Positions 1-64,000 of a stretch of 64,000 nt of DNA are shown here, in pieces. The DNA is from Leptolyngbya sp. SIOISBB (lineage in GTDB: Bacteria; Cyanobacteriota; Cyanobacteriia; Phormidesmidales; Phormidesmidaceae): positions 6,348,026 through 6,412,025 of the forward strand of contig JAAHII010000001.1 of the NCBI GenBank assembly GCA_010671905.1, in the 5' to 3' direction. Each line of letters starts with the position of its first letter. The first letter of the stretch is position 1. The notes under the pieces are model-generated. The model had not been told where the DNA came from. It saw nothing but the letters and a program-made list of their open reading frames with translations, and searched no databases. Both the position numbers and the translations under genes were made by a program.

Positions 1-38
1 CGGGGCATTGCTGTACATCAAATGGAACGTACTGACCT

Positions 39-266
39 ATGTTAACGACCCACAACCTATCTCAAACCGACCAAGCTGCGGCCACGATAGACCGCTCGAT
101 GCTGGTCGCGGCCTATCGCTACCAAGTGCAGACGATTCGCGATCGGCTTGCCGCTTTGCCAGAGTCTGGCCATGAGCACCTGTGCTGTGCCCGTGACCTT
201 CTGGATGAGTCAGAGGCGTACCTATCGCTCTACCTCGATACGCTGACCGGCCAACTCGCGGCCTAA
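39..266 (+). CDS. Small hypothetical protein (75 aa)
   Basis: I do not recognise this protein. It is short, acidic and mostly predicted helical, with a Cys-Cys pair in the middle, and has no signal peptide or membrane segment. It lies upstream of and co-directional with the membrane-protein operon that starts at 353, separated by about 85 bp. That gap holds a GC-rich dyad (cgccaggga ... cccctggcg around 291-323) that may act as a terminator or leader structure. Its place at the edge of a phage-like block suggests an element-encoded gene. Coding is supported only by frame length and context. Confidence 0.45.
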   Translation: MLTTHNLSQTDQAAATIDRSMLVAAYRYQVQTIRDRLAALPESGHEHLCCARDLLDESEAYLSLYLDTLTGQLAA

Positions 267-352
267 CTGAATCGCCATTCAAGTTTTAAGCCGCCAGGGA
301 ATGCCGGAAGCTCCCCCCTGGCGGTTGTCCCCGTTTAAAGGACAGGTTAATT

Positions 353-1252
353 ATGACCAATCTTCGCAATTACCCGCTGCCCAGTTGTGAGCGAGCCACC
401 CGCCAAATCTATCAACGCGACGGGCTGACCTATGAGGCTTACGGTTTCCCTAGTGGCTTCATCTTTGAAAACCAGATTCTGAACCCAGCTAGCTACACGC
501 GCACTCATCCCGGTTGGGTGATGGCTGATAACCGTTATTGCCACTGGGAAGGTACCCCACCTGACCGCTTTTGGAGCCGTAACCCGACTCCATCTCAACC
601 CCAAAATCTCACCACAGAACCCGCCAATCAGCCCCCAGATATCACGACTCAATCAGTCGTGCCAGGGGCAGAAAGTGGCGGGGCTTTTCTATTAGTTTTA
701 GGGCTCATTGGCGCGGCCATCTATGCCGCTTTTCAGCAGCGTAATAACAAACCCGATTTCGCTGATGACTATCATCCCATGGCTGATGTGCCAGGGTTAC
801 CATCTGCCTACACCGATGAGAATTTAGAGTACGTTTACCAGCGCTATCAATACCCGCAATATCAAGGCATTACAGAACCGAACCCGTGGGGCATGACCGA
901 CGCGCCACCGGTGCCCCCCGCCGTATCACCACCACCACCACCACCAAGCTCCACCAGCATTCCACCGGTTGAGGCCACCGATTCCACCACCGGTGGTGGT
1001 GAACCGGTGGCGTCGGTGGAGGCGTTTGAACGGGCCTGGTTACCAGCCCCAAAGCAAGGCTATTTCTTGGGGGATGAAAGTCTGTTGTCCAACAGCAGTC
1101 AAGCCAAATGCATTATTCGCGATGCGCTCAGAGTTGGCCTTTCTACTAATTACTTAATGCAGTATCTGTTTAAGGTTTCTAAGAACTCTAGAAAGCATGA
1201 GCTGCTGAAACAAATCATCGCCTCAGTGCAGGGAGAAACTGGACATGCCTAA
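353..1252 (+). CDS. Single-pass membrane protein with proline-rich stretch (299 aa)
   Basis: The function is unknown. The N-terminal ~100 residues are rich in Tyr, Trp and Pro. One hydrophobic segment follows (about residues 112-129, GGAFLLVLGLIGAAIYAAF-like), then a linker with a run of six prolines and a Thr/Gly-rich stretch. The C-terminal ~65 residues form a compact helical domain. This is a membrane-anchored protein with two soluble parts joined by a flexible linker. The stop overlaps the next gene by 8 bp (1245-1252), so the two are probably translationally coupled. ATG 353 follows a purine-rich aaaggacagg. The proline linker and coupled membrane genes suggest an element-encoded envelope assembly, but no family was recognised. 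Confidence 0.6.
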   Translation: MTNLRNYPLPSCERATRQIYQRDGLTYEAYGFPSGFIFENQILNPASYTRTHPGWVMADNRYCHWEGTPPDRFWSRNPTPSQPQNLTTEPANQPPDITTQSVVPGAESGGAFLLVLGLIGAAIYAAFQQRNNKPDFADDYHPMADVPGLPSAYTDENLEYVYQRYQYPQYQGITEPNPWGMTDAPPVPPAVSPPPPPPSSTSIPPVEATDSTTGGGEPVASVEAFERAWLPAPKQGYFLGDESLLSNSSQAKCIIRDALRVGLSTNYLMQYLFKVSKNSRKHELLKQIIASVQGETGHA

Positions 1253-1934
1253 ACCGCACGGAAATAGACGGCACTCGACTGATAAAGAGGGGCGAATCAG
1301 AATTCCTCAGCCCCCAGTGCAACGAGTTTCGAGTAAGCGGATTGAACTCATCAAGACGGTGGCCGTCATCGCGGCAGTCTGTCTAACGGTCTACGATGCT
1401 TACGTTTCCTATCAGGGCTTTCGCCAGTTGCAGCTCCCGAATCAAGCCCCCATTGTCTTGGCATTGCTAATCCTGATTGTGCAGTTGGCTTCCGGTGCCA
1501 TCCAGCAACTGGGGATGAACCCCTTTCGGGGCATTGGCGGCAGCGGCCCGATGGACTTTGTGTGGATTTGGGTGCTCGCGTCGGTCTATGTCATTGATGT
1601 CGGCTCGAATGCGATCGCCTTTGGCGCGGGGCCGTATTTCTCATTCTGGCGGCTCATCCGGCTCGATATCGATGGCATTGGCATGGGGTTAGTCATTCTG
1701 ATGCTGGCGGGCCTGCTGACCTTTGGGGATGAAATTTTGCTGCGGTTAGTCGATCGCTTAGTCGTGGGCAGTCGAGCCAATGAGGCCAGTGCGAAGAAGG
1801 CGGGCATTGATACGAAGGCTTACAACCGCTACTTACATGGCTATGAGCAACGGGCGATCGCCCAAGCGGATGTGGCGGGGCAACATGCCAGTGTAGATTT
1901 TGAGTGGTTACGCCAGGGAGGCACTGACGTTTAA
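1245..1934 (+). CDS. Polytopic membrane protein, about four TM helices (229 aa)
   Basis: Hypothetical inner-membrane protein. Hydrophobic segments are visible near residues 34-55, 66-88, 99-122 and 145-170, after a basic N-terminus of about 30 residues. The C-terminal ~50 residues are hydrophilic. It overlaps the preceding gene by 8 bp and shares one base with the next gene (TAATG at 1932-1936), so three genes form a coupled unit. The four-helix topology with a cytosolic tail does not match a holin or a family I can name. It belongs to the phage-like or conjugative-like part of the element by context. Confidence 0.6.
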   Translation: MPKPHGNRRHSTDKEGRIRIPQPPVQRVSSKRIELIKTVAVIAAVCLTVYDAYVSYQGFRQLQLPNQAPIVLALLILIVQLASGAIQQLGMNPFRGIGGSGPMDFVWIWVLASVYVIDVGSNAIAFGAGPYFSFWRLIRLDIDGIGMGLVILMLAGLLTFGDEILLRLVDRLVVGSRANEASAKKAGIDTKAYNRYLHGYEQRAIAQADVAGQHASVDFEWLRQGGTDV

Positions 1935-2128
1935 TGCTGCGTTCGATTTGCACCACGGTGATTGAGTTACCGGCTAGGGCTTGGGACTATGGCCAGCGTT
2001 ATCCCTATGAGGCGATCGTCTACGGCCTGGTGCTGGCTGCATTAGCGATGGTGTCTAAGTTGCTATTGGCGCTACTGGCCTATGTGGTGGTGGCTTCTGG
2101 CATCGTGGGTAGCTTGCGAGTCCGTTAG
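1934..2128 (+). CDS. Small membrane protein (64 aa)
   Basis: Unknown short protein with an N-terminal amphipathic portion and one long hydrophobic segment (about residues 30-58, YGLVLAALAMVSKLLLALLAY-like). It is the third gene of a coupled membrane-protein operon, its ATG sharing a base with the stop of the 229-residue gene upstream, and is followed about 35 bp later by a rho-independent terminator. Size and topology suit a holin-like or pore-type protein, but nothing in the residues proves it. Confidence 0.5.
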   Translation: MLRSICTTVIELPARAWDYGQRYPYEAIVYGLVLAALAMVSKLLLALLAYVVVASGIVGSLRVR

Positions 2129-2162
2129 ACTGGGGCACATTAAACAGCTATGCCAACGGATT

Positions 2163-2200
2163 TCCTGACCGCTCCTACATTCCGGGGCGGTTTTTTGTTG
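2163..2200 (+). terminator. Rho-independent terminator after membrane operon
   Basis: A short GC stem (accgc ... gcggt) is followed by tttttt. Its right half and U-tract are nearly identical to the terminator at 2566-2600 (ggggcggttttttgttgg in both), so the two ends appear duplicated from one ancestral gene end. Confidence 0.65.
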
Positions 2201-2232
2201 GGTTAGTCGCGATTTATGGCGGATGCTCGATA

Positions 2233-2550
2233 ATGGAGTCAGCAACAGTGGCACCCATGAGTGAAGAACGCTTTGACCACATCGAAAACCGTCTAGACCG
2301 AGCTGAGGCGCTGCTCGTCAGTACGGGTGAGATGATTGCCCGCGTCGCTCGCCTGTCAGAGGTCAACTCTCAGCAGATTGAGAGCAATTCCCGCGCCATC
2401 ATCGATCTAAATCGCACCATGGCTGATTTAGCTCTACGGTCAGTCAATGACCGCGCCGAGCTTGAAGAATGGCGTCGCACTACCCAAGCCGCGCTCGATA
2501 AGATAGACCGCGTGCTTGACTACCTGATGCAGCGCGACAGTAATGACTAA
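2233..2550 (+). CDS. Coiled-coil protein (105 aa)
   Basis: A soluble, almost wholly helical protein with heptad-like spacing (ERFDHIENRLDRAEALL near the N-terminus) and a C-terminus ending KIDRVLDYLMQRD. No membrane segment is evident. Translation may begin at ATG 2233 or at ATG 2257 (MSEERF). Similar small coiled-coil genes occur twice more in this element (13399-13680 and 17911-18147), both with a membrane segment, and such genes commonly accompany cyanobacterial integrases. The partner and function are unknown. It lies between two near-identical terminators and so is probably a single-gene unit. Confidence 0.6.
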   Translation: MESATVAPMSEERFDHIENRLDRAEALLVSTGEMIARVARLSEVNSQQIESNSRAIIDLNRTMADLALRSVNDRAELEEWRRTTQAALDKIDRVLDYLMQRDSND

Positions 2551-2565
2551 GGTTGCTCCAGCTCC

Positions 2566-2600
2566 CTTTAACCGCCTCACCACACCGGGGCGGTTTTTTG
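2566..2600 (+). terminator. Rho-independent terminator
   Basis: Stem aaccgcc / ggcggtt with a loop of about 12 nt, followed by tttttt. It ends the coiled-coil gene and may also serve the convergent minus-strand frame that stops at 2606. Confidence 0.75.
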
Positions 2601-2605
2601 TTGGC

Positions 2606-2788
2606 TTAACGCAGGCGATCGCGCCGTCTCAGCGCCTCTAGAATCGCCAATCGATAGGTATAGGACAAACTCTCAAAGATGCTGCTTTTCGATGCATGTT
2701 TCTTGACCAACCGGGCACTTTCTTCACGACTGCCCGTAATCGCATTGAGCAAGGCATCCCCGTTTCTCCTGACTTGAAACACATACAT
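2606..2788 (-). CDS. Possible small hypothetical protein (60 aa)
   Basis: A basic 60-residue frame, helical in its second half (SLSYTYRLAILEALRRRDRLR-like), convergent with the coiled-coil gene and stopping 6 bp from the shared hairpin. No family is recognised. The bidirectional terminator argues for a real gene; the short length and lack of a clear ribosome-binding site argue against it. Confidence 0.3.
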   Translation of the reverse strand: MYVFQVRRNGDALLNAITGSREESARLVKKHASKSSIFESLSYTYRLAILEALRRRDRLR

Positions 2789-3432
2789 CGTTGGCGGTGT
2801 TCAGATTCAGGTAAAAGTCGTCCTCTCTACCGCTAAAACTCGCCTTGTTCCTGAGCTTAGGGCTTCTTGTTTGCGAGCCGTTACAGTTAGGGATTGGTTG
2901 AGAAGTTTTGGATCACATCTGAAAACAGGACATTATTGCCCACAATGATGCGGACGTTATCCATTTGGTCAATGGTGGTTGCAAATAGACCAATCTCATG
3001 GATTGTGCCATACCCGAATCATAGTCCAGAGGGGTGGTGAATACACCTTTTCGATAGTACTCATGAATGTACTTCGCCAAAGTGCACACCACTATAGTCA
3101 CAGTAATGTCACATTTAACCTCTATCGTAAAGAGAATTCTTGTCAGCTATGTCGCTTCCTTTTAAAGGCAGTTGCAAGTTGGAGTTTTTGATTCTTTCAT
3201 ATGGAATTCGAGATTTCTACTGTGTTTCACAGCTGGAAGTAAGCCTATAAACTCCTGTCAGGATATCTGATGTAAGACAAGATTTCTGGATGTCTTCGGA
3301 AAAGTTTGAATCGATTGAGTATATATCAAATCTCTTCTCATTTCACACCAATTGACTTGTTCTTAAAAGTCTTACTGATCGCGTTCAGTTAACCGAGGTA
3401 TCTTTTTCGAAAACCTTTGATTAATTTCCTGT
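2789..3432. other. AT-rich intergenic stretch, no supported gene
   Basis: This 640-bp stretch is clearly more AT-rich than the DNA to its left. The open frames in it are short and overlap on both strands, with no start signals or recognisable residues. It marks the change of base composition that continues through the GGDEF-EAL gene, and may be flank carried in with that gene. Confidence 0.5.
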
Positions 3433-3444
3433 GTGGTTCCTATC

Positions 3445-6057
3445 ATGAACTCTGATTTTGGCAAGATTGATTTCTCATATTTTTTGTCTGAGGCTTTACT
3501 TGATTCAGTTGACAATGGAGTTTTGCTCTTCGACAAGATTAGAGGCTTGATAAAGTACAATTCACTATTCTTGGAGCTTTGGGAAGTTCCTTCGTGTTTG
3601 GTAAAGCTAGAAAAAGAGAATGAATTACTAGCCTTTATCTCGGAGAGACTTGTTAGCCCTCAAAGCTTCATCGATACATTTATCTATCTTTGTGGCCACC
3701 CAGAAGCAAAAATCACAGAGGATTTACCTCTTAAGGATGGAAGGTTTTTTGAGCTTTCCTCCAAACCTATGATGTTGAATGATGAAATAGTCACAAGAGT
3801 GTGGCTGTTTAGAGATATTACAGTCCGTAAGACCTCAGAAGTGAATCTCAAGAATAGTGAGGAACGATTTTCATTGGCCATGCACGGAGCCAATGATGGA
3901 TTATGGGACTGGGAATTGGAAACAGATGAGGTCTATTATTCGCCCCGTTGGAAAAGTATGTTGGGGTATACAGAGAATGAGCTTGATGGAAATTTAGAAA
4001 CTTGGAAAAGTATAGTTCACCCAGAGGATAGAGATATTGTTCTATCCAAAGTCAAAGAATATGCTTTGGGGAAACAAGATTCATTCGAAGTAGAAATGCG
4101 AATGCAGCACCGGGATGGACATGAAATTTCTGTTCTATCACGTGCATTTCTTGTAAAGCGAAATTCTGATGGAAAAGCCGTTCGCCTAGTTGGTACTCAC
4201 GTCGATATCACCGGTCGCAAAGAAGCAGAAGATTTTGCTAATAAACATGCCGAAATTTTAGAAATGATTGCAACGGGTAAGTCCGCCCATGACATCTACG
4301 ATGAGATCGCATTAATGTATGAGGTACGTCATCCTGGCATGCGATGTTCAATGCTTGAATTACATGATGGCAGGCTGATGCATGGTGGGGCACCCAGTTT
4401 GCCTAAGGCCTATTGTGAGGCGGTTCATGGTTTGAAAAATGGTCCTGATGTTGGCTCATGCGGTACATCCACCTATACCGGAAAACGGGTTCTCGTTGAG
4501 AACATTGAGACAGATCCGAAGTGGGCAAAAATAAAGCACGTGGCTTTGCCCCATGGCATGCGTTGTTGCTGGTCTGAACCCATCAAAAACTCTTCAGGTA
4601 AGGTGTTGGGTGCATTTGGGATGTATTACAATCATCCGGCATTACCAAATGAAGCAGAGTCCAATGATCTCAAGTCAGCAGCAAGGTTAGCTGGCATTGT
4701 GATGGAACGGGACCAAGCTCAAAAGCGTATCCGTGAGTTGGCCTATACTGATGACCTCACAAAATTGCCTAACCGCGCTAGCTTTTTTCTGAATCTTGAG
4801 AACTCAATCAATGCATTTGGCCAACATAAAAAACGTTTGGGTCTTCTGTATATTGACTTAGATAATTTTAAAAGCGTGAATGACAGTCTGGGACATAATG
4901 CCGGGGACATCTTACTTAAAGAAATTGCTAACCGACTGAAAAGTATTTGTCGTAAGACTGATTTCACTGCACGCTTGAGTGGCGATGAATTCTGTCTCGT
5001 AGTTGAAAATGTAGAGGATACTTATACCGCTACTGGTCTTGTTGCTCAGCGTTGTCTTGAAATGATATCAAAGCCAATTGAGTTGTTAGGCAGAAAATTC
5101 ACACCCGCCTGTAGTATCGGCATTGCTCATTATCCAGACGATGGGAAAGACCTAGCCAAGCTGATCAGGGCGGCGGACATCTCACTGTATGCGGCCAAAG
5201 AATGTGGCAAAAATCAGTATGTTTTTTATAAACCCGAGCTAACTCTTAAAATGGAATATCGCTTTCAAGTTGAGCAAAATCTAAGAGAAGCCGTTGAACA
5301 GCAAAGATTATCTCTCGTCTATCAACCCCAGGTTCAGATTAATACAGGGGAAATAGTTGGTGTCGAAGTCCTATCTCGCTGGCATCATCCACGGCTCGGT
5401 CAAGTTTCGCCACTTGAGTTTATTCCCATCGCCGAAAGAACTGGCATGATTAAACCGCTTACTGAGTGGGTGTTGAAAACGGCTTGTCAACAATCTGTTG
5501 CTTGGAAGAAGGCGGGATTCCCCAAACTGTGTACCGCAGTCAATATTTCTCCTAGCCATCTTCTTGATCCGGATTTTGTCTCGATGATCGAACGCATTAT
5601 TGATGAAACCGGCATGGTTCCTTCGGAACTGGAGCTGGAGGTTACTGAGCACGCTTTCCAGACGAATCAACAGAACTTGTCAATTTCCAGAGATTTAAAG
5701 TCTCTAGGCGTTTCGCTGTCAATTGACGATTTTGGGACTGGTTATTCCTCTTTTTCTTCTCTCAAATATATTCAATTTGACTATCTCAAGATTGACAAAT
5801 ACTTCATTGATGAAATGCTGGTTGATCACAAGTCAAAACTCTTGGTTGGCGCCATGATAGAAATGGGGCATAACCTAGACCATGGCATTATTGCTGAAGG
5901 TGTTGAGACAATAGAGCAGTGTCATATGCTCCAGGATCTGGGTTGTGAAATTGCACAAGGAAATTTTTTTAGCAAACCCATCACTGCAGATGAATTTTCA
6001 AGGCTTATAAAGGATAGAAATCCAATCAGAAATCAAAGAAATCTTCAGTTGATTTAG
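3445..6057 (+). CDS. PAS-PAS-GAF-GGDEF-EAL cyclic-di-GMP signalling protein
   Basis: A soluble bifunctional c-di-GMP regulator. From the N-terminus (counting from GTG 3433) it has a PAS-like segment (about 10-130), a PAS/PAC domain (about 145-260), a GAF domain (about 270-425), a GGDEF domain (about 435-600) and an EAL domain (about 615-865). The cyclase motif is SGDEF rather than GGDEF. RKTD five residues upstream fits the inhibitory I-site. The phosphodiesterase motif is EVL, followed by DDFGTGYSS and EGVET, so metal-binding residues look retained. There is no membrane segment. I prefer ATG 3445; GTG 3433 is possible. The gene is AT-rich compared with its neighbours and has only a short C-terminal tail. 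It looks like cargo inside the integrated element, unlinked to any partner. Confidence 0.93.
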   Translation: MNSDFGKIDFSYFLSEALLDSVDNGVLLFDKIRGLIKYNSLFLELWEVPSCLVKLEKENELLAFISERLVSPQSFIDTFIYLCGHPEAKITEDLPLKDGRFFELSSKPMMLNDEIVTRVWLFRDITVRKTSEVNLKNSEERFSLAMHGANDGLWDWELETDEVYYSPRWKSMLGYTENELDGNLETWKSIVHPEDRDIVLSKVKEYALGKQDSFEVEMRMQHRDGHEISVLSRAFLVKRNSDGKAVRLVGTHVDITGRKEAEDFANKHAEILEMIATGKSAHDIYDEIALMYEVRHPGMRCSMLELHDGRLMHGGAPSLPKAYCEAVHGLKNGPDVGSCGTSTYTGKRVLVENIETDPKWAKIKHVALPHGMRCCWSEPIKNSSGKVLGAFGMYYNHPALPNEAESNDLKSAARLAGIVMERDQAQKRIRELAYTDDLTKLPNRASFFLNLENSINAFGQHKKRLGLLYIDLDNFKSVNDSLGHNAGDILLKEIANRLKSICRKTDFTARLSGDEFCLVVENVEDTYTATGLVAQRCLEMISKPIELLGRKFTPACSIGIAHYPDDGKDLAKLIRAADISLYAAKECGKNQYVFYKPELTLKMEYRFQVEQNLREAVEQQRLSLVYQPQVQINTGEIVGVEVLSRWHHPRLGQVSPLEFIPIAERTGMIKPLTEWVLKTACQQSVAWKKAGFPKLCTAVNISPSHLLDPDFVSMIERIIDETGMVPSELELEVTEHAFQTNQQNLSISRDLKSLGVSLSIDDFGTGYSSFSSLKYIQFDYLKIDKYFIDEMLVDHKSKLLVGAMIEMGHNLDHGIIAEGVETIEQCHMLQDLGCEIAQGNFFSKPITADEFSRLIKDRNPIRNQRNLQLI

Positions 6058-6427
6058 CCTGACCGCCTTAAAATGTCTTGGGTGGGCTCCCACAAAGATG
6101 AGCTATCAATAATATTGCTGAAGGGCCTCGATAGCTCCAAGGGCAGGCTTTTGTTGACCAAAGGCATCTAACCTTCATCGGTTCTATCTCGATCATTGAC
6201 GGTTTCTAGCCGGGAAACATCCTGAGACAAAGATGAATTCACCAGCGGAATTGTTTGACCAGAAGCAACATCCTCACTGGCTAGAAAAGCTTGGATATCA
6301 ACGATTTCAGCTTGGTTTCACCTAATTATGGAGGTTTTTGAACAACGCCCATCGTGACCAATCGCTGGCTTGGCAACGCTCCCAGGATAGTGACGATAAC
6401 GCCTCCCATCCCGTCCCCTAAGGACCT
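6058..6427. other. Intergenic stretch between convergent genes
   Basis: No gene is supported. An 8-bp inverted repeat (gagctatc ... gatagctc, about 6100-6137) follows the GGDEF-EAL gene and could be a weak terminator. The remainder shows no recognisable structure. Confidence 0.4.
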
Positions 6428-7114
6428 TTAGTTTTCGGTTTCTAGGAAACGGGCTTCCAAGGCTTCAACCTTCTGGTTTAACCCCTTGATAGCGGCCACC
6501 AGTTGCACGATGCACTGATTGACATTGACGTGTAGATAGCCACCCGGATCGGTCGTCACCAGGTCAGGGTTAATCGCCTGTAAATCCTGCGCAATGACGC
6601 CCAAATCGTTGTGTACGTTATCGAAGACATCGGTCATGGGGTTATCCCAATCGAACTCGACCAGGGGAATGTTGAGCAAGCCTTGCAGCGCTGCCGCCCA
6701 AAGCGCTTCGCTATCCCTGGTCACAATGTGGGTCTTTAACCGGCGGTCAGAAGCGTTCGAGAGCCAGCCCACCCAGGTCGCATCAACCTGGACGTAAAGC
6801 GCCGTGCCATTCCACTGAAAGTATTTGCAGCGTCCATCAGTATCCATTACCGGCACTTCCCCAGCGGTGGTGCTGCTCACCCCTCTAACTCTCAAATGAT
6901 TTCTGCCAGCGCCCGCGACCCATCGAGAAATCGTGTGACCATGACTCACCGGCGCATAGCTGTGGGAGTGCTGCGCCGGGGCAAACGTGTTGCCAAAATT
7001 GCCAATTGCATTCGTGTTGGCCGTCACCTCATTCTCGATGGCGTCTAAATCCTCATCAGTGAGAAAACCGTACTGACCTAAATCAACAAAGCGAATCGGG
7101 TTAGAGATCGGCAT
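6428..7114 (-). CDS. Tail-fibre-like protein with C-terminal S74 intramolecular chaperone
   Basis: A phage-type receptor-binding or fibre protein. The N-terminal ~120 residues contain a His-rich collar-like stretch (QHSHSYAPVSHGH) and beta-rich sequence. From about residue 120 there is a peptidase S74 / chaperone-of-endosialidase domain: SDRRLKTHI, then FDWDNP, then GVIAQDLQAINPDLV, and a C-terminal coiled coil ending QKVEALEARF. In this family the SD pair at the domain start is the self-cleavage site and the coiled coil drives trimerisation. It is the last gene of a minus-strand operon, 2 bp after its upstream neighbour, as expected for fibre genes at the end of a tail module. At 228 residues it is short for a fibre, so the shaft is minimal. 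Confidence 0.85.
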   Translation of the reverse strand: MPISNPIRFVDLGQYGFLTDEDLDAIENEVTANTNAIGNFGNTFAPAQHSHSYAPVSHGHTISRWVAGAGRNHLRVRGVSSTTAGEVPVMDTDGRCKYFQWNGTALYVQVDATWVGWLSNASDRRLKTHIVTRDSEALWAAALQGLLNIPLVEFDWDNPMTDVFDNVHNDLGVIAQDLQAINPDLVTTDPGGYLHVNVNQCIVQLVAAIKGLNQKVEALEARFLETEN

Positions 7115-7116
7115 AG

Positions 7117-8667
7117 CTAGATAAACGTAGTTTGGGTGAACTCTGGGGGCGCCTCATCGGGCCAGAGCGGAATGGTGAAATTGTTGTCTGTAAAGGCATT
7201 CCCCTCAGCATCGATGTAGCTGCTGCCATCCGGGTCAAAACGCCGGACCAGTAGCTTGAGCCGGTACGGATACATGCGCGTCATCCGCTTGCGCACGCGA
7301 ATATCACGGTCCTTCTCCTGAGTGACCGAGAGGGTCACAATGTCAGCCGTCGAGAGCGTCAAGAGGTCGCGTAACTTCTCCTCCGCTTCCAAAGCCGTCC
7401 CCCCATAGACTGCCATTTGCCGCCCATTGTCGAGATTGGCCGTGGCGCGAAACTCCCCCCAGTTGTAAGGCCGCACCGCGCGCTTGAGCTCTACCCAATT
7501 CACGACCTGTTCTAAATCGGGAATGGTGTAATCGGCATACCGGGCACGGGTGCCATCGGGTCGCCGGGTGGCTCTGCCAGGAATATCCTTGAACGTGATT
7601 GTGGCCTTGCGGCGGTGCGGTTGTGCCCGCAGGTAGTCCCCAATCGGCTGACCCACAATTTCACCCACATCGCGATTGCCCAACACCCTGAGATTGGTAA
7701 TCGCCTGCTGGGCACGCTCCTTCACTTCCGCTTCCGTGCCCTCGACATAGATCCGCTCATGGGGGCTTTGCACATCCGGAATGATGGTCACCGCCCGCGA
7801 TGCCGTCTGTCCTTTGCGGCCTTCCTGCAGCTTGGTTTGCTGGTAAGCGGTATCGAGTTCGTTGGCGATGACATAACCCGCCTCAATAAAGCTGTCAATG
7901 TACTCCTCAACGGCATTCTCGACAAAGGCCCGGATGCGGTCACTCTCAATGCGCTCAATCTGGGTTTCCACCTCCCCCGCAAAGGTTAAGGTTGGGGAAC
8001 CCTCTAACCCCCATTCATTGAGAATGAAATCCGCATTCTCCGGGCCAAAGTAAACCCGGAGGAGGTTGGGCGGCACGCGTTTAATCAACCCTCTCAATCG
8101 CTTGTAGCCTTCTAAAACCGTGTTGTTGGAAACGGTCGAAACGGTTTGAGTGATGGCCGATCTCAACACCGCCTGAATTTCGTCGATGGCTTCTGCCGTC
8201 GTGGCCCCGGCAATCGCCTTAGCTAACGTGGCCCCGCCAATCACCGGCACCGCCATCCCTAACCCGTAACCGACGCCAATCCCCGTCAGCCAGCCCAACC
8301 CGGCCCCCGTCGCGGCTCCCCAAGTCGAGAACAGCGCAATCGTGTTGTTAGCCTGCAAAGCCGTGATTTCGACATCGGTCGAATTCCAGTCAAAGACTGC
8401 TATCCGGGCAGCACTGTTGACAATCCAGCCCCAAATCCGCCCGAAGTTGATCTTCGAGAGCCCCCATTGAATCAAGTCCCACGCGCCCTGGGCTAGCCAG
8501 CCCGTGCCCCGTGAGAGAAATGAGATGACTCGGCCCACGATGCCATCTGGTCCCTGGTCCACATCGCTAAAGGCCAACGACGTTTCAATTAGCCGGGTAC
8601 CTTTATCCCCGACGACCTCACGGACGGCCCGACTAGCCAGACTTTTGACGGCAATGCTAATGGCCAT
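7117..8667 (-). CDS. Element structural-block protein with glycine-rich hydrophobic segment (516 aa)
   Basis: No family was recognised. Residues ~117-155 form a glycine- and alanine-rich hydrophobic stretch (GAGLGWLTGIGVGYGLGMAV-like) that could insert in a membrane. A helical region follows (about 155-290), then a mixed alpha/beta C-terminal half with basic runs (VRKRMTRMYPYRLKLLVRR). The gene sits 9 bp after the 270-residue gene and 2 bp before the S74 fibre gene, so it is co-expressed with them. Position next to the fibre and the amphipathic glycine segment suggest a virion or secretion-type component, perhaps membrane-penetrating. This is inference from context only. Confidence 0.6.
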   Translation of the reverse strand: MAISIAVKSLASRAVREVVGDKGTRLIETSLAFSDVDQGPDGIVGRVISFLSRGTGWLAQGAWDLIQWGLSKINFGRIWGWIVNSAARIAVFDWNSTDVEITALQANNTIALFSTWGAATGAGLGWLTGIGVGYGLGMAVPVIGGATLAKAIAGATTAEAIDEIQAVLRSAITQTVSTVSNNTVLEGYKRLRGLIKRVPPNLLRVYFGPENADFILNEWGLEGSPTLTFAGEVETQIERIESDRIRAFVENAVEEYIDSFIEAGYVIANELDTAYQQTKLQEGRKGQTASRAVTIIPDVQSPHERIYVEGTEAEVKERAQQAITNLRVLGNRDVGEIVGQPIGDYLRAQPHRRKATITFKDIPGRATRRPDGTRARYADYTIPDLEQVVNWVELKRAVRPYNWGEFRATANLDNGRQMAVYGGTALEAEEKLRDLLTLSTADIVTLSVTQEKDRDIRVRKRMTRMYPYRLKLLVRRFDPDGSSYIDAEGNAFTDNNFTIPLWPDEAPPEFTQTTFI

Positions 8668-8676
8668 GAGTCCCCC

Positions 8677-9489
8677 CTAAAGCTTGTCAAAGCCCTCGTG
8701 CAAATCTTCAATGACTTCCGGCTGAATCGACTGCCCCCGGTTGTGCTTGCCGGTATCGCGGTTCATCCGCTGCAGCCAATCGCGCCACTGTTCCTTGTTG
8801 GGGATGGAGAGCGCCTCATCCTGAATCATGGTTTCAATCGCCCCCAGCAATCGCCCTGACTCGCTGGGCTTCATGTAGAAAGAACTCTTGATGATGCCCG
8901 CTGCGAATTCCAGCTTGGCCAAGATGTCTAACACCGATTCCTTCGACTCATCCTCATGGACCGTGATGCGCTTTTTCGACTCCCTTAAAAAGCGGGGTAG
9001 CGACTTGGATGCTTCTAAGTCAAAGTTGTAATCAATCGGCACTTCTTTCGCGTTGGCTTTGTAGCCTAAAAATGAGGCATTCGCCTTCGCGTAGGATTGC
9101 CCAATGAGCGCCGCATTCTTCGTCGAAATCACCTCAGGAATCAGCCGTAATAGAATCTCGGTGATGAGGTCGCCATTGATTTCCGACTGATAGACCAAGC
9201 CAAACAATTCGGCCAATGTCTCCGCCACATTGGGCAGATTGAGTTCTACTTCCTGATTCCCTTCTGTCGTCGGGTCCGAGTCCTTAATCTTGATTTTGAT
9301 GGGGAATTGACCCATCACCGCATCCAGGTTTCGCGCCGTCCATTCCCACAACTGGGCATGGTTTTCGAGCGCAATTTCCTTGTCATCTTCCTGGATGAGT
9401 AACGGCGGCGCTTTCACCGGAAACTCATCCACGCCTAGCCGGGTATAGATGAGTTCCAACAGTTCTAGCGTTTCATCACAACAGCTCAT
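8677..9489 (-). CDS. Hypothetical protein of the structural block (270 aa)
   Basis: Unknown soluble, acidic, largely helical protein with two cysteines right after the start (MSCCDETLELLELIYTRLG). I chose ATG 9489 because it overlaps the upstream stop (ATGA at 9486-9489), the same coupling as elsewhere in this operon; a longer frame from 9546 would read through the end of the upstream gene. There is no signal peptide or membrane segment. Its place between two other unknown genes and upstream of a fibre gene suggests a structural or assembly role. Confidence 0.65.
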   Translation of the reverse strand: MSCCDETLELLELIYTRLGVDEFPVKAPPLLIQEDDKEIALENHAQLWEWTARNLDAVMGQFPIKIKIKDSDPTTEGNQEVELNLPNVAETLAELFGLVYQSEINGDLITEILLRLIPEVISTKNAALIGQSYAKANASFLGYKANAKEVPIDYNFDLEASKSLPRFLRESKKRITVHEDESKESVLDILAKLEFAAGIIKSSFYMKPSESGRLLGAIETMIQDEALSIPNKEQWRDWLQRMNRDTGKHNRGQSIQPEVIEDLHEGFDKL

Positions 9490-10676
9490 ATCGGGCCTCG
9501 GTAAGGGTTGATTGCTGGGGGGCGCACCGGTGCCGGGTCGGCACAATCCGTACTGACTTGATAGAGCGCCAAAGGGGGACTGCCGTCGAAAAAGTCACGG
9601 TACCCAAAGGCGGGCGAGGTTTGCCCGACATCAGTTTGGTTGTCCATGATGCCGACATAACTGGCGTAGTAATCGGGGCCAAACGCGGACTTAACCCGCT
9701 CTATCAACAAATGGATGGACTCATTGGCGCTGCGTCGGTCACAGTTGAAATCCTGAAAAAAGACGAAGTTAAATAACTGTCTTTTCTTCCTCATGAGGTA
9801 TCTGAACGTGACGTTAACGCCATCCGTCCAAGTACTTTCGCCGCTGTCTTCAAAGTCAGGATTTCGAGTCATGAAAATCTGATTGAAGCGATAGCCAATC
9901 CGGTTCAATTTGTCCCATTTGGGCTCGTTATCGCTGGTCCAGGGACTAACATGACTCCGGTTTGCTAAGGGGATATCAAAATAAACCCCTGGCACCGCTT
10001 GAATGTTGGCGCTCCTCACGCCTAGGTAAAAATCGCGCCATTGGTCATAGGTTTCGGTGGTGGCGTCAGGGTCACTATTCAACCGGAGTGGATAGGTGAT
10101 TTCGGCAATGAAACCAACGCTGACCACAGCTCGGGTGTGGCCTGCGACCGGCTTAGCTCTGATATAGGCCAAGTTAAGGTCTTCGTACTGCTCTGGTTCT
10201 GGCGGTTCTGGTTCCTTGATTTGGCAATCAGGATGACTGCTACGGCGGCAATAGATGCCAGAGGGGCCAGAGATGCCCAAAAACAGTGGGTCAATCTGAA
10301 TGCAGGTTTCACAGCCCCCAACGGTAACTTTTGCGCCTATCCCGATTTCCCGAATGCTGAACGGGTCAACTACATTCCCCCCGCAGTAAGGGCTATTGGG
10401 CCACAGGTCGCAGTTGCGGGGGTCGGCTCCCTCCGAAGGAACGCCATACCAATTGGAATCGCCAATTTGCTCTAGCGATTCATTCACGCTGGGATCCAGG
10501 TCAAAGGCCAGGGGGGCGAGGGGGTTAATGGCGTTGGCGACATTGGCCACATCAATCGCCGTTTCAGCCCAGTCTGCCCCGCGCTCTAAATCCCGCAGTC
10601 GCCGTCTGGCAACGGTGTCCGGACCCAGATCGGGGAGGTCTTGTTTGACCCTAAATCGGACGGGAGTAATACTCAT
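9486..10676 (-). CDS. Hypothetical Cys-containing protein of the structural block (396 aa)
   Basis: An unrecognised protein. The N-terminal ~70 residues are helical, followed by a central region with several Cys (CDLWPNSPYCGGN, GGCETCIQI, IYCRRSSHPDC) that could bind metal or form disulfides. A Pro/Glu-rich linker (EPEPPEPEQYED) leads into a beta-rich C-terminal domain of about 200 residues rich in Tyr, Phe and Trp. Both ends are coupled: the start overlaps the stop of the 54-residue gene and the stop overlaps the start of the 270-residue gene. A linker plus aromatic beta-domain would fit a virion surface protein, but this is not proven. Confidence 0.6.
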   Translation of the reverse strand: MSITPVRFRVKQDLPDLGPDTVARRRLRDLERGADWAETAIDVANVANAINPLAPLAFDLDPSVNESLEQIGDSNWYGVPSEGADPRNCDLWPNSPYCGGNVVDPFSIREIGIGAKVTVGGCETCIQIDPLFLGISGPSGIYCRRSSHPDCQIKEPEPPEPEQYEDLNLAYIRAKPVAGHTRAVVSVGFIAEITYPLRLNSDPDATTETYDQWRDFYLGVRSANIQAVPGVYFDIPLANRSHVSPWTSDNEPKWDKLNRIGYRFNQIFMTRNPDFEDSGESTWTDGVNVTFRYLMRKKRQLFNFVFFQDFNCDRRSANESIHLLIERVKSAFGPDYYASYVGIMDNQTDVGQTSPAFGYRDFFDGSPPLALYQVSTDCADPAPVRPPAINPYRGPI

Positions 10677-10837
10677 TCAGCCCCCGTCTGCTTGATAACG
10701 AGGGTGTTGTGGTACTGGCTGCGGGTCATATAGGCATATCGATACAGGTCATATTCCAGCCGTCCCATTGACCAGTTTTGCCGCAGTTCAAAGGGATAAG
10801 ACCGCTTGGGGGCAGCGCCCATAATCAGGCTTTTCAT
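10673..10837 (-). CDS. Small basic protein in the coupled operon (54 aa)
   Basis: This 54-residue frame begins MKSLIMGAAPKRSYPFELRQ and is rich in Tyr and Arg, with an RLEYDLYRYAYMTRSQYHN-type central part. It fills the only gap in an otherwise continuous operon. Its ATG shares a base with the upstream stop (TGATG at 10835-10839) and its TGA overlaps the next ATG (ATGA at 10673-10676), which is strong evidence for translation despite its size. Its role is unknown; small Tyr/Arg-rich proteins in tail modules can be connectors or chaperones, but no residue here proves that. Confidence 0.6.
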   Translation of the reverse strand: MKSLIMGAAPKRSYPFELRQNWSMGRLEYDLYRYAYMTRSQYHNTLVIKQTGAE

Positions 10838-11646
10838 CAGAAGAACTCCGCAATCGAAAGGGCGGTATTAGCCTCAGTGCTAATGGCGGATATCAGCCCC
10901 CGGTAAAGGTTGGTGCGATTGATTTCATAAGCGCCGCCGCCCGGATAAAGCACAATGCCATCGTCTGGTGTGGCCATGGGCTGATAGCTGAGCGTGACCG
11001 TGGCCGTCTCTGAACGATTGACAATCACCGCCTGTTTTCTCACCGGAGCTGCCGCCAAGATCACCTCGCTACCGGTGCCGACCGTGGCGGTACGCTCAGC
11101 ACTCTGGGTAATCAGATCACCTTCACTCGGTAAGCTGGTCACCTCTTCCCGTGCCGCGCCAAAGATATTGACACTGTCCCCGGCCTGCATCGTCCCGAAA
11201 CCTACATCCAGTACGCGGACCCCCAACCTGGCGTCATTGGCCATCGCGAAAGCCGGTTGATTGCTCAGGTAAGAGAGCAAATCCACCACATAGAACGGCC
11301 TGCGGTTCAACAGCGAGAAATTAAACAGCGACATCCAACCGCTGTACGTGTTGCGGATGAGCAACTCCAGCTCATAGCGCGCGGAGCCATACTCCAGCTC
11401 TCGAACGATTTCCGCTTTCGAGGTGCGTGACGTGCCGAGCGGGATATCAGGAATCTCGCTCTCGGGCAGCGACCGGATATCAATGCGGGCTCTCAGGTCA
11501 GTGATGAAGCCGTAAAACTTCAATGACTGAGTCATGTCGAAAGGACTGACATAACCACTGTCATAAATCACCGTAATTTGACTCGCATTTGCCGCCGTGA
11601 TGGGCTCAATGATTTGTACAGAACGGTTGTAAGTTTCTTGAGTCAT
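10837..11646 (-). CDS. First protein of the minus-strand structural operon (269 aa)
   Basis: Unknown protein with a beta-rich, moderately hydrophobic composition and no signal or membrane segment. The C-terminal ~90 residues (VGTGSEVILAAAPVRKQAVIVNRSETATVTLSYQ in part) resemble a beta-sandwich of the kind seen in phage decoration or neck proteins; that is a visual impression. It starts the minus-strand operon, divergent from the 112-residue gene, with a palindrome in the shared promoter region. It is coupled by a one-base overlap to the 54-residue gene downstream. Confidence 0.6.
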   Translation of the reverse strand: MTQETYNRSVQIIEPITAANASQITVIYDSGYVSPFDMTQSLKFYGFITDLRARIDIRSLPESEIPDIPLGTSRTSKAEIVRELEYGSARYELELLIRNTYSGWMSLFNFSLLNRRPFYVVDLLSYLSNQPAFAMANDARLGVRVLDVGFGTMQAGDSVNIFGAAREEVTSLPSEGDLITQSAERTATVGTGSEVILAAAPVRKQAVIVNRSETATVTLSYQPMATPDDGIVLYPGGGAYEINRTNLYRGLISAISTEANTALSIAEFF

Positions 11647-11683
11647 CGTGTGGGATTAGTTTGTCTCAATCCTACTCAATTTT

Positions 11684-11706
11684 GTTAGAACCCTTAGGGT
11701 TCTAAC
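11684..11706. promoter_or_regulatory. Perfect palindrome in divergent promoter region
   Basis: A 10-bp perfect inverted repeat, gttagaaccc / gggttctaac with a 3-bp centre, lies in the 153-bp gap between the two divergent operons (starts at 11646 and 11800). Position and symmetry fit an operator for a dimeric regulator controlling both. There is no U-tract on either side, so a terminator is less likely. Confidence 0.55.
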
Positions 11707-11799
11707 CACAACTTACCCGTACTGGTGATGAGTGAGAACACTGAGGGTACAACTATGATCGAAGCGTAGGCTTAAACCACTCTCAGGAGACTTTTAAAC

Positions 11800-12138
11800 A
11801 TGGCTGATCTAACCCTTCAAAACCTGGTCGATAAACTACCGGCTGGCACTGCGACAGAAACCGCTGATGATGTGAACATTAGCCTCAAGACGCTGATGGG
11901 CGAGGCTTCTGTACAATTGGCCGATGAGAAGGTGGCAGAATTCTCCACCAAGTTGCTGGGCGCGGCGGCTTCGGCTCAGGTCGATTACAATGCCGCGAAT
12001 GAGACTAGTTTGACGGGCTATCCTAACCCTACTTTTGGTACCCCCACAGACGATGGCAACGGCAATATCTTTTCACGTCGGACTCATACAGTTTCTGTTC
12101 AAGTCCCTGTTGATGTAGATGAAACAGTGGGGGTATAA
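11800..12138 (+). CDS. Hypothetical small structural-type protein (112 aa)
   Basis: Unknown, acidic protein. The first half is helical (LQNLVDKLPAGTATETADD...), the second is Thr- and Val-rich, ending in alternating Val residues (TVSVQVPVDVDETVGV). There is no signal peptide. It has a good Shine-Dalgarno aggaga 10 bp upstream of ATG 11800, and its own hairpin follows the stop. A separate terminator and strong initiation signal suggest high-level expression, as for a major structural subunit, but homology was not recognised. Confidence 0.65.
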   Translation: MADLTLQNLVDKLPAGTATETADDVNISLKTLMGEASVQLADEKVAEFSTKLLGAAASAQVDYNAANETSLTGYPNPTFGTPTDDGNGNIFSRRTHTVSVQVPVDVDETVGV

Positions 12139-12153
12139 ATCCGGTTTCAATTA

Positions 12154-12178
12154 GGGGCTAATAGCAACCATTAGCCCC
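12154..12178 (+). terminator. Perfect stem-loop after the 112-residue gene
   Basis: A 9-bp perfect stem, ggggctaat / attagcccc, with a 7-nt loop lies 16 bp after the stop at 12138. There is no strong U-tract, so it may attenuate transcription or protect the mRNA 3' end rather than fully terminate. Confidence 0.6.
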
Positions 12179-12206
12179 CATTAGCGCACATTAATCAGGT
12201 AGGAAA

Positions 12207-12797
12207 ATGGGTAAGTATGATAATAAGCGCCCGGTTTCGGTCGTGCCCTTTAATGGGTCAAGTATTCGATATGGGTTTCGGACAAATATTGATGCAGGCG
12301 ATGGCGCAACCTTAGGGCATGTTGATGCCAACGACAGCAACCAGCAGGGGTTAGTCTTTGGGGCCAATTCTCCCAAACCGGCCAGGGCCAGCCGCAAACG
12401 GGCGACCGGGACGACTTCCAGCTTTATCGATTGGAATGCGATTACCGCTGCCCGTCAGGCAGGCTGGTCAACCGGTAAGGCCAGCATTCGACGCGGGGGC
12501 ACCACGGCGAAAACGCGAGTGGTGGCGGTGACGTTCCGGGGCATTACTTATGCCTGGAACATGCCGAACGATACCTTTGCCAATATTGGGGCGGGCGACT
12601 TGCAGACCCTAGGGGTGAGGGTGACGGACACCAATGACACCGATTTGGTATTCGGGGTCGATTCTCCGAAGCCCCCCAAAGCGGTCTTTGATGCCGGGGA
12701 GAATATCTATTCGACGTTCTATGACCCCACTAACGGCACCCTGCCGGAAGGCTGGTCGAGCGCGTCTAACAGTCAAGATCCACAGCAGGCACCTTAA
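12207..12797 (+). CDS. Two-repeat hypothetical protein (196 aa)
   Basis: The protein contains two related units, each ending in an LVFG-(A/V)-(N/D)-SPKP motif (GLVFGANSPKPA near residue 50 and DLVFGVDSPKPP near residue 150), preceded by VDANDSN / VTDTNDT. The repeat unit of about 100 residues implies internal duplication. Between them is a basic Arg/Thr-rich stretch. No signal peptide is present. This duplicated architecture is unknown to me; the neighbours suggest a virion-like structural protein. It ends 4 bp before the next ATG. Confidence 0.6.
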   Translation: MGKYDNKRPVSVVPFNGSSIRYGFRTNIDAGDGATLGHVDANDSNQQGLVFGANSPKPARASRKRATGTTSSFIDWNAITAARQAGWSTGKASIRRGGTTAKTRVVAVTFRGITYAWNMPNDTFANIGAGDLQTLGVRVTDTNDTDLVFGVDSPKPPKAVFDAGENIYSTFYDPTNGTLPEGWSSASNSQDPQQAP

Positions 12798-12801
12798 CGT
12801 G

Positions 12802-13083
12802 ATGCAGTACAGCTCTAGCCCGTTGATTTTGCCCGGTCATCCGTTGTTCCATCGGACGACAGCGACCACCGTGCCGCCCGATTGGCGGCACCAAGCAGAG
12901 TCGATGGGCCAGCTGCCTAACTTTGTCGTTCATGCGGAGACCGGTTTGATGCGACCGGCGAACCATGAGGAGTTGATGGGTTACCTCTATGAGGGCGAGT
13001 ATGACCAGCGACAGGCGGCGATCTCAGCTCAGCCAGAGGTCGAACATTGGGACTTAGACCGTGGCTTGGTTGAGCGTTGGTAG
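12802..13083 (+). CDS. Hypothetical protein (93 aa)
   Basis: Unknown small protein beginning MQYSSSPLILPGHPLFHRTT. I place the start at ATG 12802, 4 bp after the upstream stop; the upstream extension of the frame would run inside the 196-residue gene. The tail is acidic and aromatic. It overlaps the next gene by 23 bp, so it is part of the same coupled series. Confidence 0.5.
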   Translation: MQYSSSPLILPGHPLFHRTTATTVPPDWRHQAESMGQLPNFVVHAETGLMRPANHEELMGYLYEGEYDQRQAAISAQPEVEHWDLDRGLVERW

Positions 13084-13393
13084 TGCGATCGCCACAAATC
13101 GTGGTGAATGGGTGAGGGTGGGCGATCTTCAAAGTAATATTTTGCGGCTGCGTTACACCTTTGCGGGTAACGCGCCTTCCAGGGTGATTTACGGGGCACT
13201 GCGGGAACGCTTTGCCGCTAATTTGTACAATTCCCGCTGGTATACCCTCTATCCCAAGGTTGGCGGGGCTGAAGTGCTGGTACTGGAACCGATACCGGCT
13301 TTTCAGGGCACGATTTACGCAACTCGGGGCATCGAAGTCAAGCAGCGCGGCAATGCGCCTGATTGGCAGATACAGATCGACCAATGGTTATAA
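13061..13393 (+). CDS. Hypothetical protein, GTG start (110 aa)
   Basis: Unknown protein, probably beta-rich (LRLRYTFAGNAPSRVIYGAL), starting at GTG 13061 inside the end of the previous gene. There is no membrane segment. The overlapped GTG start and the downstream membrane genes place it in the same operon. Function not recognised. Confidence 0.5.
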   Translation: MAWLSVGSAIATNRGEWVRVGDLQSNILRLRYTFAGNAPSRVIYGALRERFAANLYNSRWYTLYPKVGGAEVLVLEPIPAFQGTIYATRGIEVKQRGNAPDWQIQIDQWL

Positions 13394-13398
13394 GTGAC

Positions 13399-13680
13399 AT
13401 GGACGAACTGACGATCGCGGCCACAATTTTAGGCATTCTAGTGAGCGGAACTAGCTTGTTGACCGGGTTTGTAGGGTATCTAGCTTGGCAACGGAGTAAG
13501 ACGCGCAAGGAATATGCCGCCGAAAGAGACTTTAACCACCTCAAGCGCAACTATGAATCGCTGACCGTCAATGTTGAGGGGCTCTGGCGACAGACAGAAG
13601 AATTTCACCGTGACGCGCAACGGCAACTAGATCGCATTGAGCTAAGGTTATCCGACGGGAATACTAATGCCGGTGAGTGA
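13399..13680 (+). CDS. Membrane-anchored coiled-coil protein
   Basis: The short N-terminal hydrophobic segment (LTIAATILGILVSGTSLLTGFVGYLAW) is followed by a basic turn and a long coiled coil (about residues 40-90). This is the topology of phage XhlA-like or spanin-type small membrane proteins. Possible starts are ATG 13363, 13384 and 13399; I prefer 13399 because it avoids a long overlap. Its stop overlaps the GTG start of the next gene (GTGA at 13677-13680). A decayed homologue, including this junction, occurs at 23381-23627, so the gene belongs to a recurrent mobile-element backbone. Confidence 0.65.
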   Translation: MDELTIAATILGILVSGTSLLTGFVGYLAWQRSKTRKEYAAERDFNHLKRNYESLTVNVEGLWRQTEEFHRDAQRQLDRIELRLSDGNTNAGE

Positions 13681-13967
13681 GGCTTTACCCCATGCTTGCG
13701 CCACTTCTAAATGACTTACTGACCGAGATCATGCGCTACCCCGCAGTGGCGATCTCACTAGTGTTGATCATTGGGGTTCTGCAGGCGTGGGCGTGGTATC
13801 GCATCCTCAAAAAAACAGAGCTGCCCGCCGGTTACGTCCTGGCGGGTAGTCTCTGCGCGTTGGGGGCGATCTTCTTTGGGCCGTTGATGCTTGTTCCCTT
13901 GGCGATCGCTGCCTTGGTGCCCTGGCCAGTCAGTCAGCCGCCATACCTGAAGCGTCGATCGCATTGA
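13677..13967 (+). CDS. Small membrane protein, two to three TM helices (96 aa)
   Basis: Hydrophobic protein with helices near residues 20-40 (AVAISLVLIIGVLQAWAWY) and 52-82 (YVLAGSLCALGAIFFGPLMLVPLAIAALV, counted as one or two). It starts at GTG 13677, overlapping the stop of the coiled-coil membrane gene, so the two are coupled. A coiled-coil membrane protein followed by a two-helix membrane protein resembles a lysis or holin module, an inference from topology only. The start of this gene is also recognisable after the pseudogene copy at 23.6 kb. Confidence 0.55.
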   Translation: MRLYPMLAPLLNDLLTEIMRYPAVAISLVLIIGVLQAWAWYRILKKTELPAGYVLAGSLCALGAIFFGPLMLVPLAIAALVPWPVSQPPYLKRRSH

Positions 13968-14406
13968 GCAAAAGTCTAAGAGTTAGTCGGTTGCAGTTTT
14001 GAAACGTCACAGATAATAGCTTTCTGAAGCGAGCCTCACTCAAGTCTTACCAGCTACGTATATCGCTCCTGATGTATGGCAAAGCAAAACCAAAACGGTA
14101 TCAGTTTGTTTCCCGGATGCTCACGGTTGCCACTTCTCTCAAGGTTCAGAATCGCCTGGTACTGGAAGTGATAATTCATGCTTGTCGAGCAGCACACTTA
14201 GGACAGGAGCCCCCTTTCTTGTTGCCAGAAGCTGAAATACCACCTATGCAGACATCGTTTCTGTTGCTTTTTCAAGCTTTATGAGGAACGGATACGAATA
14301 GCCAATAGTATAAATACAATTCGCAAATAAATCCTGAACATGAATCTGGATCAAGTTCAGATTTTTTGATAAAACCAAAAGGAATAATATTCAGATCATC
14401 AAACCT
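13968..14406. other. Intergenic stretch, no well-supported gene
   Basis: Base composition falls towards AT-rich before the TPR gene. One 70-residue frame (14072-14284) lacks a ribosome-binding site and recognisable sequence. Aaggaataa lies 19-25 bp upstream of ATG 14407. Confidence 0.4.
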
Positions 14407-16068
14407 ATGAAGAGAAAAATACTTGGGCTAGACCCTGATAAGTTGTTTGCCGATGATATATCTCTTCGTCTATGGCAAGCGATATTTCCATTTACCTTAA
14501 TGGTGCTTGCTGGGTTTTTATTTATTTTTCTCTATACCTTTAAATCCTTCGGCATTGATACCACACATAGTGAAAGATTTGGCACGTTTGTCTCAGTTTT
14601 TGGTCTTGCATCCATCGTCGCTGGTGCCTCTTTGCTAGTTGGGGGATTACTTGGTTTTTTGTTCGGTGTGCCTCGTACTGAGGATAATGAATTCATTCAA
14701 AAACGTGATGATGATATTTCTTTCTCCAAAAAAGAAAACGAAAAATCTTTGACGCGTGTATCACGGACAAATATAAGAGCCAATACCAATTTAGAACAAA
14801 TATCAGATTGGTTAACGAAAATATTGGTTGGTGTTGGCCTCACTCAAATTAAACCAATTCTGGAGTTTATTTATGCGCAAGTTGTGGTCAGACTGGCACC
14901 TGGGTTTGAATTGGCTGGCAGTACAAGAGACGTCAATGAAGGATTAACGATAGGTGTTCTGGTTTATTTTTCCGCTTCTGGTTTTTTTATTGGATATGTT
15001 TGGGCTCGTGTCTATTTAACGGAGAGTTTGGAGTATGGATATTCCATCAAAAAGGTTAAAGGAGAAGTGGAAGAAGAAAGAATTAAGCGTGATAGGATTC
15101 AAACGATTAGGCAATTAATTGATGCAATTCCAAGTGCCGATCTTGTTAATATCTATGCTTATCAACAAAAGACTGACCGAAAGAAAGAACAATATGAATA
15201 TGTTAGGGAAGGGATAAATAAACTTCTTGGAAATCTTCCAGGAAGGGATGACGAAACACTTCCTGGCAACCTTGATGATTTGATGACAGCTATTTATGAA
15301 GACATTCCTTATGACAGGGTTTTTGATTTCTTGAGATCAAGAGACTATATCAATTTAGGTGTCTTATTGGAGTTAAATGATTCATACAAGATGGCGGTGG
15401 ATTTTTACAAGAAAGCCATCAGAATGAATAAGTATTCATATAGGGCTCATAATCAATTAGGCTTGGGTTTCTTAAGGCTTGGAAAATATAACGACGCCAT
15501 CGAATCCCTTAATAAAGCAATTGATATTAATTCCAAGAATTATACGGCTTGGCTTAATAAGGGATATGTCTTAATCCAGGAGGTTCTAGCTAGAGAAGCC
15601 GTACTTTCTGAGCAAAAAAAACAAGCTTTTCTTGAGGAAAAGAAAGTTTTAGCAGAAGAAGCAAAAGAATATGTTGATAAGGCAATCAACTTAAGTATAA
15701 ATGCTACACCAATAGCATATGTAAATAAAGGGTGTGCGTTGTCGCTTTTGAGCGAATATTATCGAGAGAAGAATTCAAATGAAAAAGTAAATGAGCTTTC
15801 TAAAGAGGAGCTTGAATGCTATGAAAAAGCACTAGAAATGGATGAAGATTGCACCCTTGCCTGGTATAATTTTGCGTGCTATCACGCGACTCTTGCGCGC
15901 TACAGTGCGACTCCTGATGATCAAGAATCGGCATTGAAATCGGCATTTAATTGTCTAGAAAAATCCATTCAAATTAATAGTGACATGAAAGCTGTGGCTC
16001 AGGATGACTCTGACCTATCTAGCCTCAAAGACTATCCGGACTTTAAAGAATTGGTTTCTGAAGTTTAG
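14407..16068 (+). CDS. Membrane-anchored TPR protein, YEATS-associated-helix-like N-terminus (553 aa)
   Basis: The N-terminal half has three hydrophobic segments (about residues 22-48, 58-92 and 180-205). Between the second and third it carries a motif set, GFLFGVPR ... NTNLEQISDWLTKILVGVGL, which I associate with membrane proteins annotated as YEATS-associated or pYEATS proteins; this attribution is from memory. From about residue 310 the chain becomes tetratricopeptide repeats (GVLLELNDSYKMAVDFYKKA, then LGLGFLRLGKYNDAIESLNKA, and two or more diverged repeats). The TPRs face the cytosol and probably bind a partner. The gene is AT-rich compared with the element backbone and stands alone, so it is likely cargo. 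A signalling or conflict role is inference. Confidence 0.7.
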   Translation: MKRKILGLDPDKLFADDISLRLWQAIFPFTLMVLAGFLFIFLYTFKSFGIDTTHSERFGTFVSVFGLASIVAGASLLVGGLLGFLFGVPRTEDNEFIQKRDDDISFSKKENEKSLTRVSRTNIRANTNLEQISDWLTKILVGVGLTQIKPILEFIYAQVVVRLAPGFELAGSTRDVNEGLTIGVLVYFSASGFFIGYVWARVYLTESLEYGYSIKKVKGEVEEERIKRDRIQTIRQLIDAIPSADLVNIYAYQQKTDRKKEQYEYVREGINKLLGNLPGRDDETLPGNLDDLMTAIYEDIPYDRVFDFLRSRDYINLGVLLELNDSYKMAVDFYKKAIRMNKYSYRAHNQLGLGFLRLGKYNDAIESLNKAIDINSKNYTAWLNKGYVLIQEVLAREAVLSEQKKQAFLEEKKVLAEEAKEYVDKAINLSINATPIAYVNKGCALSLLSEYYREKNSNEKVNELSKEELECYEKALEMDEDCTLAWYNFACYHATLARYSATPDDQESALKSAFNCLEKSIQINSDMKAVAQDDSDLSSLKDYPDFKELVSEV

Positions 16069-16401
16069 CTGACACGGTATCGACAGTCACCGTCTGATAG
16101 ATTTATTAAGAGGCTAAGAAGCCGCATCGTTCTTAAGGTGTGAAAATCAGCAACATCCCCTCAGTCCACACCCACAGGAATTGCGCATCCATGCTCAGAC
16201 TCCCAGCAAATCAGTGCCACCGTTGCAAAACTCTACGATCCCTATCCCGGTAATGTTCTAGACCTGTGGAAGCTGTGTCATACTGATTTGGTTTTGGAAT
16301 GTCCCACATCAGAGGTGAGCCTCTTTGGAACTTGTTGAGTTCTGTACGGCTATTGATCAGAAGTGCATCTGAGACACTTTAAAACTAAAACCGTATTAGT
16401 C

Positions 16402-16453
16402 GGACTGAACCCTTTATGTAGTCGGTTCAAGTACGCCTCCTAGCATTGTTTCG
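16402..16453 (+). repeat. Degenerate att copy 1 (tRNA-Phe 3' half)
   Basis: The string from ggactgaa to cattgtttcg aligns along its length with att copy 2: ggactga, then gtcggttcaag and cgcctccta. Several anticodon-arm bases are changed, so it could not form a tRNA. It begins the cluster of tRNA-Phe remnants at this integration site. Confidence 0.6.
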
Positions 16454-16478
16454 ACCTCTATAATTGATTCAGAGTGTA

Positions 16479-16530
16479 GGACTGAGAATCCTCGTGTCGG
16501 CGGTTCAAGCCCGCCTCCTGGCATCGTTTC
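16479..16530 (+). repeat. att copy 2 (tRNA-Phe 3' half)
   Basis: Contains ggactgagaatcctcgtgtc, then a complete T-arm (ggcgg-ttcaagc-ccgcc) and acceptor 3' strand (tcctggca). It differs from copy 3 by a single base within the tRNA-derived part. It is a likely attL/attR of the integrase-bearing segment 16.5-18.2 kb. Confidence 0.75.
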
Positions 16531-16666
16531 AGCCATTTTTCGAGGAAGCAAATTTAAGCCCTATTTTAATTCCCAGTTTTCTTTAAAACAGTGAAGCTCT
16601 TACACTGCAATAAGCTCAAAGGACGAAGATGGCGTTTCGAATTCCCCTGGGGGTATTGACGATATA

Positions 16667-16700
16667 AAGCCCTCGCAGCACTCAAAAGCTGCGAGAGCTT
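16667..16700 (+). terminator. Stem-loop terminator
   Basis: Stem ctcgcagc / gctgcgag, extended by aagc/gctt pairs, with an 8-nt loop and followed by tttagtttt. It lies between att copy 2 and the integrase pseudogene and would stop transcription entering from the left. Confidence 0.65.
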
Positions 16701-16793
16701 TAGTTTTGGTGCTTGTATCAGATTGTAAAACACCTGTAAATAACCCTGATAATGGCTGAATAAACCGCGTTTTTTAAGTCCCAACTTAAGCCC

Positions 16794-17907
16794 TTGGAAT
16801 TTCAAGAGAAATTAGCTCTGGTGAACGCCCGATTGAAGGGTGATTGAGTTCGAGTGAGAATTGGGCAGAAGGGGGCGCTCTAACCTTGCAGGCGACATTG
16901 CCACCCCAACCTACCAGCAATCGAGCTAAGCCATATCAGCAAAAGGTTTATATAAAGAAACCGGCCAACTTAGCTGGCCTGAGAGCAGCCGAAAAGCTGG
17001 CCCGGTTGCTGAGTGGTCAAGTTATAGCTGAAAAATTCACCTGGGAAGAATGGGGAACCAAGTTTCAAGCGAGTAGCTCGTGCAGTGAGGCGATCGCCCG
17101 CTTTGAGAAACATTACTTGAATCAGGGGGGCAGTAAGGACACCTGGAACGGTGACTACTGGAAAATCTATAAGCGGTTGCCCAAAACGGCAGCGGTTAGC
17201 CCTGATGTGTTCACAGCCCTGACTGAAGGGACTATTCCAAACACTCGAACCCGACAGCGCACTGTCACGGCCCTAGCCACACTGGCAAAGTTTTCGGGTA
17301 TAGATTGGAACGGCAAACATCTCAAGGGCAGCTATAGCCCCCAAAAAACAGCCCCTAGGGAACTACCAGACGATAGGGAGATCGCCGACTACCGAGAATC
17401 GTTGAATCGTTCAAGAATCCGGCATGGCAGTGGGTGTATGGGGTCATGGCCTGCTATGGCCTGCGAAACCATGAGGTTTTTTACCTGAACTTAGAGCTTT
17501 TCCCCGTGGTCAGAGTTCTTGAGGACACGAAAACCGGATACCGAGAGGTTTGGCCCTGCTATCCAGAGTGGGCGAATGAGTGGGGGCTAGATTGTCGCCA
17601 GCTCCCACCCGTGACGCTCGATCGCCCAAATCAGAAAATCGGCCACTCAGTTACCAAGTACCTCTCACCTAAGCTCCCATTTGCTCCTTATGACCTGCGC
17701 CATGCTTGGGCAGTCCGCACCTTACTGTTTGGCTGGCCCGTGGAGCTATCAGCACGCCAGATGGGTCACAGTGTGGAGGTTCACACACGCACTTATCAAC
17801 GCTGGATAACTCGCCAGCAGACTCAACAGGTCTATGATTTACTCGTTAACCGAAGCGATCGCCCCCGCCCTCCAATGCACGATAATGAAAACGGCGAAGG
17901 TAGGTGA
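16794..17907 (+). pseudogene. Tyrosine-recombinase integrase, broken
   Basis: A cyanobacterial tRNA-site integrase in three frames. The N-terminal arm reads LEFQEKLALVNARLKGD, then an in-frame TGA (16845-16847) and VRVRIGQKGAL. It shifts frame at a G-run near 16873 into TLQATLPPQPTSNRAKPYQQ, and again near 17400 into FKNPAWQWVYGVMACYGLRNHE. The catalytic fragment still shows the first Arg (GLRNHE), LRHAWAVR, MGHS and the Tyr of TYQRW, so only the reading frame is lost. No active integrase for this element is therefore present in the window. It sits between att copies 2 and 3, the expected place for an integrase beside its own att site. Confidence 0.85.
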
Positions 17908-17910
17908 GCG

Positions 17911-18147
17911 ATGACGACAACCAGCGGCGATCGGCTTGACCGCATTGAAGCTTTAGTCGAGAAAAACAGCGAAGCCATCAGCGAGTTAACCACAGATTTG
18001 AGACGGTTTGATGAGCGTCTCGACAACTACGAAAAGGGAATGTGCTGGGTTGTTCAGCTTTCTTTTGGTTTGCTTATTTCAGCGACAGTTGCCTTAATTG
18101 TGAGTGCCCTCACTTTTCTGGTGAGAACAGTCACAATCTCTCAGTAG
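17911..18147 (+). CDS. Small coiled-coil membrane protein (78 aa)
   Basis: The N-terminal coiled coil (DRLDRIEALVEKNSEAISEL) is followed by one C-terminal hydrophobic helix (VVQLSFGLLISATVALIVSALTFLV). Such genes regularly follow cyanobacterial integrases; that is family knowledge, and the function is not known. It starts 3 bp after the integrase stop and ends about 30 bp before att copy 3, so it is the last gene of the element. Confidence 0.65.
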   Translation: MTTTSGDRLDRIEALVEKNSEAISELTTDLRRFDERLDNYEKGMCWVVQLSFGLLISATVALIVSALTFLVRTVTISQ

Positions 18148-18174
18148 AGACGCGATCGCTCCCAGCCCCCAAAA

Positions 18175-18227
18175 GCAGAGGACTGAAAATCCTCGTGTCG
18201 GCGGTTCAAGCCCGCCTCCTGGCATCG
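18175..18227 (+). repeat. att copy 3: last ~48 nt of tRNA-Phe(GAA), right end of element
   Basis: Carries the anticodon arm gagga-ctGAAaa-tcctc, T-arm ggcgg-ttcaagc-ccgcc and acceptor 3' strand tcctggca of a tRNA-Phe. The 5' half of the tRNA is absent immediately upstream, so this is an attachment-site remnant, not a functional gene. The intact tRNA-Phe should lie at the left end of the element, outside this window. Confidence 0.8.
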
Positions 18228-18268
18228 CTTTTTACACAGAAGCATAAGATTCTACCTGATTTCTCAAT

Positions 18269-18310
18269 AAGCCCCGAATAGTTGTGAAGAATGGAAACTA
18301 TTCGGGGCTT
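18269..18310. terminator. Bidirectional perfect hairpin after coaR
   Basis: Arms aagccccgaatagtt / aactattcggggctt pair perfectly over 15 bp with a 12-nt loop. It lies between the element's right att and the coaR stop, and would end transcription of coaR on the minus strand. Confidence 0.7.
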
Positions 18311-18333
18311 GAGCATAGCGATGTGTGCCCCTA

Positions 18334-19431
18334 CTAACCGCCCAGATAGCAATGACAATCAGGCTTTTCAATAAGAGATGCCGCAAGGCGATTTAAGGCA
18401 ACTGCGGCCAATAGCCCACCTCCCAATGTGCCCTCCACCGTGAGGTAGGGGATAGGGAGCTGCATCAGTTGACGCTTGGCGGCAGGGGCATGACTAAAGC
18501 CGATCGGCAAACCAATGATCAGTGCAGGCTGACGATGGTGTTGGGAAATCGCCTCGCAGAGTTTGATCAGGACCGAAGGTGCATAGCCCACAACCCAAAT
18601 GTTGCCGTCGATGAGCTCGGAGAGTCGTTCCTGAAAGTCGGTTTCTTGCCAGAAAGCTTGCTCTGCATGGGTAACGCTACTGATGTGGGGATCTGCGAGC
18701 AATGTTGTCCATTGGCAGCCTAAATGGGTGAGCCGGGTCTGATCCAGAGTGTTGGTCACTGCTGGCACATCGCCGATAACGGTGCAGCCCCTTTGAAGAG
18801 ACTCACGGGCTGCTTTGATCGCATCTTGGCTAAAGCGGACAAACGCTGCCAAGCTCACATCACCGCAGGCCAAAACTAGATGGGACAAGACATCCACCTC
18901 AATTTCGGGTCGTTGAGACAGATCGGGAAGCAAGTGCTGGAGAGCTTCGTGAAAGTTTTCGGGATGGTCGGATGCGGCAGCATCAAGATGATGCCAAAGG
19001 TCGGCGCTGAGGAACTGGGCGCTTTGAGTTTCGGCCTCCAGGAGCCGAAGTTGGCCGATCGCGTTTGCTTGAATTGACTGACAGCCCTGGTCACGCCCCA
19101 GTAGACTTTCCAACGCGGTTGCCGTTTGCCGCAATTTGATGAGCCGCTGCAAGATGGTTTGATACTGCTGCTGAAGCTGGGGTAACAGCGAATCCGTCCC
19201 ATTGGATTGAGCCTGTTCGGTCAACATCTGTTTGATATGGGAGAGCTGAAATCCTTGCTGCTTTAGCGCTGCAATGCGCTTTAATCGCTGCACATCGGTA
19301 TTGCTATACAGTCGATAGTTGCCATGGGAGCGCTGCGGCGGCGGCAGTAGCCCAATCTGGTGGTAGTGTCGCACCATACGAGGCGTCATGCCATGGCCAA
19401 CGGTTTGAGTAAGTTCTTTGATGGTAAGCAT
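18334..19431 (-). CDS. coaR: CoaR-type cobalt-responsive MerR regulator
   Basis: A MerR-family activator fused to a precorrin-8X methylmutase (CobH)-like sensor. From ATG 19431 the first ~70 residues are the MerR helix-turn-helix (VGHGMTPRMVRHYHQIGLL, GNYRLYSNTDVQRL). The C-terminal ~200 residues match the CobH fold (VRFSQDAIKAARESL, VVGYAPSVLIKL, IIGLPIGFSHA, GTLGGGLLAAVALNRL). The protein ends in a Cys-His-Cys motif (DCHCYLGG), which in Synechocystis CoaR is part of cobalt sensing. The frame is open to 19500, but ATG 19431 gives the normal MerR N-terminus and leaves the promoter dyad free. It is divergent from coaT and known family biology predicts cobalt-dependent activation of it. Confidence 0.93.
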   Translation of the reverse strand: MLTIKELTQTVGHGMTPRMVRHYHQIGLLPPPQRSHGNYRLYSNTDVQRLKRIAALKQQGFQLSHIKQMLTEQAQSNGTDSLLPQLQQQYQTILQRLIKLRQTATALESLLGRDQGCQSIQANAIGQLRLLEAETQSAQFLSADLWHHLDAAASDHPENFHEALQHLLPDLSQRPEIEVDVLSHLVLACGDVSLAAFVRFSQDAIKAARESLQRGCTVIGDVPAVTNTLDQTRLTHLGCQWTTLLADPHISSVTHAEQAFWQETDFQERLSELIDGNIWVVGYAPSVLIKLCEAISQHHRQPALIIGLPIGFSHAPAAKRQLMQLPIPYLTVEGTLGGGLLAAVALNRLAASLIEKPDCHCYLGG

Positions 19432-19434
19432 AGC

Positions 19435-19467
19435 CTTGACTTTAACATCAATGTCAAGGTTTAGTCT
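19435..19467 (+). promoter_or_regulatory. CoaR operator and coaT promoter
   Basis: A dyad cttgac ... gtcaag (19435-19458) lies between coaR and coaT. On the plus strand ttgact (19436-19441) can serve as -35 and tagtct (19462-19467) as -10, separated by 20 bp. That overlong spacer is the hallmark of MerR-type promoters, where the activator untwists DNA bound between the two elements. The assignment of the weak -10 is inference. Confidence 0.75.
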
Positions 19468-19498
19468 GGTAGCCCTGACACAATGAATTTCGGTTGGC

Positions 19499-21481
19499 AT
19501 GGCTCACAGTTTTCCCATTCCTTGGCAGCAGCGATTTCAGCATTGGCTGCAGACCTATCCAGAAGCGGTCGCAGCAGTGACCTGTGGACTCCTGACGCTA
19601 CTGGGCTGGCTAGCGCTGGTTGGCAATTGGATTGGCATGGGTATTTGGGTTTTATTAGCGGCTTACGTCATCGGCGGGTTTGATAGTGCCCAGGAAGGCG
19701 TGACGACCCTGTGGCAAGAGCGCGAACTGGATGTTGATCTCCTGATGATCGTGGCGGCAGTGGGGGCAGCCACCCTCGGTCTATGGCAGCGGCAGTATTA
19801 CCTGCTAGTAGATGGCGCAGTGCTGATTTTAATCTTTGCCATTAGTGGAGCTCTGGAAAGTATTGCCATGCATCGGACGGAGCGAAATATCCGCAGTTTG
19901 ATGCAGCTCGCGCCTGATCGCGCCAGGGTAATGGTGCAGGGCCAAGAGCAGATGGTGGCAACGCAGCAGTTGCGAGTCGGCGATCGCATCTTGATTAAAC
20001 CGGGGGAACTCGTTCCGACCGATGGCCTGATTCAGGAAGGGCATAGCGCTGTGAATCAAGCGCCCCTCACGGGGGAATCGATTCCGGTAGAAAAAGTTAT
20101 TGGTGACGAAGTATTCGCAGGCACCATTAACGGTAATGGGGCTTTGACTGTGGAGTTGCATAAGTCGCCAGAGAGCAGCCTGATTCAGCGAGTGATTCGG
20201 CTGGTGGAGCAGGCTAAAACTTCTGCTCCGCCGTCCCAACAGTTTTTGGAAACCTTTGAGCGGGGCTATGCCAAGGTCGTTGTGGGGGTGGGGCTCCTGC
20301 TAGCACTCCTACCACCGCTGCTGTTGCAGTGGAGTTGGGAAACAACAATCTACCGGGCACTGATCTTTCTGGTGGTGGCTTCACCCTGTGCCTTGATGGC
20401 GGCGATTATGCCAACGCTGCTATCAGGCATTGCCCGAGGGGCGCGCCAGGGCATTTTATTCAAAGATGGGGCGCAATTAGAAACCATGGGACAGGTGCAG
20501 GCGATTGCCTTCGACAAAACCGGCACCCTCACCACCGGCATCCTCCAGGTCAGCGACTTGATTCCGGCTCCTAGCGTTGATGCCAATCGAGTGCTACAAA
20601 TGGCGGCCTCTTTAGAAGCCTATTCAGAACATCCGATTGCGGAAGCTATAGTGCAGGCTGCCCAAAGGCAAAATCTACCGTTGCTTCCGACCCGAGCAGT
20701 ACAAGCAGAAATCGGTCAGGGTATCTCCGGCACCCTGGAAGACAGGGTTGTGCGATTGGGGAAACCGGCATTCGTTATGGCTGATGCCGCCGTGGCAACT
20801 GCTGCCACTGCAGCGCCAAAAGTCCTTAAGGAGGAAGGGGAACTCCCGCCCGCCCTATGTCAGGCGAGTCAACGACTCGAACGAGAAGGAAAGACTGTCA
20901 TTTGGGTCAGCCAGCAGCAACAGGTATTGGGCCTGCTCGCCGTTGCCGATCAGGTGCGCCCGACCGCCCTCAGCTTGCTCAGCAACCTCCGGCAACTGGG
21001 CATCAACGCCACAGTCATGCTAACCGGCGACAATGACGTCACTGCACAAACGGTTGCCAAATCGGTCGGAGTGGACACCGTTTATGCCAATCTCTTACCC
21101 GAAGACAAAGTCACCGCCATTCAACACCTGCAACAGCAATACCGCACTGTTGCAATGGTCGGGGATGGGATCAACGATGCCCCGGCACTGGCCCAGGCTT
21201 CAGTCGGCATTGCGATGGGAGGAGCAGGCAGTGATGTGGCCCTGGAAACCGCCGACATCGTGCTCATGGCCGATCGCCTCGAAAAGCTGGAGCAGGCCAT
21301 TCGCATTGGCAAGCACTCACAACGCATCATTCGGCAAAACATTGCGATTGCCCTGATCTCTATCGCCCTGCTGATGGTTGCCAACTTCCTCGGCGAACTC
21401 ACTCTCCCGGCTGGGGTTTTAGGCCATGAAGGTTCAACACTATTGGTGACACTGAATGGATTGAGACTGCTCAGAAATTAG
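19499..21481 (+). CDS. coaT: Cobalt-exporting P1B-4-type ATPase CoaT
   Basis: An inner-membrane heavy-metal ATPase (660 aa). It shows the actuator motif LTGES, the transmembrane SPC motif (VVASPCALMAAIMP), phosphorylation site DKTGTLT, hinge GDGINDAPALA and a C-terminal HEGSTLLVTLNG. SPC plus HEG(S/T) with no N-terminal metal-binding domain is the P1B-4 signature, associated with Co(II) export. The length is near the family's usual ~640 aa. It starts at ATG 19499, just downstream of the CoaR dyad, and the divergent coaR-coaT arrangement is the same as in Synechocystis. All catalytic motifs are intact, so it should be functional. Confidence 0.95.
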   Translation: MAHSFPIPWQQRFQHWLQTYPEAVAAVTCGLLTLLGWLALVGNWIGMGIWVLLAAYVIGGFDSAQEGVTTLWQERELDVDLLMIVAAVGAATLGLWQRQYYLLVDGAVLILIFAISGALESIAMHRTERNIRSLMQLAPDRARVMVQGQEQMVATQQLRVGDRILIKPGELVPTDGLIQEGHSAVNQAPLTGESIPVEKVIGDEVFAGTINGNGALTVELHKSPESSLIQRVIRLVEQAKTSAPPSQQFLETFERGYAKVVVGVGLLLALLPPLLLQWSWETTIYRALIFLVVASPCALMAAIMPTLLSGIARGARQGILFKDGAQLETMGQVQAIAFDKTGTLTTGILQVSDLIPAPSVDANRVLQMAASLEAYSEHPIAEAIVQAAQRQNLPLLPTRAVQAEIGQGISGTLEDRVVRLGKPAFVMADAAVATAATAAPKVLKEEGELPPALCQASQRLEREGKTVIWVSQQQQVLGLLAVADQVRPTALSLLSNLRQLGINATVMLTGDNDVTAQTVAKSVGVDTVYANLLPEDKVTAIQHLQQQYRTVAMVGDGINDAPALAQASVGIAMGGAGSDVALETADIVLMADRLEKLEQAIRIGKHSQRIIRQNIAIALISIALLMVANFLGELTLPAGVLGHEGSTLLVTLNGLRLLRN

Positions 21482-21533
21482 GTCTTTAGTTCTTTTAGTT
21501 TGCCGCAGTCGCCTCGTCACATTCCTTACGCTC

Positions 21534-22374
21534 ATGACCATTGCCGCTGAAATTACCCGCGTGGTTGAACTGTTTCAACTGCCCTTTATGCCGCGAGCAC
21601 TGATGGGGGGAGTCTTAACCGGCCTCATGGGAGGACTACTGGGCAGCTTTACCATCCTGCGGCAATGATCGTTTTTTAGCGAAGCCTTAGGAGAATCTGC
21701 CCTCCTAGGCATCGGCATTGGACTGCTACTGGGTCTTGAACCCTCCTGGATATTATTTCCGTTTGCGATACTGTTTGCTCTGGGTGTGGCCTACTTTTTA
21801 GAGCGTATTGACCTCTGGACAGATGCTCTACTGAACATTGTGTGTTCATCTTCTCTAGCTCTGGGCATCCTTCTGTTCAGCTTTCAAGATGGGTTCCAGG
21901 GAGGCATAGACAGCCTACTGTTTGGCGATATTCTGGCCGTCCGAACCACCGACCTGACTTTTAGCAGCATCCTTTTAGTGGTGTGCGCCGGGTTTATTGC
22001 TTTAACTCTGCGATCGCAGATGCTCCTCACCCTACCCGAACCAATGGCCATGGCTCGGGGCGTCAATGTATCCGCCCAGCGCACCATCTTTATTGTGCTG
22101 CTTGCCCTGGTGGTGGGGGTTTCTATCAAATCGATCGGCATTTTATTAATTAGTGCCTTTATCGTTATTCCAGCCAGTGCGGCCCGTCTCCTCAGCCGTC
22201 AGTTCACCCACTACATCCTGATCTCCGCAGGTCTGGGTGCCCTTAGCGTCATTATTTGGTATGTTCCTGTCTGCCCTGTTTGACCTTCTCTCTGGCCCGA
22301 GCATTGTGACTGTACAGCTAGGAATTTTCCTGCTAGCTGCTATGAGTCCCACTGCACGCGAGAGCACCCCTTAA
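21534..22374 (+). pseudogene. Metal ABC transporter permease (ZnuB/MntB-type), broken
   Basis: The reading begins MTIAAEITRVVELFQLPFMP and is interrupted after 44 codons by TGA (21666-21668) where family members have a residue before SFFSEALG. It continues in frame through the typical membrane core (GESALLGIGIGLLLGLEP; MARGVNVSAQRT; ISAFIVIPASAARLL). Near 22255 a one-base change shifts the frame, so the end (GMFLSALFDLLSGPSIV...) is read in another frame and stops at 22374. Adjacent ATPase and binding-protein genes are absent. This is a dead remnant of a Zn/Mn ABC importer beside the cobalt exporter. Confidence 0.85.
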
Positions 22375-22565
22375 TATCCTCAATCACGGTCTCAGGGGTC
22401 GACTCATCAACGAAAATATCGAGCTGACATTCTTTGGGAATCATTGATTTTCACTCCGATAGTTTGCGTAGAGACGCAACCACTCACACGTAGTTGCAGG
22501 GTTTTCAGGGATTCTCGGTAACGAGAGAATGTCGGTTTTGGATGTGTGCCAGTTGGGGGCCAGAT

Positions 22566-22802
22566 TTAGGCCAGCGAGCTAGACTCAACTGCTTCAAGGA
22601 ATTTTTTAAGGTGCCAACGGTAGGTAGGTCGCCATCCGTGGGGGGTGATGTTGCGATAGTGTTCGCTGGGTTTGAGCACTTCGTCTTTCAACCGCTGCCG
22701 AATGTGTTTGGATGTGACGCCCAACTCAATGGCGAGGGTTGATGTACTGACCCAAGCCGATCGCTTTTGGGGCTGGGTTCGTTTTGTATGGTTCTCAGAC
22801 AT
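22566..22802 (-). CDS. Small DNA-binding protein, excisionase-like (78 aa)
   Basis: The central part (VSTSTLAIELGVTSKHIRQRLKDEVLKPSEHYRNI) has the pattern of a MerR/Xis-like winged helix: a helix-turn-helix followed by a wing with Trp residues (HGWRPTYRWHLKKFL). The N-terminus is basic. Such proteins act as recombination directionality factors or small repressors on integrative elements. It lies at one end of a remnant element (22.4-23.7 kb), and no cognate integrase is adjacent. Confidence 0.55.
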   Translation of the reverse strand: MSENHTKRTQPQKRSAWVSTSTLAIELGVTSKHIRQRLKDEVLKPSEHYRNITPHGWRPTYRWHLKKFLEAVESSSLA

Positions 22803-22905
22803 GGTTTTTCTCTAATGGCTGGATGTTTGAAGCTAGGCGTCGGATGATTCTGCGTACTTAGCCCACAGAGTGACGAGCGATCGCACGCTCAGAGATCGTG
22901 TCGTT

Positions 22906-23358
22906 TTATTCACGGGTCAAGGCGGCTTTTCTAATTAACTGAACTTGGGCGCGGGGGAAGGTGGGAGAAACCATCCAATCGGCGTGGGCGCGGGGAACTT
23001 CTCCGGTTTCGGGAGCCCAGACCCAAACAAACGCCTGTTTGTACTTAAGGGAGCCGGACAAAATTTCGACCAGGTCACCAAAACCAATGGGCTCAGACTT
23101 CATTGAAGTATTTAATGATTCTGGCTCAGAGGGTAGATGCCCCTCTTGAGTTCCGGAAGTCTTAGGAAAAGGTTGTCCAGGTTGTCCACTCGCGGAAGTC
23201 TGGCTTTCAGCCTTTTTGGGACAACCTGGACAACCCTCTTCAGCAAACTGAGGATTTTCCCAAATTCGCAGCCTTCGACCCTGGACAACTCCTCGGGACG
23301 ACCCCCAGCCCGATCCCTTCAATAGGTTGGTCACTCGCATCTGAACCCGCTTGTCCAT
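22906..23358 (-). CDS. C-terminal fragment of a mobile-element primase/helicase-like protein
   Basis: The 150-residue frame starts abruptly and looks like the tail of a larger protein. A small domain (MRVTNLLKGSGWGSSRGVVQGRRLRIWENP) is followed by a Pro/Gly/Gln-rich linker and a C-terminal domain (DLVEILSGSLKYKQAFVWVWAPETGEVPRAHADW). I associate this domain order with the C-termini of large replication proteins on cyanobacterial plasmids and integrative elements. The N-terminal catalytic part is missing, so it is probably a decayed gene; alternatively it is a free-standing small protein. Confidence 0.4.
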   Translation of the reverse strand: MDKRVQMRVTNLLKGSGWGSSRGVVQGRRLRIWENPQFAEEGCPGCPKKAESQTSASGQPGQPFPKTSGTQEGHLPSEPESLNTSMKSEPIGFGDLVEILSGSLKYKQAFVWVWAPETGEVPRAHADWMVSPTFPRAQVQLIRKAALTRE

Positions 23359-23380
23359 CTGGTGAAGTTCAAGCTTGAGT

Positions 23381-23627
23381 GCATTTTGGTCAGTGGCACC
23401 AGCTTATTGACTGAGTTTGTCGGTTATTTGGCTTGGCAACGGAGTAAGACCTGCAAGGAATATGCGGCGGAGCGAGACTTAATCACTTAAAGCGCAACTA
23501 TGAATCGCTGACTATCAATGTTGAGGGGCTATGGCGACAGATGGAAGAGTTTCATCGCGATACTCAACGGCAGCTGGATCGCATTGAGGTCCAGCTGTCT
23601 GACAATAACTCTGGCAGTGCGGATTGA
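23381..23627 (+). pseudogene. Frameshifted copy of the coiled-coil membrane gene at 13399
   Basis: The DNA aligns base for base with about 13433-13680: ggcttggcaacggagtaaga, then gcaaggaatatgc, then caactatgaatcgctgac, ending with gatcgcattgag and the same junction tgaggctttac with the next gene. A single T is missing near 23480 (gagacttaat against gagactttaa), which kills the frame. Many third-position differences show that the two copies diverged before or while this one decayed. It is direct evidence that a second element of the same type once sat here. Confidence 0.85.
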
Positions 23628-23894
23628 GGCTTTACTGATGATTTTGATTGACCGGCTGTGCTGGTGGTGTGGGTGCTGTACTGTGCGGCGTGGGTGCGCA
23701 TCTGAACAAAAGACAGAACGGCGATTAAACGACAATGAGCCAAACAAACGCGACAATTACCTAGGCAAATGAACGGGCTGAAAAGTGCGATCACAAAAAC
23801 CAAGCCCCTCGCCACGGAGCAAGGGGCATCGGCAGAGATTCCGGCTGATTACAAGGTCCTCGTCAAGTTTCAGCATTCATCAGTTTTGCGCCTA

Positions 23895-24068
23895 TTAAGC
23901 GCCGCGTTCGTCACGGTTGAAGTTATGTAGCTCATCGAGAGTGACGACACCGTCACCATTGATATCAGCGGCTTTATCTCCAGGAGCAACTTGCTTAGCC
24001 TGGGCAGTCGTCGCTAGTGCCCCGAGAGATAGCAAAATCGCCAAAGTGGAAAATAAGAAGCGTTTCAT
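23895..24068 (-). CDS. Secreted EF-hand/dockerin-like mini-protein (57 aa)
   Basis: Begins MKRFLFSTLAILLSLGALA with a signal-peptide cleavage expected after AQA, leaving about 33 mature residues. The mature part holds one calcium-loop motif, DINGDGVVTLDE, matching a dockerin or EF-hand loop (Asp at 1, 3 and 5; Glu at 12). It continues DELHNFNRDERGA, sharing DEL-x3-N-x-D with the repeats of the secreted protein at 25134. A single loop suggests it pairs with another loop or partner. The upstream promoter block (24131-24161) is shared with that gene. Too short for routine calling, but the signal peptide, motif and promoter argue for a real gene. Confidence 0.7.
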   Translation of the reverse strand: MKRFLFSTLAILLSLGALATTAQAKQVAPGDKAADINGDGVVTLDELHNFNRDERGA

Positions 24069-24493
24069 GATGTGAGCCTCAATTCAATCAAAGCGCAAAA
24101 CCTTTTGTGGAGGAGGTTTATAGCTTTGTCATTTCTATTATGAGAGGGCATACTGAGCAGGCGTTAAACGGCTCCTGAGGGGCAAATTAAGTCTGCTGAA
24201 AAACAAATTCCCTCACCACATAGGCAAGGGGAATAGAGCAGCAGAATGCTGTTTGGCTATTTGAGGAGAGGAAAAAAGGGTTTGACTCAAGCCGAGTAAC
24301 GAACGCCGCGATCGCTCAGAATTTGGCGGCGGAAATAAGCTGCCCTAAATTCTGGCCTGAGAAAGCTGGGCGATCGCGGGTTGGACCTGGGAACGGGTGA
24401 CACTTCGTTGCAACTGTCACCAATCTCGGCTTTAAGCACGCAGCATAGAAGTAGAGGAGTGGTGAGTTATCCCAATCCGGAAGGAGGACGACC
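24069..24493. other. Intergenic stretch between divergent small genes
   Basis: Holds the shared promoter block of the EF-hand mini-protein (24131-24161). A sequence gcctgagaaagctg (24356) also recurs at 25748, near the paralogous secreted-repeat gene. Nothing else is supported. Confidence 0.4.
24131..24161 (-). promoter_or_regulatory. Shared promoter block, copy A
   Basis: Read on the minus strand: gctcag, 1 nt, atgccc, 7 nt, atagaaat, ending 62 nt upstream of ATG 24068. The same words in the same order and total span occur at 25691-25721 upstream of the repeat-protein gene. The tataat-like core at the proximal end fits a -10 element; the distal gctcag may be an activator or alternative sigma site. 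Confidence 0.6.
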
Positions 24494-24607
24494 ATGAAAC
24501 CAATCTCTCCGTTACATGATGACTGGCGGGATGGCCTCTTGGTGATCATGGCCTTGTTGCTAACACTGACGTTGTGGGCAGTCCTCTTTGCCCCAGCCGT
24601 AGTGTAA
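24494..24607 (+). CDS. Single-TM micro-protein (37 aa)
   Basis: Encodes MKPISPLHDDWRDG followed by one hydrophobic helix (LLVIMALLLTLTLWAVLFAP). The start has one of the clearest Shine-Dalgarno sequences in the window (aaggagg, 24481-24487, 7 nt before ATG), and a textbook terminator follows at 24665. Ribosome site, frame and terminator together make a complete small gene. The function is unknown; such proteins often associate with larger membrane complexes. Confidence 0.6.
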   Translation: MKPISPLHDDWRDGLLVIMALLLTLTLWAVLFAPAVV

Positions 24608-24663
24608 ACAACGGCTCAAGACTTTGACCGTCACCCAGCCATCCAAACCCGACCACAATGCAA

Positions 24664-24696
24664 TAAGCGCTCTCCGAATCAGGAGGGCGCTTTTTA
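24664..24696 (+). terminator. Rho-independent terminator
   Basis: A 10-bp stem agcgctctcc / ggagggcgct with one G-T pair, 6-nt loop and ttttt, 58 bp after the 37-residue gene. Confidence 0.85.
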
Positions 24697-25133
24697 CTGA
24701 CGAACTCAGACCAGCTGAGCTTCGAGGACTCATCAACGCCATGTCAACCTCATTCATGGGAGATACAGACAGAGATCGTGATGGCTTGAGCTATTTGTTG
24801 AGACGGTCAATGGCAGTATCGAGACTAATGGCAAAGAGCGATCGCGTTCCGAGAGCCGTTGTCAGAGCATCATGGTGCGTCAGATGATTGACTCTCGTCG
24901 GAGTTCAGACACCAAGCTTGAATAAAGCCCCCTCAACGAATGGCATTAAGGGGGCAGACGTGGGTGGGTGTCAAGGGAAACGTCGTCGGCAAAAACGGTG
25001 AGAGCTTAGGGCGCTTCATCAATTAATCCCAGAAGCCTTTGGGGCAGAGCATTTGCGCGCCCGCATTCACGCCATAGGCTAGGGGCTGTCGTTCCTTTAC
25101 TGAAAGGGTTTGGCCGCGACCGGATGACAGGCC
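24697..25133. other. Intergenic stretch, no supported gene
   Basis: A plus-strand frame reaches 24887 but starts inside the terminator of the previous gene and has no recognisable sequence. The rest holds isolated HIP1 sites and no visible gene or structure. Confidence 0.4.
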
Positions 25134-25649
25134 CTAAGCGATGGCGTCTTTATCGAGATTCTCGCGACGCAGTTCATCGAAGTTCACCGCGTCTTTATCG
25201 AGATTGCGGCGGCGCAGCTCGTCAAAATCCTCGCCTCTTAATGCCACCTCAACAACAGCATCTTTATCGAGGTTCTCGCGGCGCAACTCATCAAAGTCAA
25301 CGGCATCCTTATCCAAGTTTTCGCGGCGTAGTTCGTCGAAGTCGATGCCTTTGGCGAGCACTTCGTAGACGGCATCCTTGTCGAGGTTCTCGCGGCGCAA
25401 CTCATCGAAATCAACGGCGTCCTTATCCAAGTTTTCGCGGCGTAGTTCATCAAAGTCGATGCCTTTGACTTGAATGGTGTGAACGGCATCCTTGTCGAGG
25501 TTCTCGCGGCGCAACTCGTCGAAATCAACGGCGTCTTTGTCGAGGTTTTCTTGACGCAGTTCGTCAAAATCAGGAGCGGCGTAAGTAGCGGGAGCGATGG
25601 CGATAGAAACAGCGGTCAATGCAGTGAGGGCGAATGCAATGCCTTTCAT
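25134..25649 (-). CDS. Secreted repeat protein, eight DFDELRRENLDKDAV units (171 aa)
   Basis: A signal peptide (MKGIAFALTALTAVSIAIAP..., cleavage about residue 25) precedes a mature chain that is almost nothing but repeats. Eight copies of DFDELRRENLDKDAV lie at residues 27-56, 65-94, 103-132 and 141-170, arranged as four pairs separated by 8-residue spacers (HTIQVKGI, YEVLAKGI, VEVALRGE). This gives a 38-residue (114-bp) higher-order unit. The repeat is highly charged and acidic, with DEL-x3-N-x-D-x-D spacing that recalls half of an EF-hand. Calcium or surface binding is plausible; no family was recognised. Near-identical DNA repeats mean recent expansion or ongoing homogenisation. The promoter block is shared with the mini-protein at 24068. 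Confidence 0.75.
   Translation of the reverse strand: MKGIAFALTALTAVSIAIAPATYAAPDFDELRQENLDKDAVDFDELRRENLDKDAVHTIQVKGIDFDELRRENLDKDAVDFDELRRENLDKDAVYEVLAKGIDFDELRRENLDKDAVDFDELRRENLDKDAVVEVALRGEDFDELRRRNLDKDAVNFDELRRENLDKDAIA
25140..25571 (-). repeat. Tandem 114-bp higher-order coding repeat
   Basis: Four units, each two 45-bp repeats plus a 24-bp spacer (the last lacks a spacer). The gttctcgcggcgcaactc- and gttttcgcggcgtagttc-type words recur along the array. Copy number could change by slippage or recombination in multiples of 45 or 114 bp without breaking the frame. Confidence 0.85.
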
Positions 25650-25690
25650 GGGGTGAACTCCTTCGTCGCTTTTGCGACTGAATCGTCTTG

Positions 25691-25721
25691 ATTTCTATAG
25701 TGGGGGGCATCCCTGAGCTGG
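25691..25721 (-). promoter_or_regulatory. Shared promoter block, copy B
   Basis: Read on the minus strand: gctcag, 2 nt, atgccc, 6 nt, atagaaat, 42 nt upstream of ATG 25649. It aligns with copy A at 24131-24161 over the whole 31 bp. Preservation of the promoter while the coding parts diverged suggests common control of the two secreted proteins. Confidence 0.6.
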
Positions 25722-25877
25722 TTCTGACGAGGAAATAAGCGTTACTTAATCCCTGCCTGAGAAAGCTGAGGAATATATTCAGCGAGGGCTCAGAAGTGCT
25801 GGGCTTTGCTTTGACCACACCTTAGGCACCAATCGGGAACTTGCTGAGAACTAAAAGAAGGAGAAATCGGGAATGTA

Positions 25878-25930
25878 TATAGCAGCAGAATGCGGAGGTC
25901 AGAATGCGGAATTAAAATGCTTGCCAGAAA
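25878..25930 (+). repeat. Left inverted repeat of the rodA-fragment block
   Basis: The sequence tatagcagca ... gcggaggtcagaatgcggaa ... ttgccagaaa is matched in reverse complement at 27044-27100, with about six mismatches over the inner 42 bp and one 4-bp gap further out. Confidence 0.7.
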
Positions 25931-26834
25931 TTGGTTTCAGCAATCCAGGGCGACCTGATCAAACTGCAGCTTGCTATAGGAATCACCCAAAAAATCAGCA
26001 GGTAAATAGCCTTGTTAATTGCGATCGCGGCGGTGCCCTGGTCCCTAGTTTTTTTGCAGCCTGATTTGGGCACTTCCCTCGTGTTTGGGGCGATCTCCCT
26101 CGGCATGCTCTACTGGGCCAATGTGAATCCGGGCTGGCTGGTGCTGATGATCTCCCCCATGTTGGCGGCGATTATGTTCCATTTTTCCATTCCGCTCTGG
26201 CTGGTCTGGTCGGTGGGCATGGGCCTGATCGCTTGGTTTACGTTGCCCTGGCGGCTATTTAGCACCGTCACGACTACGGCCACTAACTTGGTTTCTGGCA
26301 AGTTGGGTGAGGTCTTTTGGGGCCTGCTCAAGGATTATCAAAAAGACCGACTGATTTTGTTCCTGGACCCGGATAAAGATCCGCTGGGAGGGGGCTATCA
26401 CCTGATTCAGTCGCGCATTGCCATTGGTGCAGGTCAGTTGCGGGGGCGGGGATTGCATCAAGGTACGCAAACTCAGCTCAATTTTATTCCGGAACAGCAC
26501 ACTGACTTTATCTTCTCCGCCGTGGGGGAAGAGTGGGGCTTTGTAGGGGCGATCGCCGTCGTCGCCGCCTTACTGGTTCATCTGCCTGCGGCTCGTGCTC
26601 ATTGCCCAAAATGCGAAGGATGATTTTGGGTCGCTGCTGGTGATCGGTGTATTCTCCATGCTGATCTTTCAGGTGGTGATCAACATCGGCATGACGATTG
26701 GGCTCGCCCCCGTCACCGGGATTCCGCTACCGTGGATGAGTTATGGGCGATCGGCTTTAATCACCAATTTTCTGGCTCTGAGGATTGTCGAGTCGGTGGC
26801 CAGCCATCGCCATCGGCTGAAGTTTCGTGATTAG
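25931..26834 (+). pseudogene. rodA: rodA (SEDS cell-elongation protein) fragment, truncated and frameshifted
   Basis: The main frame (26012-26623) reads IAAVPWSLVFLQPDLGTSLVFG, DYQKDRLILFLDPDKDPLGGGYHLIQS, GLHQGTQTQLNFIPEQHTDFIFSAVGEEWGF: unmistakably RodA. It shifts near 26585 into LIAQNAKDDFGSLLVIGV ... GLAPVTGIPLPWMSYGRS. The N-terminal ~180 residues of a normal RodA are missing; decayed sequence just upstream (DLIKLQLAIGI) marks the last trace. RodA polymerises glycan strands for sidewall growth, but this copy cannot be active. It lies inside a block bounded by inverted repeats, so a functional rodA should exist elsewhere. Confidence 0.88.
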
Positions 26835-27040
26835 TCCTCGTCTTGCATCACAGACGCAAATGCAGCATGAATTGGCGGAACACTATCGCCTGAAGTCCTG
26901 TAGTTTTGGTAACGAACCGAATCGGCGACTGCAGATTTATCCAGCTTAAGCGGGTGCCGGTAACGCTGACTAGAGGACAAGCTGAGCTTCTTGCCTGGTA
27001 TAGCACGCAGTTTGATCAGATCGCCCTGGATGGTTGAAAC
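26835..27040 (+). pseudogene. R3H-domain protein fragment
   Basis: Directly after the rodA fragment the DNA encodes QMQHELAEHYRLKSCSFG followed by NEPNRRLQIYP, the end of an R3H single-stranded nucleic-acid-binding domain as in Jag-like or R3H-AAA proteins. One frame over it continues RVPVTLTRGQAELLAWYSTQ and stops. Neither end is complete. Together with rodA this is a block of gene scraps. Confidence 0.6.
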
Positions 27041-27043
27041 CGC

Positions 27044-27100
27044 TTTCTGGCAGGTATTTCAATTCCGCATTCCGACCTCCACATGCCGCATGCCGCGATA
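27044..27100 (-). repeat. Right inverted repeat of the rodA-fragment block
   Basis: The partner of 25878-25930 in opposite orientation (tttctggcaggtatttcaat, then tccgcattccgacctcc). It closes a 1.2-kb block containing only gene fragments. Confidence 0.7.
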
Positions 27101-27390
27101 ATTTGGGCTCGCAACCAAGGTCGTTTTGCCCTCAGATTAAGTGCGAATTAGAGACCGCCGCCGCTCACATGCACTGCAAATAAGCCGAAAGCCCTTATCA
27201 GCAGTGCATTCAACTCTCATTGAGTCAATCGAATCGCTGCGGTAAGCGGCGCTTATTTGGAGGGTGTGAGTCAAATTCACCTTAGTCATTTGGCTGAATG
27301 GCCATATGTCGCCTCAGTGAATTTGGTGCAGGCTGGGCAAACTAAGGAAGCGCACCCGCACTGCTGTATTTGTAAACTCTGAAGCCACCG

Positions 27391-27885
27391 ATGATTGCAT
27401 CTCCATCACGCCGTGATGACCTCTTTCAAGAACTGCGGCTACTGAGCCGATGCTATACAGGCTTTCCCAGACTATGGGATACCTACTTGCCCACGACCCA
27501 GGCGAACCGGATTGTCTTGCTCCTTGACGGCCAAGGCAGCGAGGCTGCCCCTTCGCCGATCTTTGATGGCGTGGAATGGCTGCGTGTCAGTGACTTAGAA
27601 GCTCCCATCGCCTTGTTTGTCGATGATGATGGCTATGTCAGCTCGACCAAAGTATTAGAAAGTTTAACGATTTATCTGTCAGGGGTTGAGGGCTACCAAG
27701 CGGCGACATTAGAGGCCGCTACAGCAACCATCACCCTCACGTTAAAAACGGCTACCTTGGAACCGTTTTTGCTAGGACTCGCGGTCCCGGTGTATGCCGA
27801 CGAAGGAACCTTGAGCTATTATCTCTTGCCTAATGGCACCGGCAATTGGCGGCGCGTAACGGTTGCTGAAATCGAACAGCTTTAA
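27391..27885 (+). CDS. Hypothetical protein (164 aa)
   Basis: An acidic soluble protein of mixed alpha/beta composition with no signal peptide or membrane helix. The centre is beta-like (IALFVDDDGYVSSTKVLESLTIYL; ATITLTLKTATLEPFLLG) and the C-terminus reads LSYYLLPNGTGNWRRVTVAEIEQL. No family was recognised. It is convergent with the xylanase gene and overlaps its end by 4 bp. Composition matches the chromosomal genes rather than the AT-rich accessory ones. Confidence 0.6.
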   Translation: MIASPSRRDDLFQELRLLSRCYTGFPRLWDTYLPTTQANRIVLLLDGQGSEAAPSPIFDGVEWLRVSDLEAPIALFVDDDGYVSSTKVLESLTIYLSGVEGYQAATLEAATATITLTLKTATLEPFLLGLAVPVYADEGTLSYYLLPNGTGNWRRVTVAEIEQL

Positions 27886-28877
27886 GCGGCGGCCCTTCCG
27901 GAACGTTGAGCATAACGGGTGAGTTCATCGCAGAGGGCCTGGTAAGCGGACTTGGGCTGCAAGTGCTCATCAAAGACCGCAGGCGTATCGTTGGGATCAT
28001 TCTCTGGCGGCACATGGCAGGCATACAAATCGCTATAGCCCCAGAGGTTACAGCTCTCGGCCCCGGCTTCTAAAGCGGCTTTAACAATCTGGCGATAAGC
28101 TTGGGCTTGCAGGTTGAACTTAACCGCAGACGGCAAGCTTTGAGCTGATTTGGGGATGCCGATGCTGACTTCACAGATATGGACGGTGACACCGAGCTTT
28201 CTGAGGTCGCGGATGGCTCCGGCGAGACGGATGCCGCTAATGGCTAGGGAGCGGAACACATCATGATGGAGTTGCATCCCGACCCCATGAATGGGAATGC
28301 CAGCGGCTTTGAGTTCGCGCACCATTTTGGCGATCGCCTGCCAGCGCCCAGTCGTATGGACGCGGTAGTCCAGGTAAAGCAGTTGGGCATGGGGATCCGC
28401 TTCATGTGCCCACTGGAAGCATTTGGGAATGAAGTTTTCGATGCTGCGCCAAATGGAGTTGCGAGGATAGCCGTCGTCTTTGAGGGCTTCATTGACGACG
28501 TCGTAGGCATAGATCCGCCCGCGATAGCGCTCGACGGTGGTGATGATAAAGTCGCGCAGCACGGTTTCGAGTTCTAGGCTGGTGAGGTTTTGCATCCAGG
28601 GAGCGTAGCTATGGTGCCAGCAGAGGGTATGGCCGCGCATTTTTTGCTGGTGTTGGGTGGCGATCTCAATGAGGGTATCGGGGACGCTGAAGTCGTATTG
28701 TTGCGGCGTGCGACACACCTCATGGCACTTCATGGCGTTGGCGGGCACGAGCAGGTTGAAGTGTTGGGTGTGGAGTTGTTGGTAGGCGGAGTTTGCGAGG
28801 AAGTTGCGTTCGCTGAGGGTGGCAGCCCCGAGGGTGAAGTGGCAGCGATCGGCGAGCTCGCGGAGGGTAGATGGCAT
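27882..28877 (-). CDS. Glycoside hydrolase family 10 (endo-1,4-beta-xylanase)
   Basis: A GH10 TIM-barrel enzyme. Visible family motifs are SERNFLANSAYQQL near the start, NAMKCHEV, MRGHTLCWHH (family RGHTLvWH), the acid/base Glu in YDVVNEALKDDGYP, a GVGMQLHHD segment, the nucleophile Glu in VHICEVSI (usually ITELD) and a C-terminal WGYSDLYACHVP. Length fits a single catalytic domain with no carbohydrate-binding module. I prefer ATG 28877 (MPSTLRELADRCHF), the usual GH10 beginning; the frame is open to 28967. No signal peptide is evident, so export is uncertain. It would cleave beta-1,4-xylan or a similar glycan, an unusual capacity for a cyanobacterium that may serve remodelling of its own sheath. 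Confidence 0.9.
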   Translation of the reverse strand: MPSTLRELADRCHFTLGAATLSERNFLANSAYQQLHTQHFNLLVPANAMKCHEVCRTPQQYDFSVPDTLIEIATQHQQKMRGHTLCWHHSYAPWMQNLTSLELETVLRDFIITTVERYRGRIYAYDVVNEALKDDGYPRNSIWRSIENFIPKCFQWAHEADPHAQLLYLDYRVHTTGRWQAIAKMVRELKAAGIPIHGVGMQLHHDVFRSLAISGIRLAGAIRDLRKLGVTVHICEVSIGIPKSAQSLPSAVKFNLQAQAYRQIVKAALEAGAESCNLWGYSDLYACHVPPENDPNDTPAVFDEHLQPKSAYQALCDELTRYAQRSGRAAA

Positions 28878-29087
28878 GAGGAGTGGGCGGAGAGGACGAT
28901 TACAGAATGCCCAGAGCCGGGAGGGGAATGCAGCTGTGATTGAACAAATTGTTGCGTTCTTAGACAAGACCTAACGGATCGTGAGGATGTCGCTCGCCTC
29001 AAATCAGCTCTCTCTGGATGACCCAGAGCAGCGGTGCGGGAGCTGGCTACTATTAGGCTAAGATGCGTTGAAATGATTGTTGTGTAG

Positions 29088-29245
29088 CATACCCAAGAGA
29101 AGATTACCGCCCTGCTCGAACTTACTGCTATTAAAGAGACTCGTGTCTATCAAGAAGGGCACGCAGAGGGTGAAAAGTGCTGATTATGCGACAGTTGCAG
29201 CGTAAGTTGGAAGCATTTTGGCACGGCAGTGATGAGTATTGATGG
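29088..29245 (+). pseudogene. Fragment of an Rpn/PDDEXK-family transposase-like protein (DUF4351-type tail)
   Basis: One frame reads ITALLELTAIKETRVYQEGH before a stop; another continues LIMRQLQRKLEAFWHGSD. The string L-x5-TRVYQEGxxEG is typical of the C-terminal linker in cyanobacterial Rpn-family putative transposases. The nuclease core is absent. This is a small scrap of a mobile gene. Confidence 0.5.
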
Positions 29246-29297
29246 CACTCAAGTTTGCCGTTAAAATTGCTTGGTAGTGTAGTAGTCAAACTATTTG

Positions 29298-29345
29298 TGA
29301 AATCGCCTCTTGCCGCAACTTAACCTACGGCAAGAGGCGATTTCA
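29298..29345. repeat. Perfect 18-bp hairpin
   Basis: Arms tgaaatcgcctcttgccg / cggcaagaggcgatttca, loop of 12 nt, about 57 bp upstream of the LRR lipoprotein gene. It is far longer than a typical terminator and has no U-tract. It could be a palindromic mobile unit end or a strong 5'-leader structure. Confidence 0.8.
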
Positions 29346-29402
29346 CCGCGATTTCAAAATAGCCGCACTCCTGTGACAACTTAAAGATCAAAAATAATCG
29401 CT

Positions 29403-30404
29403 ATGAAGAAAGCCGTTTTAGAAAGCTCATTAACTGTATTATCTGTTTTATTGGGGTGTGGAAGTACTGGATCTCAATCAGAGCAGAGCTTTCAGGCTTT
29501 CGGGACATTATCAAATATAGATTCTCTATCTAATCCAATTAGTCTTGAACAGATAACGCTCTCTAGCAAGAAAAGCTCAGAAACCTCCAGGTCGTTTTCC
29601 GATTGGTGTGTCAGCAAGGACTCTTTGAACGAAGGAGAACAGCATACGGTTGAGATACTTTTAGAATATGCTGACACATCAGACTGTAATGATGCTGAAA
29701 AAATGCTTGTCAGTCTTATTGATATTGACCTTGGGGATAGTCAGTTAATTGATTTAGCCCCTTTGGCTAGCCTTAGTAATTTGCAACTCCTTCATCTTTC
29801 TGGCAACCAAATCACAGATGTAACTCCTTTATTGAGTTTGAGAAACCTTCAAGAACTCATTCTCAATGAAAATAGAATTGAAGATGTTTCTCCATTAGGA
29901 AGTCTGAACGATCTTGTCATACTAGGCCTTAGAAAAAATTCAATCTCGGACATCACCGCCCTTAGCAACTTAAATGAATTGGAGATGCTTGGCCTTGGGA
30001 AAAATCCAATTTCAGATATAGCCCCTCTTTCTAACTTGACTAATTTATGGTTTCTCGAACTTGAAGAAGCTCATATTTCAGACATAACCTCTCTTGGGAA
30101 TATCAATAGTTTAGAGCTTCTTATTCTTGAAGGGAACCAGATTACAGATGTGGAACCCTTAGCTCATCTGACTAATTTACGACAGCTTGATCTTAAAGGA
30201 AATCAGATTATAGATGTAGAACCCTTAGCTCATTTAACTAATTTAGAGACACTCAATCTCGAAAGGAATCAGATTGTAGACGTGTCACCTCTTAGTGGTT
30301 TGAGTAATCTAATTGATCTTTGTGTCGATGAGAACCTTATTGTTCGTATACCCTCTGCACAGATCCAACCTACTTGTCTCCCTGAGCCACAAGTTCTAGA
30401 TTAA
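29403..30404 (+). CDS. Leucine-rich-repeat lipoprotein (internalin-like), 333 aa
   Basis: An N-terminal lipoprotein signal (MKKAVLESSLTVLSVLLGCG, lipid-accepting Cys at residue 19) is followed by a linker of about 85 residues. Roughly nine 22-residue leucine-rich repeats of the SDS22/internalin type follow (LxxLxxLxLxxNxIxDVxPL), from about residue 100 to 310. The repeats form a curved solenoid for protein binding. Lipidation would place it on the outer face of the cytoplasmic membrane or the outer membrane. The gene is AT-rich compared with most of the window and stands alone, so it may be acquired. The binding partner is unknown. Confidence 0.85.
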   Translation: MKKAVLESSLTVLSVLLGCGSTGSQSEQSFQAFGTLSNIDSLSNPISLEQITLSSKKSSETSRSFSDWCVSKDSLNEGEQHTVEILLEYADTSDCNDAEKMLVSLIDIDLGDSQLIDLAPLASLSNLQLLHLSGNQITDVTPLLSLRNLQELILNENRIEDVSPLGSLNDLVILGLRKNSISDITALSNLNELEMLGLGKNPISDIAPLSNLTNLWFLELEEAHISDITSLGNINSLELLILEGNQITDVEPLAHLTNLRQLDLKGNQIIDVEPLAHLTNLETLNLERNQIVDVSPLSGLSNLIDLCVDENLIVRIPSAQIQPTCLPEPQVLD

Positions 30405-30675
30405 AAGCAGTGCTTTCAAAATATCTAGTTCGAGATTCTAACGGCAGATCAGAGAAAAACGTGATTTCACAGACAATTCTCATGCGTAATCTCCTTAAAG
30501 GAGCATACTTTTCAAAAGCCACGAGCTACTGTGATTTCAGTTATTTTGATACACGGCATATTTCGCTTTGTTTCTAGAGATTGAAATTCAGACACCTAAA
30601 TCATAAAGCTTCTTGTACGATTTAGGTTTTCCTTCCAATCGGAAGAATGTCATACGATCAAAAGTTCTCAGATGA

Positions 30676-31146
30676 TTAGTAGCTTCTATTCTGTTTCTTT
30701 AGCCATTTTCGATCTTCACGACTTGATAGCTGAACATTGGCCAAGATTTCTAATCGCCTCAACTCAGCTTCTAAATCAGATTTGTTTAACTTTGAAGTAT
30801 ATTGTCCAGTTACTGTATCAAAGATAAAGTATGAGTGTCTTTTGCCTGCGAGAGAATCTTCGCGACTTGTGGGTCTTTCAGTAATTTCTCCTACAATATA
30901 TCTGTCATCAAAATAAATACGGTTAAGATAGTATCCAAGCTTTATTGCTTCATGGCCACCTAAAATCCTATGATCGCCGGAACCAAATACCACATATCTA
31001 TATCCATTTGTGAGAGGGTAACCACTAGTTGAAATTAATAAATCTCTCCTTATATCTTGGTACTTTTGAGCTAAAAAATATAATACAAGTATGCCTGAAA
31101 AAATGATAGTTAAATATACGACCCTCTTGTTCTTTAGCTTATTCAT
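30676..31146 (-). CDS. Membrane-anchored hypothetical protein (156 aa)
   Basis: One N-terminal transmembrane helix (VVYLTIIFSGILVLYFLA, residues ~9-26) after a Lys/Arg-rich start gives an N-in anchor. The extracytoplasmic domain of about 125 residues is beta-rich (GYRYVVFGSGDHRILGGHEA, IYFDDRYIVGEITER), with a helical, charged tail. No family was recognised. It is the next minus-strand gene downstream of the 2945-residue protein and shares the AT-rich composition of that gene's 3' end. That order would fit an immunity or partner protein, a hypothesis only; the intervening 680 bp with hairpins make co-transcription uncertain. Confidence 0.55.
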   Translation of the reverse strand: MNKLKNKRVVYLTIIFSGILVLYFLAQKYQDIRRDLLISTSGYPLTNGYRYVVFGSGDHRILGGHEAIKLGYYLNRIYFDDRYIVGEITERPTSREDSLAGKRHSYFIFDTVTGQYTSKLNKSDLEAELRRLEILANVQLSSREDRKWLKKQNRSY

Positions 31147-31436
31147 GATCTGATTGTATTCTGGAATTCAGTAGATTTCTGCCTATTAGCACATGCCAAA
31201 AAGTTAAGCCTGTTGATTTAATGATTTCTGCTGAAGACTAATACGATTAAACTATTTAAATCACCCCTTATAAAATATGTCAGTAATTTCCTGGATCTAC
31301 AGCTTGTGTGAAGGGATAAAAAGAGACATGAAGGAAAAGTGCTACAGTCGAAATCTAGTTTAGAGCCTACATTCCGAACTTCCAACTGGCACATTGGATA
31401 CTTAATAACGAAGGCATCAGGAGCACGGCAATTTTC

Positions 31437-31484
31437 TTTTGCTGAATTCTCAGTAGGATTTGTCTATATGAGAATTCAGCAAAA
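31437..31484. repeat. Perfect 15-bp hairpin
   Basis: Arms ttttgctgaattctc / gagaattcagcaaaa with an 18-nt loop. Confidence 0.8.
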
Positions 31485-31585
31485 TAATTTCAACTTACTG
31501 AAAAGTGTGACACTTCAAAGTGTGGAAGGTAAGGCATGACATTTTCTCGCTGAATAAAATGAGGATCTGACTCTGAAATCCTTGT

Positions 31586-31650
31586 ATAACAGAGCATATA
31601 GCTTCTTTGCCATACCTCACCGGAACAAGAAAAGCTATATGCTCTGTTAT
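31586..31650. repeat. Perfect 19-bp hairpin
   Basis: Arms ataacagagcatatagctt / aagctatatgctctgttat with a 27-nt loop, about 180 bp downstream of the giant gene's stop. It is too long and has too large a loop for a normal terminator, and resembles the ends of a small palindromic mobile unit. Confidence 0.8.
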
Positions 31651-31830
31651 GGCAGCTCCTCAAGTGTAATAGAATGCCTGCCCCCTTGGCATTTTCGCTG
31701 CTGAACTCCCAGTATCAAATGTCAAGCTTTTAGCGTTACTGGATAGAGCTTTGTCAGCTAATGAGAATCAACTAGCAAAAATCGTCTTGTAGTAGATACT
31801 CAAAAAACAGAGATAAGAAATGCTGAAGAA

Positions 31831-34800
31831 TTAACGAAGAGAGAAGAACACTGGTTGCTCAGTTGTTTCCCATTCTGCGCCCATCGCATAAGGATGACCA
31901 CCTTCAAATTCTTGATCTCCGTCGATTTTATCCCCAAAATCTGCCGCATCTATAAACTCATCGTAGAGTTCCCATGCAAAAGTTACTACAGCCTCAAAAT
32001 TGTTAAGTTCTGTTCGAGTGATTACTACTTCAGCAGACCCAAAAAAACTGTTCCATGCAATTGAAAATATAGTATTCGGTGCATATGGAGGAACCTTATC
32101 TGGGAGAAATGTGAAGAGAGTAGATTGAGATTGTGGAATGGAGATCGTTCTGGTTTCGCCTATGGATAAACCATTATTATTCACTAAGATTGCGGCTCTA
32201 TCTTGAAGAGTAGAATAAATCCGATTCTTATAATCAAGTTGCGAATTAACCAGTCCTGAAAATGCTTTTATGCGCTCCTTTAGACCCCATTCATCGGCAA
32301 ACAGATTTTGATATCCACTATTAGGATCCAAATATTTCTCAAAAAATAAGTGTGTATTTCCTGGAAAAAGCCCGGGGTAGCGTTCTGTAAGATCGCGCAT
32401 CCTCTCAGCTTTGAATCCTTCTGCTGAAAGTCCCAATTGGACCCTCAGCAGCAAGTAACTTATATCAAATAGATCAGCTTCAAGGATAGAATCGGGTGGA
32501 ATGATGAGTTGAAAGTTGCTTGCTAAATCTAGAGTATTTTCATATATGAATTCTAAATCTGAAGCTCCTATTTCTTCCAGTGATACTGCACCAACTTTAT
32601 TCAGCCCCTGCAGTTGAAAGTGATTCAATCTTGTGAAATCAAAGGTTCCCTGTCGTATGGCTGTTAATACTTCTTCAACATCTAAATCGGCAATTGAAAA
32701 GGCTTCAGAAGCAATAACCAAATCCTTGATCAGCTTGCTGTCTATGGGCCGATTATCTACATTTTTGGAAAGATTTACTGCGAGATCCCCGAAAGCATTT
32801 GAATAGCTTATGAAGTCTTGACTATTTCTAAAAGCAGTATAGAGCTTGTTTAATTTCTGAGTTCCCTTCTGAAAATCCGATTCATTTTTTGACCTCCAAA
32901 TGTTATCCAACCAAAAGTCAAATGTTTCTTCTCCTATGCTTTGCTCTGTATTTTGTGGGTCAAGTGCCGCATAGACATTGCCCAACTCCACAATTTCCTT
33001 CAGCAGTTCTTTATCTTCTTTGTACCCTGCAAACTCATCTGTCAGCGCGGTTGCCTTGAGCAGATTTTCCTGGAAATCGAGCAATTTGAGCTGTTTATCC
33101 GGCGTGAGCTGGTCAAGGTCCTTATTCGGCTTCAGGGCAACCTCGCCAATGCGGGACCAGACATCCTGCAGCTTCAGCGTCTGTACTGGGGGGAGCAGCG
33201 ACTGTGTGTCATTCGCGGTGATCTCCGCTGCTGCCAAAGAATCTAAACTGGTGAGCCCGACCGACGCCAACACCACATCCAACAGTTCATCATTACTGCT
33301 GCCCTCAAACACTCCCGTGTCTGAGTAATTCAACGTCAACACATTGTCGCCAAACTTGATTTCCGTCGGTTTGGTGAAGGTATCCGCTTCATTCAGCAAA
33401 TCATAAAAGATGACATAGTTACCACCCCCCAGCCGGGTCAAAAACTGGCGTTCAGGGGGTTCTGGTTCACAAGTGTGAGAACTGCCCGAGCCTGAACTAC
33501 CCGAACCTGAACTGCCCGAACCTGAACTGCCCGAACCTGAACTGCCCGAACCTGAATCTTCCGGTGTCGAATCCCCATGACCACTCGATGAGGCCCCCCC
33601 TGGGCAATTTATAGAGGGGCTAGGTGCGCTGTACCCCCAGCCACCACCGCTGCCGGTGCTGCCGCCGGTGCTGCCGCCGGTGCTGCCGCCGGTGCTGTCA
33701 TTAAAGCCGCCGAAGCCGGCCCTGCCAAAGAGCCCACCGAAACCGCTACTCCTGCGCACAGACCTGAGAACTTCGCTGGTGCCGCCCGAGCCATCAGCCC
33801 TCGGCTCGTCATCAGAATAGACGAGGAAATACACCCCGGCGGCCTCGATCTCAGCAGGGGTGAGCGAGGAGACATCCACGGTTACCTCCGTACCCGCCAC
33901 ACTGACAATGCTGGGGTCATAGGCCAAGTAGTTGGGCGCACCGGATAACAGCGGATTCCCCTCCGCACCATTGGCTAGAAGTGTATCGGTTAGATCATTC
34001 TCATTGAGGAGATAAACCAACAGTTGAGCGTTATTGCCAATATCTTCTGGTAGTCCAAACTGGAAGGTCGTGGCACCCGAGTCGAGCGCCAGGGGAACAA
34101 ACTCACCCTCGCTGTAGGGCAGCGCCGCCTGCTGAAATTCATAGCTGAAGTCCATCGTGGTGGAATCCACCGCGCCACTCGCCGCCCGTGCCAGAATTTC
34201 GACCGTGTAGTCGCCATAGGCGAAACCGCCACCGTTGAGATCGCCAAGCCACTTTAAATCAAGCTCAAAAGAGCCATCTGCTTGTAGCGTATCGGCGATG
34301 TCAACGTAGCTGCCGCTGCCAATGCGTGCCTGCAGCACCGTAATATCGTTCGCATCACTCAACTGCCCTGAGAGTGTCGGATCAGCCGTCAGACCATCAC
34401 TGTCACTACTGCCCGTATCGTTGCTCAGCGCGAGCAAAAGTTCCAAGGGCTCATCGAAACCTCCGACGACCCAGTTAACCGCATTCTCAAAGAGCTGCCA
34501 GCCCACCGTCGAGAGGTCGGCCACACTGTCAATACTGCCGAGGAAAGCGACCATACGGGCATCTGCCACTTCACCCGCCGCCAGCGCCGCGCCGACCTCA
34601 TAAGCAAAGAGTGAAGAGTAGCCATTGGCGCCTGAGATAACCTGAGTTGCACTGGCTAGGGGGCGAGCATCTCGCCGCTGTTGGTCAGTATTGAAAAGAG
34701 TGATCTCACCGTCGATGCCATTGGCAATGGGATGGCTGTCGGCCTCGATAGTGACCGTGGCCTCGTCTTCCAGCCAGAGACCGTCTTGATCCGGCACCAG

Positions 34801-37800
34801 TAAAAACTCATCGTACAAGCCCCGACCCAAGGCTACGACCGGCACCTCAAGGTTCTCAACCGCATTGGCATCCAGTCCATACCAGGCAGCGGCCACTAAC
34901 AATTCGGCATAGTCCGCATCTTGTCGTTCAAAGTCGCTAGCGCGTTCAGTGATGACGGTGAAACCCAAATCTGAGAGGCGCTGGCTAACGGCTTGCTCAG
35001 AGCTGCTCAGAGCATGATCAAGGGTCAGCAACAAGGCATCCGGAGCCGCATCCGGAGCTTGGTCATAGGTGAAGGTGAAAGCCAGGGTGTCGACTGACCC
35101 AGCGGTATTTTGTGCCCGCACATGCAGGGTGTTTTCACCGTAGGCTAGATATCCCCCGCTGAGCTGAGTAAGGAGTGCCTCATCCAGGGTGAAAGACCCA
35201 TCCGTCTGTAAGGTATCGGTGACGTCAACATAGTTCCCGTCGCCAAGGTGCGCTTGCAGTAGCGTAATGGTTCCGGCGTTGGCCAATTGCCCCGAGATCG
35301 TGGGGTCCAAGCTGATGTCGTCGGTACTGTTCTCGCCGGTGTCATTATTGAGCGCCAAATCAATTTCTAGCGCGGGTACTGCCGGGTTGCTCGCAGCCCA
35401 ACTAACGGCATTGTCAAAGAGCTGCCAACCGGCTGTCGAGAGGTCAGTCACACTGTCAATACTGCCGAGGAAAGCCACCATGCGAGCCGCCGCCACGTCG
35501 CCCGCCGCCAGCGCATCGCCGACCTCATAGGCAAACAGTGAAGAGTAGCCATTCGTGCCAGTGATAATCTGAGTTGCACTCGCATGGGGGCGAGCGTCTC
35601 GCCAGGGTTGGGCAGAGTTGAAGAGGGTGACCTCACCCTCAATGCCATCGACGATGGGATGACTGTCGGCCTCGATGGTGACCGTGGCCTCGTCTTCAAG
35701 CCAGACCCCCGCTTGGTCTGGCACCAACTGAAATTCATCGTACAAGGCTCGGGTCAGAGCCACGACTGGTACCTCAAGGTCACTGACATCATTGGCCTCA
35801 AGTCCCGACCAGGCGGTAACCACTAACAGTTCGGCGGCGTCTGCATCCTGGCGTTCAAAGTTGCTGGCGCGTTCCGTGGTGACGGTAAACCCTAAGGCCG
35901 AGAGCCGATCGCTAACCGCTTGCTCAGAGTCGCTCAGAGCGTTATCAAGGGTGAGCAACAACGCATCGGGTGCCGTATTGGGCGGCAATTCGTAGGTAAA
36001 GCCCAGGGAGGTTGTGCCGACCGTGCCTGCTACATTTTGCGCCTGAATCTCAACGACGTACTGCCCTTCTGGCAAGGTACCGCTATTGAGTTGACCCAAT
36101 CGAGTGGTATCGAGCGTAAAGGTGCCATCCGCTTGCAGTGTGTCAGAGATCTCAACGTAGCTGCCGTTGCCAATGCGCGCCTGCAAAGACGTGATGTAGC
36201 TGGCATCACTGAGCTGTCCTGAGAGCGTAGGGTCAGCCGTCAGACCGTCGCTGTCACTACTGCCTGTATCGTTGCTGAGCGTCAGCGCAAGATTGATCGG
36301 CGGCAGGTCATACGTGAAGTCGAGCGTGGTTGTGCCCACTGTGCCTGCCGTCGTTTGGGCCTGAATCTCAACAACATACTGTCCTTCTGGTAGCGTGCCG
36401 CCGTTGAGTTGACTCAATTGAGCGGTATCGAGGGTAAACGTGCCGTCGGCTTGCAATGTATCGGCGATGTCAACATATTGCCCATCGCCAATCCGTGCTT
36501 GCAAAGAAGTGACGTTACTTGCATCACTAAGCTGTCCAGTAAGTGTCGGGTCAGTCGTAATGCGATCGCTGTCACTACTGCCCGTGTCATTGCTAAGCGC
36601 TAGCGAAAGTTCTAGTGATTCACTGGGCTGCCCATCTTCCAGGCCCACAGCCCAATTCACCGAAGCATCAAAAAGCCGCCAACCTACTTCAGTTAGCTTA
36701 CTAATGTCACTAGAGTTACCTAAAAATACGACCCGCTTGTCGGGAGCAGTTTCTCCGTTGAATAAAGTCGCTCCTTTATCATGCACAAAGATTGGCGAAT
36801 AGCCTCTAAAGTCACCAATTCGAGTTGCTGACGGATGAGGTGTCATCCTAGGTATGAAGTTGGAGGAACCTTGCTTATAAATCGTCACGGTGTCTGAGAA
36901 CCCGTCAGAGATCGGATGTGTCTCGTTGATAATCGAGAACCCGTCACTCATTTGTGACGAAAGTGAGCTGGCTTCTGCTTGCAGATCTAATTCATCCAGA
37001 TTGGAAAAATTCATCGAGATGATCGGCACAGCCAAATCATCCAAGACCGTTGGAGTATCAAAATTAGCACCGGTAACAACGAGCAACTCAACGTCGTTGG
37101 CATCCTGCGGCTGAAAATCCCTTGAATTTTGAGTGGTGACATTGAAGCCACGGTTCACTAGATGGTCGAAGACGAGTTGCTCATCTTCCTGTAAAGGATT
37201 GCCAGAGGAACCTGACCAGTTCAGCAATAAGACATCCAGCGGAGCTGTCGGCGACTCAATAGGCGGCAGGTAAGTAAAGGTGAAAGGTTCAGTTACAAAG
37301 AGCCCCGCAGCATTTTCGGCCTTAATCGTGAGCGTATAGTCACCCGTACCTAAAGCACCGCCATTTAACTGTTCTAAATCTGCTAGCTCAAAGGTAAATT
37401 GTCCATTAGTCTGCAGCGCCGCGCTCACATCCAGGTAGTCGCCTCGGTCCCCAAGGCGAGCTTCAAATCGAGTAATTTCAGTCGTGCTGGTAAATTGCCC
37501 TGAAACGGTCGGATTTGCAGTAACAAAATCACCGTCCTCGCCGGTATCTTGCGCCAGCGACAGCGTCCCTTTCGGCGTATCGATGGGGCTATCACCACCG
37601 ATGCCCATCGCCCAATCAACGGCAACATTAAAGAGCTGCCAGCCAACCTCATTCAGTTCACTCAGGTTATCTTGGAACCCTAGAAAGGAAACTCGTCGCT
37701 CCGCTGCTATTTCACCATTGGTTAAAGTCGCCCCTTTCTCGTAAGCCAACAGAGGTCTGGCAATCTCAATGGCACTATCTAGTGATTCAACCCGAGGAAT

Positions 37801-40668
37801 TAAGCTTGGGTTATCGGGCGTGTCATCGTAAATCTGTACTTGTCCTGATAAACCACCAGATAGGGGGTGTTCAGCATTTGTGATTGTGATGCTGTTGCCA
37901 GGGAAAACGAATGTTGTGTTGGTTGGCGCTCGTAAATCGAGTTCATCGAGAGCATGAGTATTCAGCGAGATAATGGGAACTGCTAAATCATCAAAGACCT
38001 CAGTTGAACTAAACATATAGCCGGTGATCGCGATCAAATCAAATCCAGCAGCATCCTGAGTTTGAAAGTCCTTTGACCACTGCGTTGTGATGTTGAAGCC
38101 GCGACTCACCAACTGGTCATAAACAATTTGGTCATCTTCATTGAGTGCAGCGTTGTTGAATCCTGACTCCGTGAGCAGCAAGACGTTATAGGGGTTTGGC
38201 TCCTCGACGTGCGGAAGCTCGTAGGTAAAGTCAAGCGTGGTTGTCCCAACGGTACCGGCTGCATTTTGCGCCTGAATCTCAACGACATACTGCCCTTCAG
38301 TCAGGGGACTACCATTGAGCTGATCTAATCGAGCGGTATCGAGGGTGAAGGTGCCGTCAGCTTGCAGCATATCGGTGATGTCAACGTAGCTGCCATTGCC
38401 AATGCGCGCCTGCAAAGACGTTATGTAGCTGGCATCACTGAGCTGTCCTGAGAGAGTGGGGTCAGTTGTCAGACCATCGCTATCACTATTGCCTGTATCG
38501 TTGCTGAGAGTTAACGCAAGATTAATCGGCGGCAGGTCATACGTGAAATCAAGCGTGGTTGTTGTAAGGGTACCGGCTGCATTTTGCGCTTGAATCTCAA
38601 CAACGTACTGCCCTTCCGGTAGCGTGCCGCCGTTGAGCTGAGCTAAGCGGGCCGTATCAAGGGCAAAGGTACCATCCGCTTGCAGCGTATCGGTGATGTC
38701 AACGTAGCTGCCGTTGCCAATGCGTGCCTGTAGCTCAGTAATGTTACTCGCATCACTGAGCTGTCCAGTAAGTGTCGGGTCAGTAGTGATGCGATCGCTG
38801 TCGCTAGTGCCTGTATCGTTACTGAGGGCTAGCGAGAGTTCTAAGGCCCCACCTGTATCTTGAGGCGCATCGTAGTGAAAAAAGAGCGTGCTGAAGTCGA
38901 TCGCCCCGCTACTGTTCTTGGCAACGACATCAACCGCGTAGCCATTGGTCGGTAAGCTACCGCCATTGAGGTCTCTGAGTTGCTCTAGCGTCAGCGTAAA
39001 ACTCCCGTCTGCCTCCAGGCTGCTGAGGATGTCGGTATAGGCCCCGCTTTTACCCAAACGAACCTGTAAAGCTGTAATGCCGGTGCTATTGCTCAACTGC
39101 CCTGAGATGGTCGGATCAGTCGTAATGCGATCGCTGTTGCTAGTGCCCGTGTCGCTCTGCAACGCGAGCGTCACCGCCAGCGGAATGCTGGGATCACCTT
39201 CACTGACACCAGGGTCGCGAAAATGGCCCAGGTAATTGGCAATGATGTCACCATCCGCCGCTGTGATCACGTTATCGCCATCAAAGTCTAGTCCGGCCCC
39301 AACGGCGTAACCATAATTGATGGGATAACCAAAGACACTCTCGTCGTCATAAGCAACCGACTGCCCTTCTAAGAACAAAAGGTCATCAATATCGGCTTGC
39401 GAGACTTGACCGTCACCATTTACATCCCAGGGATGATGAGTAATTTTGTCGAGATCTTGCCCCAGTGTGGCGGTCGATGACGCCGCATTATTGCTCTCAT
39501 TCGACTCCGAAATCTCGTTATCGGGGTCAATCACAATGCCGATATAGTCGCCAAAGCCATCAGCTGTGCCCGCTGGTGCCCCTGGATGATCTTCATCGCC
39601 CTGAGCCCGAGCATTCAGCAGTCGGGTCGAAAGATTTAAGGAAACGGTGCGCTCAATCATTTCATTCGCCGCCAGGCCACTATCAATGGTGACCCGTTCC
39701 AAAACCAGTTCACCGCTGCCATTTCCTAGAACCTGGTTATCGGAGTAAAGGACATTAACCGAAAAAGTCCCCACGGCCTGAGTGCCTTGATTCTGGATGC
39801 GGAAGGTAAAGTCGGTTTGCCCACCAATTAAATAGTCATTATCGGCATCCGCAAACACCCCAACCAAATCAGGCAATTCAAACTGCTCGATCGCCAGTTC
39901 CTGTCCATCAATGACTACCGTCGCTGAGTCATCTTCAACCGCGATCATTGCCCGTTCTGCTTCCGAGAGTTCCTGTCCGGTCACCTCAGCAGCAAACAGT
40001 GCTCCCTCATCGCCCGCCGTATCCGTCTCATTCAAACGGGTATCCAACGCATGACCCAACTCTTCTAGAATCACCTGCGCAATGTCATCAATATCCCGAC
40101 TCGGGTTAGAGAGTAACGACTCTGCGAGGTAAATGGTGTCATTGGCCGCCGCATAAGCGCCCTCCGCCGTTCCCAGGCTGTCTACCACTTGCAGATTTGC
40201 CAGTGCGCCCGCGCCTGCCAATAGAGTGTCTAGCGCCGCTGCCGCCTGCGCCATATCAACACCCTGGCCATAAACCGCTTGCACACCGCTGGCAAAACGG
40301 CTGCTGCCGCGCCAACTCTGCAGCGACTCCCGTGCCTGAGCCACTGACGCCGCTACCTGATTCGAGTGACTTGAGTCCGAATTGGTCAACGAATCCCCTG
40401 CTGCCGTTGGCAAAAGGGTTCGGCTGGAGCCGACCAAATCGCCCGAGCCACTGCCTGCCAAGTCATCCTCAAGGGGAGAAAACGCCAACGTTTCTCCCAA
40501 AATCAGGTTCTCCCCCAGGGGCGACTCGAAATGGAGAATCGGGGCAAGCGCCAACCCGGTATGGTCGGTCTCCATCAAAGCATCCATCCCCGTGAGGAAG
40601 GGGAGGGCATCAGCTGCCCCCAGGTTTAGGGCCGCATTCGCATCGAAAACAGATGTGTGAGGAGTCAT
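31831..40668 (-). CDS. Giant modular surface/secreted protein with Ig-like and Rossmann-like repeats (2945 aa)
   Basis: Domains in order (approximate residues): an acidic N-terminus without a classical signal peptide; a metallopeptidase-like segment with EELGHALD (~200); a CARDB domain (262-398); two dockerin/EF-hand loops, WDVNGDGQVSQADID (~412) and LDFDGDNVITAADGD (~459); then eight Ig-like repeats of ~100 residues (LxLSNDTGxSDSD ... TDPTLxGQLSD ... EIQAQNxAG). Four ~200-residue modules of Rossmann-like pattern are interleaved (DALLLTLD ... GFTVTTERASDF ... AELLVVTAW ... DLEVPVVAL). A Gly/Ser-rich linker with SGSGS repeats (~2310-2400) leads to a helical C-terminus. DNA for the last ~400 residues is strikingly AT-rich. 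It is probably an adhesin or matrix protein, and a fused C-terminal effector is possible. No RTX repeats are present, so the export route is unclear. Confidence 0.85.
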   Translation of the reverse strand: MTPHTSVFDANAALNLGAADALPFLTGMDALMETDHTGLALAPILHFESPLGENLILGETLAFSPLEDDLAGSGSGDLVGSSRTLLPTAAGDSLTNSDSSHSNQVAASVAQARESLQSWRGSSRFASGVQAVYGQGVDMAQAAAALDTLLAGAGALANLQVVDSLGTAEGAYAAANDTIYLAESLLSNPSRDIDDIAQVILEELGHALDTRLNETDTAGDEGALFAAEVTGQELSEAERAMIAVEDDSATVVIDGQELAIEQFELPDLVGVFADADNDYLIGGQTDFTFRIQNQGTQAVGTFSVNVLYSDNQVLGNGSGELVLERVTIDSGLAANEMIERTVSLNLSTRLLNARAQGDEDHPGAPAGTADGFGDYIGIVIDPDNEISESNESNNAASSTATLGQDLDKITHHPWDVNGDGQVSQADIDDLLFLEGQSVAYDDESVFGYPINYGYAVGAGLDFDGDNVITAADGDIIANYLGHFRDPGVSEGDPSIPLAVTLALQSDTGTSNSDRITTDPTISGQLSNSTGITALQVRLGKSGAYTDILSSLEADGSFTLTLEQLRDLNGGSLPTNGYAVDVVAKNSSGAIDFSTLFFHYDAPQDTGGALELSLALSNDTGTSDSDRITTDPTLTGQLSDASNITELQARIGNGSYVDITDTLQADGTFALDTARLAQLNGGTLPEGQYVVEIQAQNAAGTLTTTTLDFTYDLPPINLALTLSNDTGNSDSDGLTTDPTLSGQLSDASYITSLQARIGNGSYVDITDMLQADGTFTLDTARLDQLNGSPLTEGQYVVEIQAQNAAGTVGTTTLDFTYELPHVEEPNPYNVLLLTESGFNNAALNEDDQIVYDQLVSRGFNITTQWSKDFQTQDAAGFDLIAITGYMFSSTEVFDDLAVPIISLNTHALDELDLRAPTNTTFVFPGNSITITNAEHPLSGGLSGQVQIYDDTPDNPSLIPRVESLDSAIEIARPLLAYEKGATLTNGEIAAERRVSFLGFQDNLSELNEVGWQLFNVAVDWAMGIGGDSPIDTPKGTLSLAQDTGEDGDFVTANPTVSGQFTSTTEITRFEARLGDRGDYLDVSAALQTNGQFTFELADLEQLNGGALGTGDYTLTIKAENAAGLFVTEPFTFTYLPPIESPTAPLDVLLLNWSGSSGNPLQEDEQLVFDHLVNRGFNVTTQNSRDFQPQDANDVELLVVTGANFDTPTVLDDLAVPIISMNFSNLDELDLQAEASSLSSQMSDGFSIINETHPISDGFSDTVTIYKQGSSNFIPRMTPHPSATRIGDFRGYSPIFVHDKGATLFNGETAPDKRVVFLGNSSDISKLTEVGWRLFDASVNWAVGLEDGQPSESLELSLALSNDTGSSDSDRITTDPTLTGQLSDASNVTSLQARIGDGQYVDIADTLQADGTFTLDTAQLSQLNGGTLPEGQYVVEIQAQTTAGTVGTTTLDFTYDLPPINLALTLSNDTGSSDSDGLTADPTLSGQLSDASYITSLQARIGNGSYVEISDTLQADGTFTLDTTRLGQLNSGTLPEGQYVVEIQAQNVAGTVGTTSLGFTYELPPNTAPDALLLTLDNALSDSEQAVSDRLSALGFTVTTERASNFERQDADAAELLVVTAWSGLEANDVSDLEVPVVALTRALYDEFQLVPDQAGVWLEDEATVTIEADSHPIVDGIEGEVTLFNSAQPWRDARPHASATQIITGTNGYSSLFAYEVGDALAAGDVAAARMVAFLGSIDSVTDLSTAGWQLFDNAVSWAASNPAVPALEIDLALNNDTGENSTDDISLDPTISGQLANAGTITLLQAHLGDGNYVDVTDTLQTDGSFTLDEALLTQLSGGYLAYGENTLHVRAQNTAGSVDTLAFTFTYDQAPDAAPDALLLTLDHALSSSEQAVSQRLSDLGFTVITERASDFERQDADYAELLVAAAWYGLDANAVENLEVPVVALGRGLYDEFLLVPDQDGLWLEDEATVTIEADSHPIANGIDGEITLFNTDQQRRDARPLASATQVISGANGYSSLFAYEVGAALAAGEVADARMVAFLGSIDSVADLSTVGWQLFENAVNWVVGGFDEPLELLLALSNDTGSSDSDGLTADPTLSGQLSDANDITVLQARIGSGSYVDIADTLQADGSFELDLKWLGDLNGGGFAYGDYTVEILARAASGAVDSTTMDFSYEFQQAALPYSEGEFVPLALDSGATTFQFGLPEDIGNNAQLLVYLLNENDLTDTLLANGAEGNPLLSGAPNYLAYDPSIVSVAGTEVTVDVSSLTPAEIEAAGVYFLVYSDDEPRADGSGGTSEVLRSVRRSSGFGGLFGRAGFGGFNDSTGGSTGGSTGGSTGSGGGWGYSAPSPSINCPGGASSSGHGDSTPEDSGSGSSGSGSSGSGSSGSGSSGSGSSHTCEPEPPERQFLTRLGGGNYVIFYDLLNEADTFTKPTEIKFGDNVLTLNYSDTGVFEGSSNDELLDVVLASVGLTSLDSLAAAEITANDTQSLLPPVQTLKLQDVWSRIGEVALKPNKDLDQLTPDKQLKLLDFQENLLKATALTDEFAGYKEDKELLKEIVELGNVYAALDPQNTEQSIGEETFDFWLDNIWRSKNESDFQKGTQKLNKLYTAFRNSQDFISYSNAFGDLAVNLSKNVDNRPIDSKLIKDLVIASEAFSIADLDVEEVLTAIRQGTFDFTRLNHFQLQGLNKVGAVSLEEIGASDLEFIYENTLDLASNFQLIIPPDSILEADLFDISYLLLRVQLGLSAEGFKAERMRDLTERYPGLFPGNTHLFFEKYLDPNSGYQNLFADEWGLKERIKAFSGLVNSQLDYKNRIYSTLQDRAAILVNNNGLSIGETRTISIPQSQSTLFTFLPDKVPPYAPNTIFSIAWNSFFGSAEVVITRTELNNFEAVVTFAWELYDEFIDAADFGDKIDGDQEFEGGHPYAMGAEWETTEQPVFFSLR

Positions 40669-40728
40669 GGGGAAGTCGTTAAAAATAGTCAGCGGTTAGC
40701 GATGCCTGATCAACCACGCAGCCTGCTA

Positions 40729-40751
40729 CCCCGACCCATATGGGGTCGGGG
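40729..40751. promoter_or_regulatory. 9-bp GC hairpin upstream of the giant gene
   Basis: Arms ccccgaccc / gggtcgggg with a 5-nt loop, about 60 bp upstream of ATG 40668, so it is probably in the 5' leader of the giant gene or an operator. Without a U-tract on the minus strand it is unlikely to be a terminator. Confidence 0.45.
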
Positions 40752-41280
40752 CCGTCATGCCATAGGCAAATCAGCAATGTCCAAAAAACGATTTAATGGG
40801 GCGTACTCGGGCCAATCACGACCGAAGGATGCAGAGACTGGGGCAATTGAGTTAAAGAACCACGAAAGACTCTCCGTATCGCCCTTAATGACACTAAAAA
40901 TAAATCACACTAAAGGCCTTGGGTATTCACGTGTTATCACGTAAATCCGGAACTTTTCTGACAAAGATTTAATGAAGTTGCCGTCCTTGTTGATAAACCC
41001 AGGCTCAATGTGAAGAGCCAAAGATAATCAGGGGCTGAGGATCAAGGAAGCAAGTTGCCGACTTGAATATAGAGTGAATCAAAAATAATTAGGGGAAAGC
41101 TGATGTATCGTTTTTGACACATGGTGCGGCTGTCTGGCGAGTGATCGGGGTGCTGACAGCTTGCGGCTGGTATTGATGCCGCGACTGACTGCCTAAACGA
41201 ACCTCTGGCTAGTACTGCTCGGCGTAAATTTGACCACCTATTGGCCCACTCAAAGAGAAGCCGCTGCGCGTCTACACCCT

Positions 41281-41312
41281 AAATCCCTCTCCCAACGTTG
41301 GGAGAGGGATTT
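41281..41312. repeat. 32-bp perfect palindrome of a cyanobacterial interspersed-repeat type
   Basis: aaatccctctcccaac and its exact reverse complement lie back to back, followed by gagaaggggccaggggatga. I recognise this wording as a common interspersed repeat in cyanobacterial genomes; copies usually occur between genes. Confidence 0.8.
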
Positions 41313-41531
41313 CAAGCCACTTGCTCCTCTTCTCTCAATTTTGGGAGAAGGGGCCAGGGGATGAGGGCGGATCGGTATTGAGACTTATGCCGCTGGGTAC
41401 TAGCGATAGCAGCTCACAAACCAGCCGTCGCTTTGAGCTAGAATCAACGATGGACTTTTTGTCGTCTGTCTGACAACAGGGATGCAAAGGTAGATGCAAG
41501 GCGAGTTTGATGTAACGGAGGTCGATTAATC

Positions 41532-42722
41532 GTGACTTTTCGATGGTTTGCCCTGGTATTATCGAGTGCGGTTGTTAGCGCGATGGCAGGCAGTGTCGCG
41601 GCGGCGACGCTCCCGACGATCGCCCCAATGAATGCCCCCCTTTCGTCTCAGCTGCGCTTGCCGCCTCAGGCCCTCAACCTGGCCCAAAGCCGTAGCTCTA
41701 ATCTCTCCGATGCCGACCAAGAAGCTTTGGATGAATTGTTGAGCGAAGGGCAAGAGAAAGTCGACGCAGAAGACTACGCCGCCGCGATCGCTCTGTATCA
41801 AGCAGCCACTCGCATCGATCCCCAGAATGCTCGCCTGTTTTCTGGCATTGGCTATTTGTATGTCCAGCAGGGTGAATACACCGCGGCCGTGGAACCGTAT
41901 CGACAAGCGATCGTCCTGGAACCCGATAATCTCCCTTTTCGCTACGGTCTCGCCTATACCTATGTGCAGCTAGAGGCGTATGCCGAAGCGATCGCCGCCT
42001 ATGAGGAGATTACGACCCTAGCGCCCTCAGAAGCGGATGCGTATCTGGGGTTAGGGAACATTTTCATTACGCTCGAAGACTATGATGCCGCGCTGGAAAC
42101 TTACGAAGCGTTAACCCGCCGCGCCCCCGGTAATGCCAAAGCCTACGAAGCCCTCGGCACACTGTATTTAATTCAAGAAGACTATGCGGCCGCTCAATCA
42201 GCGTTTCAGCGAGCCGTCCGAACTGACAGTAACCGTAGCGAACCCTATGTGGGCTTGGCCGAAACCCAGTTGGCCATGGGCGACTCACGGGCGGCTTTTG
42301 AGAGCCTCGAAGCCGCCGTTAGGCTGAATCGGAACGACGCCCAAGCCAATTTTTTGCTGGGCGAAATTTCCATGGAACTCGGGGATGAAGAGGCTGCCTA
42401 CGCTTACTATCGACGAGCCGCAGAGGCCGATCCCGACTTGATTGCGGCCCAAGCAGCAGTGGGCGCTTTTCATTTAAGGGAAGGGGTCTATCTACAAGCG
42501 ATTAGAGCCTATCGCCAGGTACTTCAAGCCTTTCCCGATAATCCCGGTGCTCATTACAACTTAGGCTTAGCCTTATGGGCAGAAGGATTAGAACAACAAG
42601 CCGTGTCTTCTGTCGGTCGGGCCCGCCGCCTCTATGAGTCAGAAGACGATATCGACTCGGTTGAACGGGTTGATGATCTATTAGAACTCTGGGGCGTGAA
42701 TGTAGAGGACAATTTGTTGTAG
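41532..42722 (+). CDS. Exported TPR protein (396 aa)
   Basis: A signal peptide (WFALVLSSAVVSAMAGSVAA) is followed by a variable linker and about eight tetratricopeptide repeats (GQEKVDAEDYAAAIALYQAA, then FSGIGYLYVQQGEYTAAVEP, and so on) from residue ~75 to the end. It acts as a periplasmic or outer-membrane scaffold; the partner is unknown. It begins at GTG 41532, with ggagg about 10 bp upstream. The IS630 remnant begins 34 bp after its stop, leaving this gene intact. A smaller exported TPR protein at 56668 has a similar layout. Confidence 0.85.
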   Translation: MTFRWFALVLSSAVVSAMAGSVAAATLPTIAPMNAPLSSQLRLPPQALNLAQSRSSNLSDADQEALDELLSEGQEKVDAEDYAAAIALYQAATRIDPQNARLFSGIGYLYVQQGEYTAAVEPYRQAIVLEPDNLPFRYGLAYTYVQLEAYAEAIAAYEEITTLAPSEADAYLGLGNIFITLEDYDAALETYEALTRRAPGNAKAYEALGTLYLIQEDYAAAQSAFQRAVRTDSNRSEPYVGLAETQLAMGDSRAAFESLEAAVRLNRNDAQANFLLGEISMELGDEEAAYAYYRRAAEADPDLIAAQAAVGAFHLREGVYLQAIRAYRQVLQAFPDNPGAHYNLGLALWAEGLEQQAVSSVGRARRLYESEDDIDSVERVDDLLELWGVNVEDNLL

Positions 42723-42755
42723 ATGTCAGGCCCGCTCCAACGACATCAGGACTCA

Positions 42756-43882
42756 TAAGTAAGCGGTTGGAATTAAATATAAGATCTTAGGGTTGCCAGA
42801 GTCAGTACTTATGCCCGCCCCTTTACGCATCACCTTGACCGCTGAAGAAGACCGCACCTTAAGCGACCTGCGACAAGCCCAGAGCGTGCCCTATCGTACT
42901 CGTGACCGTGCTCATATGCTGCGGTTGAATGCTCAAGGTCTGAACGTACCTGCCATTGCGGCGATCTTTCAATGTCATCAGCATACGGTCAGAGCCACGC
43001 TCAAACGATGGGAAAGCGATGGCCTCGGGGGTCTGTGGGAAGCCCCTGGCCGGGGTGCCAAGCCGAAATGGCAACCTGAAGATTTGGACTATTTGACGGA
43101 CTGCTTGGCCCAAGAGCCGCGGACTTACAACAGTATGCAATTAGCTCAAAAGCTGAAGCAGGAGCGACTCGTGGACTTGAGTAGTGACCGCTTGCGTCGA
43201 TTGCTCAAAAAAAAGATATCGCTGGAAACGGACGCGGCACAGCCACCGAAAGCAGCAAGACCCCGTCCAAAAAGCCCTCAAGCAGGCGGACTTAGAGATG
43301 TTAGCACTGGCGGCGCAGGAGGGTTGGGTGGACTTGAAATACCTGGATGAAGCGGGGTTCTGTCTCTGGAGCCCGGTCAGCTACAGCTATAGTCCGGTAG
43401 GGAGAACAGAAGCGGATGGAGCAAACGCCTAGGCGCTATGGTCGTCGCATCAGCATTTTGGGATTGTGGCAACCCGGTGAGGGCTTTGAGTATGCCCTCG
43501 CGCAAGGCGGTTTCAAGGGTAAGAGCTACCTTGAAGTGATGGATTGGGTGGCTCAGAAGGCGGCAAAAACCTTGGCGGAGACCGGTCGCATCACCGTGAT
43601 TGTGCAGGATAACGGTTCGCTGCATAAGAGTCGTCTGGTACAGCAACAATGGTCTCGGTGGCAGGAACAAGGGTTATTCATCTTCTTCCCTACCCCCATA
43701 TTGCTCCGAGATGAATCCGATTGAAACTCAGTGGCGGCAGTTGAAAGCTCACGAAATTGCCGGTCAAATGTTCGACAACGAATACGACTTAGCGATGACC
43801 GTCATTAAGGGCATGGAATCACGCAGTCAGGCCGGTGATTACCCACTGGAACGTTTTAGATTTAATTGCGCCTAGCTACTTA
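42756..43882 (+). mobile_element. IS630-family insertion sequence, decayed
   Basis: The copy is bounded by TA on both sides, the target duplication of this family. Its ends align as imperfect inverted repeats: agtaagcggttggaattaaa on the left against agtagctaggcgcaattaaa on the right, reversed. It holds one transposase gene broken in three places. It lies between the TPR gene and the SLC13 permease and interrupts neither. Confidence 0.7.
42811..43875 (+). pseudogene. IS630 transposase, three frameshifts
   Basis: The first frame gives the N-terminal helix-turn-helix (YRTRDRAHMLRLNAQGLNVP, AAIFQCHQHTVRATLKRWE, GLGGLWEAPGRGAKPKW). Near 43215 the frame changes to one containing the first catalytic Asp ([14 protein letters not shown]). 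Near 43430 it changes to IVQDNGSLHKS (second Asp), and near 43690 to EMNPIETQWRQLKAHEIAG (catalytic Glu). The whole DDE triad is still encoded but spread over frames, so the copy is inactive unless rescued by frameshifting, which is unlikely for three events. Confidence 0.9.
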
Positions 43883-43945
43883 GCAGTCACTGGACCGACT
43901 CATCATCTCTGTATTTGCAGTACCCATAGGAGATCGGGATACTCC

Positions 43946-45925
43946 CTAGAAAGGATAGATTTGAGGTGCTATGCAAACCGTAAGGCCCCAAAACAAGAGA
44001 TTCAGGGGTACCCCAATCCGCAGGAAGTCAGTGAACTTGTAACCGCCAGGGCCGTAAACCATCAGATTCGTTTGATAGCCAATGGGCGTGGAGAAACTTG
44101 CCGACGCCGCGATCATAATCGCAATGATAAACGGCATGTAGCTTACGCCTAGCCCCTCTGACACTGAGAGCGCAATGGGAAACATCAAGGCGGCAGCGGC
44201 ATTGTTCGTAATCATTTCGGTCAGCAGCATGGTAATGCCGTAAACCACCGCCAAGGCAATGAAGGCATTGCTGCCGGCGATGCCTAAAAAGGTCGCGGCG
44301 ATCGCTTGAGCGGCCCCAGTAACCTGCATCGCCTCACTAATGCCGAGAGCAGCGCCAATCACCAAAAGGACGGACCACTCCAGACTTTGTAAGGCCCGCG
44401 TCGGCGCACAGCATCCGGTCACCAGCATCAAGATAGCCGCTAACACCGCCGCCTTCAGCATGCTGAGCCAACCGAACCCCGCCAACACCACCATCAGCGT
44501 CAAAATCAGTATGGCGATGGGTGCCTTTTCGTGACGCAGCGGTTCAGAATCGGGTAGATCACTGACCAAATAAAAATCACTCGACACCCGCTGCCGTTCT
44601 AAAAATTGGGGATGGGTTTCCAGCAATAGAGTATCGCCCGGACGCAGGCGAATATCACCGATTTTACCCTGCAGGCGATCGCCATTCCGCGCCACTGCCA
44701 GCACGACGGCGTTGTAGCGAGAGCGAAACTGCCCTTCCCGAATGGTTTTGCCCACGAGGGAACAGGTGTTCGACACCACGGCTTCAATGAGACGGCGTTC
44801 GGTACGGGGCGTGTCGAGCTTGAAGACTTGATCAGTGGCTGGGGCGAGGCCCCGCAACCGATGTAAATCGAGGATGGAGTCAACAATGCCCACAAACACC
44901 AGTTGGTCATTCTCCCGCAAGGTTTCGCGAGGACTCACCGCCGGAATAATTTGCTTACCCCGCGCAATTTCGGCCAAATATAGCCCTGGCAAGTGACGCA
45001 GACCCGCTTGTTCAACCGTCTTACCCGCGAGGGGACTGCGGGGGGCCACCACCATTTCAACGGTGTACTGTCGCATATCGTCAGAATCACCCATCACGGG
45101 CTTGCGGTTAGGTAATAGCCATCGCTGCCCGACAAAGAGAAAGCAGAGTCCAGCGATCGCGCAGGGCAAGCCCACTGGAGTCACATCAAAGACCCGCAGC
45201 CCGGGATGGTCAGTCGCCTCGACCAGTAGACCACTGACCACTAGATTAGTGCTGGTACCAATTAAGGTGCAAAGGCCCCCAAAAATGGAGGCATAACTGA
45301 GGGGAATCATCAGCTTTGAGGGACTGATCCGCAGCTTACGGCACCAATCACCCACCACCGGAATGAACATGGCCACCACGGGGGTATTGTTCAAAAAAGC
45401 ACTGAGCACCATGACTGGCACGGTGAGCCGCGCTAAGGTGGTTGATCGCCGTTTGGGTAACCCTAAGACCTGATGCGAGATCCAAGCTAGTGCCCCGGTT
45501 TGCTGCAGGCCCGTCACCACAAAATACAGCACCCCCACCGTGATCATGCCATCATTACTAAACCCTTTTAGGGCTTCTGAGGTAGACAGCACGCCGCTCA
45601 CATACAGCACCCCCACCGCCCCTAAAAAGACAATCTCGGCCGGTAGCGTTGTTGTCGCATTCAGCAAAAATGCCAGGGCGATGACGACTAACGTCAGCCA
45701 GCCTGGCCAGCCTAAGGCCATCAGGGGAGAATTGATTGCTAGGAGATGTAGGCTAGTGATCGCCCCCCCGCCAATCAGCCCAAACCCCAAAAATATTAAA
45801 GCCTGCCTTTGTCGCCGTTGAGTCCACCACTGCCGAAACGTTTGTTCAAATTGCATGGATTTTTCTATGCCCGTGACGGGAGCGATGACAACAGCAGCAA
45901 GTGTGCTATCCGTTAGCTTGCCCAA
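43946..45925 (-). CDS. SLC13-family permease with two TrkA-C domains (659 aa)
   Basis: An inner-membrane carrier of the sodium/sulfate or dicarboxylate symporter type. Membrane helices occupy residues ~35-265 and ~470-655. Between them are two RCK_C/TrkA-C regulatory domains (about 280-360, EMVVAPRSPLAGKTVEQAGL; 365-445, AVVSNTCSLVGKTIREGQF). Motifs include ALKGFSNDGMITVG and SAFLNNTPVVAMFIPV near the first half and ISEAMQVTGAAQAIA with EMITNNAAAALMFPIA near the second; the two NNTP/NNAA hairpins are typical of the family. In cyanobacteria and algae (SAC1-like) such proteins transport or sense sulfate. ATG 45856 is an alternative start. It ends 63 bp from the IS630 copy. Confidence 0.88.
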   Translation of the reverse strand: MGKLTDSTLAAVVIAPVTGIEKSMQFEQTFRQWWTQRRQRQALIFLGFGLIGGGAITSLHLLAINSPLMALGWPGWLTLVVIALAFLLNATTTLPAEIVFLGAVGVLYVSGVLSTSEALKGFSNDGMITVGVLYFVVTGLQQTGALAWISHQVLGLPKRRSTTLARLTVPVMVLSAFLNNTPVVAMFIPVVGDWCRKLRISPSKLMIPLSYASIFGGLCTLIGTSTNLVVSGLLVEATDHPGLRVFDVTPVGLPCAIAGLCFLFVGQRWLLPNRKPVMGDSDDMRQYTVEMVVAPRSPLAGKTVEQAGLRHLPGLYLAEIARGKQIIPAVSPRETLRENDQLVFVGIVDSILDLHRLRGLAPATDQVFKLDTPRTERRLIEAVVSNTCSLVGKTIREGQFRSRYNAVVLAVARNGDRLQGKIGDIRLRPGDTLLLETHPQFLERQRVSSDFYLVSDLPDSEPLRHEKAPIAILILTLMVVLAGFGWLSMLKAAVLAAILMLVTGCCAPTRALQSLEWSVLLVIGAALGISEAMQVTGAAQAIAATFLGIAGSNAFIALAVVYGITMLLTEMITNNAAAALMFPIALSVSEGLGVSYMPFIIAIMIAASASFSTPIGYQTNLMVYGPGGYKFTDFLRIGVPLNLLFWGLTVCIAPQIYPF

Positions 45926-46635
45926 TTAGGCAAATAAGGTATTAGAGGATCCTAGTCTTTCTTAATTCTCGAATTGATTGGCGATAATCGCTAGCAATCA
46001 ACTTTGATGAATTCATTTTGATCGTATTTCAGAATGAATGAAATCTGTTCATAGAGTACTTTTCTTAAAGTGAATTATTGATGTACTAACGCCGCCAGTC
46101 ATTGTTTCTGCCCGTAAGAAGTCACATCAGGAAATTTATCACTAATGAGAGCCAGGTATTTAGGATGGCAGGGATCAGAAATCGGCCTTTAAAGTTTAAA
46201 GCTTCGGTAAATATCGTGGGAGCATAACCAGTTGATTGATTTACTCGTGCTTAATAAAGGAATTTAGTGGAATTAAATTTGAGATAAAAACATATAGAAA
46301 TGCTGGACTCTAGAAGTTTAAAAAGAATTTAAAGAACTGGATCGGTCAGAGATTCCAGAACCTGCCTGGATCGCAAATCATGCCAATATTGTTGGCATAA
46401 TTTAGCACATCACAATCATCCTCATGCTAGACCAATCTCTAACCGAAAAGGGTTTAGTATTCAGCAATCAAAGGCTTACTAGCGAGACATTTCAGTGTCC
46501 TAAGTTGTTTGCATCAATCTGCAAATGACGATATCACCCCTTTTTTACCATTCCCCTCGGACCTGCCGAGATTATGGGGACGCCCATGGCGGTCTACTCG
46601 GCTGATGATGAATTTCAACGCTGCGATCGCTCACT
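45926..46635. other. AT-rich intergenic stretch with one small palindrome
   Basis: 710 bp with no supported gene. A 7-bp inverted repeat atgccaa-tattg-ttggcat (46380-46398) could be a regulator site. A direct AT-rich run (ctttaaagtttaaagc) lies near 46190. The upstream promoter of the SLC13 gene should lie at the left edge. Confidence 0.4.
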
Positions 46636-48009
46636 TCATTCAGAGTCCTCAGCGGTGACGGAGGACTCATCGCCGGTCAAAGTTGCCTCATCGACTAATA
46701 CTGTCCAGGGAATCGCATCATCTTCTGAGACGCGAATGGCGACTTGAGCGGCACCGACCCGGTTGAGATGACTGGGGTCGGCAAACAGATTATTTTGGCC
46801 AGGCCAGGCACGAAGCAAATCTACCAAAATAAAGCCACCGGCTTGGGCTTCTTGAGCCAGAAACTGCTGAAACTGCTGCTCATAAAACAAGCGGGTCTCA
46901 TCCAAATAATCTTCGCTGAGGGGCAGATTGACAAACACGAGGGGAATGTTGTTGGTCCGAGTGAAGGCGGCGATCGCCCGCGTCGAAACGGCCTGCACCC
47001 CCTCTAGATTAAAGTTCTGGTAGGCATCATCGTAGGCCCCCGCCACCCGAGGGAAACTGCGATAGTAATTATTCGGCTCGAACACATCGTTGACGGCCAA
47101 AAAGCCATAACCATTGATGCTGCTGACGGGTAGAACCCTAGCCTTGTCGCGCCCTGTGGCTGAGACCGCGTCCGTCGTTTCCAGCGTAGCGGCTAGCGGT
47201 GTAAGTGATTCAAAGGTGGGCCGATCGCCCGCCTGCACAGCGGCATAACCGGGGGATTCCAAAATTTTGGCAAAGGTGCGATCGAATCGCCCACTGTTAA
47301 ATGAGCGAGAGCCCCCGGCCCAAATAATCATTTTCGGCATCTGTTCAGGAGTTAACAACTGCCGCAAAATGAAGCTCACCACCTGGGCAGTCGCCCCATT
47401 CACCGCAAAGTTATAAACCCTGAGGTCGGTATACCCCTGCTGAGCGAGCCGTTGCTGCAAAATTTGCGGATTCATCCCCTGCAGGGCTCGCGAACTCCCG
47501 ATAATCATGATGTCGGGGGTGTCAAAAGTGGCGACATAAGACAAATAGAGCGCCAACTGCTCGTCTAAGATGTCATTGCCCAAGGGCGGAAAAATCGCGA
47601 GCCGGGCCGATGCTTCTACCCGTTGCAGGGCAATCTCCTGATTGTTCAAATACTCGCGGGTCTTACGTTGAGCAAAGAGCCACTCGGGACTATCCGTCGG
47701 TACGGCTTGCAGGGCTTGAATGGCTTCTGACCAGGCCGTCGCAACGGCACTCCATTCATTGGCTGTCGTCGCTGATTGAGCTAATTGCGCTGCCGTCATC
47801 GCTGCTTCAAAAGCTTGGGTTAACGGATCTTTTTCAGCGTCTGGCTTAGCCAAACTCTCCTCATCATCAGCCCCGCCGACGGGTTCTTCCGCCTTCGCCT
47901 CTGAGTCAGGTGAGCCGGGTACTGTTGCGGAACAAGCCAGTCCGGCAATGCCCCCCCAAACCAGCACACTAACCACGATCCATCCCCACTGTCGCTTAAT
48001 CTGCTGCAT
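46636..48009 (-). CDS. DUF1574-type SGNH-like lipoprotein (457 aa)
   Basis: An N-terminal signal ends in a lipobox-like GIAGLAC (Cys about residue 26), so the protein is probably lipid-anchored. After an acidic, helical linker the main domain (about 140-430) resembles SGNH hydrolases. It has GSSRALQGMNP (candidate nucleophile Ser, residues 171-173), YNFAVNGATAQ, WAGGSRSFNSGR and the C-terminal DPSHLNRVGA with Asp-x-x-His. Cyanobacterial DUF1574 proteins have this order, and their substrate is not established. The gene is monocistronic. Confidence 0.8.
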   Translation of the reverse strand: MQQIKRQWGWIVVSVLVWGGIAGLACSATVPGSPDSEAKAEEPVGGADDEESLAKPDAEKDPLTQAFEAAMTAAQLAQSATTANEWSAVATAWSEAIQALQAVPTDSPEWLFAQRKTREYLNNQEIALQRVEASARLAIFPPLGNDILDEQLALYLSYVATFDTPDIMIIGSSRALQGMNPQILQQRLAQQGYTDLRVYNFAVNGATAQVVSFILRQLLTPEQMPKMIIWAGGSRSFNSGRFDRTFAKILESPGYAAVQAGDRPTFESLTPLAATLETTDAVSATGRDKARVLPVSSINGYGFLAVNDVFEPNNYYRSFPRVAGAYDDAYQNFNLEGVQAVSTRAIAAFTRTNNIPLVFVNLPLSEDYLDETRLFYEQQFQQFLAQEAQAGGFILVDLLRAWPGQNNLFADPSHLNRVGAAQVAIRVSEDDAIPWTVLVDEATLTGDESSVTAEDSE

Positions 48010-48254
48010 GGCTCTGACCGGCTGACAAGAACGCTACTTGATCCAGTATTAAGCAAGACTCCCCGAGTCGACAGCAAAAAAATAAATTCAGTTGACTTAG
48101 GGGCTGTCATCATTTAGCTGCCAAATCCTTACAGTGAAAGGGCAACAGCCCCTAAATTATAGAGTGAATGCGGGCGCGATCATGCTGCTTCCTGAAGGTT
48201 TCTGAGATTAATTGATAACGCGCCCTAGGAGTCAGGAAAACGGCGATTTGGTCG
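48010..48254. other. Intergenic region with inverted repeat
   Basis: ttaggggctgt (48096) and acagcccctaa (48147) form an inverted repeat spanning about 60 bp between the DUF1574 and P450 genes, with no U-tract. It probably marks a terminator or a repeat unit. Confidence 0.5.
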
Positions 48255-49649
48255 TTAAACTCTTGCTGGAGTCGCGACTTGCCGTGGGCCCTGAAAAATC
48301 ATCTCGACCCCATTTTTCATGCCGAGCGTCACCCCTCGTCGTTCCGGAATCGCCGGACGATCGCTGGCTAGGGCAAAGTCATAGTGGGTGAGTAGCGTGC
48401 CGAGAATAATTTTGAGTTCATACATGGCTAGAGCATAGCCAATGCACCGCCGGGCTCCGCCGCCAAAGGGCATGAACTCAAACGCCGAATATTGTCGTTC
48501 CAGAAATCGTTCGGGGCGAAATTCGGAAGATTGTGGATACAAGTCTTCGCGGTGGTGTAGTAGGTAAATGCAGCCCACTAACAGGGTGCCAGGGGCGATG
48601 GTATGGCCTAACAGCTCAAGGGGTTGTTGCACCAAGCGGGGAAAGGTCAGCATCGCCACCGGATAGATGCGCAAAATTTCATGACAGGTCGCCTCTAGAT
48701 AAGGCAGTTTCGTCATAGCTATCGCATCATCGCTGGCATGGGCAGTGGCGATTTCATCGCAGATTTTGTGCCGGATGTCGGGTTGATGATGGGTCCAGTG
48801 CATGCCCCAAGCGATCGCTGTGGCAGTCGTTTCATGGCCGGCCATGAGCAACGTCATCAATTCGTCGTGCAGTTCCTCATCCGACAGCCCTTGACCGACT
48901 TCATCTCGCGCCATGATTAGTAGCGACAACACATCGCTGCTGGTGGCATCGACGGAGGCACGGCGTTCACGAATCTCGGCGTAGAGCAGATCATCAATTT
49001 CTGCCGATAGGTGAGCGATTTTTGCTCCCGGACTCCACTTGCCATAGTCCTTACTGAGGATGGGAAAAAAGACAATGGTCGAGGCCAGAGGTTTGCTGAC
49101 CATATCCAATCGTTGAGTTAACAAATGCTCTAATCGCTGGTAGCGATCGCCCTCATGCAGACCAAAGACGGCTTGTAAAATGACCCGCATCGTGATCTTT
49201 TGGGTCAGCTGTCGGGCTTGCAAAGCTTGCCCTGGCTGTAAGTCGTCCATCACCTCTAGTGTGATTTGGCGAATCAGCTCGGCATACACCTTGAGTCGTT
49301 CCCCGTGAAAGGGGGGCATCATCAGCTTACGCCGTTGGCGATGTTGCTTGCCCGTTTGCAAGATGATCGAGTTTTCACCCAGCAGTGGCTTCAAGATCTC
49401 ATTCACATCTCCCAGGGCACTAATGGCTGGCCCGAGATCTTGGCTAAGCATGGTTTTGAGCGCTTGCGGATGGTTGATAAAGATCCACTCCAGCACCCCC
49501 CAGCGCGCAAAAAACAAATCGCCATAGCGCCGATAATTGGCGTCCATATAATCCAGCGGCCGAAAAATCCAGTTAGCCAATTGCACGTAAGGGTAGGTTT
49601 GCGTCACCGGGAGGGGAGTCATAAGGCATCTGGCAAAGGGATTATCCAC
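48255..49649 (-). CDS. Cytochrome P450, CYP110-like (464 aa)
   Basis: A soluble haem monooxygenase. The I-helix oxygen-binding motif AGHETTATAIAWGMHW, the K-helix EILR, and the haem-binding loop FMPFGGGARRCIGYALAMYE with the proximal Cys are all present. An early GENSIILQTGKQHRQRRKLMMPPFHG matches the C-helix region. Sequence style agrees with CYP110, the group common in cyanobacteria, proposed to hydroxylate fatty acids or alkanes. ATG 49622 (MTPLPVTQTYPYVQ) may be the true start. The alpha/beta hydrolase lies 29 bp upstream on the same strand, so they may form an operon. No ferredoxin gene is adjacent. Confidence 0.93.
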   Translation of the reverse strand: MDNPFARCLMTPLPVTQTYPYVQLANWIFRPLDYMDANYRRYGDLFFARWGVLEWIFINHPQALKTMLSQDLGPAISALGDVNEILKPLLGENSIILQTGKQHRQRRKLMMPPFHGERLKVYAELIRQITLEVMDDLQPGQALQARQLTQKITMRVILQAVFGLHEGDRYQRLEHLLTQRLDMVSKPLASTIVFFPILSKDYGKWSPGAKIAHLSAEIDDLLYAEIRERRASVDATSSDVLSLLIMARDEVGQGLSDEELHDELMTLLMAGHETTATAIAWGMHWTHHQPDIRHKICDEIATAHASDDAIAMTKLPYLEATCHEILRIYPVAMLTFPRLVQQPLELLGHTIAPGTLLVGCIYLLHHREDLYPQSSEFRPERFLERQYSAFEFMPFGGGARRCIGYALAMYELKIILGTLLTHYDFALASDRPAIPERRGVTLGMKNGVEMIFQGPRQVATPARV

Positions 49650-49678
49650 AGCCTACAAGTTGCCTGATGAAATTGGCA

Positions 49679-50542
49679 TTACCCAGTCGCAAATTGTGTC
49701 AAAACCGCCGCAACTGACTGATTAAACGCCGCTGGCTCCACCAGATGGGGCCAATGATTGCCCGGCAGGGTATGGACTTGCAGCTGAGTCAAATACTGGT
49801 GATAAGGCTTAGTTTGCCAAGCCATCCGATTGAGTCCCTGTTGGGGTAGTAGCAGGGCGGCAGGGGTCGCCAGCGATGCCGTTAAACCGGCGGTGTTTAA
49901 AACATCCGCAAAGACGCCATTACGAGCCGCGATCGCAAACTTACTTCGCCATTGACCATTGGCCTGCTGCTCCATCCCGGTGTAAAAGACGGCTTGCTGC
50001 TGCTCGCTCCAACCTCGATACTGCTTGAGCTGCTGAGCCACCACCGTCGCCTGATCGAGATCGGGGAACGGTCCCATGACTTTGAGAAAGGGCAAAGTCC
50101 GGTAGAAGATCGGTAAGGTCGGTCGAAACGCTCCGGGCAACCGGTTCACAAAAAACGGATCGACGAGGATGAGGCTCTTGACCCGCTGCGGACACTGTCG
50201 GGCCCACAGTAAGGCAATTTTGGCTGCCCAGGAATGGGCCACAACTTGTACCCGGCTCAACTGCAACTGGGCGCAAAATTGTTCTAAGTCATCGGCCAGC
50301 AGCCCAGAGTCATATTCGGTGGCGGGGGGTTTGCTGCTATCGCCATGGCCACGCAGATCAGGAGCCAAGCAACGATAGCGATCGCCCAAATGCTGGGCTA
50401 AATCTTGCCAAACCAGACTATGGTCAGCTAGACCATGCAGCAGCAGCACCGGCTGCCCGGCTCCCCGTTCTCGATAAGCCAGGGTAATATCGTTTGCCAA
50501 CAGCCGTTGCTGGCTCGGAAAGGATGAATTATCAGGTGACAC
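49679..50542 (-). CDS. Alpha/beta hydrolase (287 aa)
   Basis: A standard alpha/beta-hydrolase fold. The oxyanion region is LLHGLADHSLVWQDLAQHL, the next strand is LAPDLRGHGDSSKPP, and the nucleophile elbow is VVAHSWAAKIALLWA. The elbow reads A-H-S-W-A rather than G-x-S-x-G, tolerated in several families. A lid region of about residues 130-200 is followed by LPGNHWPHLVEP with the catalytic His. The substrate is not predictable. It precedes the P450 gene by 29 bp, so joint action on a lipid or secondary metabolite is possible. Confidence 0.85.
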   Translation of the reverse strand: MSPDNSSFPSQQRLLANDITLAYRERGAGQPVLLLHGLADHSLVWQDLAQHLGDRYRCLAPDLRGHGDSSKPPATEYDSGLLADDLEQFCAQLQLSRVQVVAHSWAAKIALLWARQCPQRVKSLILVDPFFVNRLPGAFRPTLPIFYRTLPFLKVMGPFPDLDQATVVAQQLKQYRGWSEQQQAVFYTGMEQQANGQWRSKFAIAARNGVFADVLNTAGLTASLATPAALLLPQQGLNRMAWQTKPYHQYLTQLQVHTLPGNHWPHLVEPAAFNQSVAAVLTQFATG

Positions 50543-50635
50543 AGTGATGCTCCCGCGCCTTAACGGCGATGTTAGACCTGGAACAGGACTCGGCTCTGCT
50601 TGGGATCCTCAAACACATTGAGCCTATCTACCCTC

Positions 50636-53608
50636 TCAACTCTGTAGTTCTGCCATGAGCTGTTCAACTTGATTTGTAACCAGATCATTGGGGTCATTGC
50701 GCATGAGCGGCAACAGTTCTCGCAAGACGCGCGGCGAGGCGACCTGTAGATAAGACAGCACTGCCTCGCGCACAAACCCCGTGGGATGCTTGAGGCACGC
50801 CACGGTATTTTCGGCACTGAGGCCCCACCGTTGAGCCCGGGCCACATGAAAACAGCAGGCCAAGGCCCAATCGGACAGGAAGTAGCGGAGATCTAGCAGA
50901 TAGCGGAGGCGATCGCTAGGGCGCATTTGTCGATAGACGAAGAGATTACTGTCTCTTAGAACTTCCACTTTTTCGGCCCAACTCCGGCCATCGAGAATAG
51001 TCAGAATGGCCCGCTTACTGGGAATGTCGAGGGTATTGTCTAGAATTTCGATCCCGCGCGCCCGATTAGAGGAACTGCCCCCCTGCCAACTCACCTGAGC
51101 AGCCTGAATTGCGGCGGGAGGAGAAATGAAGCGCAGCAGCATGAAGATGCGCTCGATCGCATCTCCTTGTAATTCTTCGAGCGCGCGCTGTAACAAATTG
51201 GCCTCGCGCCCCTGTAGAACATTTTCTCCCAAGTCGAGAAGGGCACCATAAAGTTGACCGATAAAGGTCAACTCCTGGTTAATCAAATCTTCGACGCCGT
51301 CTCGACCAAACCGATCTAACGCGGCATCAATGCCTTGATTGCGTTTGAAGCCGGTTTCTTGCACCATGCGCAGTAAAATCCGCAGCAGGGTGCGCCGAGT
51401 GCTGCCCCAACTGGTAATCAGGTTTTGGAGAAGACAATCGATCGCCTCATTGCTGCCCATATTGCCAATCGCCTGCCAAGCTTGGTTGCGCAAGCTATCC
51501 GGTCGATAGGGGTCGAGGGCCACTTCTTCCAGCATGTCTAGGGCATCATTGCCCAGTCGGGTGAGGGCCTGGCTTGCCGCCTCCCGAGTTGACTTGTACT
51601 GCAAGGCTTTCATCAACGAGGGATAGTATTCTTTCAGGTTGGTTGCGGCGATCGCTTCTAACAGGGCCCGTCGCACCCGCAACGATTCATCTTGCAAGAG
51701 GTTGGGAATATACAACCGGAGGGATTGTAAATAATCCGCTTCGCCCAAGGCCCGACAACCCATTACCCGCTCGCGTTCCCGTTCGTGGGTGAGCATTTGG
51801 CGCAAGGTATTGACCGCTTCATTTTTTTCGCGGGCATTGCCATGCTTGAGCATCAGAGACGCCGCTGTACTCCGCACCACCGGATCAACGTCTGGGTTGA
51901 GATAAGACTGTAGATGATCAATTTCAGGACTTTCATCGGTAATCCAGATGTAGCGCAGCGCTAGTGCCAAGATTTCTGGTGGTTGTTCGACGGTCACCAG
52001 TTGCCGGACGGTCTCAGCATGCTCGCGGTCAGGATATTCCAGCATCGCTTCTAAGCTTTGCCGCCGGAGTGATAGAGGCAGCGTCATCAGGCGAGGGGCC
52101 AGGACTTCACCCACACTGCGCGGATCAAGTTGAGAGAGCAATTCAATGCAAGAACGTTTGGCCGCTTCGGAACCGGGTTTTTCTAACTGTTCGACAAAGG
52201 CTTTGCGGAGGGCGCGTAGGTTGGCCTCAGTCCCACTCAGGAGTCCTCGCTGGGCACTCTTGACCAGCAGTTCTAAATATTGCGATCGCAACAACAAAAT
52301 GGCAACGAGCCAGACTACCGCCAAAAATGTAATGACACCTAAAAAGAACTGAGCCTGCAACAACTGACTCTCAAAGCCGAGAAAATCGGCCCAAGCCACC
52401 ACAAATAAAATAAAGACCCCGGTGCCGCCCATGGCCAGGGGTTCCGCGATGCCGCCCACCAAAGATTGAAACACCGTGCGTTCGCTGTCCGGAATCGGTT
52501 GGAACAACACTGGGCGGGTGCTAGCCACCAAGGTATAACGCAGCCACTCGTCAAAAAATTTCAGAATGACCAAGCCGAAAAATAGCGCCGTACCGCCTAG
52601 CAACGCTGGAAAGCCCCCAATCATGGTCATGAGGCTGATACCCACAATCACTAAGGGCAAAATCGACAGCACCGCAAATACGCCCTGGCGCTCAATGAGG
52701 CGACTGGAGGTAAACCACTGAGTGAGCAGTTCAATGAGGCCCAGAAGCCCGCTAAAAATCCCTAAAAAGGCCGCAATCTCATCCACTTCCAAATTCATTT
52801 CGAGCTGAGTCAAATACTCAAACTCGATCAGATACATCACAATTTGCGCCAGCACAAAAAAGCTGAACAGCATGATCACGTATTGGCCCAAGGTGCCTCG
52901 CGATCGCTGGGCTTTGTGATCGTCTTGCCCGGCCTCTGCCTGCTGTTGTAGTGAATCAGGAAACGCGTGCTCATAATTGCGGCTGATCATCCACAGCACG
53001 CCCGAGCCCGCCAGCATAATTAAAAATGAGAGTAGCAGGACGTTTTTTAGACCGACGAAGGTCACGAGAAAAAAGACGGAAAACCCACTTAGGACATCCG
53101 CCACTAAGTTGCCGCTGCTAACGATGGGAAAGGTGCGCTTAATTTCCCGAATGTTGAAGAGCTGGTTGGCGGTAATGGAGACGTTCAGGTCATTGAGCCC
53201 GTAGATGGCTTCCATCCACAGACGCATCGCAAAAATGGTGTAAGGCAACAGGGGCTCAATTGCCAGCCCCCAGCGGAACAGCAACACCGGCAAGGCCATC
53301 AACACCGCAATGACCACAATGACCCAGCGCAGGGGAAAAAACTTCTGCAGCCAGGAGTAGACCACACTCAGCCCAAACCCCACCGCTGCGCTAAAAATGT
53401 AAATCCACGGCAGTGAATCAGGGCCATACTCATCCAAAAACAGCGCCGCTGAGCTGACTTCCAACCACAAAATCCCCATAGATGTCGCGGTGTAGAACAC
53501 GAACATCAAAAAGGTGCGTTCCGCTTCATTGGGGCGCAAATTGATAATGCGCAGCACCTTTTGCTGCCATGGAGACAGAGACGGTGAGGTATTCCGACTC
53601 GATTTCAT
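50636..53608 (-). CDS. MFS/NTT-like membrane domain fused to HEAT repeats (990 aa)
   Basis: Residues ~25-450 form about twelve membrane helices in a major-facilitator or nucleotide-translocator-like arrangement (FVFYTATSMGILWLEVSSAA, YIFSAAVGFGLSVVYSWL, MRLWMEAIYGLNDLNVSITA). The remaining ~530 residues are helical repeats of HEAT type (VRSTAASLMLKHGNAREKNE, LRVRRALLEAIAATNLKEYY, LRNQAWQAIGNMGSNEAIDC). This fusion is widespread in cyanobacteria but has no firmly known role; the HEAT part probably docks a partner to the transporter-like core. It lies 55 bp downstream of infC on the same strand, so co-transcription is possible. Confidence 0.85.
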   Translation of the reverse strand: MKSSRNTSPSLSPWQQKVLRIINLRPNEAERTFLMFVFYTATSMGILWLEVSSAALFLDEYGPDSLPWIYIFSAAVGFGLSVVYSWLQKFFPLRWVIVVIAVLMALPVLLFRWGLAIEPLLPYTIFAMRLWMEAIYGLNDLNVSITANQLFNIREIKRTFPIVSSGNLVADVLSGFSVFFLVTFVGLKNVLLLSFLIMLAGSGVLWMISRNYEHAFPDSLQQQAEAGQDDHKAQRSRGTLGQYVIMLFSFFVLAQIVMYLIEFEYLTQLEMNLEVDEIAAFLGIFSGLLGLIELLTQWFTSSRLIERQGVFAVLSILPLVIVGISLMTMIGGFPALLGGTALFFGLVILKFFDEWLRYTLVASTRPVLFQPIPDSERTVFQSLVGGIAEPLAMGGTGVFILFVVAWADFLGFESQLLQAQFFLGVITFLAVVWLVAILLLRSQYLELLVKSAQRGLLSGTEANLRALRKAFVEQLEKPGSEAAKRSCIELLSQLDPRSVGEVLAPRLMTLPLSLRRQSLEAMLEYPDREHAETVRQLVTVEQPPEILALALRYIWITDESPEIDHLQSYLNPDVDPVVRSTAASLMLKHGNAREKNEAVNTLRQMLTHERERERVMGCRALGEADYLQSLRLYIPNLLQDESLRVRRALLEAIAATNLKEYYPSLMKALQYKSTREAASQALTRLGNDALDMLEEVALDPYRPDSLRNQAWQAIGNMGSNEAIDCLLQNLITSWGSTRRTLLRILLRMVQETGFKRNQGIDAALDRFGRDGVEDLINQELTFIGQLYGALLDLGENVLQGREANLLQRALEELQGDAIERIFMLLRFISPPAAIQAAQVSWQGGSSSNRARGIEILDNTLDIPSKRAILTILDGRSWAEKVEVLRDSNLFVYRQMRPSDRLRYLLDLRYFLSDWALACCFHVARAQRWGLSAENTVACLKHPTGFVREAVLSYLQVASPRVLRELLPLMRNDPNDLVTNQVEQLMAELQS

Positions 53609-53663
53609 ACGCTAAATGCCGGGAACAGACTGAGTGCGATCGCCAACCAAATCAGCCAAACAA

Positions 53664-54197
53664 CTACTTTTTAGGCGATAACAGCATCATCATATTCCGA
53701 CCTTCCCGTTTTGGCGCCTGTTGGACTTCGGCAACTTCTTCTAAATCGCCTGCCATCCGCCGCAAAAGTTTCTCCGCTAAGTCAGAATGCTGAATCTCCC
53801 GTCCGCGGAACATCACGGTAGCCTTGACCTTATCCCCCGATTTGAGAAAGCGATGGGCATTCTTGACGCGCACGTTGTAGTCGTGATCGTCAATCTTGTA
53901 GCGCATCTTCACTTCTTTGACTTCAGCGTTATGTTGACGCTTACGGGCCTCCCGAGCGCGCTTTTCTTGCTCAAACTTATATTTGCCGTAGTTGATGATG
54001 CGGCAAACTGGCGGATTGGCTTTGTCGCTAACCAACACCAAGTCAAGGTCCTGCTCTTCGGCCAACCGCAATGCCTCATTTGGGGCCATGATGCCAAGCT
54101 GATCGCCATCAGCCCCAATCAGGCGGATTTCAGGGAAACGAATATTCTCATTGATCGGCGGGACGTTACGAGGATTTCGGCTTCGCATGTGCGGCAA
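53664..54197 (-). CDS. infC: Translation initiation factor IF-3
   Basis: Binds the 30S subunit and checks initiator pairing. The N-domain begins [23 protein letters not shown], followed by [18 protein letters not shown] and the linker [20 protein letters not shown]. The C-domain has [20 protein letters not shown] and [20 protein letters not shown]. Length is normal at 177 aa. The frame starts at ATG 54197, with no need for the rare start codon many infC genes use. The HEAT-fusion gene follows on the same strand; rpmI/rplT, often next to infC, are not here. Confidence 0.97.
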
Positions 54198-54702
54198 CAG
54201 AAAAGGAGTACAGCAATGATGGACTCAAATTTGTTTGTTCTACAGCCTAATCGCAGTCTCTGATTTCGTCTGGGAAAATGTCCCCTGCAATCGATCAGCC
54301 ACAGAACTCGATAGCAACGATATCTTTACCGATATTAAAGGCGAAGTCTGAATCTGCACATACCTTCATTGCGGAGTGCGACAAAATATTTACATACAAC
54401 CGGCCTCAAGCTAAGCATTCTAGGGCCTTGATGGTTTGGCGCCGCTGTCCAAATTGTCTGAATGCGCGAAGTCTGCGTGTTGGTCCGAGGCCGTCAACAT
54501 TTCCTGCGGGAGCTCTAGTCTGGTGAGCGAGCGAGATCGCTAATCGCCGAATTGGCAGTGCGACAGCGAAGCCCTATTTTAATCCAGCGGAGATTTGTAA
54601 CATCGGCCACTTTCTGCTTAACAAAAGGCTTTGGTCAGGATAGGATCATCTCTTGTCTTGCAAACGCTACCGTGCCGGGGCAACGGTATTGTCGCCAAAA
54701 TT
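54198..54702. other. Divergent infC/ilvH intergenic region
   Basis: About 500 bp without a supported gene. It should contain both promoters. No riboswitch or leader peptide rich in branched-chain amino acids is visible upstream of ilvH. Confidence 0.5.
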
Positions 54703-55224
54703 ATGAAACACACATTGTCAGTTTTAGTCGAAGATGAGGCGGGGGTATTGACTCGCATTGCTGGGTTATTTGCCCGCCGGGGCTTTAATATCGAGAGCCT
54801 GGCTGTGGGCCCAGCCGAACAGATGGGGGTCTCTCGCATCACGATGATGGTGCCCGGCGACGATCAGGTGATTGAGCAGATTACTAAGCAACTCTACAAA
54901 CTCATCAATGTGCTGAAGGTACAAGACATTACTGAGGTACCTTGTGTCGAACGTGAGCTGATGCTCATCAAGGTGAATGCCACGAGCACCAACCGCTCCG
55001 AAATTTTGGAATTGGTACAAATTTTCCGCGCCCGCGTCGTCGATGTCTCTGAAGATTCACTCACGGTAGAAGTTGTGGGCGACCCCGGCAAGATGGTTGC
55101 GATCGTGCAGGTGCTGGCTCGGTTTGGCCTGCGAGAAATTGCCCGCACCGGCAAGATTGCCCTCACCCGTGAGTCCGGCGTGAATACGGAATACCTCAAG
55201 TCGTTGCAGAGTAAGCTGCAGTAA
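54703..55224 (+). CDS. ilvH: Acetolactate synthase small (regulatory) subunit
   Basis: Regulatory subunit of the first common enzyme of valine, leucine and isoleucine synthesis. The N-terminal ACT domain ([37 protein letters not shown]) binds the feedback amino acid. The second domain is [27 protein letters not shown] through [17 protein letters not shown] chose ATG 54703 (MKHTLS), the normal family start giving 173 aa; the longer frame from 54631 lacks family sequence. It is monocistronic, with a long hairpin after the stop. The catalytic subunit gene is not in the window. Confidence 0.97.
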
Positions 55225-55256
55225 CGACAGTGCAGCATTCATCCTGAATAGGCGTT

Positions 55257-55316
55257 TCAGCAGTCTGTTAGGGGCTCAGCAAACTACGGTTGGCGATCCC
55301 CCTGACAGACTGCTGA
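55257..55316 (+). terminator. Long stem-loop after ilvH
   Basis: Arms tcagcagtctgttagggg and its near-perfect complement ccccctgacagactgctga (one mismatch) enclose a 23-nt loop, 32 bp after the ilvH stop, followed by ttct. It acts as a strong terminator or an interspersed repeat. A second small hairpin, gcgggca-tct-tgcccgc, lies at about 55385-55401 and is of a wording common in cyanobacterial genomes. Confidence 0.75.
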
Positions 55317-55452
55317 TTCTGGGTATGAATTGAATCGCGGGCAGGAAGAATGACACGAGTTGATTCCATCTCGATAGCGGAGAGCGGGCATCTTGCCCGC
55401 GATCTAAAATGCCGGATTCATACTTCGATTCAGCAACGTCCCCCTGGGTCGT

Positions 55453-56664
55453 TCACATCAAAGGTGGCACCGTTAAGCCCTTAAGCGGTGAGGGGGGATT
55501 GGTGGGTAATCCTTTCCCTTGAATCAGGACGTTGAATTTACCCAATCCCATCGGATTCATGAGCTGATGAAGGGCTTCCCGTCGCTGCAGGGCATAACGC
55601 ACCGTCTGCGGATCGGTCGCCTCAATTTGGGCCAGCTGGTTTAGCCGATCGCCCAGCCCCAGCGCCATCAAAAACAACTCTTGGGGCACGTTGCCCAAAG
55701 TGGTCAAGCCGCAGCGATCGCCCTGCCGCTCTAAGGCGGTGAAATCGACATGGGCAGTGATGTCTTGGGTCCCGACATTAATCAGGGGTTCGTTGTGGTG
55801 TGCATGCTGGTAATAGCATTGCAGGGTGCCCTGCGATCGCGCCGGACTGTAGTAGCGCTCGGCAGGATAACCATAATCGATGGTGAGCAAATACCCGCAA
55901 TGCAGTTTTTCCGCAATCTGTGCGAACCAATCTAAAGCCGCTAAATTGATTTCGGTTGTATACCCATCGGGATAAGAGGCCGGAATGGGGAGCAGCCCCA
56001 CCTGCTCTAAATAGGGGATCAGTTTAGGGGTCGACAATGGCCCCAGCGTCATCGCGAACGGCTGTGTCGAGTCCACTGAGCTAGTGACGTACTGCTCTTG
56101 CCACCCTTCAGAGGTGAGGGTGACTCGATGAACGGGTATCGCATCGACCAATTCATTCGAAAAGCAGCATCCCGTAATGGATGCTGTCGGGATCTCGGTC
56201 AATTCCTGCCAGGTAATCGGCACCGATTGAGCTTGCCAGGCCGCCAAACGCATCTGTTGCGCCTGGCGCAGTGCCGCAGAGGTTTCCACCAGTGTGTAAT
56301 GAACGGCGGCCAAACAGTCGGGATAATGTCGCTGTAGGTGGCTCAAAATGCCGTCGGCGAGCTGTCCTTGCCCCGCTCCCATTTCCACTAGGTGAAAAGG
56401 GGTTGGCTGATGCAATTGCTGCCACATATCCACCAGTTGCTCAGCCAACAGTTCGGCAAAATCTGGCCCTAGATGGGATGACGTGGCAAAGTCACCGCCC
56501 ATGCCCAACTGCGAGGCTTGACTAGTGTAGTAGCCGTGCTCGGGATGATACAGCGCCAGGGCCATAAAGTCGGCAAAGGGGATTTGGCCTTGGGGCGATC
56601 GCTTAATGCGATCGTGAATTACCGCGCACAGCTCTGGCTTGCCCAAATTGACTGGTATTGCCAC
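55453..56664 (-). CDS. SAM-dependent methyltransferase, MidA/NDUFAF7 family (403 aa)
   Basis: A class I methyltransferase of the COG1565/DUF185 group. Near the start it has the family PFADFMALALYHPEHGYYT, then GDFATSSHLGPDFAELLAEQ, the SAM-binding VEMGAGQGQLADGIL and SNELVDAIPVHRV. Relatives methylate an arginine of a respiratory complex I subunit in mitochondria; for cyanobacteria an NDH-1 subunit is a reasonable but untested target. It lies 3 bp after the TPR gene on the same strand, so they are one operon. Length is normal. Confidence 0.9.
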   Translation of the reverse strand: MAIPVNLGKPELCAVIHDRIKRSPQGQIPFADFMALALYHPEHGYYTSQASQLGMGGDFATSSHLGPDFAELLAEQLVDMWQQLHQPTPFHLVEMGAGQGQLADGILSHLQRHYPDCLAAVHYTLVETSAALRQAQQMRLAAWQAQSVPITWQELTEIPTASITGCCFSNELVDAIPVHRVTLTSEGWQEQYVTSSVDSTQPFAMTLGPLSTPKLIPYLEQVGLLPIPASYPDGYTTEINLAALDWFAQIAEKLHCGYLLTIDYGYPAERYYSPARSQGTLQCYYQHAHHNEPLINVGTQDITAHVDFTALERQGDRCGLTTLGNVPQELFLMALGLGDRLNQLAQIEATDPQTVRYALQRREALHQLMNPMGLGKFNVLIQGKGLPTNPPSPLKGLTVPPLM

Positions 56665-56667
56665 CGG

Positions 56668-57516
56668 TTAAAGCTGTACTAAAACAGCTTGCACATCAGG
56701 ATGATTGAAAAAGGCTTCGGTGTCGGCAATCAGCTTCGGGCCCCAAAGGTTATCAACTAAAAACTGAATATCGGCGTAACGACTATCTCTTTCTAATGCG
56801 GGGATGCCCATGGCGAGGGCAGTGGCCTCATCTCCTTGCGCAAACTTAGCCACGGCGATAGCAAGTTCTGGCTCCGGCTCTAGGGGGGCAATTGCGAGGG
56901 ATTCTTCCCAGCGGGCGATCGCCGCCGTCGCATCATCCTGTTCATACTGCACCAGCCCAATGTTATTCACTGAGGGCCAAAACTCGGGGTCAAGATCCAC
57001 AGACTTTTGATACTGAGCGATCGCGGTGTCAAACTCAGCTAGTTTGAAATAGGTGTTACCCAAATCGAAGAGCGCACCCGGATTATCAGGCTCAATAGCC
57101 AAGCCGGACTCAAGGAAATCAGATGCCTTGTCATAATTACCTTGCCGAAAGTGAGCCGTTCCCAGCGCAAAGAGCACAGCCGGGTTATCAGCCTCTAAGA
57201 TCTTGGCTCGGCTTAAGGCCGCGATCGATTCATCAAACTCTTCCACTTGCAGATACAAGCTGCCGAGCAAACCCCACACAGCAGCACTATTCGGCACTAG
57301 TTGCGCGGCCAATTGAGCCTGGGCCAACGCGAGTTCATATTGCTGTAACTGAGCTAGCTGAGCCGCCTCTTGGGCCAAGATGAGCCCTTGCTCTTCTAAG
57401 CGCTCAGCATCCAACGGTAGAACGTAGGGCAAGAGGGCCTGAGCCTGGACTGGCACCGCCGCTGTCCAGAGTCCGATCGCCGTCAATGCAGAAAGTAAAG
57501 ATGTCCGAATCAGCAC
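56668..57516 (-). CDS. Exported TPR protein (282 aa)
   Basis: A signal peptide (LLSALTAIGLWTAAVPVQAQA) precedes about five tetratricopeptide repeats (GLILAQEAAQLAQLQQYELA; NPAVLFALGTAHFRQGNYDK; NPGALFDLGNTYFKLAEFDT). The C-terminal ~50 residues are non-repeat (YADIQFLVDNLWGPKLIADT). It is the first gene of a two-gene operon with the MidA-type methyltransferase. The domain type suggests a periplasmic or thylakoid-lumen assembly factor; its link to the methyltransferase suggests a role in complex assembly, which is inference. Confidence 0.85.
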   Translation of the reverse strand: MLIRTSLLSALTAIGLWTAAVPVQAQALLPYVLPLDAERLEEQGLILAQEAAQLAQLQQYELALAQAQLAAQLVPNSAAVWGLLGSLYLQVEEFDESIAALSRAKILEADNPAVLFALGTAHFRQGNYDKASDFLESGLAIEPDNPGALFDLGNTYFKLAEFDTAIAQYQKSVDLDPEFWPSVNNIGLVQYEQDDATAAIARWEESLAIAPLEPEPELAIAVAKFAQGDEATALAMGIPALERDSRYADIQFLVDNLWGPKLIADTEAFFNHPDVQAVLVQL

Positions 57517-57632
57517 AACAGTTCCTTGAATTCGCTCATAGCGCTTGCCATCTGTCAGCTTAGCTTACTCGTTGTCACCAGGCATTTGAGCGGTTCATCG
57601 CTCAAGCAACGGCCCAGCAATCCCCGTAAACT

Positions 57633-58394
57633 TTAGTCCAGCAGCAAGCTCGCAATATCGGCATACATTTGGGTGAGAGGATGATCGGGGAATCGGAGAC
57701 TAAAAATATCGCTACTCCCCAACTGAATCATCTCCTCAGTCAGCGGCAAGATCGACGCGACAGGAGCCCCATAGGTTTCTTCCACTTCTTTTTTCAAAGC
57801 GACAAAGTCAAACGATGACAGTGCCTTATTCACCAGCAGTAACATTTTCGGCACTTCCAGCCGCCGAGCAATGTCAACCGTCACGGCAGTGCCCTGAAAA
57901 TCTTGGCGATCGGGACGCATAATCAGCAGCAACACGTCCGAAATCGTAATCGATAACAGCGTTTCTTCATTCAACCCCGGATGGGTATCAATGAACAAAT
58001 AGTCCAGATTGAGCTGCTGAATTAAGCCCTGAAAACCATCATTGAGCAAGCCCACATCATAGCCTTCGCGCAGGACTCGAGCGATTTCACCGGCCTTCAG
58101 ACTAGAAGGAATCAAGTAGATCGCACTGTTGCTACCGCCCTGCCCTTGCAGCTTATGAGTGACGTCATAGGCCGCTTCTTCTACAGAGCAACGACCCCAT
58201 AGATAATCATTGAGCGACAAGTTCATGTCGCTCTCGTCAAACCCAAACAGCACATGAATGCCAGGAGACTGAATATCAGTGTCCACAATGCCGACTCGTT
58301 TACCACTACGAGCCACCGTGGCAGCTAAGTTTGCCGTTGTATTTGACTTGCCGGTGCCTCCTCGAAAGGAGTGGACAGACACCACCTTGACCAT
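57633..58394 (-). CDS. ParA/MinD-like ATPase with altered Walker A (253 aa)
   Basis: A P-loop ATPase of the deviant Walker A class. The loop reads SFRGGTGKSNTTANLAATVA, keeping GGTGKS but with Arg where ParA/MinD have the signature Lys. Downstream are DTDIQSPGIHVLFGF (Walker A'), YLFIDTHPGLNEETLLSITI (Walker B), and LLLVNKALSSFDF, the strand with guanine-base-like Asn-Lys. There is no C-terminal amphipathic membrane helix of MinD type. Replacement of the signature Lys occurs in other positioning ATPases such as McdA. The cargo is unknown; no ParB-like partner is adjacent. Confidence 0.82.
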   Translation of the reverse strand: MVKVVSVHSFRGGTGKSNTTANLAATVARSGKRVGIVDTDIQSPGIHVLFGFDESDMNLSLNDYLWGRCSVEEAAYDVTHKLQGQGGSNSAIYLIPSSLKAGEIARVLREGYDVGLLNDGFQGLIQQLNLDYLFIDTHPGLNEETLLSITISDVLLLIMRPDRQDFQGTAVTVDIARRLEVPKMLLLVNKALSSFDFVALKKEVEETYGAPVASILPLTEEMIQLGSSDIFSLRFPDHPLTQMYADIASLLLD

Positions 58395-58798
58395 ATGCCT
58401 ACCTTCCAGGATTATCGCGCTGCTACGTCATCGCCCATGGGTTCAAAATAGCGATCTTCGACAATAATGCCCCAATGTCATGGAAGCTGATCGCGTTTGA
58501 TAGACGCTCACTACTGAATATGTACTAGCGATGTCTGTGACAAGTGTATGGGAAACTCTCCATTTATCCTAAAAAACTCATAAATGAACTGAGATCTGCC
58601 AACGAACTGAGGCCTCAGCAGCTTTATAGACAACTCTGATGCTCCTAAGAACGCTGCCTCAAAGTCTCTACCAGAGGTAGTTTGTCCCGGTACCCGATTG
58701 ACTCATGTATCTCCTTTAACCCAAACAAGAGATTCCGAGGAGCCCAGTGAAGTGGTTACTAGCAGAGCTGGGCTGTTCGATACTAAAGGCGATCGCGG
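58395..58798. other. Intergenic stretch, no supported gene
   Basis: About 400 bp between same-strand genes. It should hold the promoter of the ParA-like gene near its left end. No hairpin with a U-tract was found. Confidence 0.4.
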
Positions 58799-59695
58799 CT
58801 ATTGACGCTGATGTCGCAAATGACAATCTTTAATCTGTACAACCGGATGATTAGAAACCCTGACCAATTGTTCGTTATGGGTCGTCACCACAACGGTGAT
58901 ACCAATCGAATTCAGCTTTTTAAGAATCTTGATTACCTGCAAGGCGTTTTCGGGATCCAAGTTGCCTGTGGGTTCATCGGCTAATAGCAACGGTGGGGTG
59001 CCCACGACGGCGCGGGCGATGCTGACCCGCTGTTGCTCGCCCCCCGATAGCTCATGGGGAAATGACTCAGACTTATCTTGCAATCCCACCATCTTGAGCG
59101 TGGGCCACAAGCGCCGATGGATCTCTTTACGAGAGTAGCCCTGCGCCCAAAGCACAAACGCCACATTCTCGGCCACGGTGCGCCGGGGAATGAGTTTGTA
59201 ATCTTGAAAGACGACCCCAATCCGGCGACGGACTTTCGCGAGTTGATTACCCCGTAACCGGCTGATGGGAGTGCCTTCAATAATCACTTCCCCAGAAGTT
59301 GGCCGCTCTTGACCATACAGCAGCTTTAACAAAGTGGATTTACCAGCACCTGACGGCCCGGTAATAAACAGGAAATCCCCTTTATGCATCTGCAGATTGA
59401 CATCAATGAGCGCCTGGTTGCCCTTGGGATACTGTTTGGAGACATTTTGCAGGGCGACCACGGCATCCCGGCTGGGTGCCGTTTGCCGCCGCTTGGGAGA
59501 TGATTTAGCCGTGGCAGCTTGAGTCGCTTTGTTCGAGGGACGCTTCGGCAACTTACGCTCTGTCGAGGTCGTCTGAGTCGGCTCGCCCGGAGTATCTAGC
59601 TGGGTGCGCTGTAGGCGATCGCTCAGCACGGTGCGCACATCTTCAGGCAATCGATCGTAGTTACCGCTAGCAGGACGAGTAACAACTGAGGTCAT
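58799..59695 (-). CDS. ftsE: FtsE-type ABC ATPase
   Basis: An ABC ATPase of the cell-division FtsEX group. An N-terminal extension of about 70 residues (basic, Thr/Pro/Lys-rich) precedes the conserved domain. That domain has [20 protein letters not shown], Walker [11 protein letters not shown]-loop [19 protein letters not shown], signature [16 protein letters not shown], Walker [13 protein letters not shown] and switch TTHNEQLV. FtsE normally pairs with the membrane protein FtsX to activate peptidoglycan hydrolases; ftsX is not adjacent here. I prefer ATG 59695, since the longer frame from 59758 adds sequence unlike the family. The extension is unusual compared with enteric FtsE. Confidence 0.85.
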
Positions 59696-59871
59696 GGGCA
59701 AAGTCCTAAAACAAGTTGACGACCAGAACCTACCGTAGACTCGCTGACTGGACGCCATGACGCTGTATTGTACTGAACTTCTGACAAATGTCTAGTCTTT
59801 CTCTGTAAAGATATGAGCAATTCTCCGAAGCGTTGACCGCCATATCTAGCGCCCTGCTTGATTCGTCGACG

Positions 59872-61023
59872 CTACATGATCGATAATTGCTGCTCACTGC
59901 GGAAATCAGGCACCACACTCTCCTCATAGCCGAGATGGTGACAGGCGGCTCGGGTCACGATCCTTCCCCGGGGTGTCCGTTGCAGATACCCCAGTTGCAT
60001 CAGATAAGGTTCGTAGACTTCTTCAATGGTTTGGGCGTCTTCGCCCGTCGCTGCCGCCATGGTGTCGAGACCCACCGGGCCACCATTGAAGTTTTCAATC
60101 ATGACGGAAAGCAAACGCCGATCCGTCCAGTCCAAACCGCAGGGATCCACGTTAAAGAGTTCTAGGGCTTCCGCCGCGATCGCTTCATCAATCCGCCCCG
60201 ACTGTTTCACTTCCACATAGTCGCGCACCCGCTTGAGCAAACGGTTGGCAATCCGAGGCGTACCCCGCGATCGCCGGGCAATTTCCTCCGCTCCATCAGC
60301 CTGAATGGGGGTATCCAGGACCTGAGCAGTCCGCTGCACGATTTGGGTCAGTTCGTCTACTTCGTAAAATCGCAGCCGTTGAATCAGGCCAAAGCGATCG
60401 CGTAGTGGTGACGTCAACGCCCCGACCCGAGTCGTTGCACCCACTAGGGTAAAGGGGTGTAGAGGAATGCTGCGGGTGCGGGCACCCTGGCCCTTGCCGA
60501 TAGTGATATCCAGCCGCGAATCTTCCATTGCGGGATACAAGATTTCTTCGGTGACCCGAGGCAAGCGATGAATTTCGTCGATGAAGAGAATGTCGCCTGG
60601 TTTTAAATTCACTAGCAGACCCGCAATATCGCGGGGACGCTCCAGCGCGGGAGCGGTGGTAATCTTGCAATCTACCTGCATTTCCTGGGCTAAAATCAGC
60701 GCCATGGTGGTTTTGCCCAGTCCCGGTGGACCATAGAGCAGCAAGTGGTCGAGCGGTTCCTTCCGCGACTGGGCGGCCCGAATGGCAATATCCAGCACCT
60801 CTTTTAGCGATTTTTGCCCAATGTAATCCGCCAGTTTTTGCGGTCGTAGGCCATCTTCTACGGGGGCAGCGGGGGGCGTCTTTTCTTGAGTGGCACTCTT
60901 CTGAGGCTCGCGCACCAATGACTCTGGCGCTGCCCCTGGCTGGGGTGCTGTCACCTCAACCGGAGAATCCCCCTTTTTCGGTGGCTGGGGCTCCGGCGAT
61001 GACTTGGAAGAAATGATAGCCAT
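59872..61023 (-). CDS. ruvB: Holliday junction branch-migration ATPase RuvB
   Basis: A hexameric DNA pump working with RuvA. A variable N-terminal tail of about 55 residues precedes [20 protein letters not shown]. Then come Walker [15 protein letters not shown], Walker [14 protein letters not shown], sensor [20 protein letters not shown] and the C-terminal winged helix ([33 protein letters not shown]). All motifs are intact. It starts at ATG 61023; the N-terminal tail is longer than in enteric RuvB, as is usual in cyanobacteria. Confidence 0.97.
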
Positions 61024-61106
61024 AAAGAGTTAGGCGAGACGTGTGTTTAGAGACCACCGCTGCCACAAAGGATTGCCTCTGATTCTAATGAGAACGGTCG
61101 TATTAC

Positions 61107-62114
61107 TCAACCCGGCAACACGCCGCTGACCCGCATCAAATCCGCCACGGTGGGGCAATAGGGCTGCAAACCCAGCGTTTCCGGGTGAACCGGATGGTTG
61201 TAAATAAAATGACGATACTTCAAACAAAACCGATCCCAGTCGGCCATGCGAATGTTGAACCAGTCAATGATGCGATCGGCCAGCCACAGCGATAGGGGAA
61301 TGCGAAAATAAATGCGCTTACCCAAGTAATCGCAGATTTCCTCAACGGTGCGATCAATCGTGAGCGCTGGATTGCCGATAATGATTTGTCGTGGGTCTTG
61401 TGGGCCAGGGGGATGATCGACGAGATGGGTTACGACCATGGCAATGTCTTTGCCGTGGGCAAAGTGAAAACTGCCGTCTGCCTTGAGAAAGCGGATCAGG
61501 CCGATCCACTTGGTGACATCTTTGATGCCCGCAGAAATGTGGGAGTAAGGCTTGTCTTTGTCACCCCCAAACACCAACGTGGGGAAAACAGTCGTCACCT
61601 TGGGGTAGATGGCCAATTCTGGCAATTGCAGATAGCACTGGTACTTGCTGCGAATGTAATCAGTGCCAATTTCACCCGCTTCTTTAAGGGGCAAATTGTT
61701 GCTGTCCAGAATGCTAGCGGTAGAAAAGTAGATGACCTGTTGGCAGCGATCGCCATCCAACAGATTCATCAACTGATGATTACCCGTGACGTTGATGTCA
61801 TAAATCTCCGGTGCGCCCCCCCAAGAAGTCGCCGCCAAGATCGCTGTGTCGATTGTCTTGAGTAAATCGGCATGACTCTCGATGTTGCGGATGTCATCTT
61901 GAATCATGTGAATGCGCGGTTCTGCCTGCCAGTTAAACAACAGTTTGGCCGGATTGCGCACCAATAGAAACAGGTCGTGAGGCGTATCGTTCAGTAAGGT
62001 TTCGACCAGGTAATGACCAATACAGCCGCTCGCTCCCGTGATAAAAATCCGTTTTGGAACGTTGCTCTCAGAAGGTTGAATCAGTTCAGACACCGCACTG
62101 CCAGGGAAAAACAC
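61107..62114 (-). CDS. NAD(P)-dependent SDR/epimerase-family protein (335 aa)
   Basis: An extended short-chain dehydrogenase. The cofactor loop FITGASGCIGHYLVETLL, then ATSWGGAPEIYDINVTGNHQ and STASILDSNNLPL are visible. The catalytic YxxxK appears as YIRSKYQCYLQL with the Tyr/Lys spacing slightly altered. The substrate is unknown. ATG 62114 begins a frame with a short non-family leader; a later start around ESNVPKRIFITG cannot be excluded. It lies 83 bp upstream of ruvB on the same strand. Confidence 0.85.
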   Translation of the reverse strand: MFFPGSAVSELIQPSESNVPKRIFITGASGCIGHYLVETLLNDTPHDLFLLVRNPAKLLFNWQAEPRIHMIQDDIRNIESHADLLKTIDTAILAATSWGGAPEIYDINVTGNHQLMNLLDGDRCQQVIYFSTASILDSNNLPLKEAGEIGTDYIRSKYQCYLQLPELAIYPKVTTVFPTLVFGGDKDKPYSHISAGIKDVTKWIGLIRFLKADGSFHFAHGKDIAMVVTHLVDHPPGPQDPRQIIIGNPALTIDRTVEEICDYLGKRIYFRIPLSLWLADRIIDWFNIRMADWDRFCLKYRHFIYNHPVHPETLGLQPYCPTVADLMRVSGVLPG

Positions 62115-62249
62115 TTAGTCTCGCGATCATAGCGCGATCGCTCCACGCTCAATCATCAGGCACAACCAGTCGACAAAGCTAAGGCTAGATTTCAGAGCTA
62201 GGGTTATAAACTGAATCGCAATCGACTTACGGATTACAGCGGCCCTCGT

Positions 62250-63103
62250 TCACAAAGAAACTTGGGTAAAGACCTCATCAAATAGCTGAAGCACAAATAA
62301 ATGCCCTTCTTTGGGATAGCTAGATAATGTTGTTTTTGGAATTCTTTCATTGAAGTAAAGCGCATAACGATAGGGCGTAAACTTATCTTCTTCTCCATGA
62401 AATAGGTGTACTTCTGTCTCGATTTCCTCAACTCTAAAGCCCCAATCTTGATACAAAATGATGGCATCATCTGCTGGCCCGCGCACACCCTGACGAAAGG
62501 CTTCGGCAATATCATCAGCAAATGATTGCGCGATCGCATCGTCTTTTACAAGCTGTTTATCAGCGGCACTCATTGAACTCTCGATGGTTCTCATGAAACC
62601 CTGGGGCGACAGTTTTTGTGCCGCATATCCGAGTAGCGAAAAGGGCGCATAAAACACCCAAGGGGCTCGCTTAGAGAGTTTGGCAAAAAATTGATCCAGC
62701 GGAGCCATTTGCGCCCACAATTCAGGCTCGACTGCCACCGGTCCCCAACTGCCCATCGCAACCGAAAACTCAAGCTGGTCTGGGATGGCATAGCTGCACG
62801 CTAAAACGTAGGCACCGCCGCCGGATGCTCCGATCACACCAAATTGGCTGATACCAAGCTGCTGAGCGACTGCCTTCACATCTTGCGGAATCCAATAAAC
62901 GCCTGTCTTTAACGTAGTCCGACTGTCCTAAACCGGGCCGATCTAAGGCCAGGATACGGTAGCCGTGTTTCTTACCAGCGCGATATCCCAAAGCCGGTTC
63001 GTATCGAGAGCCAGGGGTGCCATGGAAATAGAACACGGGCTGACCTTGTGAGTCGCCATATTCACAATAAGCGAGCTGCCGTCCCTCCCCAATTTGGATA
63101 CAT
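62250..63103 (-). pseudogene. Alpha/beta hydrolase, frameshifted and cut by ISAs1
   Basis: The N-terminal frame reads IQIGEGRQLAYCEYGDSQGQ then PVFYFHGTPGSRYEPALGYR, ILALDRPGLGQSDY. Near 62895 it changes frame to QDVKAVAQQLGISQFGVIGASGGGAYVLACSYAIP, with the nucleophile elbow GASGGG and a late catalytic-type His (EGHLFV). The 5' end abuts the ISAs1 terminus at 63104 a few codons before GEGRQ, so the start codon is lost. Two independent lesions mean the gene is dead. Confidence 0.85.
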
Positions 63104-63113
63104 CAGGGTGGTT

Positions 63114-64000
63114 TCATACTAAGAAAGAGAAAACCATTGAGAGTTGGTTAGCCCAGACTCTCAAGGCTTGCGGAACGGTTCGCCAGCCGTACCGTCGTGC
63201 CAAGGTAATGGCAAAGGAGTTGAAAATGCCCCAGGTCACTGGGGCATGACTGCCCCGTCTTGGCGGCTCGTCTTCCTGGAAGGTGACATCTTTGACCCAG
63301 TGCAGACCATTTTCAATTTGCCAGTGTTGGCGAGTGGCGGGTAAGACTTCCTGCGCCTGCCACGGGGCACTGCCCATGTAGTAGGCCGTTTCGTCCGTCT
63401 CGGTATGTTCAGAGCGCTGCCCGTGCCGACGCACGACGCCAATCCAGGCGAGGGCCGGTCATTTCGCTCGCAGTTCAGGTGTCGGGGCAAAGACCTGGGC
63501 CTACCGCCGCACCTGCCGGTTATGGGGCATGTCGAGGGCCGCAGCCGTACTCTCGGGGGGAGCAGTATCGACGTGCGCTTGAAGAGCGGCATAACGATGC
63601 GCCCGATTTTGCTTGACGGGCAGAAGATAGTGTTGTCCAGCGGCCACAATCGTTTCGACCGTCTTGCGGGTCGTATGCAACGCATCCAAACTCAAACAGG
63701 ACCCTAGAGATAAGTGCGGTAACACTTGCTTCAGGGCCGTTTGGGCCACATGAATCTCACTGGTTTTGGCATTTTCCATCACCTGTAAATGCACCACCCC
63801 CAGATGACGTTCATACAACGAGACCACGGTGGTGAAGTTCTGCGCCGCCGTGCGACCACCAACACTGGTACAGCGAAGACTCTTGCCATCGACCGAAATC
63901 AGCGCCGCGAGGGTGGTCGGTAACGTTGCGAGCGACCATTCATTAAAGGCCTCCACCCAAAAAGGCCTCCACCCAACCTTGCGGGTCCACCCCTAACGCC
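63114..64000 (-). pseudogene. ISAs1 transposase with two stop codons and a 16-bp duplication
   Basis: Family motifs are clear: SVDGKSLRCTSVGG, QVMENAKTSEIHVAQTALKQ, LDALHTTRKTVETIV, QHWQIENGLHWVKDVTFQED and a C-terminal TWGIFNSFAITLARRYGW. The frame is continuous from 63956 to 63114 except for TAG at 63501-63503 and a TGA near 63458, each explained by one transition (CAG to TAG, TGG to TGA). Upstream, an exact 16-bp tandem duplication separates ALGVDPQGWVEAF from the rest. Transposition from this copy is not expected. Confidence 0.88.
63945..63976 (+). repeat. Exact 16-bp tandem duplication inside the transposase
   Basis: The 16-mer aaaggcctccacccaa occurs at 63945-63960 and again at 63961-63976. 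Sixteen is not a multiple of three, so it shifts the reading frame. Confidence 0.95.

Follow-up and report, generated by a model that had tools for sequence, protein, structure and literature searches.

Gene content and boundaries of the element

The window, which is the whole 64,000-nucleotide stretch of DNA analysed here, carries twelve open reading frames in two divergent blocks, one on the minus strand (6428-11646, in window positions) and one on the plus strand (11800-13967) (Table 1). All reading frames and overlaps described in the initial annotation were confirmed, with ATGA overlaps at 9489/9486 and 10676/10673 and a 1-nt overlap at 10837 in the minus block, and a 23-nt overlap at 13083/13061 and a GTGA at 13677-13680 in the plus block. 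The reading frames are beyond chance, because relatives in other genomes were detected for 9 of the 12 and their order is kept. The twelve genes had been taken as a unit; they are instead the structural (particle-type) module of a 22,481-bp tRNA-integrated element (22.5 kb), which brings an integrase and genes for replication and regulation of its own.

Both ends of this element carry the same 60 bp, an exact repeat of the 3' end of tRNA-Glu and of the sequence downstream of it. The left copy, attL (G000:C1:6342180-6342239), lies 5.8 kb to the left of the window, and this left 5.8 kb of the element encodes the integrase, the VapE primase-helicase and the Xre regulator. Three membrane proteins at 353-2128, referred to below as the membrane trio, also belong to the element. 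The combination of a tyrosine integrase (L030:7336-8427) and flanking att repeats identifies a temperate integrative element. Direct repeats placed tightly around 6428-13967 were considered as ends and none was convincing, the true ends being further out. When an empty site was sought in the other five genomes of the same genus, the right flank was unmatched and the left flank gave short matches only. A decayed second element adjoins the one described here. The GGDEF/EAL protein, whose domains were listed for a protein set including it and assigned to it from its sequence, is probable cargo, as is the TPR membrane protein. VapE has phage helicase/primase matches and finds counterparts in 597 phage records; in no record does the match span more than 80% of the protein, which is expected since the replication protein is shared. 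PADLOC, run on 109 element proteins, returned seven families; five of these had no more than two members, at E 2.6e-6 or weaker, or were generic exonuclease/PDC matches.

Table 1. Features of the element within the window (window positions).
Feature	Position	Strand	Basis
Right 16.6 kb of the 22,481-bp element	1..16635	.	att repeats
299-aa membrane protein without P-loop motif	353..1252	+	relative in L089, E 1.4e-19; motif search
229-aa multi-TM protein	1245..1934	+	relatives in L089 (1.1e-36) and L098 (5e-81)
64-aa TM protein	1934..2128	+	relatives in L098 and L089
105-aa ORF within element	2233..2550	+	position
GGDEF/EAL protein with PAS and GAF domains	3433..6057	+	between attL and attR
S74 fibre, 228 aa, predicted C-terminal Peptidase_S74 chaperone	6428..7114	-	PF13884; PHROGs tail fibre
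C1 core protein, 516 aa	7117..8667	-	relatives; AF2 model; dN/dS
C0 core protein, C-terminal part, 270 aa	8677..9489	-	ATGA-coupled to N-terminal part; synteny with C1
C0 core protein, Cys/Pro-rich N-terminal part, 396 aa	9486..10676	-	relatives; fused elsewhere
54-aa ORF	10673..10837	-	no significant relative
C3, 269 aa	10837..11646	-	relatives; alignment
C11, 112 aa	11800..12138	+	matches in 25 loci
C2 core protein, 196 aa, two similar halves	12207..12797	+	AF2 model; relatives
C6, 93 aa	12802..13083	+	synteny with C2
C4, 110 aa, GTG start	13061..13393	+	relatives; synteny
C26, 93 aa	13399..13680	+	matches in 11 loci; hydropathy
96-aa ORF, GTG start, two to three TM segments	13677..13967	+	hydropathy; weak L018 match
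TPR membrane protein within element	14407..16068	+	TPR listed for protein set including it
attR, exact 60-bp repeat	16636..16695	+	repeat of tRNA-Glu 3' end

Proteins of the module

The S74 fibre at one end of the module was borne out by a PF13884 match over residues 122-187 (E 6.6e-12, 46 bits against a cut-off of 22), which predicts a C-terminal intramolecular chaperone domain of Peptidase_S74 type, and by a PHROGs match to tail fibre; at whole length this ORF had no relative in the compared loci. In the Pfam/PHROGs scan, which covered 10 of the 12 proteins (all except the 93-aa C6 and the 96-aa ORF), the fibre was the only convincing family match; among the ten scanned, the description of its neighbours as unrecognised structural-type genes stands.

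For C1, the AF2 model (pLDDT 72, pTM 0.38) has a long-helix N half and an alpha/beta C half. Its best BFVD fold match (E 4.6e-3) was dismissed at a TM of about 0.17, and its PDB_VIA matches (best Z 8.3) were dismissed as generic, being long-helix matches alone. C2 gave a confident model (pLDDT 88, pTM 0.79), and no structure match was significant: the best hits had E 0.11 in BFVD, E 2.3 in the PDB and Z 2.5 in VIA, the last over 41 residues. A predicted model that goes unmatched in these fold lists need not have a new fold. By elimination only, C2 is a capsid candidate. C0, split in the window, is a single ORF elsewhere: each of the 18 ORFs beyond the window that its N-terminal profile hits, at 15 distinct loci, is hit by its C-terminal profile as well, and in HT-58-2 C2 and C1 form a single ORF. 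The C-terminal part of C3 is also found as stand-alone genes of ~105 aa.

Among the smaller proteins, C26 has one TM segment followed by a coil according to hydropathy and is holin-like by shape only; its count of 11 loci includes the window and one duplicate locus, and the C11 count of 25 includes the window and duplicate loci. Pairwise, the 96-aa ORF resembles a 66-aa ORF of L018 only weakly (E 0.004 on the basis of one comparison), and phmmer and the C24 profile found nothing significant for the 54-aa ORF. Profiles of C0-C3 searched against PDB sequences returned nothing meaningful. Three PHROGs of unassigned function were matched: phrog_30212 by C3 (E 0.0035 for the window copy, 2.3e-4 for one relative), phrog_26653 by the Calothrix C2 (2.6e-4), and phrog_29669 by the TM/ATPase-type protein of plasmid pMIC7113.08 (4.7e-39). 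The weak PHROGs links speak against a claim that nothing of this family is catalogued.

Distribution and conservation of relatives

Relatives of the element are present in many filamentous cyanobacteria. Of the 386 genomes sampled, 35 hold a relative of C1, 27 of them at E<1e-10 and 8 with weak, partial matches. The gene order, which the initial annotation proposed to look for in other cyanobacteria, is conserved there: C0 and C1 lie on the same strand within 3 kb in 52/52 loci, and C6 follows C2 within 200 bp in all 35 loci holding both. Values of dN/dS among relatives range from 0.02 to 0.34 (0.04-0.15 for C1), indicating purifying selection, and conserved order together with purifying selection characterises C0, C1, C2, C6, C4, C11 and C3, the fibre being variable.

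These relatives were found integrated, in tandem (periods of 18,006 and 20,327 bp) and as circles of 12.5-20.8 kb. In G427 the circle is 100% identical to an att-flanked chromosomal copy, and the circular forms of L018 and L096 have terminal overlaps; circular forms thus occur among the relatives, no circle having been seen for the window copy itself. Some relatives occupy other tRNA sites, and a tRNA was detected at only 3 of the 22 loci checked. The G427 element carries a fibre, and in Calothrix HK-06 an Amidase_3/endolysin gene follows a small TM protein, an endolysin being found in only 3 distinct loci.

The module could also be a structural cassette left as a remnant or domesticated by the host, for example a bacteriocin-like particle without DNA that was kept after phage functions were lost. 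The split C0 of the window, the interposed cargo genes and the decayed element alongside are compatible with such a history. However, integrase, VapE and Xre of the window element are open reading frames, its att core is intact and its relatives exist as circles, and we consider such a history very unlikely.

Search for capsid and packaging genes

The lack of capsid, portal and terminase reported for the twelve genes extends, within the sensitivity of profile HMMs, to the element as a whole: among the 109 element proteins no terminase, portal or HK97 capsid was found within the best 25 of 41 and the best 25 of 107 families. The 61 unknown proteins of three complete elements, for which every family match was listed, matched only one Pfam family and seven PHROGs, none of them head or packaging, and no head genes were recognised alongside the conserved order in the relatives. 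The initial annotation was to be abandoned on clear matches to ordinary head and tail genes or on a lack of order conservation, and neither arose. Its proposal of a minimal tail-like particle was given up, as nothing beyond fibre-type matches points there; no tube, sheath or tape-measure protein appeared among the families listed, and matches named tail or baseplate are fibre-type proteins.

The element might instead be a divergent member of a known virus group, Caudoviricetes or double-jelly-roll, with hallmark genes too diverged for profile HMMs. Double-jelly-roll tailless phages use an FtsK/HerA-type packaging ATPase, and a canonical P-loop was seen in the membrane/ATPase gene of L032 only, where FtsK and HerA scores were below the Pfam cut-offs. 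This P-loop protein, the phage-type fibres and the fact that fold models cover C1 and C2 only would fit such a divergence. Nevertheless, C2 has a confident model without significant structure match, and the 61 unknown proteins gave no head or packaging family; we judge this reading highly improbable.

A second possibility is an integrative plasmid moved by an FtsK/TraB-like or other membrane-anchored ATPase, the operons then encoding a cell-surface contact or adhesion apparatus in place of a virion. Conjugative elements of the actinobacterial type (TraB) rely on an FtsK/TraB-like DNA pump. Circular plasmids in PLSDB, a sibling plasmid with ParA/ParB, the membrane trio, the P-loop-bearing TM protein of L032 and the deviant P-loop-like stretches, and nothing closer, in L176, L143, L145 and L153 agree with this idea. 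Yet the motif search detected a P-loop in none of the membrane trios of the window element, G427 and Tildeniella, and no TraB-type DNA pump was recognised in the window element; moreover, S74 and collar-type fibres and endolysin are phage parts, and PLSDB types all four plasmids as non-mobilizable. We regard an integrative plasmid of this kind as quite unlikely.

Somewhat unlikely, in our judgement, is a satellite or hitch-hiker resembling P4/PICI or tycheposons, self-replicating but building no shell itself and carried in a helper capsid or in vesicles, with its own fibres and accessory proteins altering adsorption. A tycheposon is marked by a tRNA-targeted tyrosine recombinase with cargo and by spread in vesicles or capsids. 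The size of 12.5-22.5 kb, the tRNA site, the VapE primase, the GGDEF/EAL and TPR cargo and the absence of a recognised packaging enzyme suit this explanation, and the fibres would retarget a borrowed particle. On the other hand, the core block C0, C1, C2, C6 and C4 far exceeds what a satellite should need, and Terminase_6N was matched in only 4 of the 35 C1-positive genomes (3 of the 27 with E<1e-10; 31/35 without), the host genome of the window element having no match to PF03237, PF03354 or PF05065. A helper from outside, or one with another terminase family, would escape these terminase counts.

The family was also sought in virus catalogues. No relative was found in INPHARED with C1, C2, C3 and the 275-aa protein of two sibling plasmids, nor with the pMIC7113.08 TM/ATPase-type protein by tblastn, and six scans of IMG/VR, five with C1 and one with the sibling protein, gave 0 relatives each, these scans relying on short exact peptide patterns. 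The titles and abstract beginnings searched, a coverage short of most subscription journals and of bioRxiv preprints, hold no description of these elements. PMC12691664 reports dark expression of a putative Nostoc prophage.

A putative virus-like element and its place among known systems

With the balance about even, we interpret the twelve genes as the particle module of a putative temperate virus-like integrative element of an unrecognised family that would make its own particle. Since no capsid or shared packaging gene is recognisable, these elements may represent temperate viruses of a kind missed so far. We hypothesise that Xre would keep the element quiescent, that upon induction the integrase would excise it and VapE would replicate the excised circle, and that the divergent operons would then make a particle whose shell, of unrecognised architecture, could be built from core proteins such as C2/C1/C0. 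The S74 fibre would trimerise and bind the next host, and small membrane proteins, joined by an endolysin in some relatives, may release the particles. The element ends and gene content, the circles and tandem copies, the tRNA sites, the conserved order under purifying selection and the spread of relatives all favour the virus-like reading. The phage-type parts in its favour are the S74 fibre, the fibre of G427, the Calothrix HK-06 endolysin and VapE; weighing against it are the absence of any recognised capsid, portal or packaging enzyme, the scarcity of endolysin and tRNA among the loci, the generic long-helix character of the C1 fold matches, and the lack of any relative in the IMG/VR and INPHARED searches, where an abundant particle-maker might be expected. 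The initial suggestion of the distal part of an unusual cyanophage comes nearest to this reading, but the relatives seem complete at 12.5-20.8 kb without recognisable head genes. More tentatively, the elements could represent a widespread temperate virus lineage of filamentous cyanobacteria, 12.5-22.5 kb in size, with a C0/C1/C2 virion unrelated to known capsids and packaging that would need neither a terminase nor a conserved ATPase.

The element shares with temperate Caudoviricetes an integrase, an Xre regulator, S74/collar-type fibres and, in some relatives, an endolysin, and differs from them in that terminase, portal, HK97 capsid, tube, sheath and tape-measure are missing among the families listed. 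P4/PICI satellites and tycheposons, as commonly defined, resemble it in tRNA integration, tyrosine recombinase, VapE-type primase and cargo; unlike them, it has a conserved structural-type block and no Terminase_6N link to a resident tailed helper. The part of PMC11630473 consulted describes small tailless prophages below 16 kb, which, as far as that part goes, are similarly small, integrated and easily overlooked, whereas here C2, the protein compared, has no double-jelly-roll match and the hosts are cyanobacteria.

If particles form, a common virus family of filamentous cyanobacteria is missing from the searched catalogues, because almost no structural gene resembles known ones, and both a capsid of a new type and a novel packaging problem would follow. 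If they do not, a circularising element carries about ten conserved genes, with fibres of phage type among them, from one cyanobacterium to another, which would be equally odd. Because no fewer than two of the carriers are named strains whose plasmids are closed, the question is directly testable. NZ_CP064893.1 of Tolypothrix PCC 7601 and pMIC7113.08 of Allocoleopsis PCC 7113 are closed circles of about 20.8 kb, both with C0, C1, C3, an annotated integrase, a putative Rep protein and a larger TM/ATPase-type protein, their structural genes being annotated as hypothetical. C1 is split in two in pMIC7113.08, and the Tolypothrix plasmid also has C2, C4 and C6. Unlike the window element, both are episomal and no VapE relative was found in them. 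The sibling plasmids pHT582-2 and pHT582-1 of Nostocales HT-58-2 (15.6 and 37 kb) differ in carrying the C1 C-terminal half as a separate gene, for a related protein of ~275 aa; both have an annotated integrase, pHT582-2 also has ParA/ParB, and pHT582-1 also encodes C11.

An element integrated at tRNA-Glu

In the window genome, the 3' end of a tRNA-Glu(TTC) gene and its downstream sequence recur as an exact 60-bp copy right of the twelve genes, the sole second copy detected in the genome, and these repeats therefore bound an element of 22,481 bp. Its life-cycle half, made up of integrase, regulator, primase and tRNA site, is of an ordinary kind; its structural half is out of the ordinary. The GGDEF/EAL and TPR proteins are probably cargo of the element. 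No excised form of the window copy was seen. A second, decayed element occupies the same tRNA-Glu site to the right (window 16636-23358); its VapE portion shares 91-94% DNA identity with the first element, its integrase portion 79-94%. On our own reading, a putative MerR-like regulator and a P-type ATPase lie between the decayed integrase and the VapE fragment. A stretch of about 200 bp (window 14101-14295), perhaps a transposon remnant, recurs at four other genome sites with 78-79% identity.

Gene order of the element, left to right, followed by its decayed neighbour
Feature	Position	Size	Remark
tRNA-Glu(TTC)	contig 6342126-6342200		integration site
Integrase	contig 6342345-6343421	363 aa	just left of window; related to the Calothrix element's integrase (39% identity, E 1e-80)
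VapE-type protein	contig 6344916-6345539 (VapE domain)	785 aa	domain just left of window
ORF		226 aa	
Xre		96 aa	
Membrane trio		299/229/64 aa	relatives in same order in G427 element
ORF		105 aa	
GGDEF/EAL signalling protein	window 3433-6057		between att repeats, flanks structural genes
Twelve genes	window 6428-11646 (-), 11800-13967 (+)		
TPR membrane protein	window 14407-16068		between att repeats, flanks structural genes
attR	window 16636-16695	60 bp	
Frameshifted integrase	window 16844-17907		decayed element
VapE C-terminal fragment	window 22906-23358		decayed element

The twelve reading frames

The two divergent, overlapping blocks of twelve ORFs described in the initial annotation are present with the overlaps claimed, 153 bp apart. 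Two starts differ from those first proposed: the third minus-strand gene, of 270 aa, begins at the ATG at 9489 with an ATGA overlap, and 13399 is the most likely start of the fifth plus-strand gene. That nothing except the fibre resembles a recognised family also held for the 10 of 12 proteins scanned, among which the Peptidase_S74 (S74) fibre domain was the sole convincing family match. The coil of C26 (93 aa) scored under the Pfam cut-off for a leucine-zipper family, and C3 (269 aa) matched phrog_30212, a PHROG without described function, at E 0.0035. C26 has one TM segment and the product of the 96-aa gene two to three, and we would guess from this shape that both are holin-like. Elsewhere, the window genome encodes another S74 protein (G000:C1:4538147-4538320; L001, L031), and an ORF of 2945 aa lies on the window's minus strand (31831-40668).

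Relatives and conserved gene order

C3 had matches in 11 of 292 cyanobacterial genomes, window genome counted, and the profile of C1 (516 aa) in 35 of 386 (27 at E <1e-10, 8 weak) and, within the host's family, in 20 of 63. The weak matches are a protein of about 275 aa that resembles the C-terminal half of C1 and marks a sibling system; the latter occurs on plasmids and chromosomes (L131, L132). A scan of named genomes yielded 29 loci, from Leptolyngbyaceae, Nostoc, Calothrix, Tolypothrix, Anabaena, Goleter, Okeania and others.

Iterated profiles, seeded with protein clusters from complete elements, were run over all loci, of which 62 were left once those with identical C1 were dropped; many end at contig edges, and within this limit C0 was present in 52, C2 in 36 and the integrase in 25. 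The gene order is conserved in other cyanobacteria. C0 and C1 lay on one strand within 3 kb in all 52 loci with both (within 200 bp in 38), the wider gaps being filled by other genes, often C2-C6-C4; C2 and C6 were adjacent in 35 of 35 loci, C6 and C4 at most 600 bp apart in 26 of 27, C4 and C1 at most 200 bp apart in 12 of 28, and in 26 of 30 C3 was found no more than 1.5 kb upstream of C0. On the Nostocales HT-58-2 chromosome, a single 785-aa ORF (L142:9209-11566) matches both C2 and C1, which suggests that the two act together. Repeated DNA follows this ORF at about L142:12085-12910, and genome G014 (L094/L095) carries a related structural module at two chromosomal sites, 94% identical over about 7.6 kb.

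For pairs among the relatives, without the window copy and with usable dS, NG86 dN/dS was 0.04-0.15 for C1, 0.06-0.19 for C2, 0.11-0.26 for C6, 0.11-0.28 for C4, 0.06-0.34 for C0 and 0.02-0.09 for C15, figures that are rough because many dS exceed 1 and several saturated pairs give no ratio. All six families are maintained by selection.

Circles, plasmids and tandem copies

The whole gene set lies on a 12,675-bp contig of G215 whose 127-bp terminal overlap hence gives a circle of 12,548 bp, and a 19,415-bp contig of G429 closes likewise to 19,288 bp. Terminal overlaps are typical of circular contigs, but tandem repeats can give them too. The gene set is also carried by two closed plasmids, NZ_CP064893.1 of Tolypothrix PCC 7601 (20,757 bp) and pMIC7113.08 of Allocoleopsis PCC 7113 (20,803 bp), the latter without a match to the C2 profile. 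G427 has a contig of 18,288 bp that matches, in permuted form and at 100% identity, part of the chromosome in the same assembly; a direct repeat of 50 bp, which is the 3' part of tRNA-Cys, flanks this chromosomal copy. Such a pair could also be a duplication made by the assembler; the simplest reading is an element in two states within one culture. Tandem copies were found in Calothrix HK-06 (two, period 20,327 bp, identity beginning within tRNA-Phe) and Goleter apudmare (period 18,006 bp). The integrase of Pantanalinema adjoins tRNA-Met and that of Tolypothrix brevis tRNA-Cys. Since 19 of the 22 loci examined had no tRNA within the retrieved sequence, integration at a tRNA gene is established for some relatives only.

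Head, packaging and lysis genes

We compared 109 proteins encoded by eight elements, a set without small ORFs and several of the duplicates, with Pfam and PHROGs. The reported absence of capsid, portal and terminase was borne out, none appearing among the families listed for these proteins (25 of 41 and 25 of 107) or in the full lists for the 61 proteins without assigned function from three complete elements; the latter matched a single Pfam family, KGK, and seven PHROGs, of which one is a minor tail protein and six have no described function. Among the matches listed, two of the 109 proteins, one of them the G427 fibre-type protein, hit PHROGs annotated as minor tail protein, tail fibre and head decoration. 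A canonical P-loop was found in a TM protein of L032, with weak FtsK and HerA scores under the Pfam cut-offs; the larger TM proteins of L176, L143, L145 and L153 have deviant P-loop-like stretches only, and their counterparts in the window, G427 and Tildeniella lack any P-loop, so there is no family-wide packaging ATPase. The Calothrix HK-06 element encodes, after a small TM protein, an amidase that matches Amidase_3 (E 3e-29) and the PHROGs endolysin (2.8e-50); amidase relatives occur at three distinct loci.

Nature of the element

For a virus-like element with its own putative particle, we consider the case evenly balanced. The S74 fibres, and the endolysin of some relatives, speak for putative particles that would be freed by lysis. 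Against this stand the missing packaging enzyme common to all elements and the lack of any relative of C1 or the sibling protein in IMG/VR, scanned with short peptide patterns matched exactly, and of three core proteins, C1, C2 and C3, in INPHARED; the weak PHROGs matches hint that some relatives lie within the sequences underlying PHROGs. A satellite or hitch-hiker seems rather unlikely, since a simple satellite would hardly need an operon this large and conserved and most carriers have no tailed prophage, as judged by one terminase family: Terminase_6N, the only one surveyed across genomes, occurs in 4 of 35 C1-positive genomes (G185, G278, G300, G306), on other contigs than C1 or, in G306, 4 Mb off. 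In the window host genome, neither Terminase_6N nor TerL_ATPase nor Phage_capsid found a match.

Structures were predicted for C1 and C2. The C1 model (mean pLDDT 72, pTM 0.38) has long helices in residues 43-284 and an alpha/beta half, and its fold search returned generic helical matches only. The C2 model (pLDDT 88, pTM 0.79) found nothing at E 0.001 in BFVD and PDB (best Z 2.5). As a core protein with a confident, neighbourless model, C2 (196 aa) is the strongest single hint of novelty, but for a capsid role it is a candidate at most.
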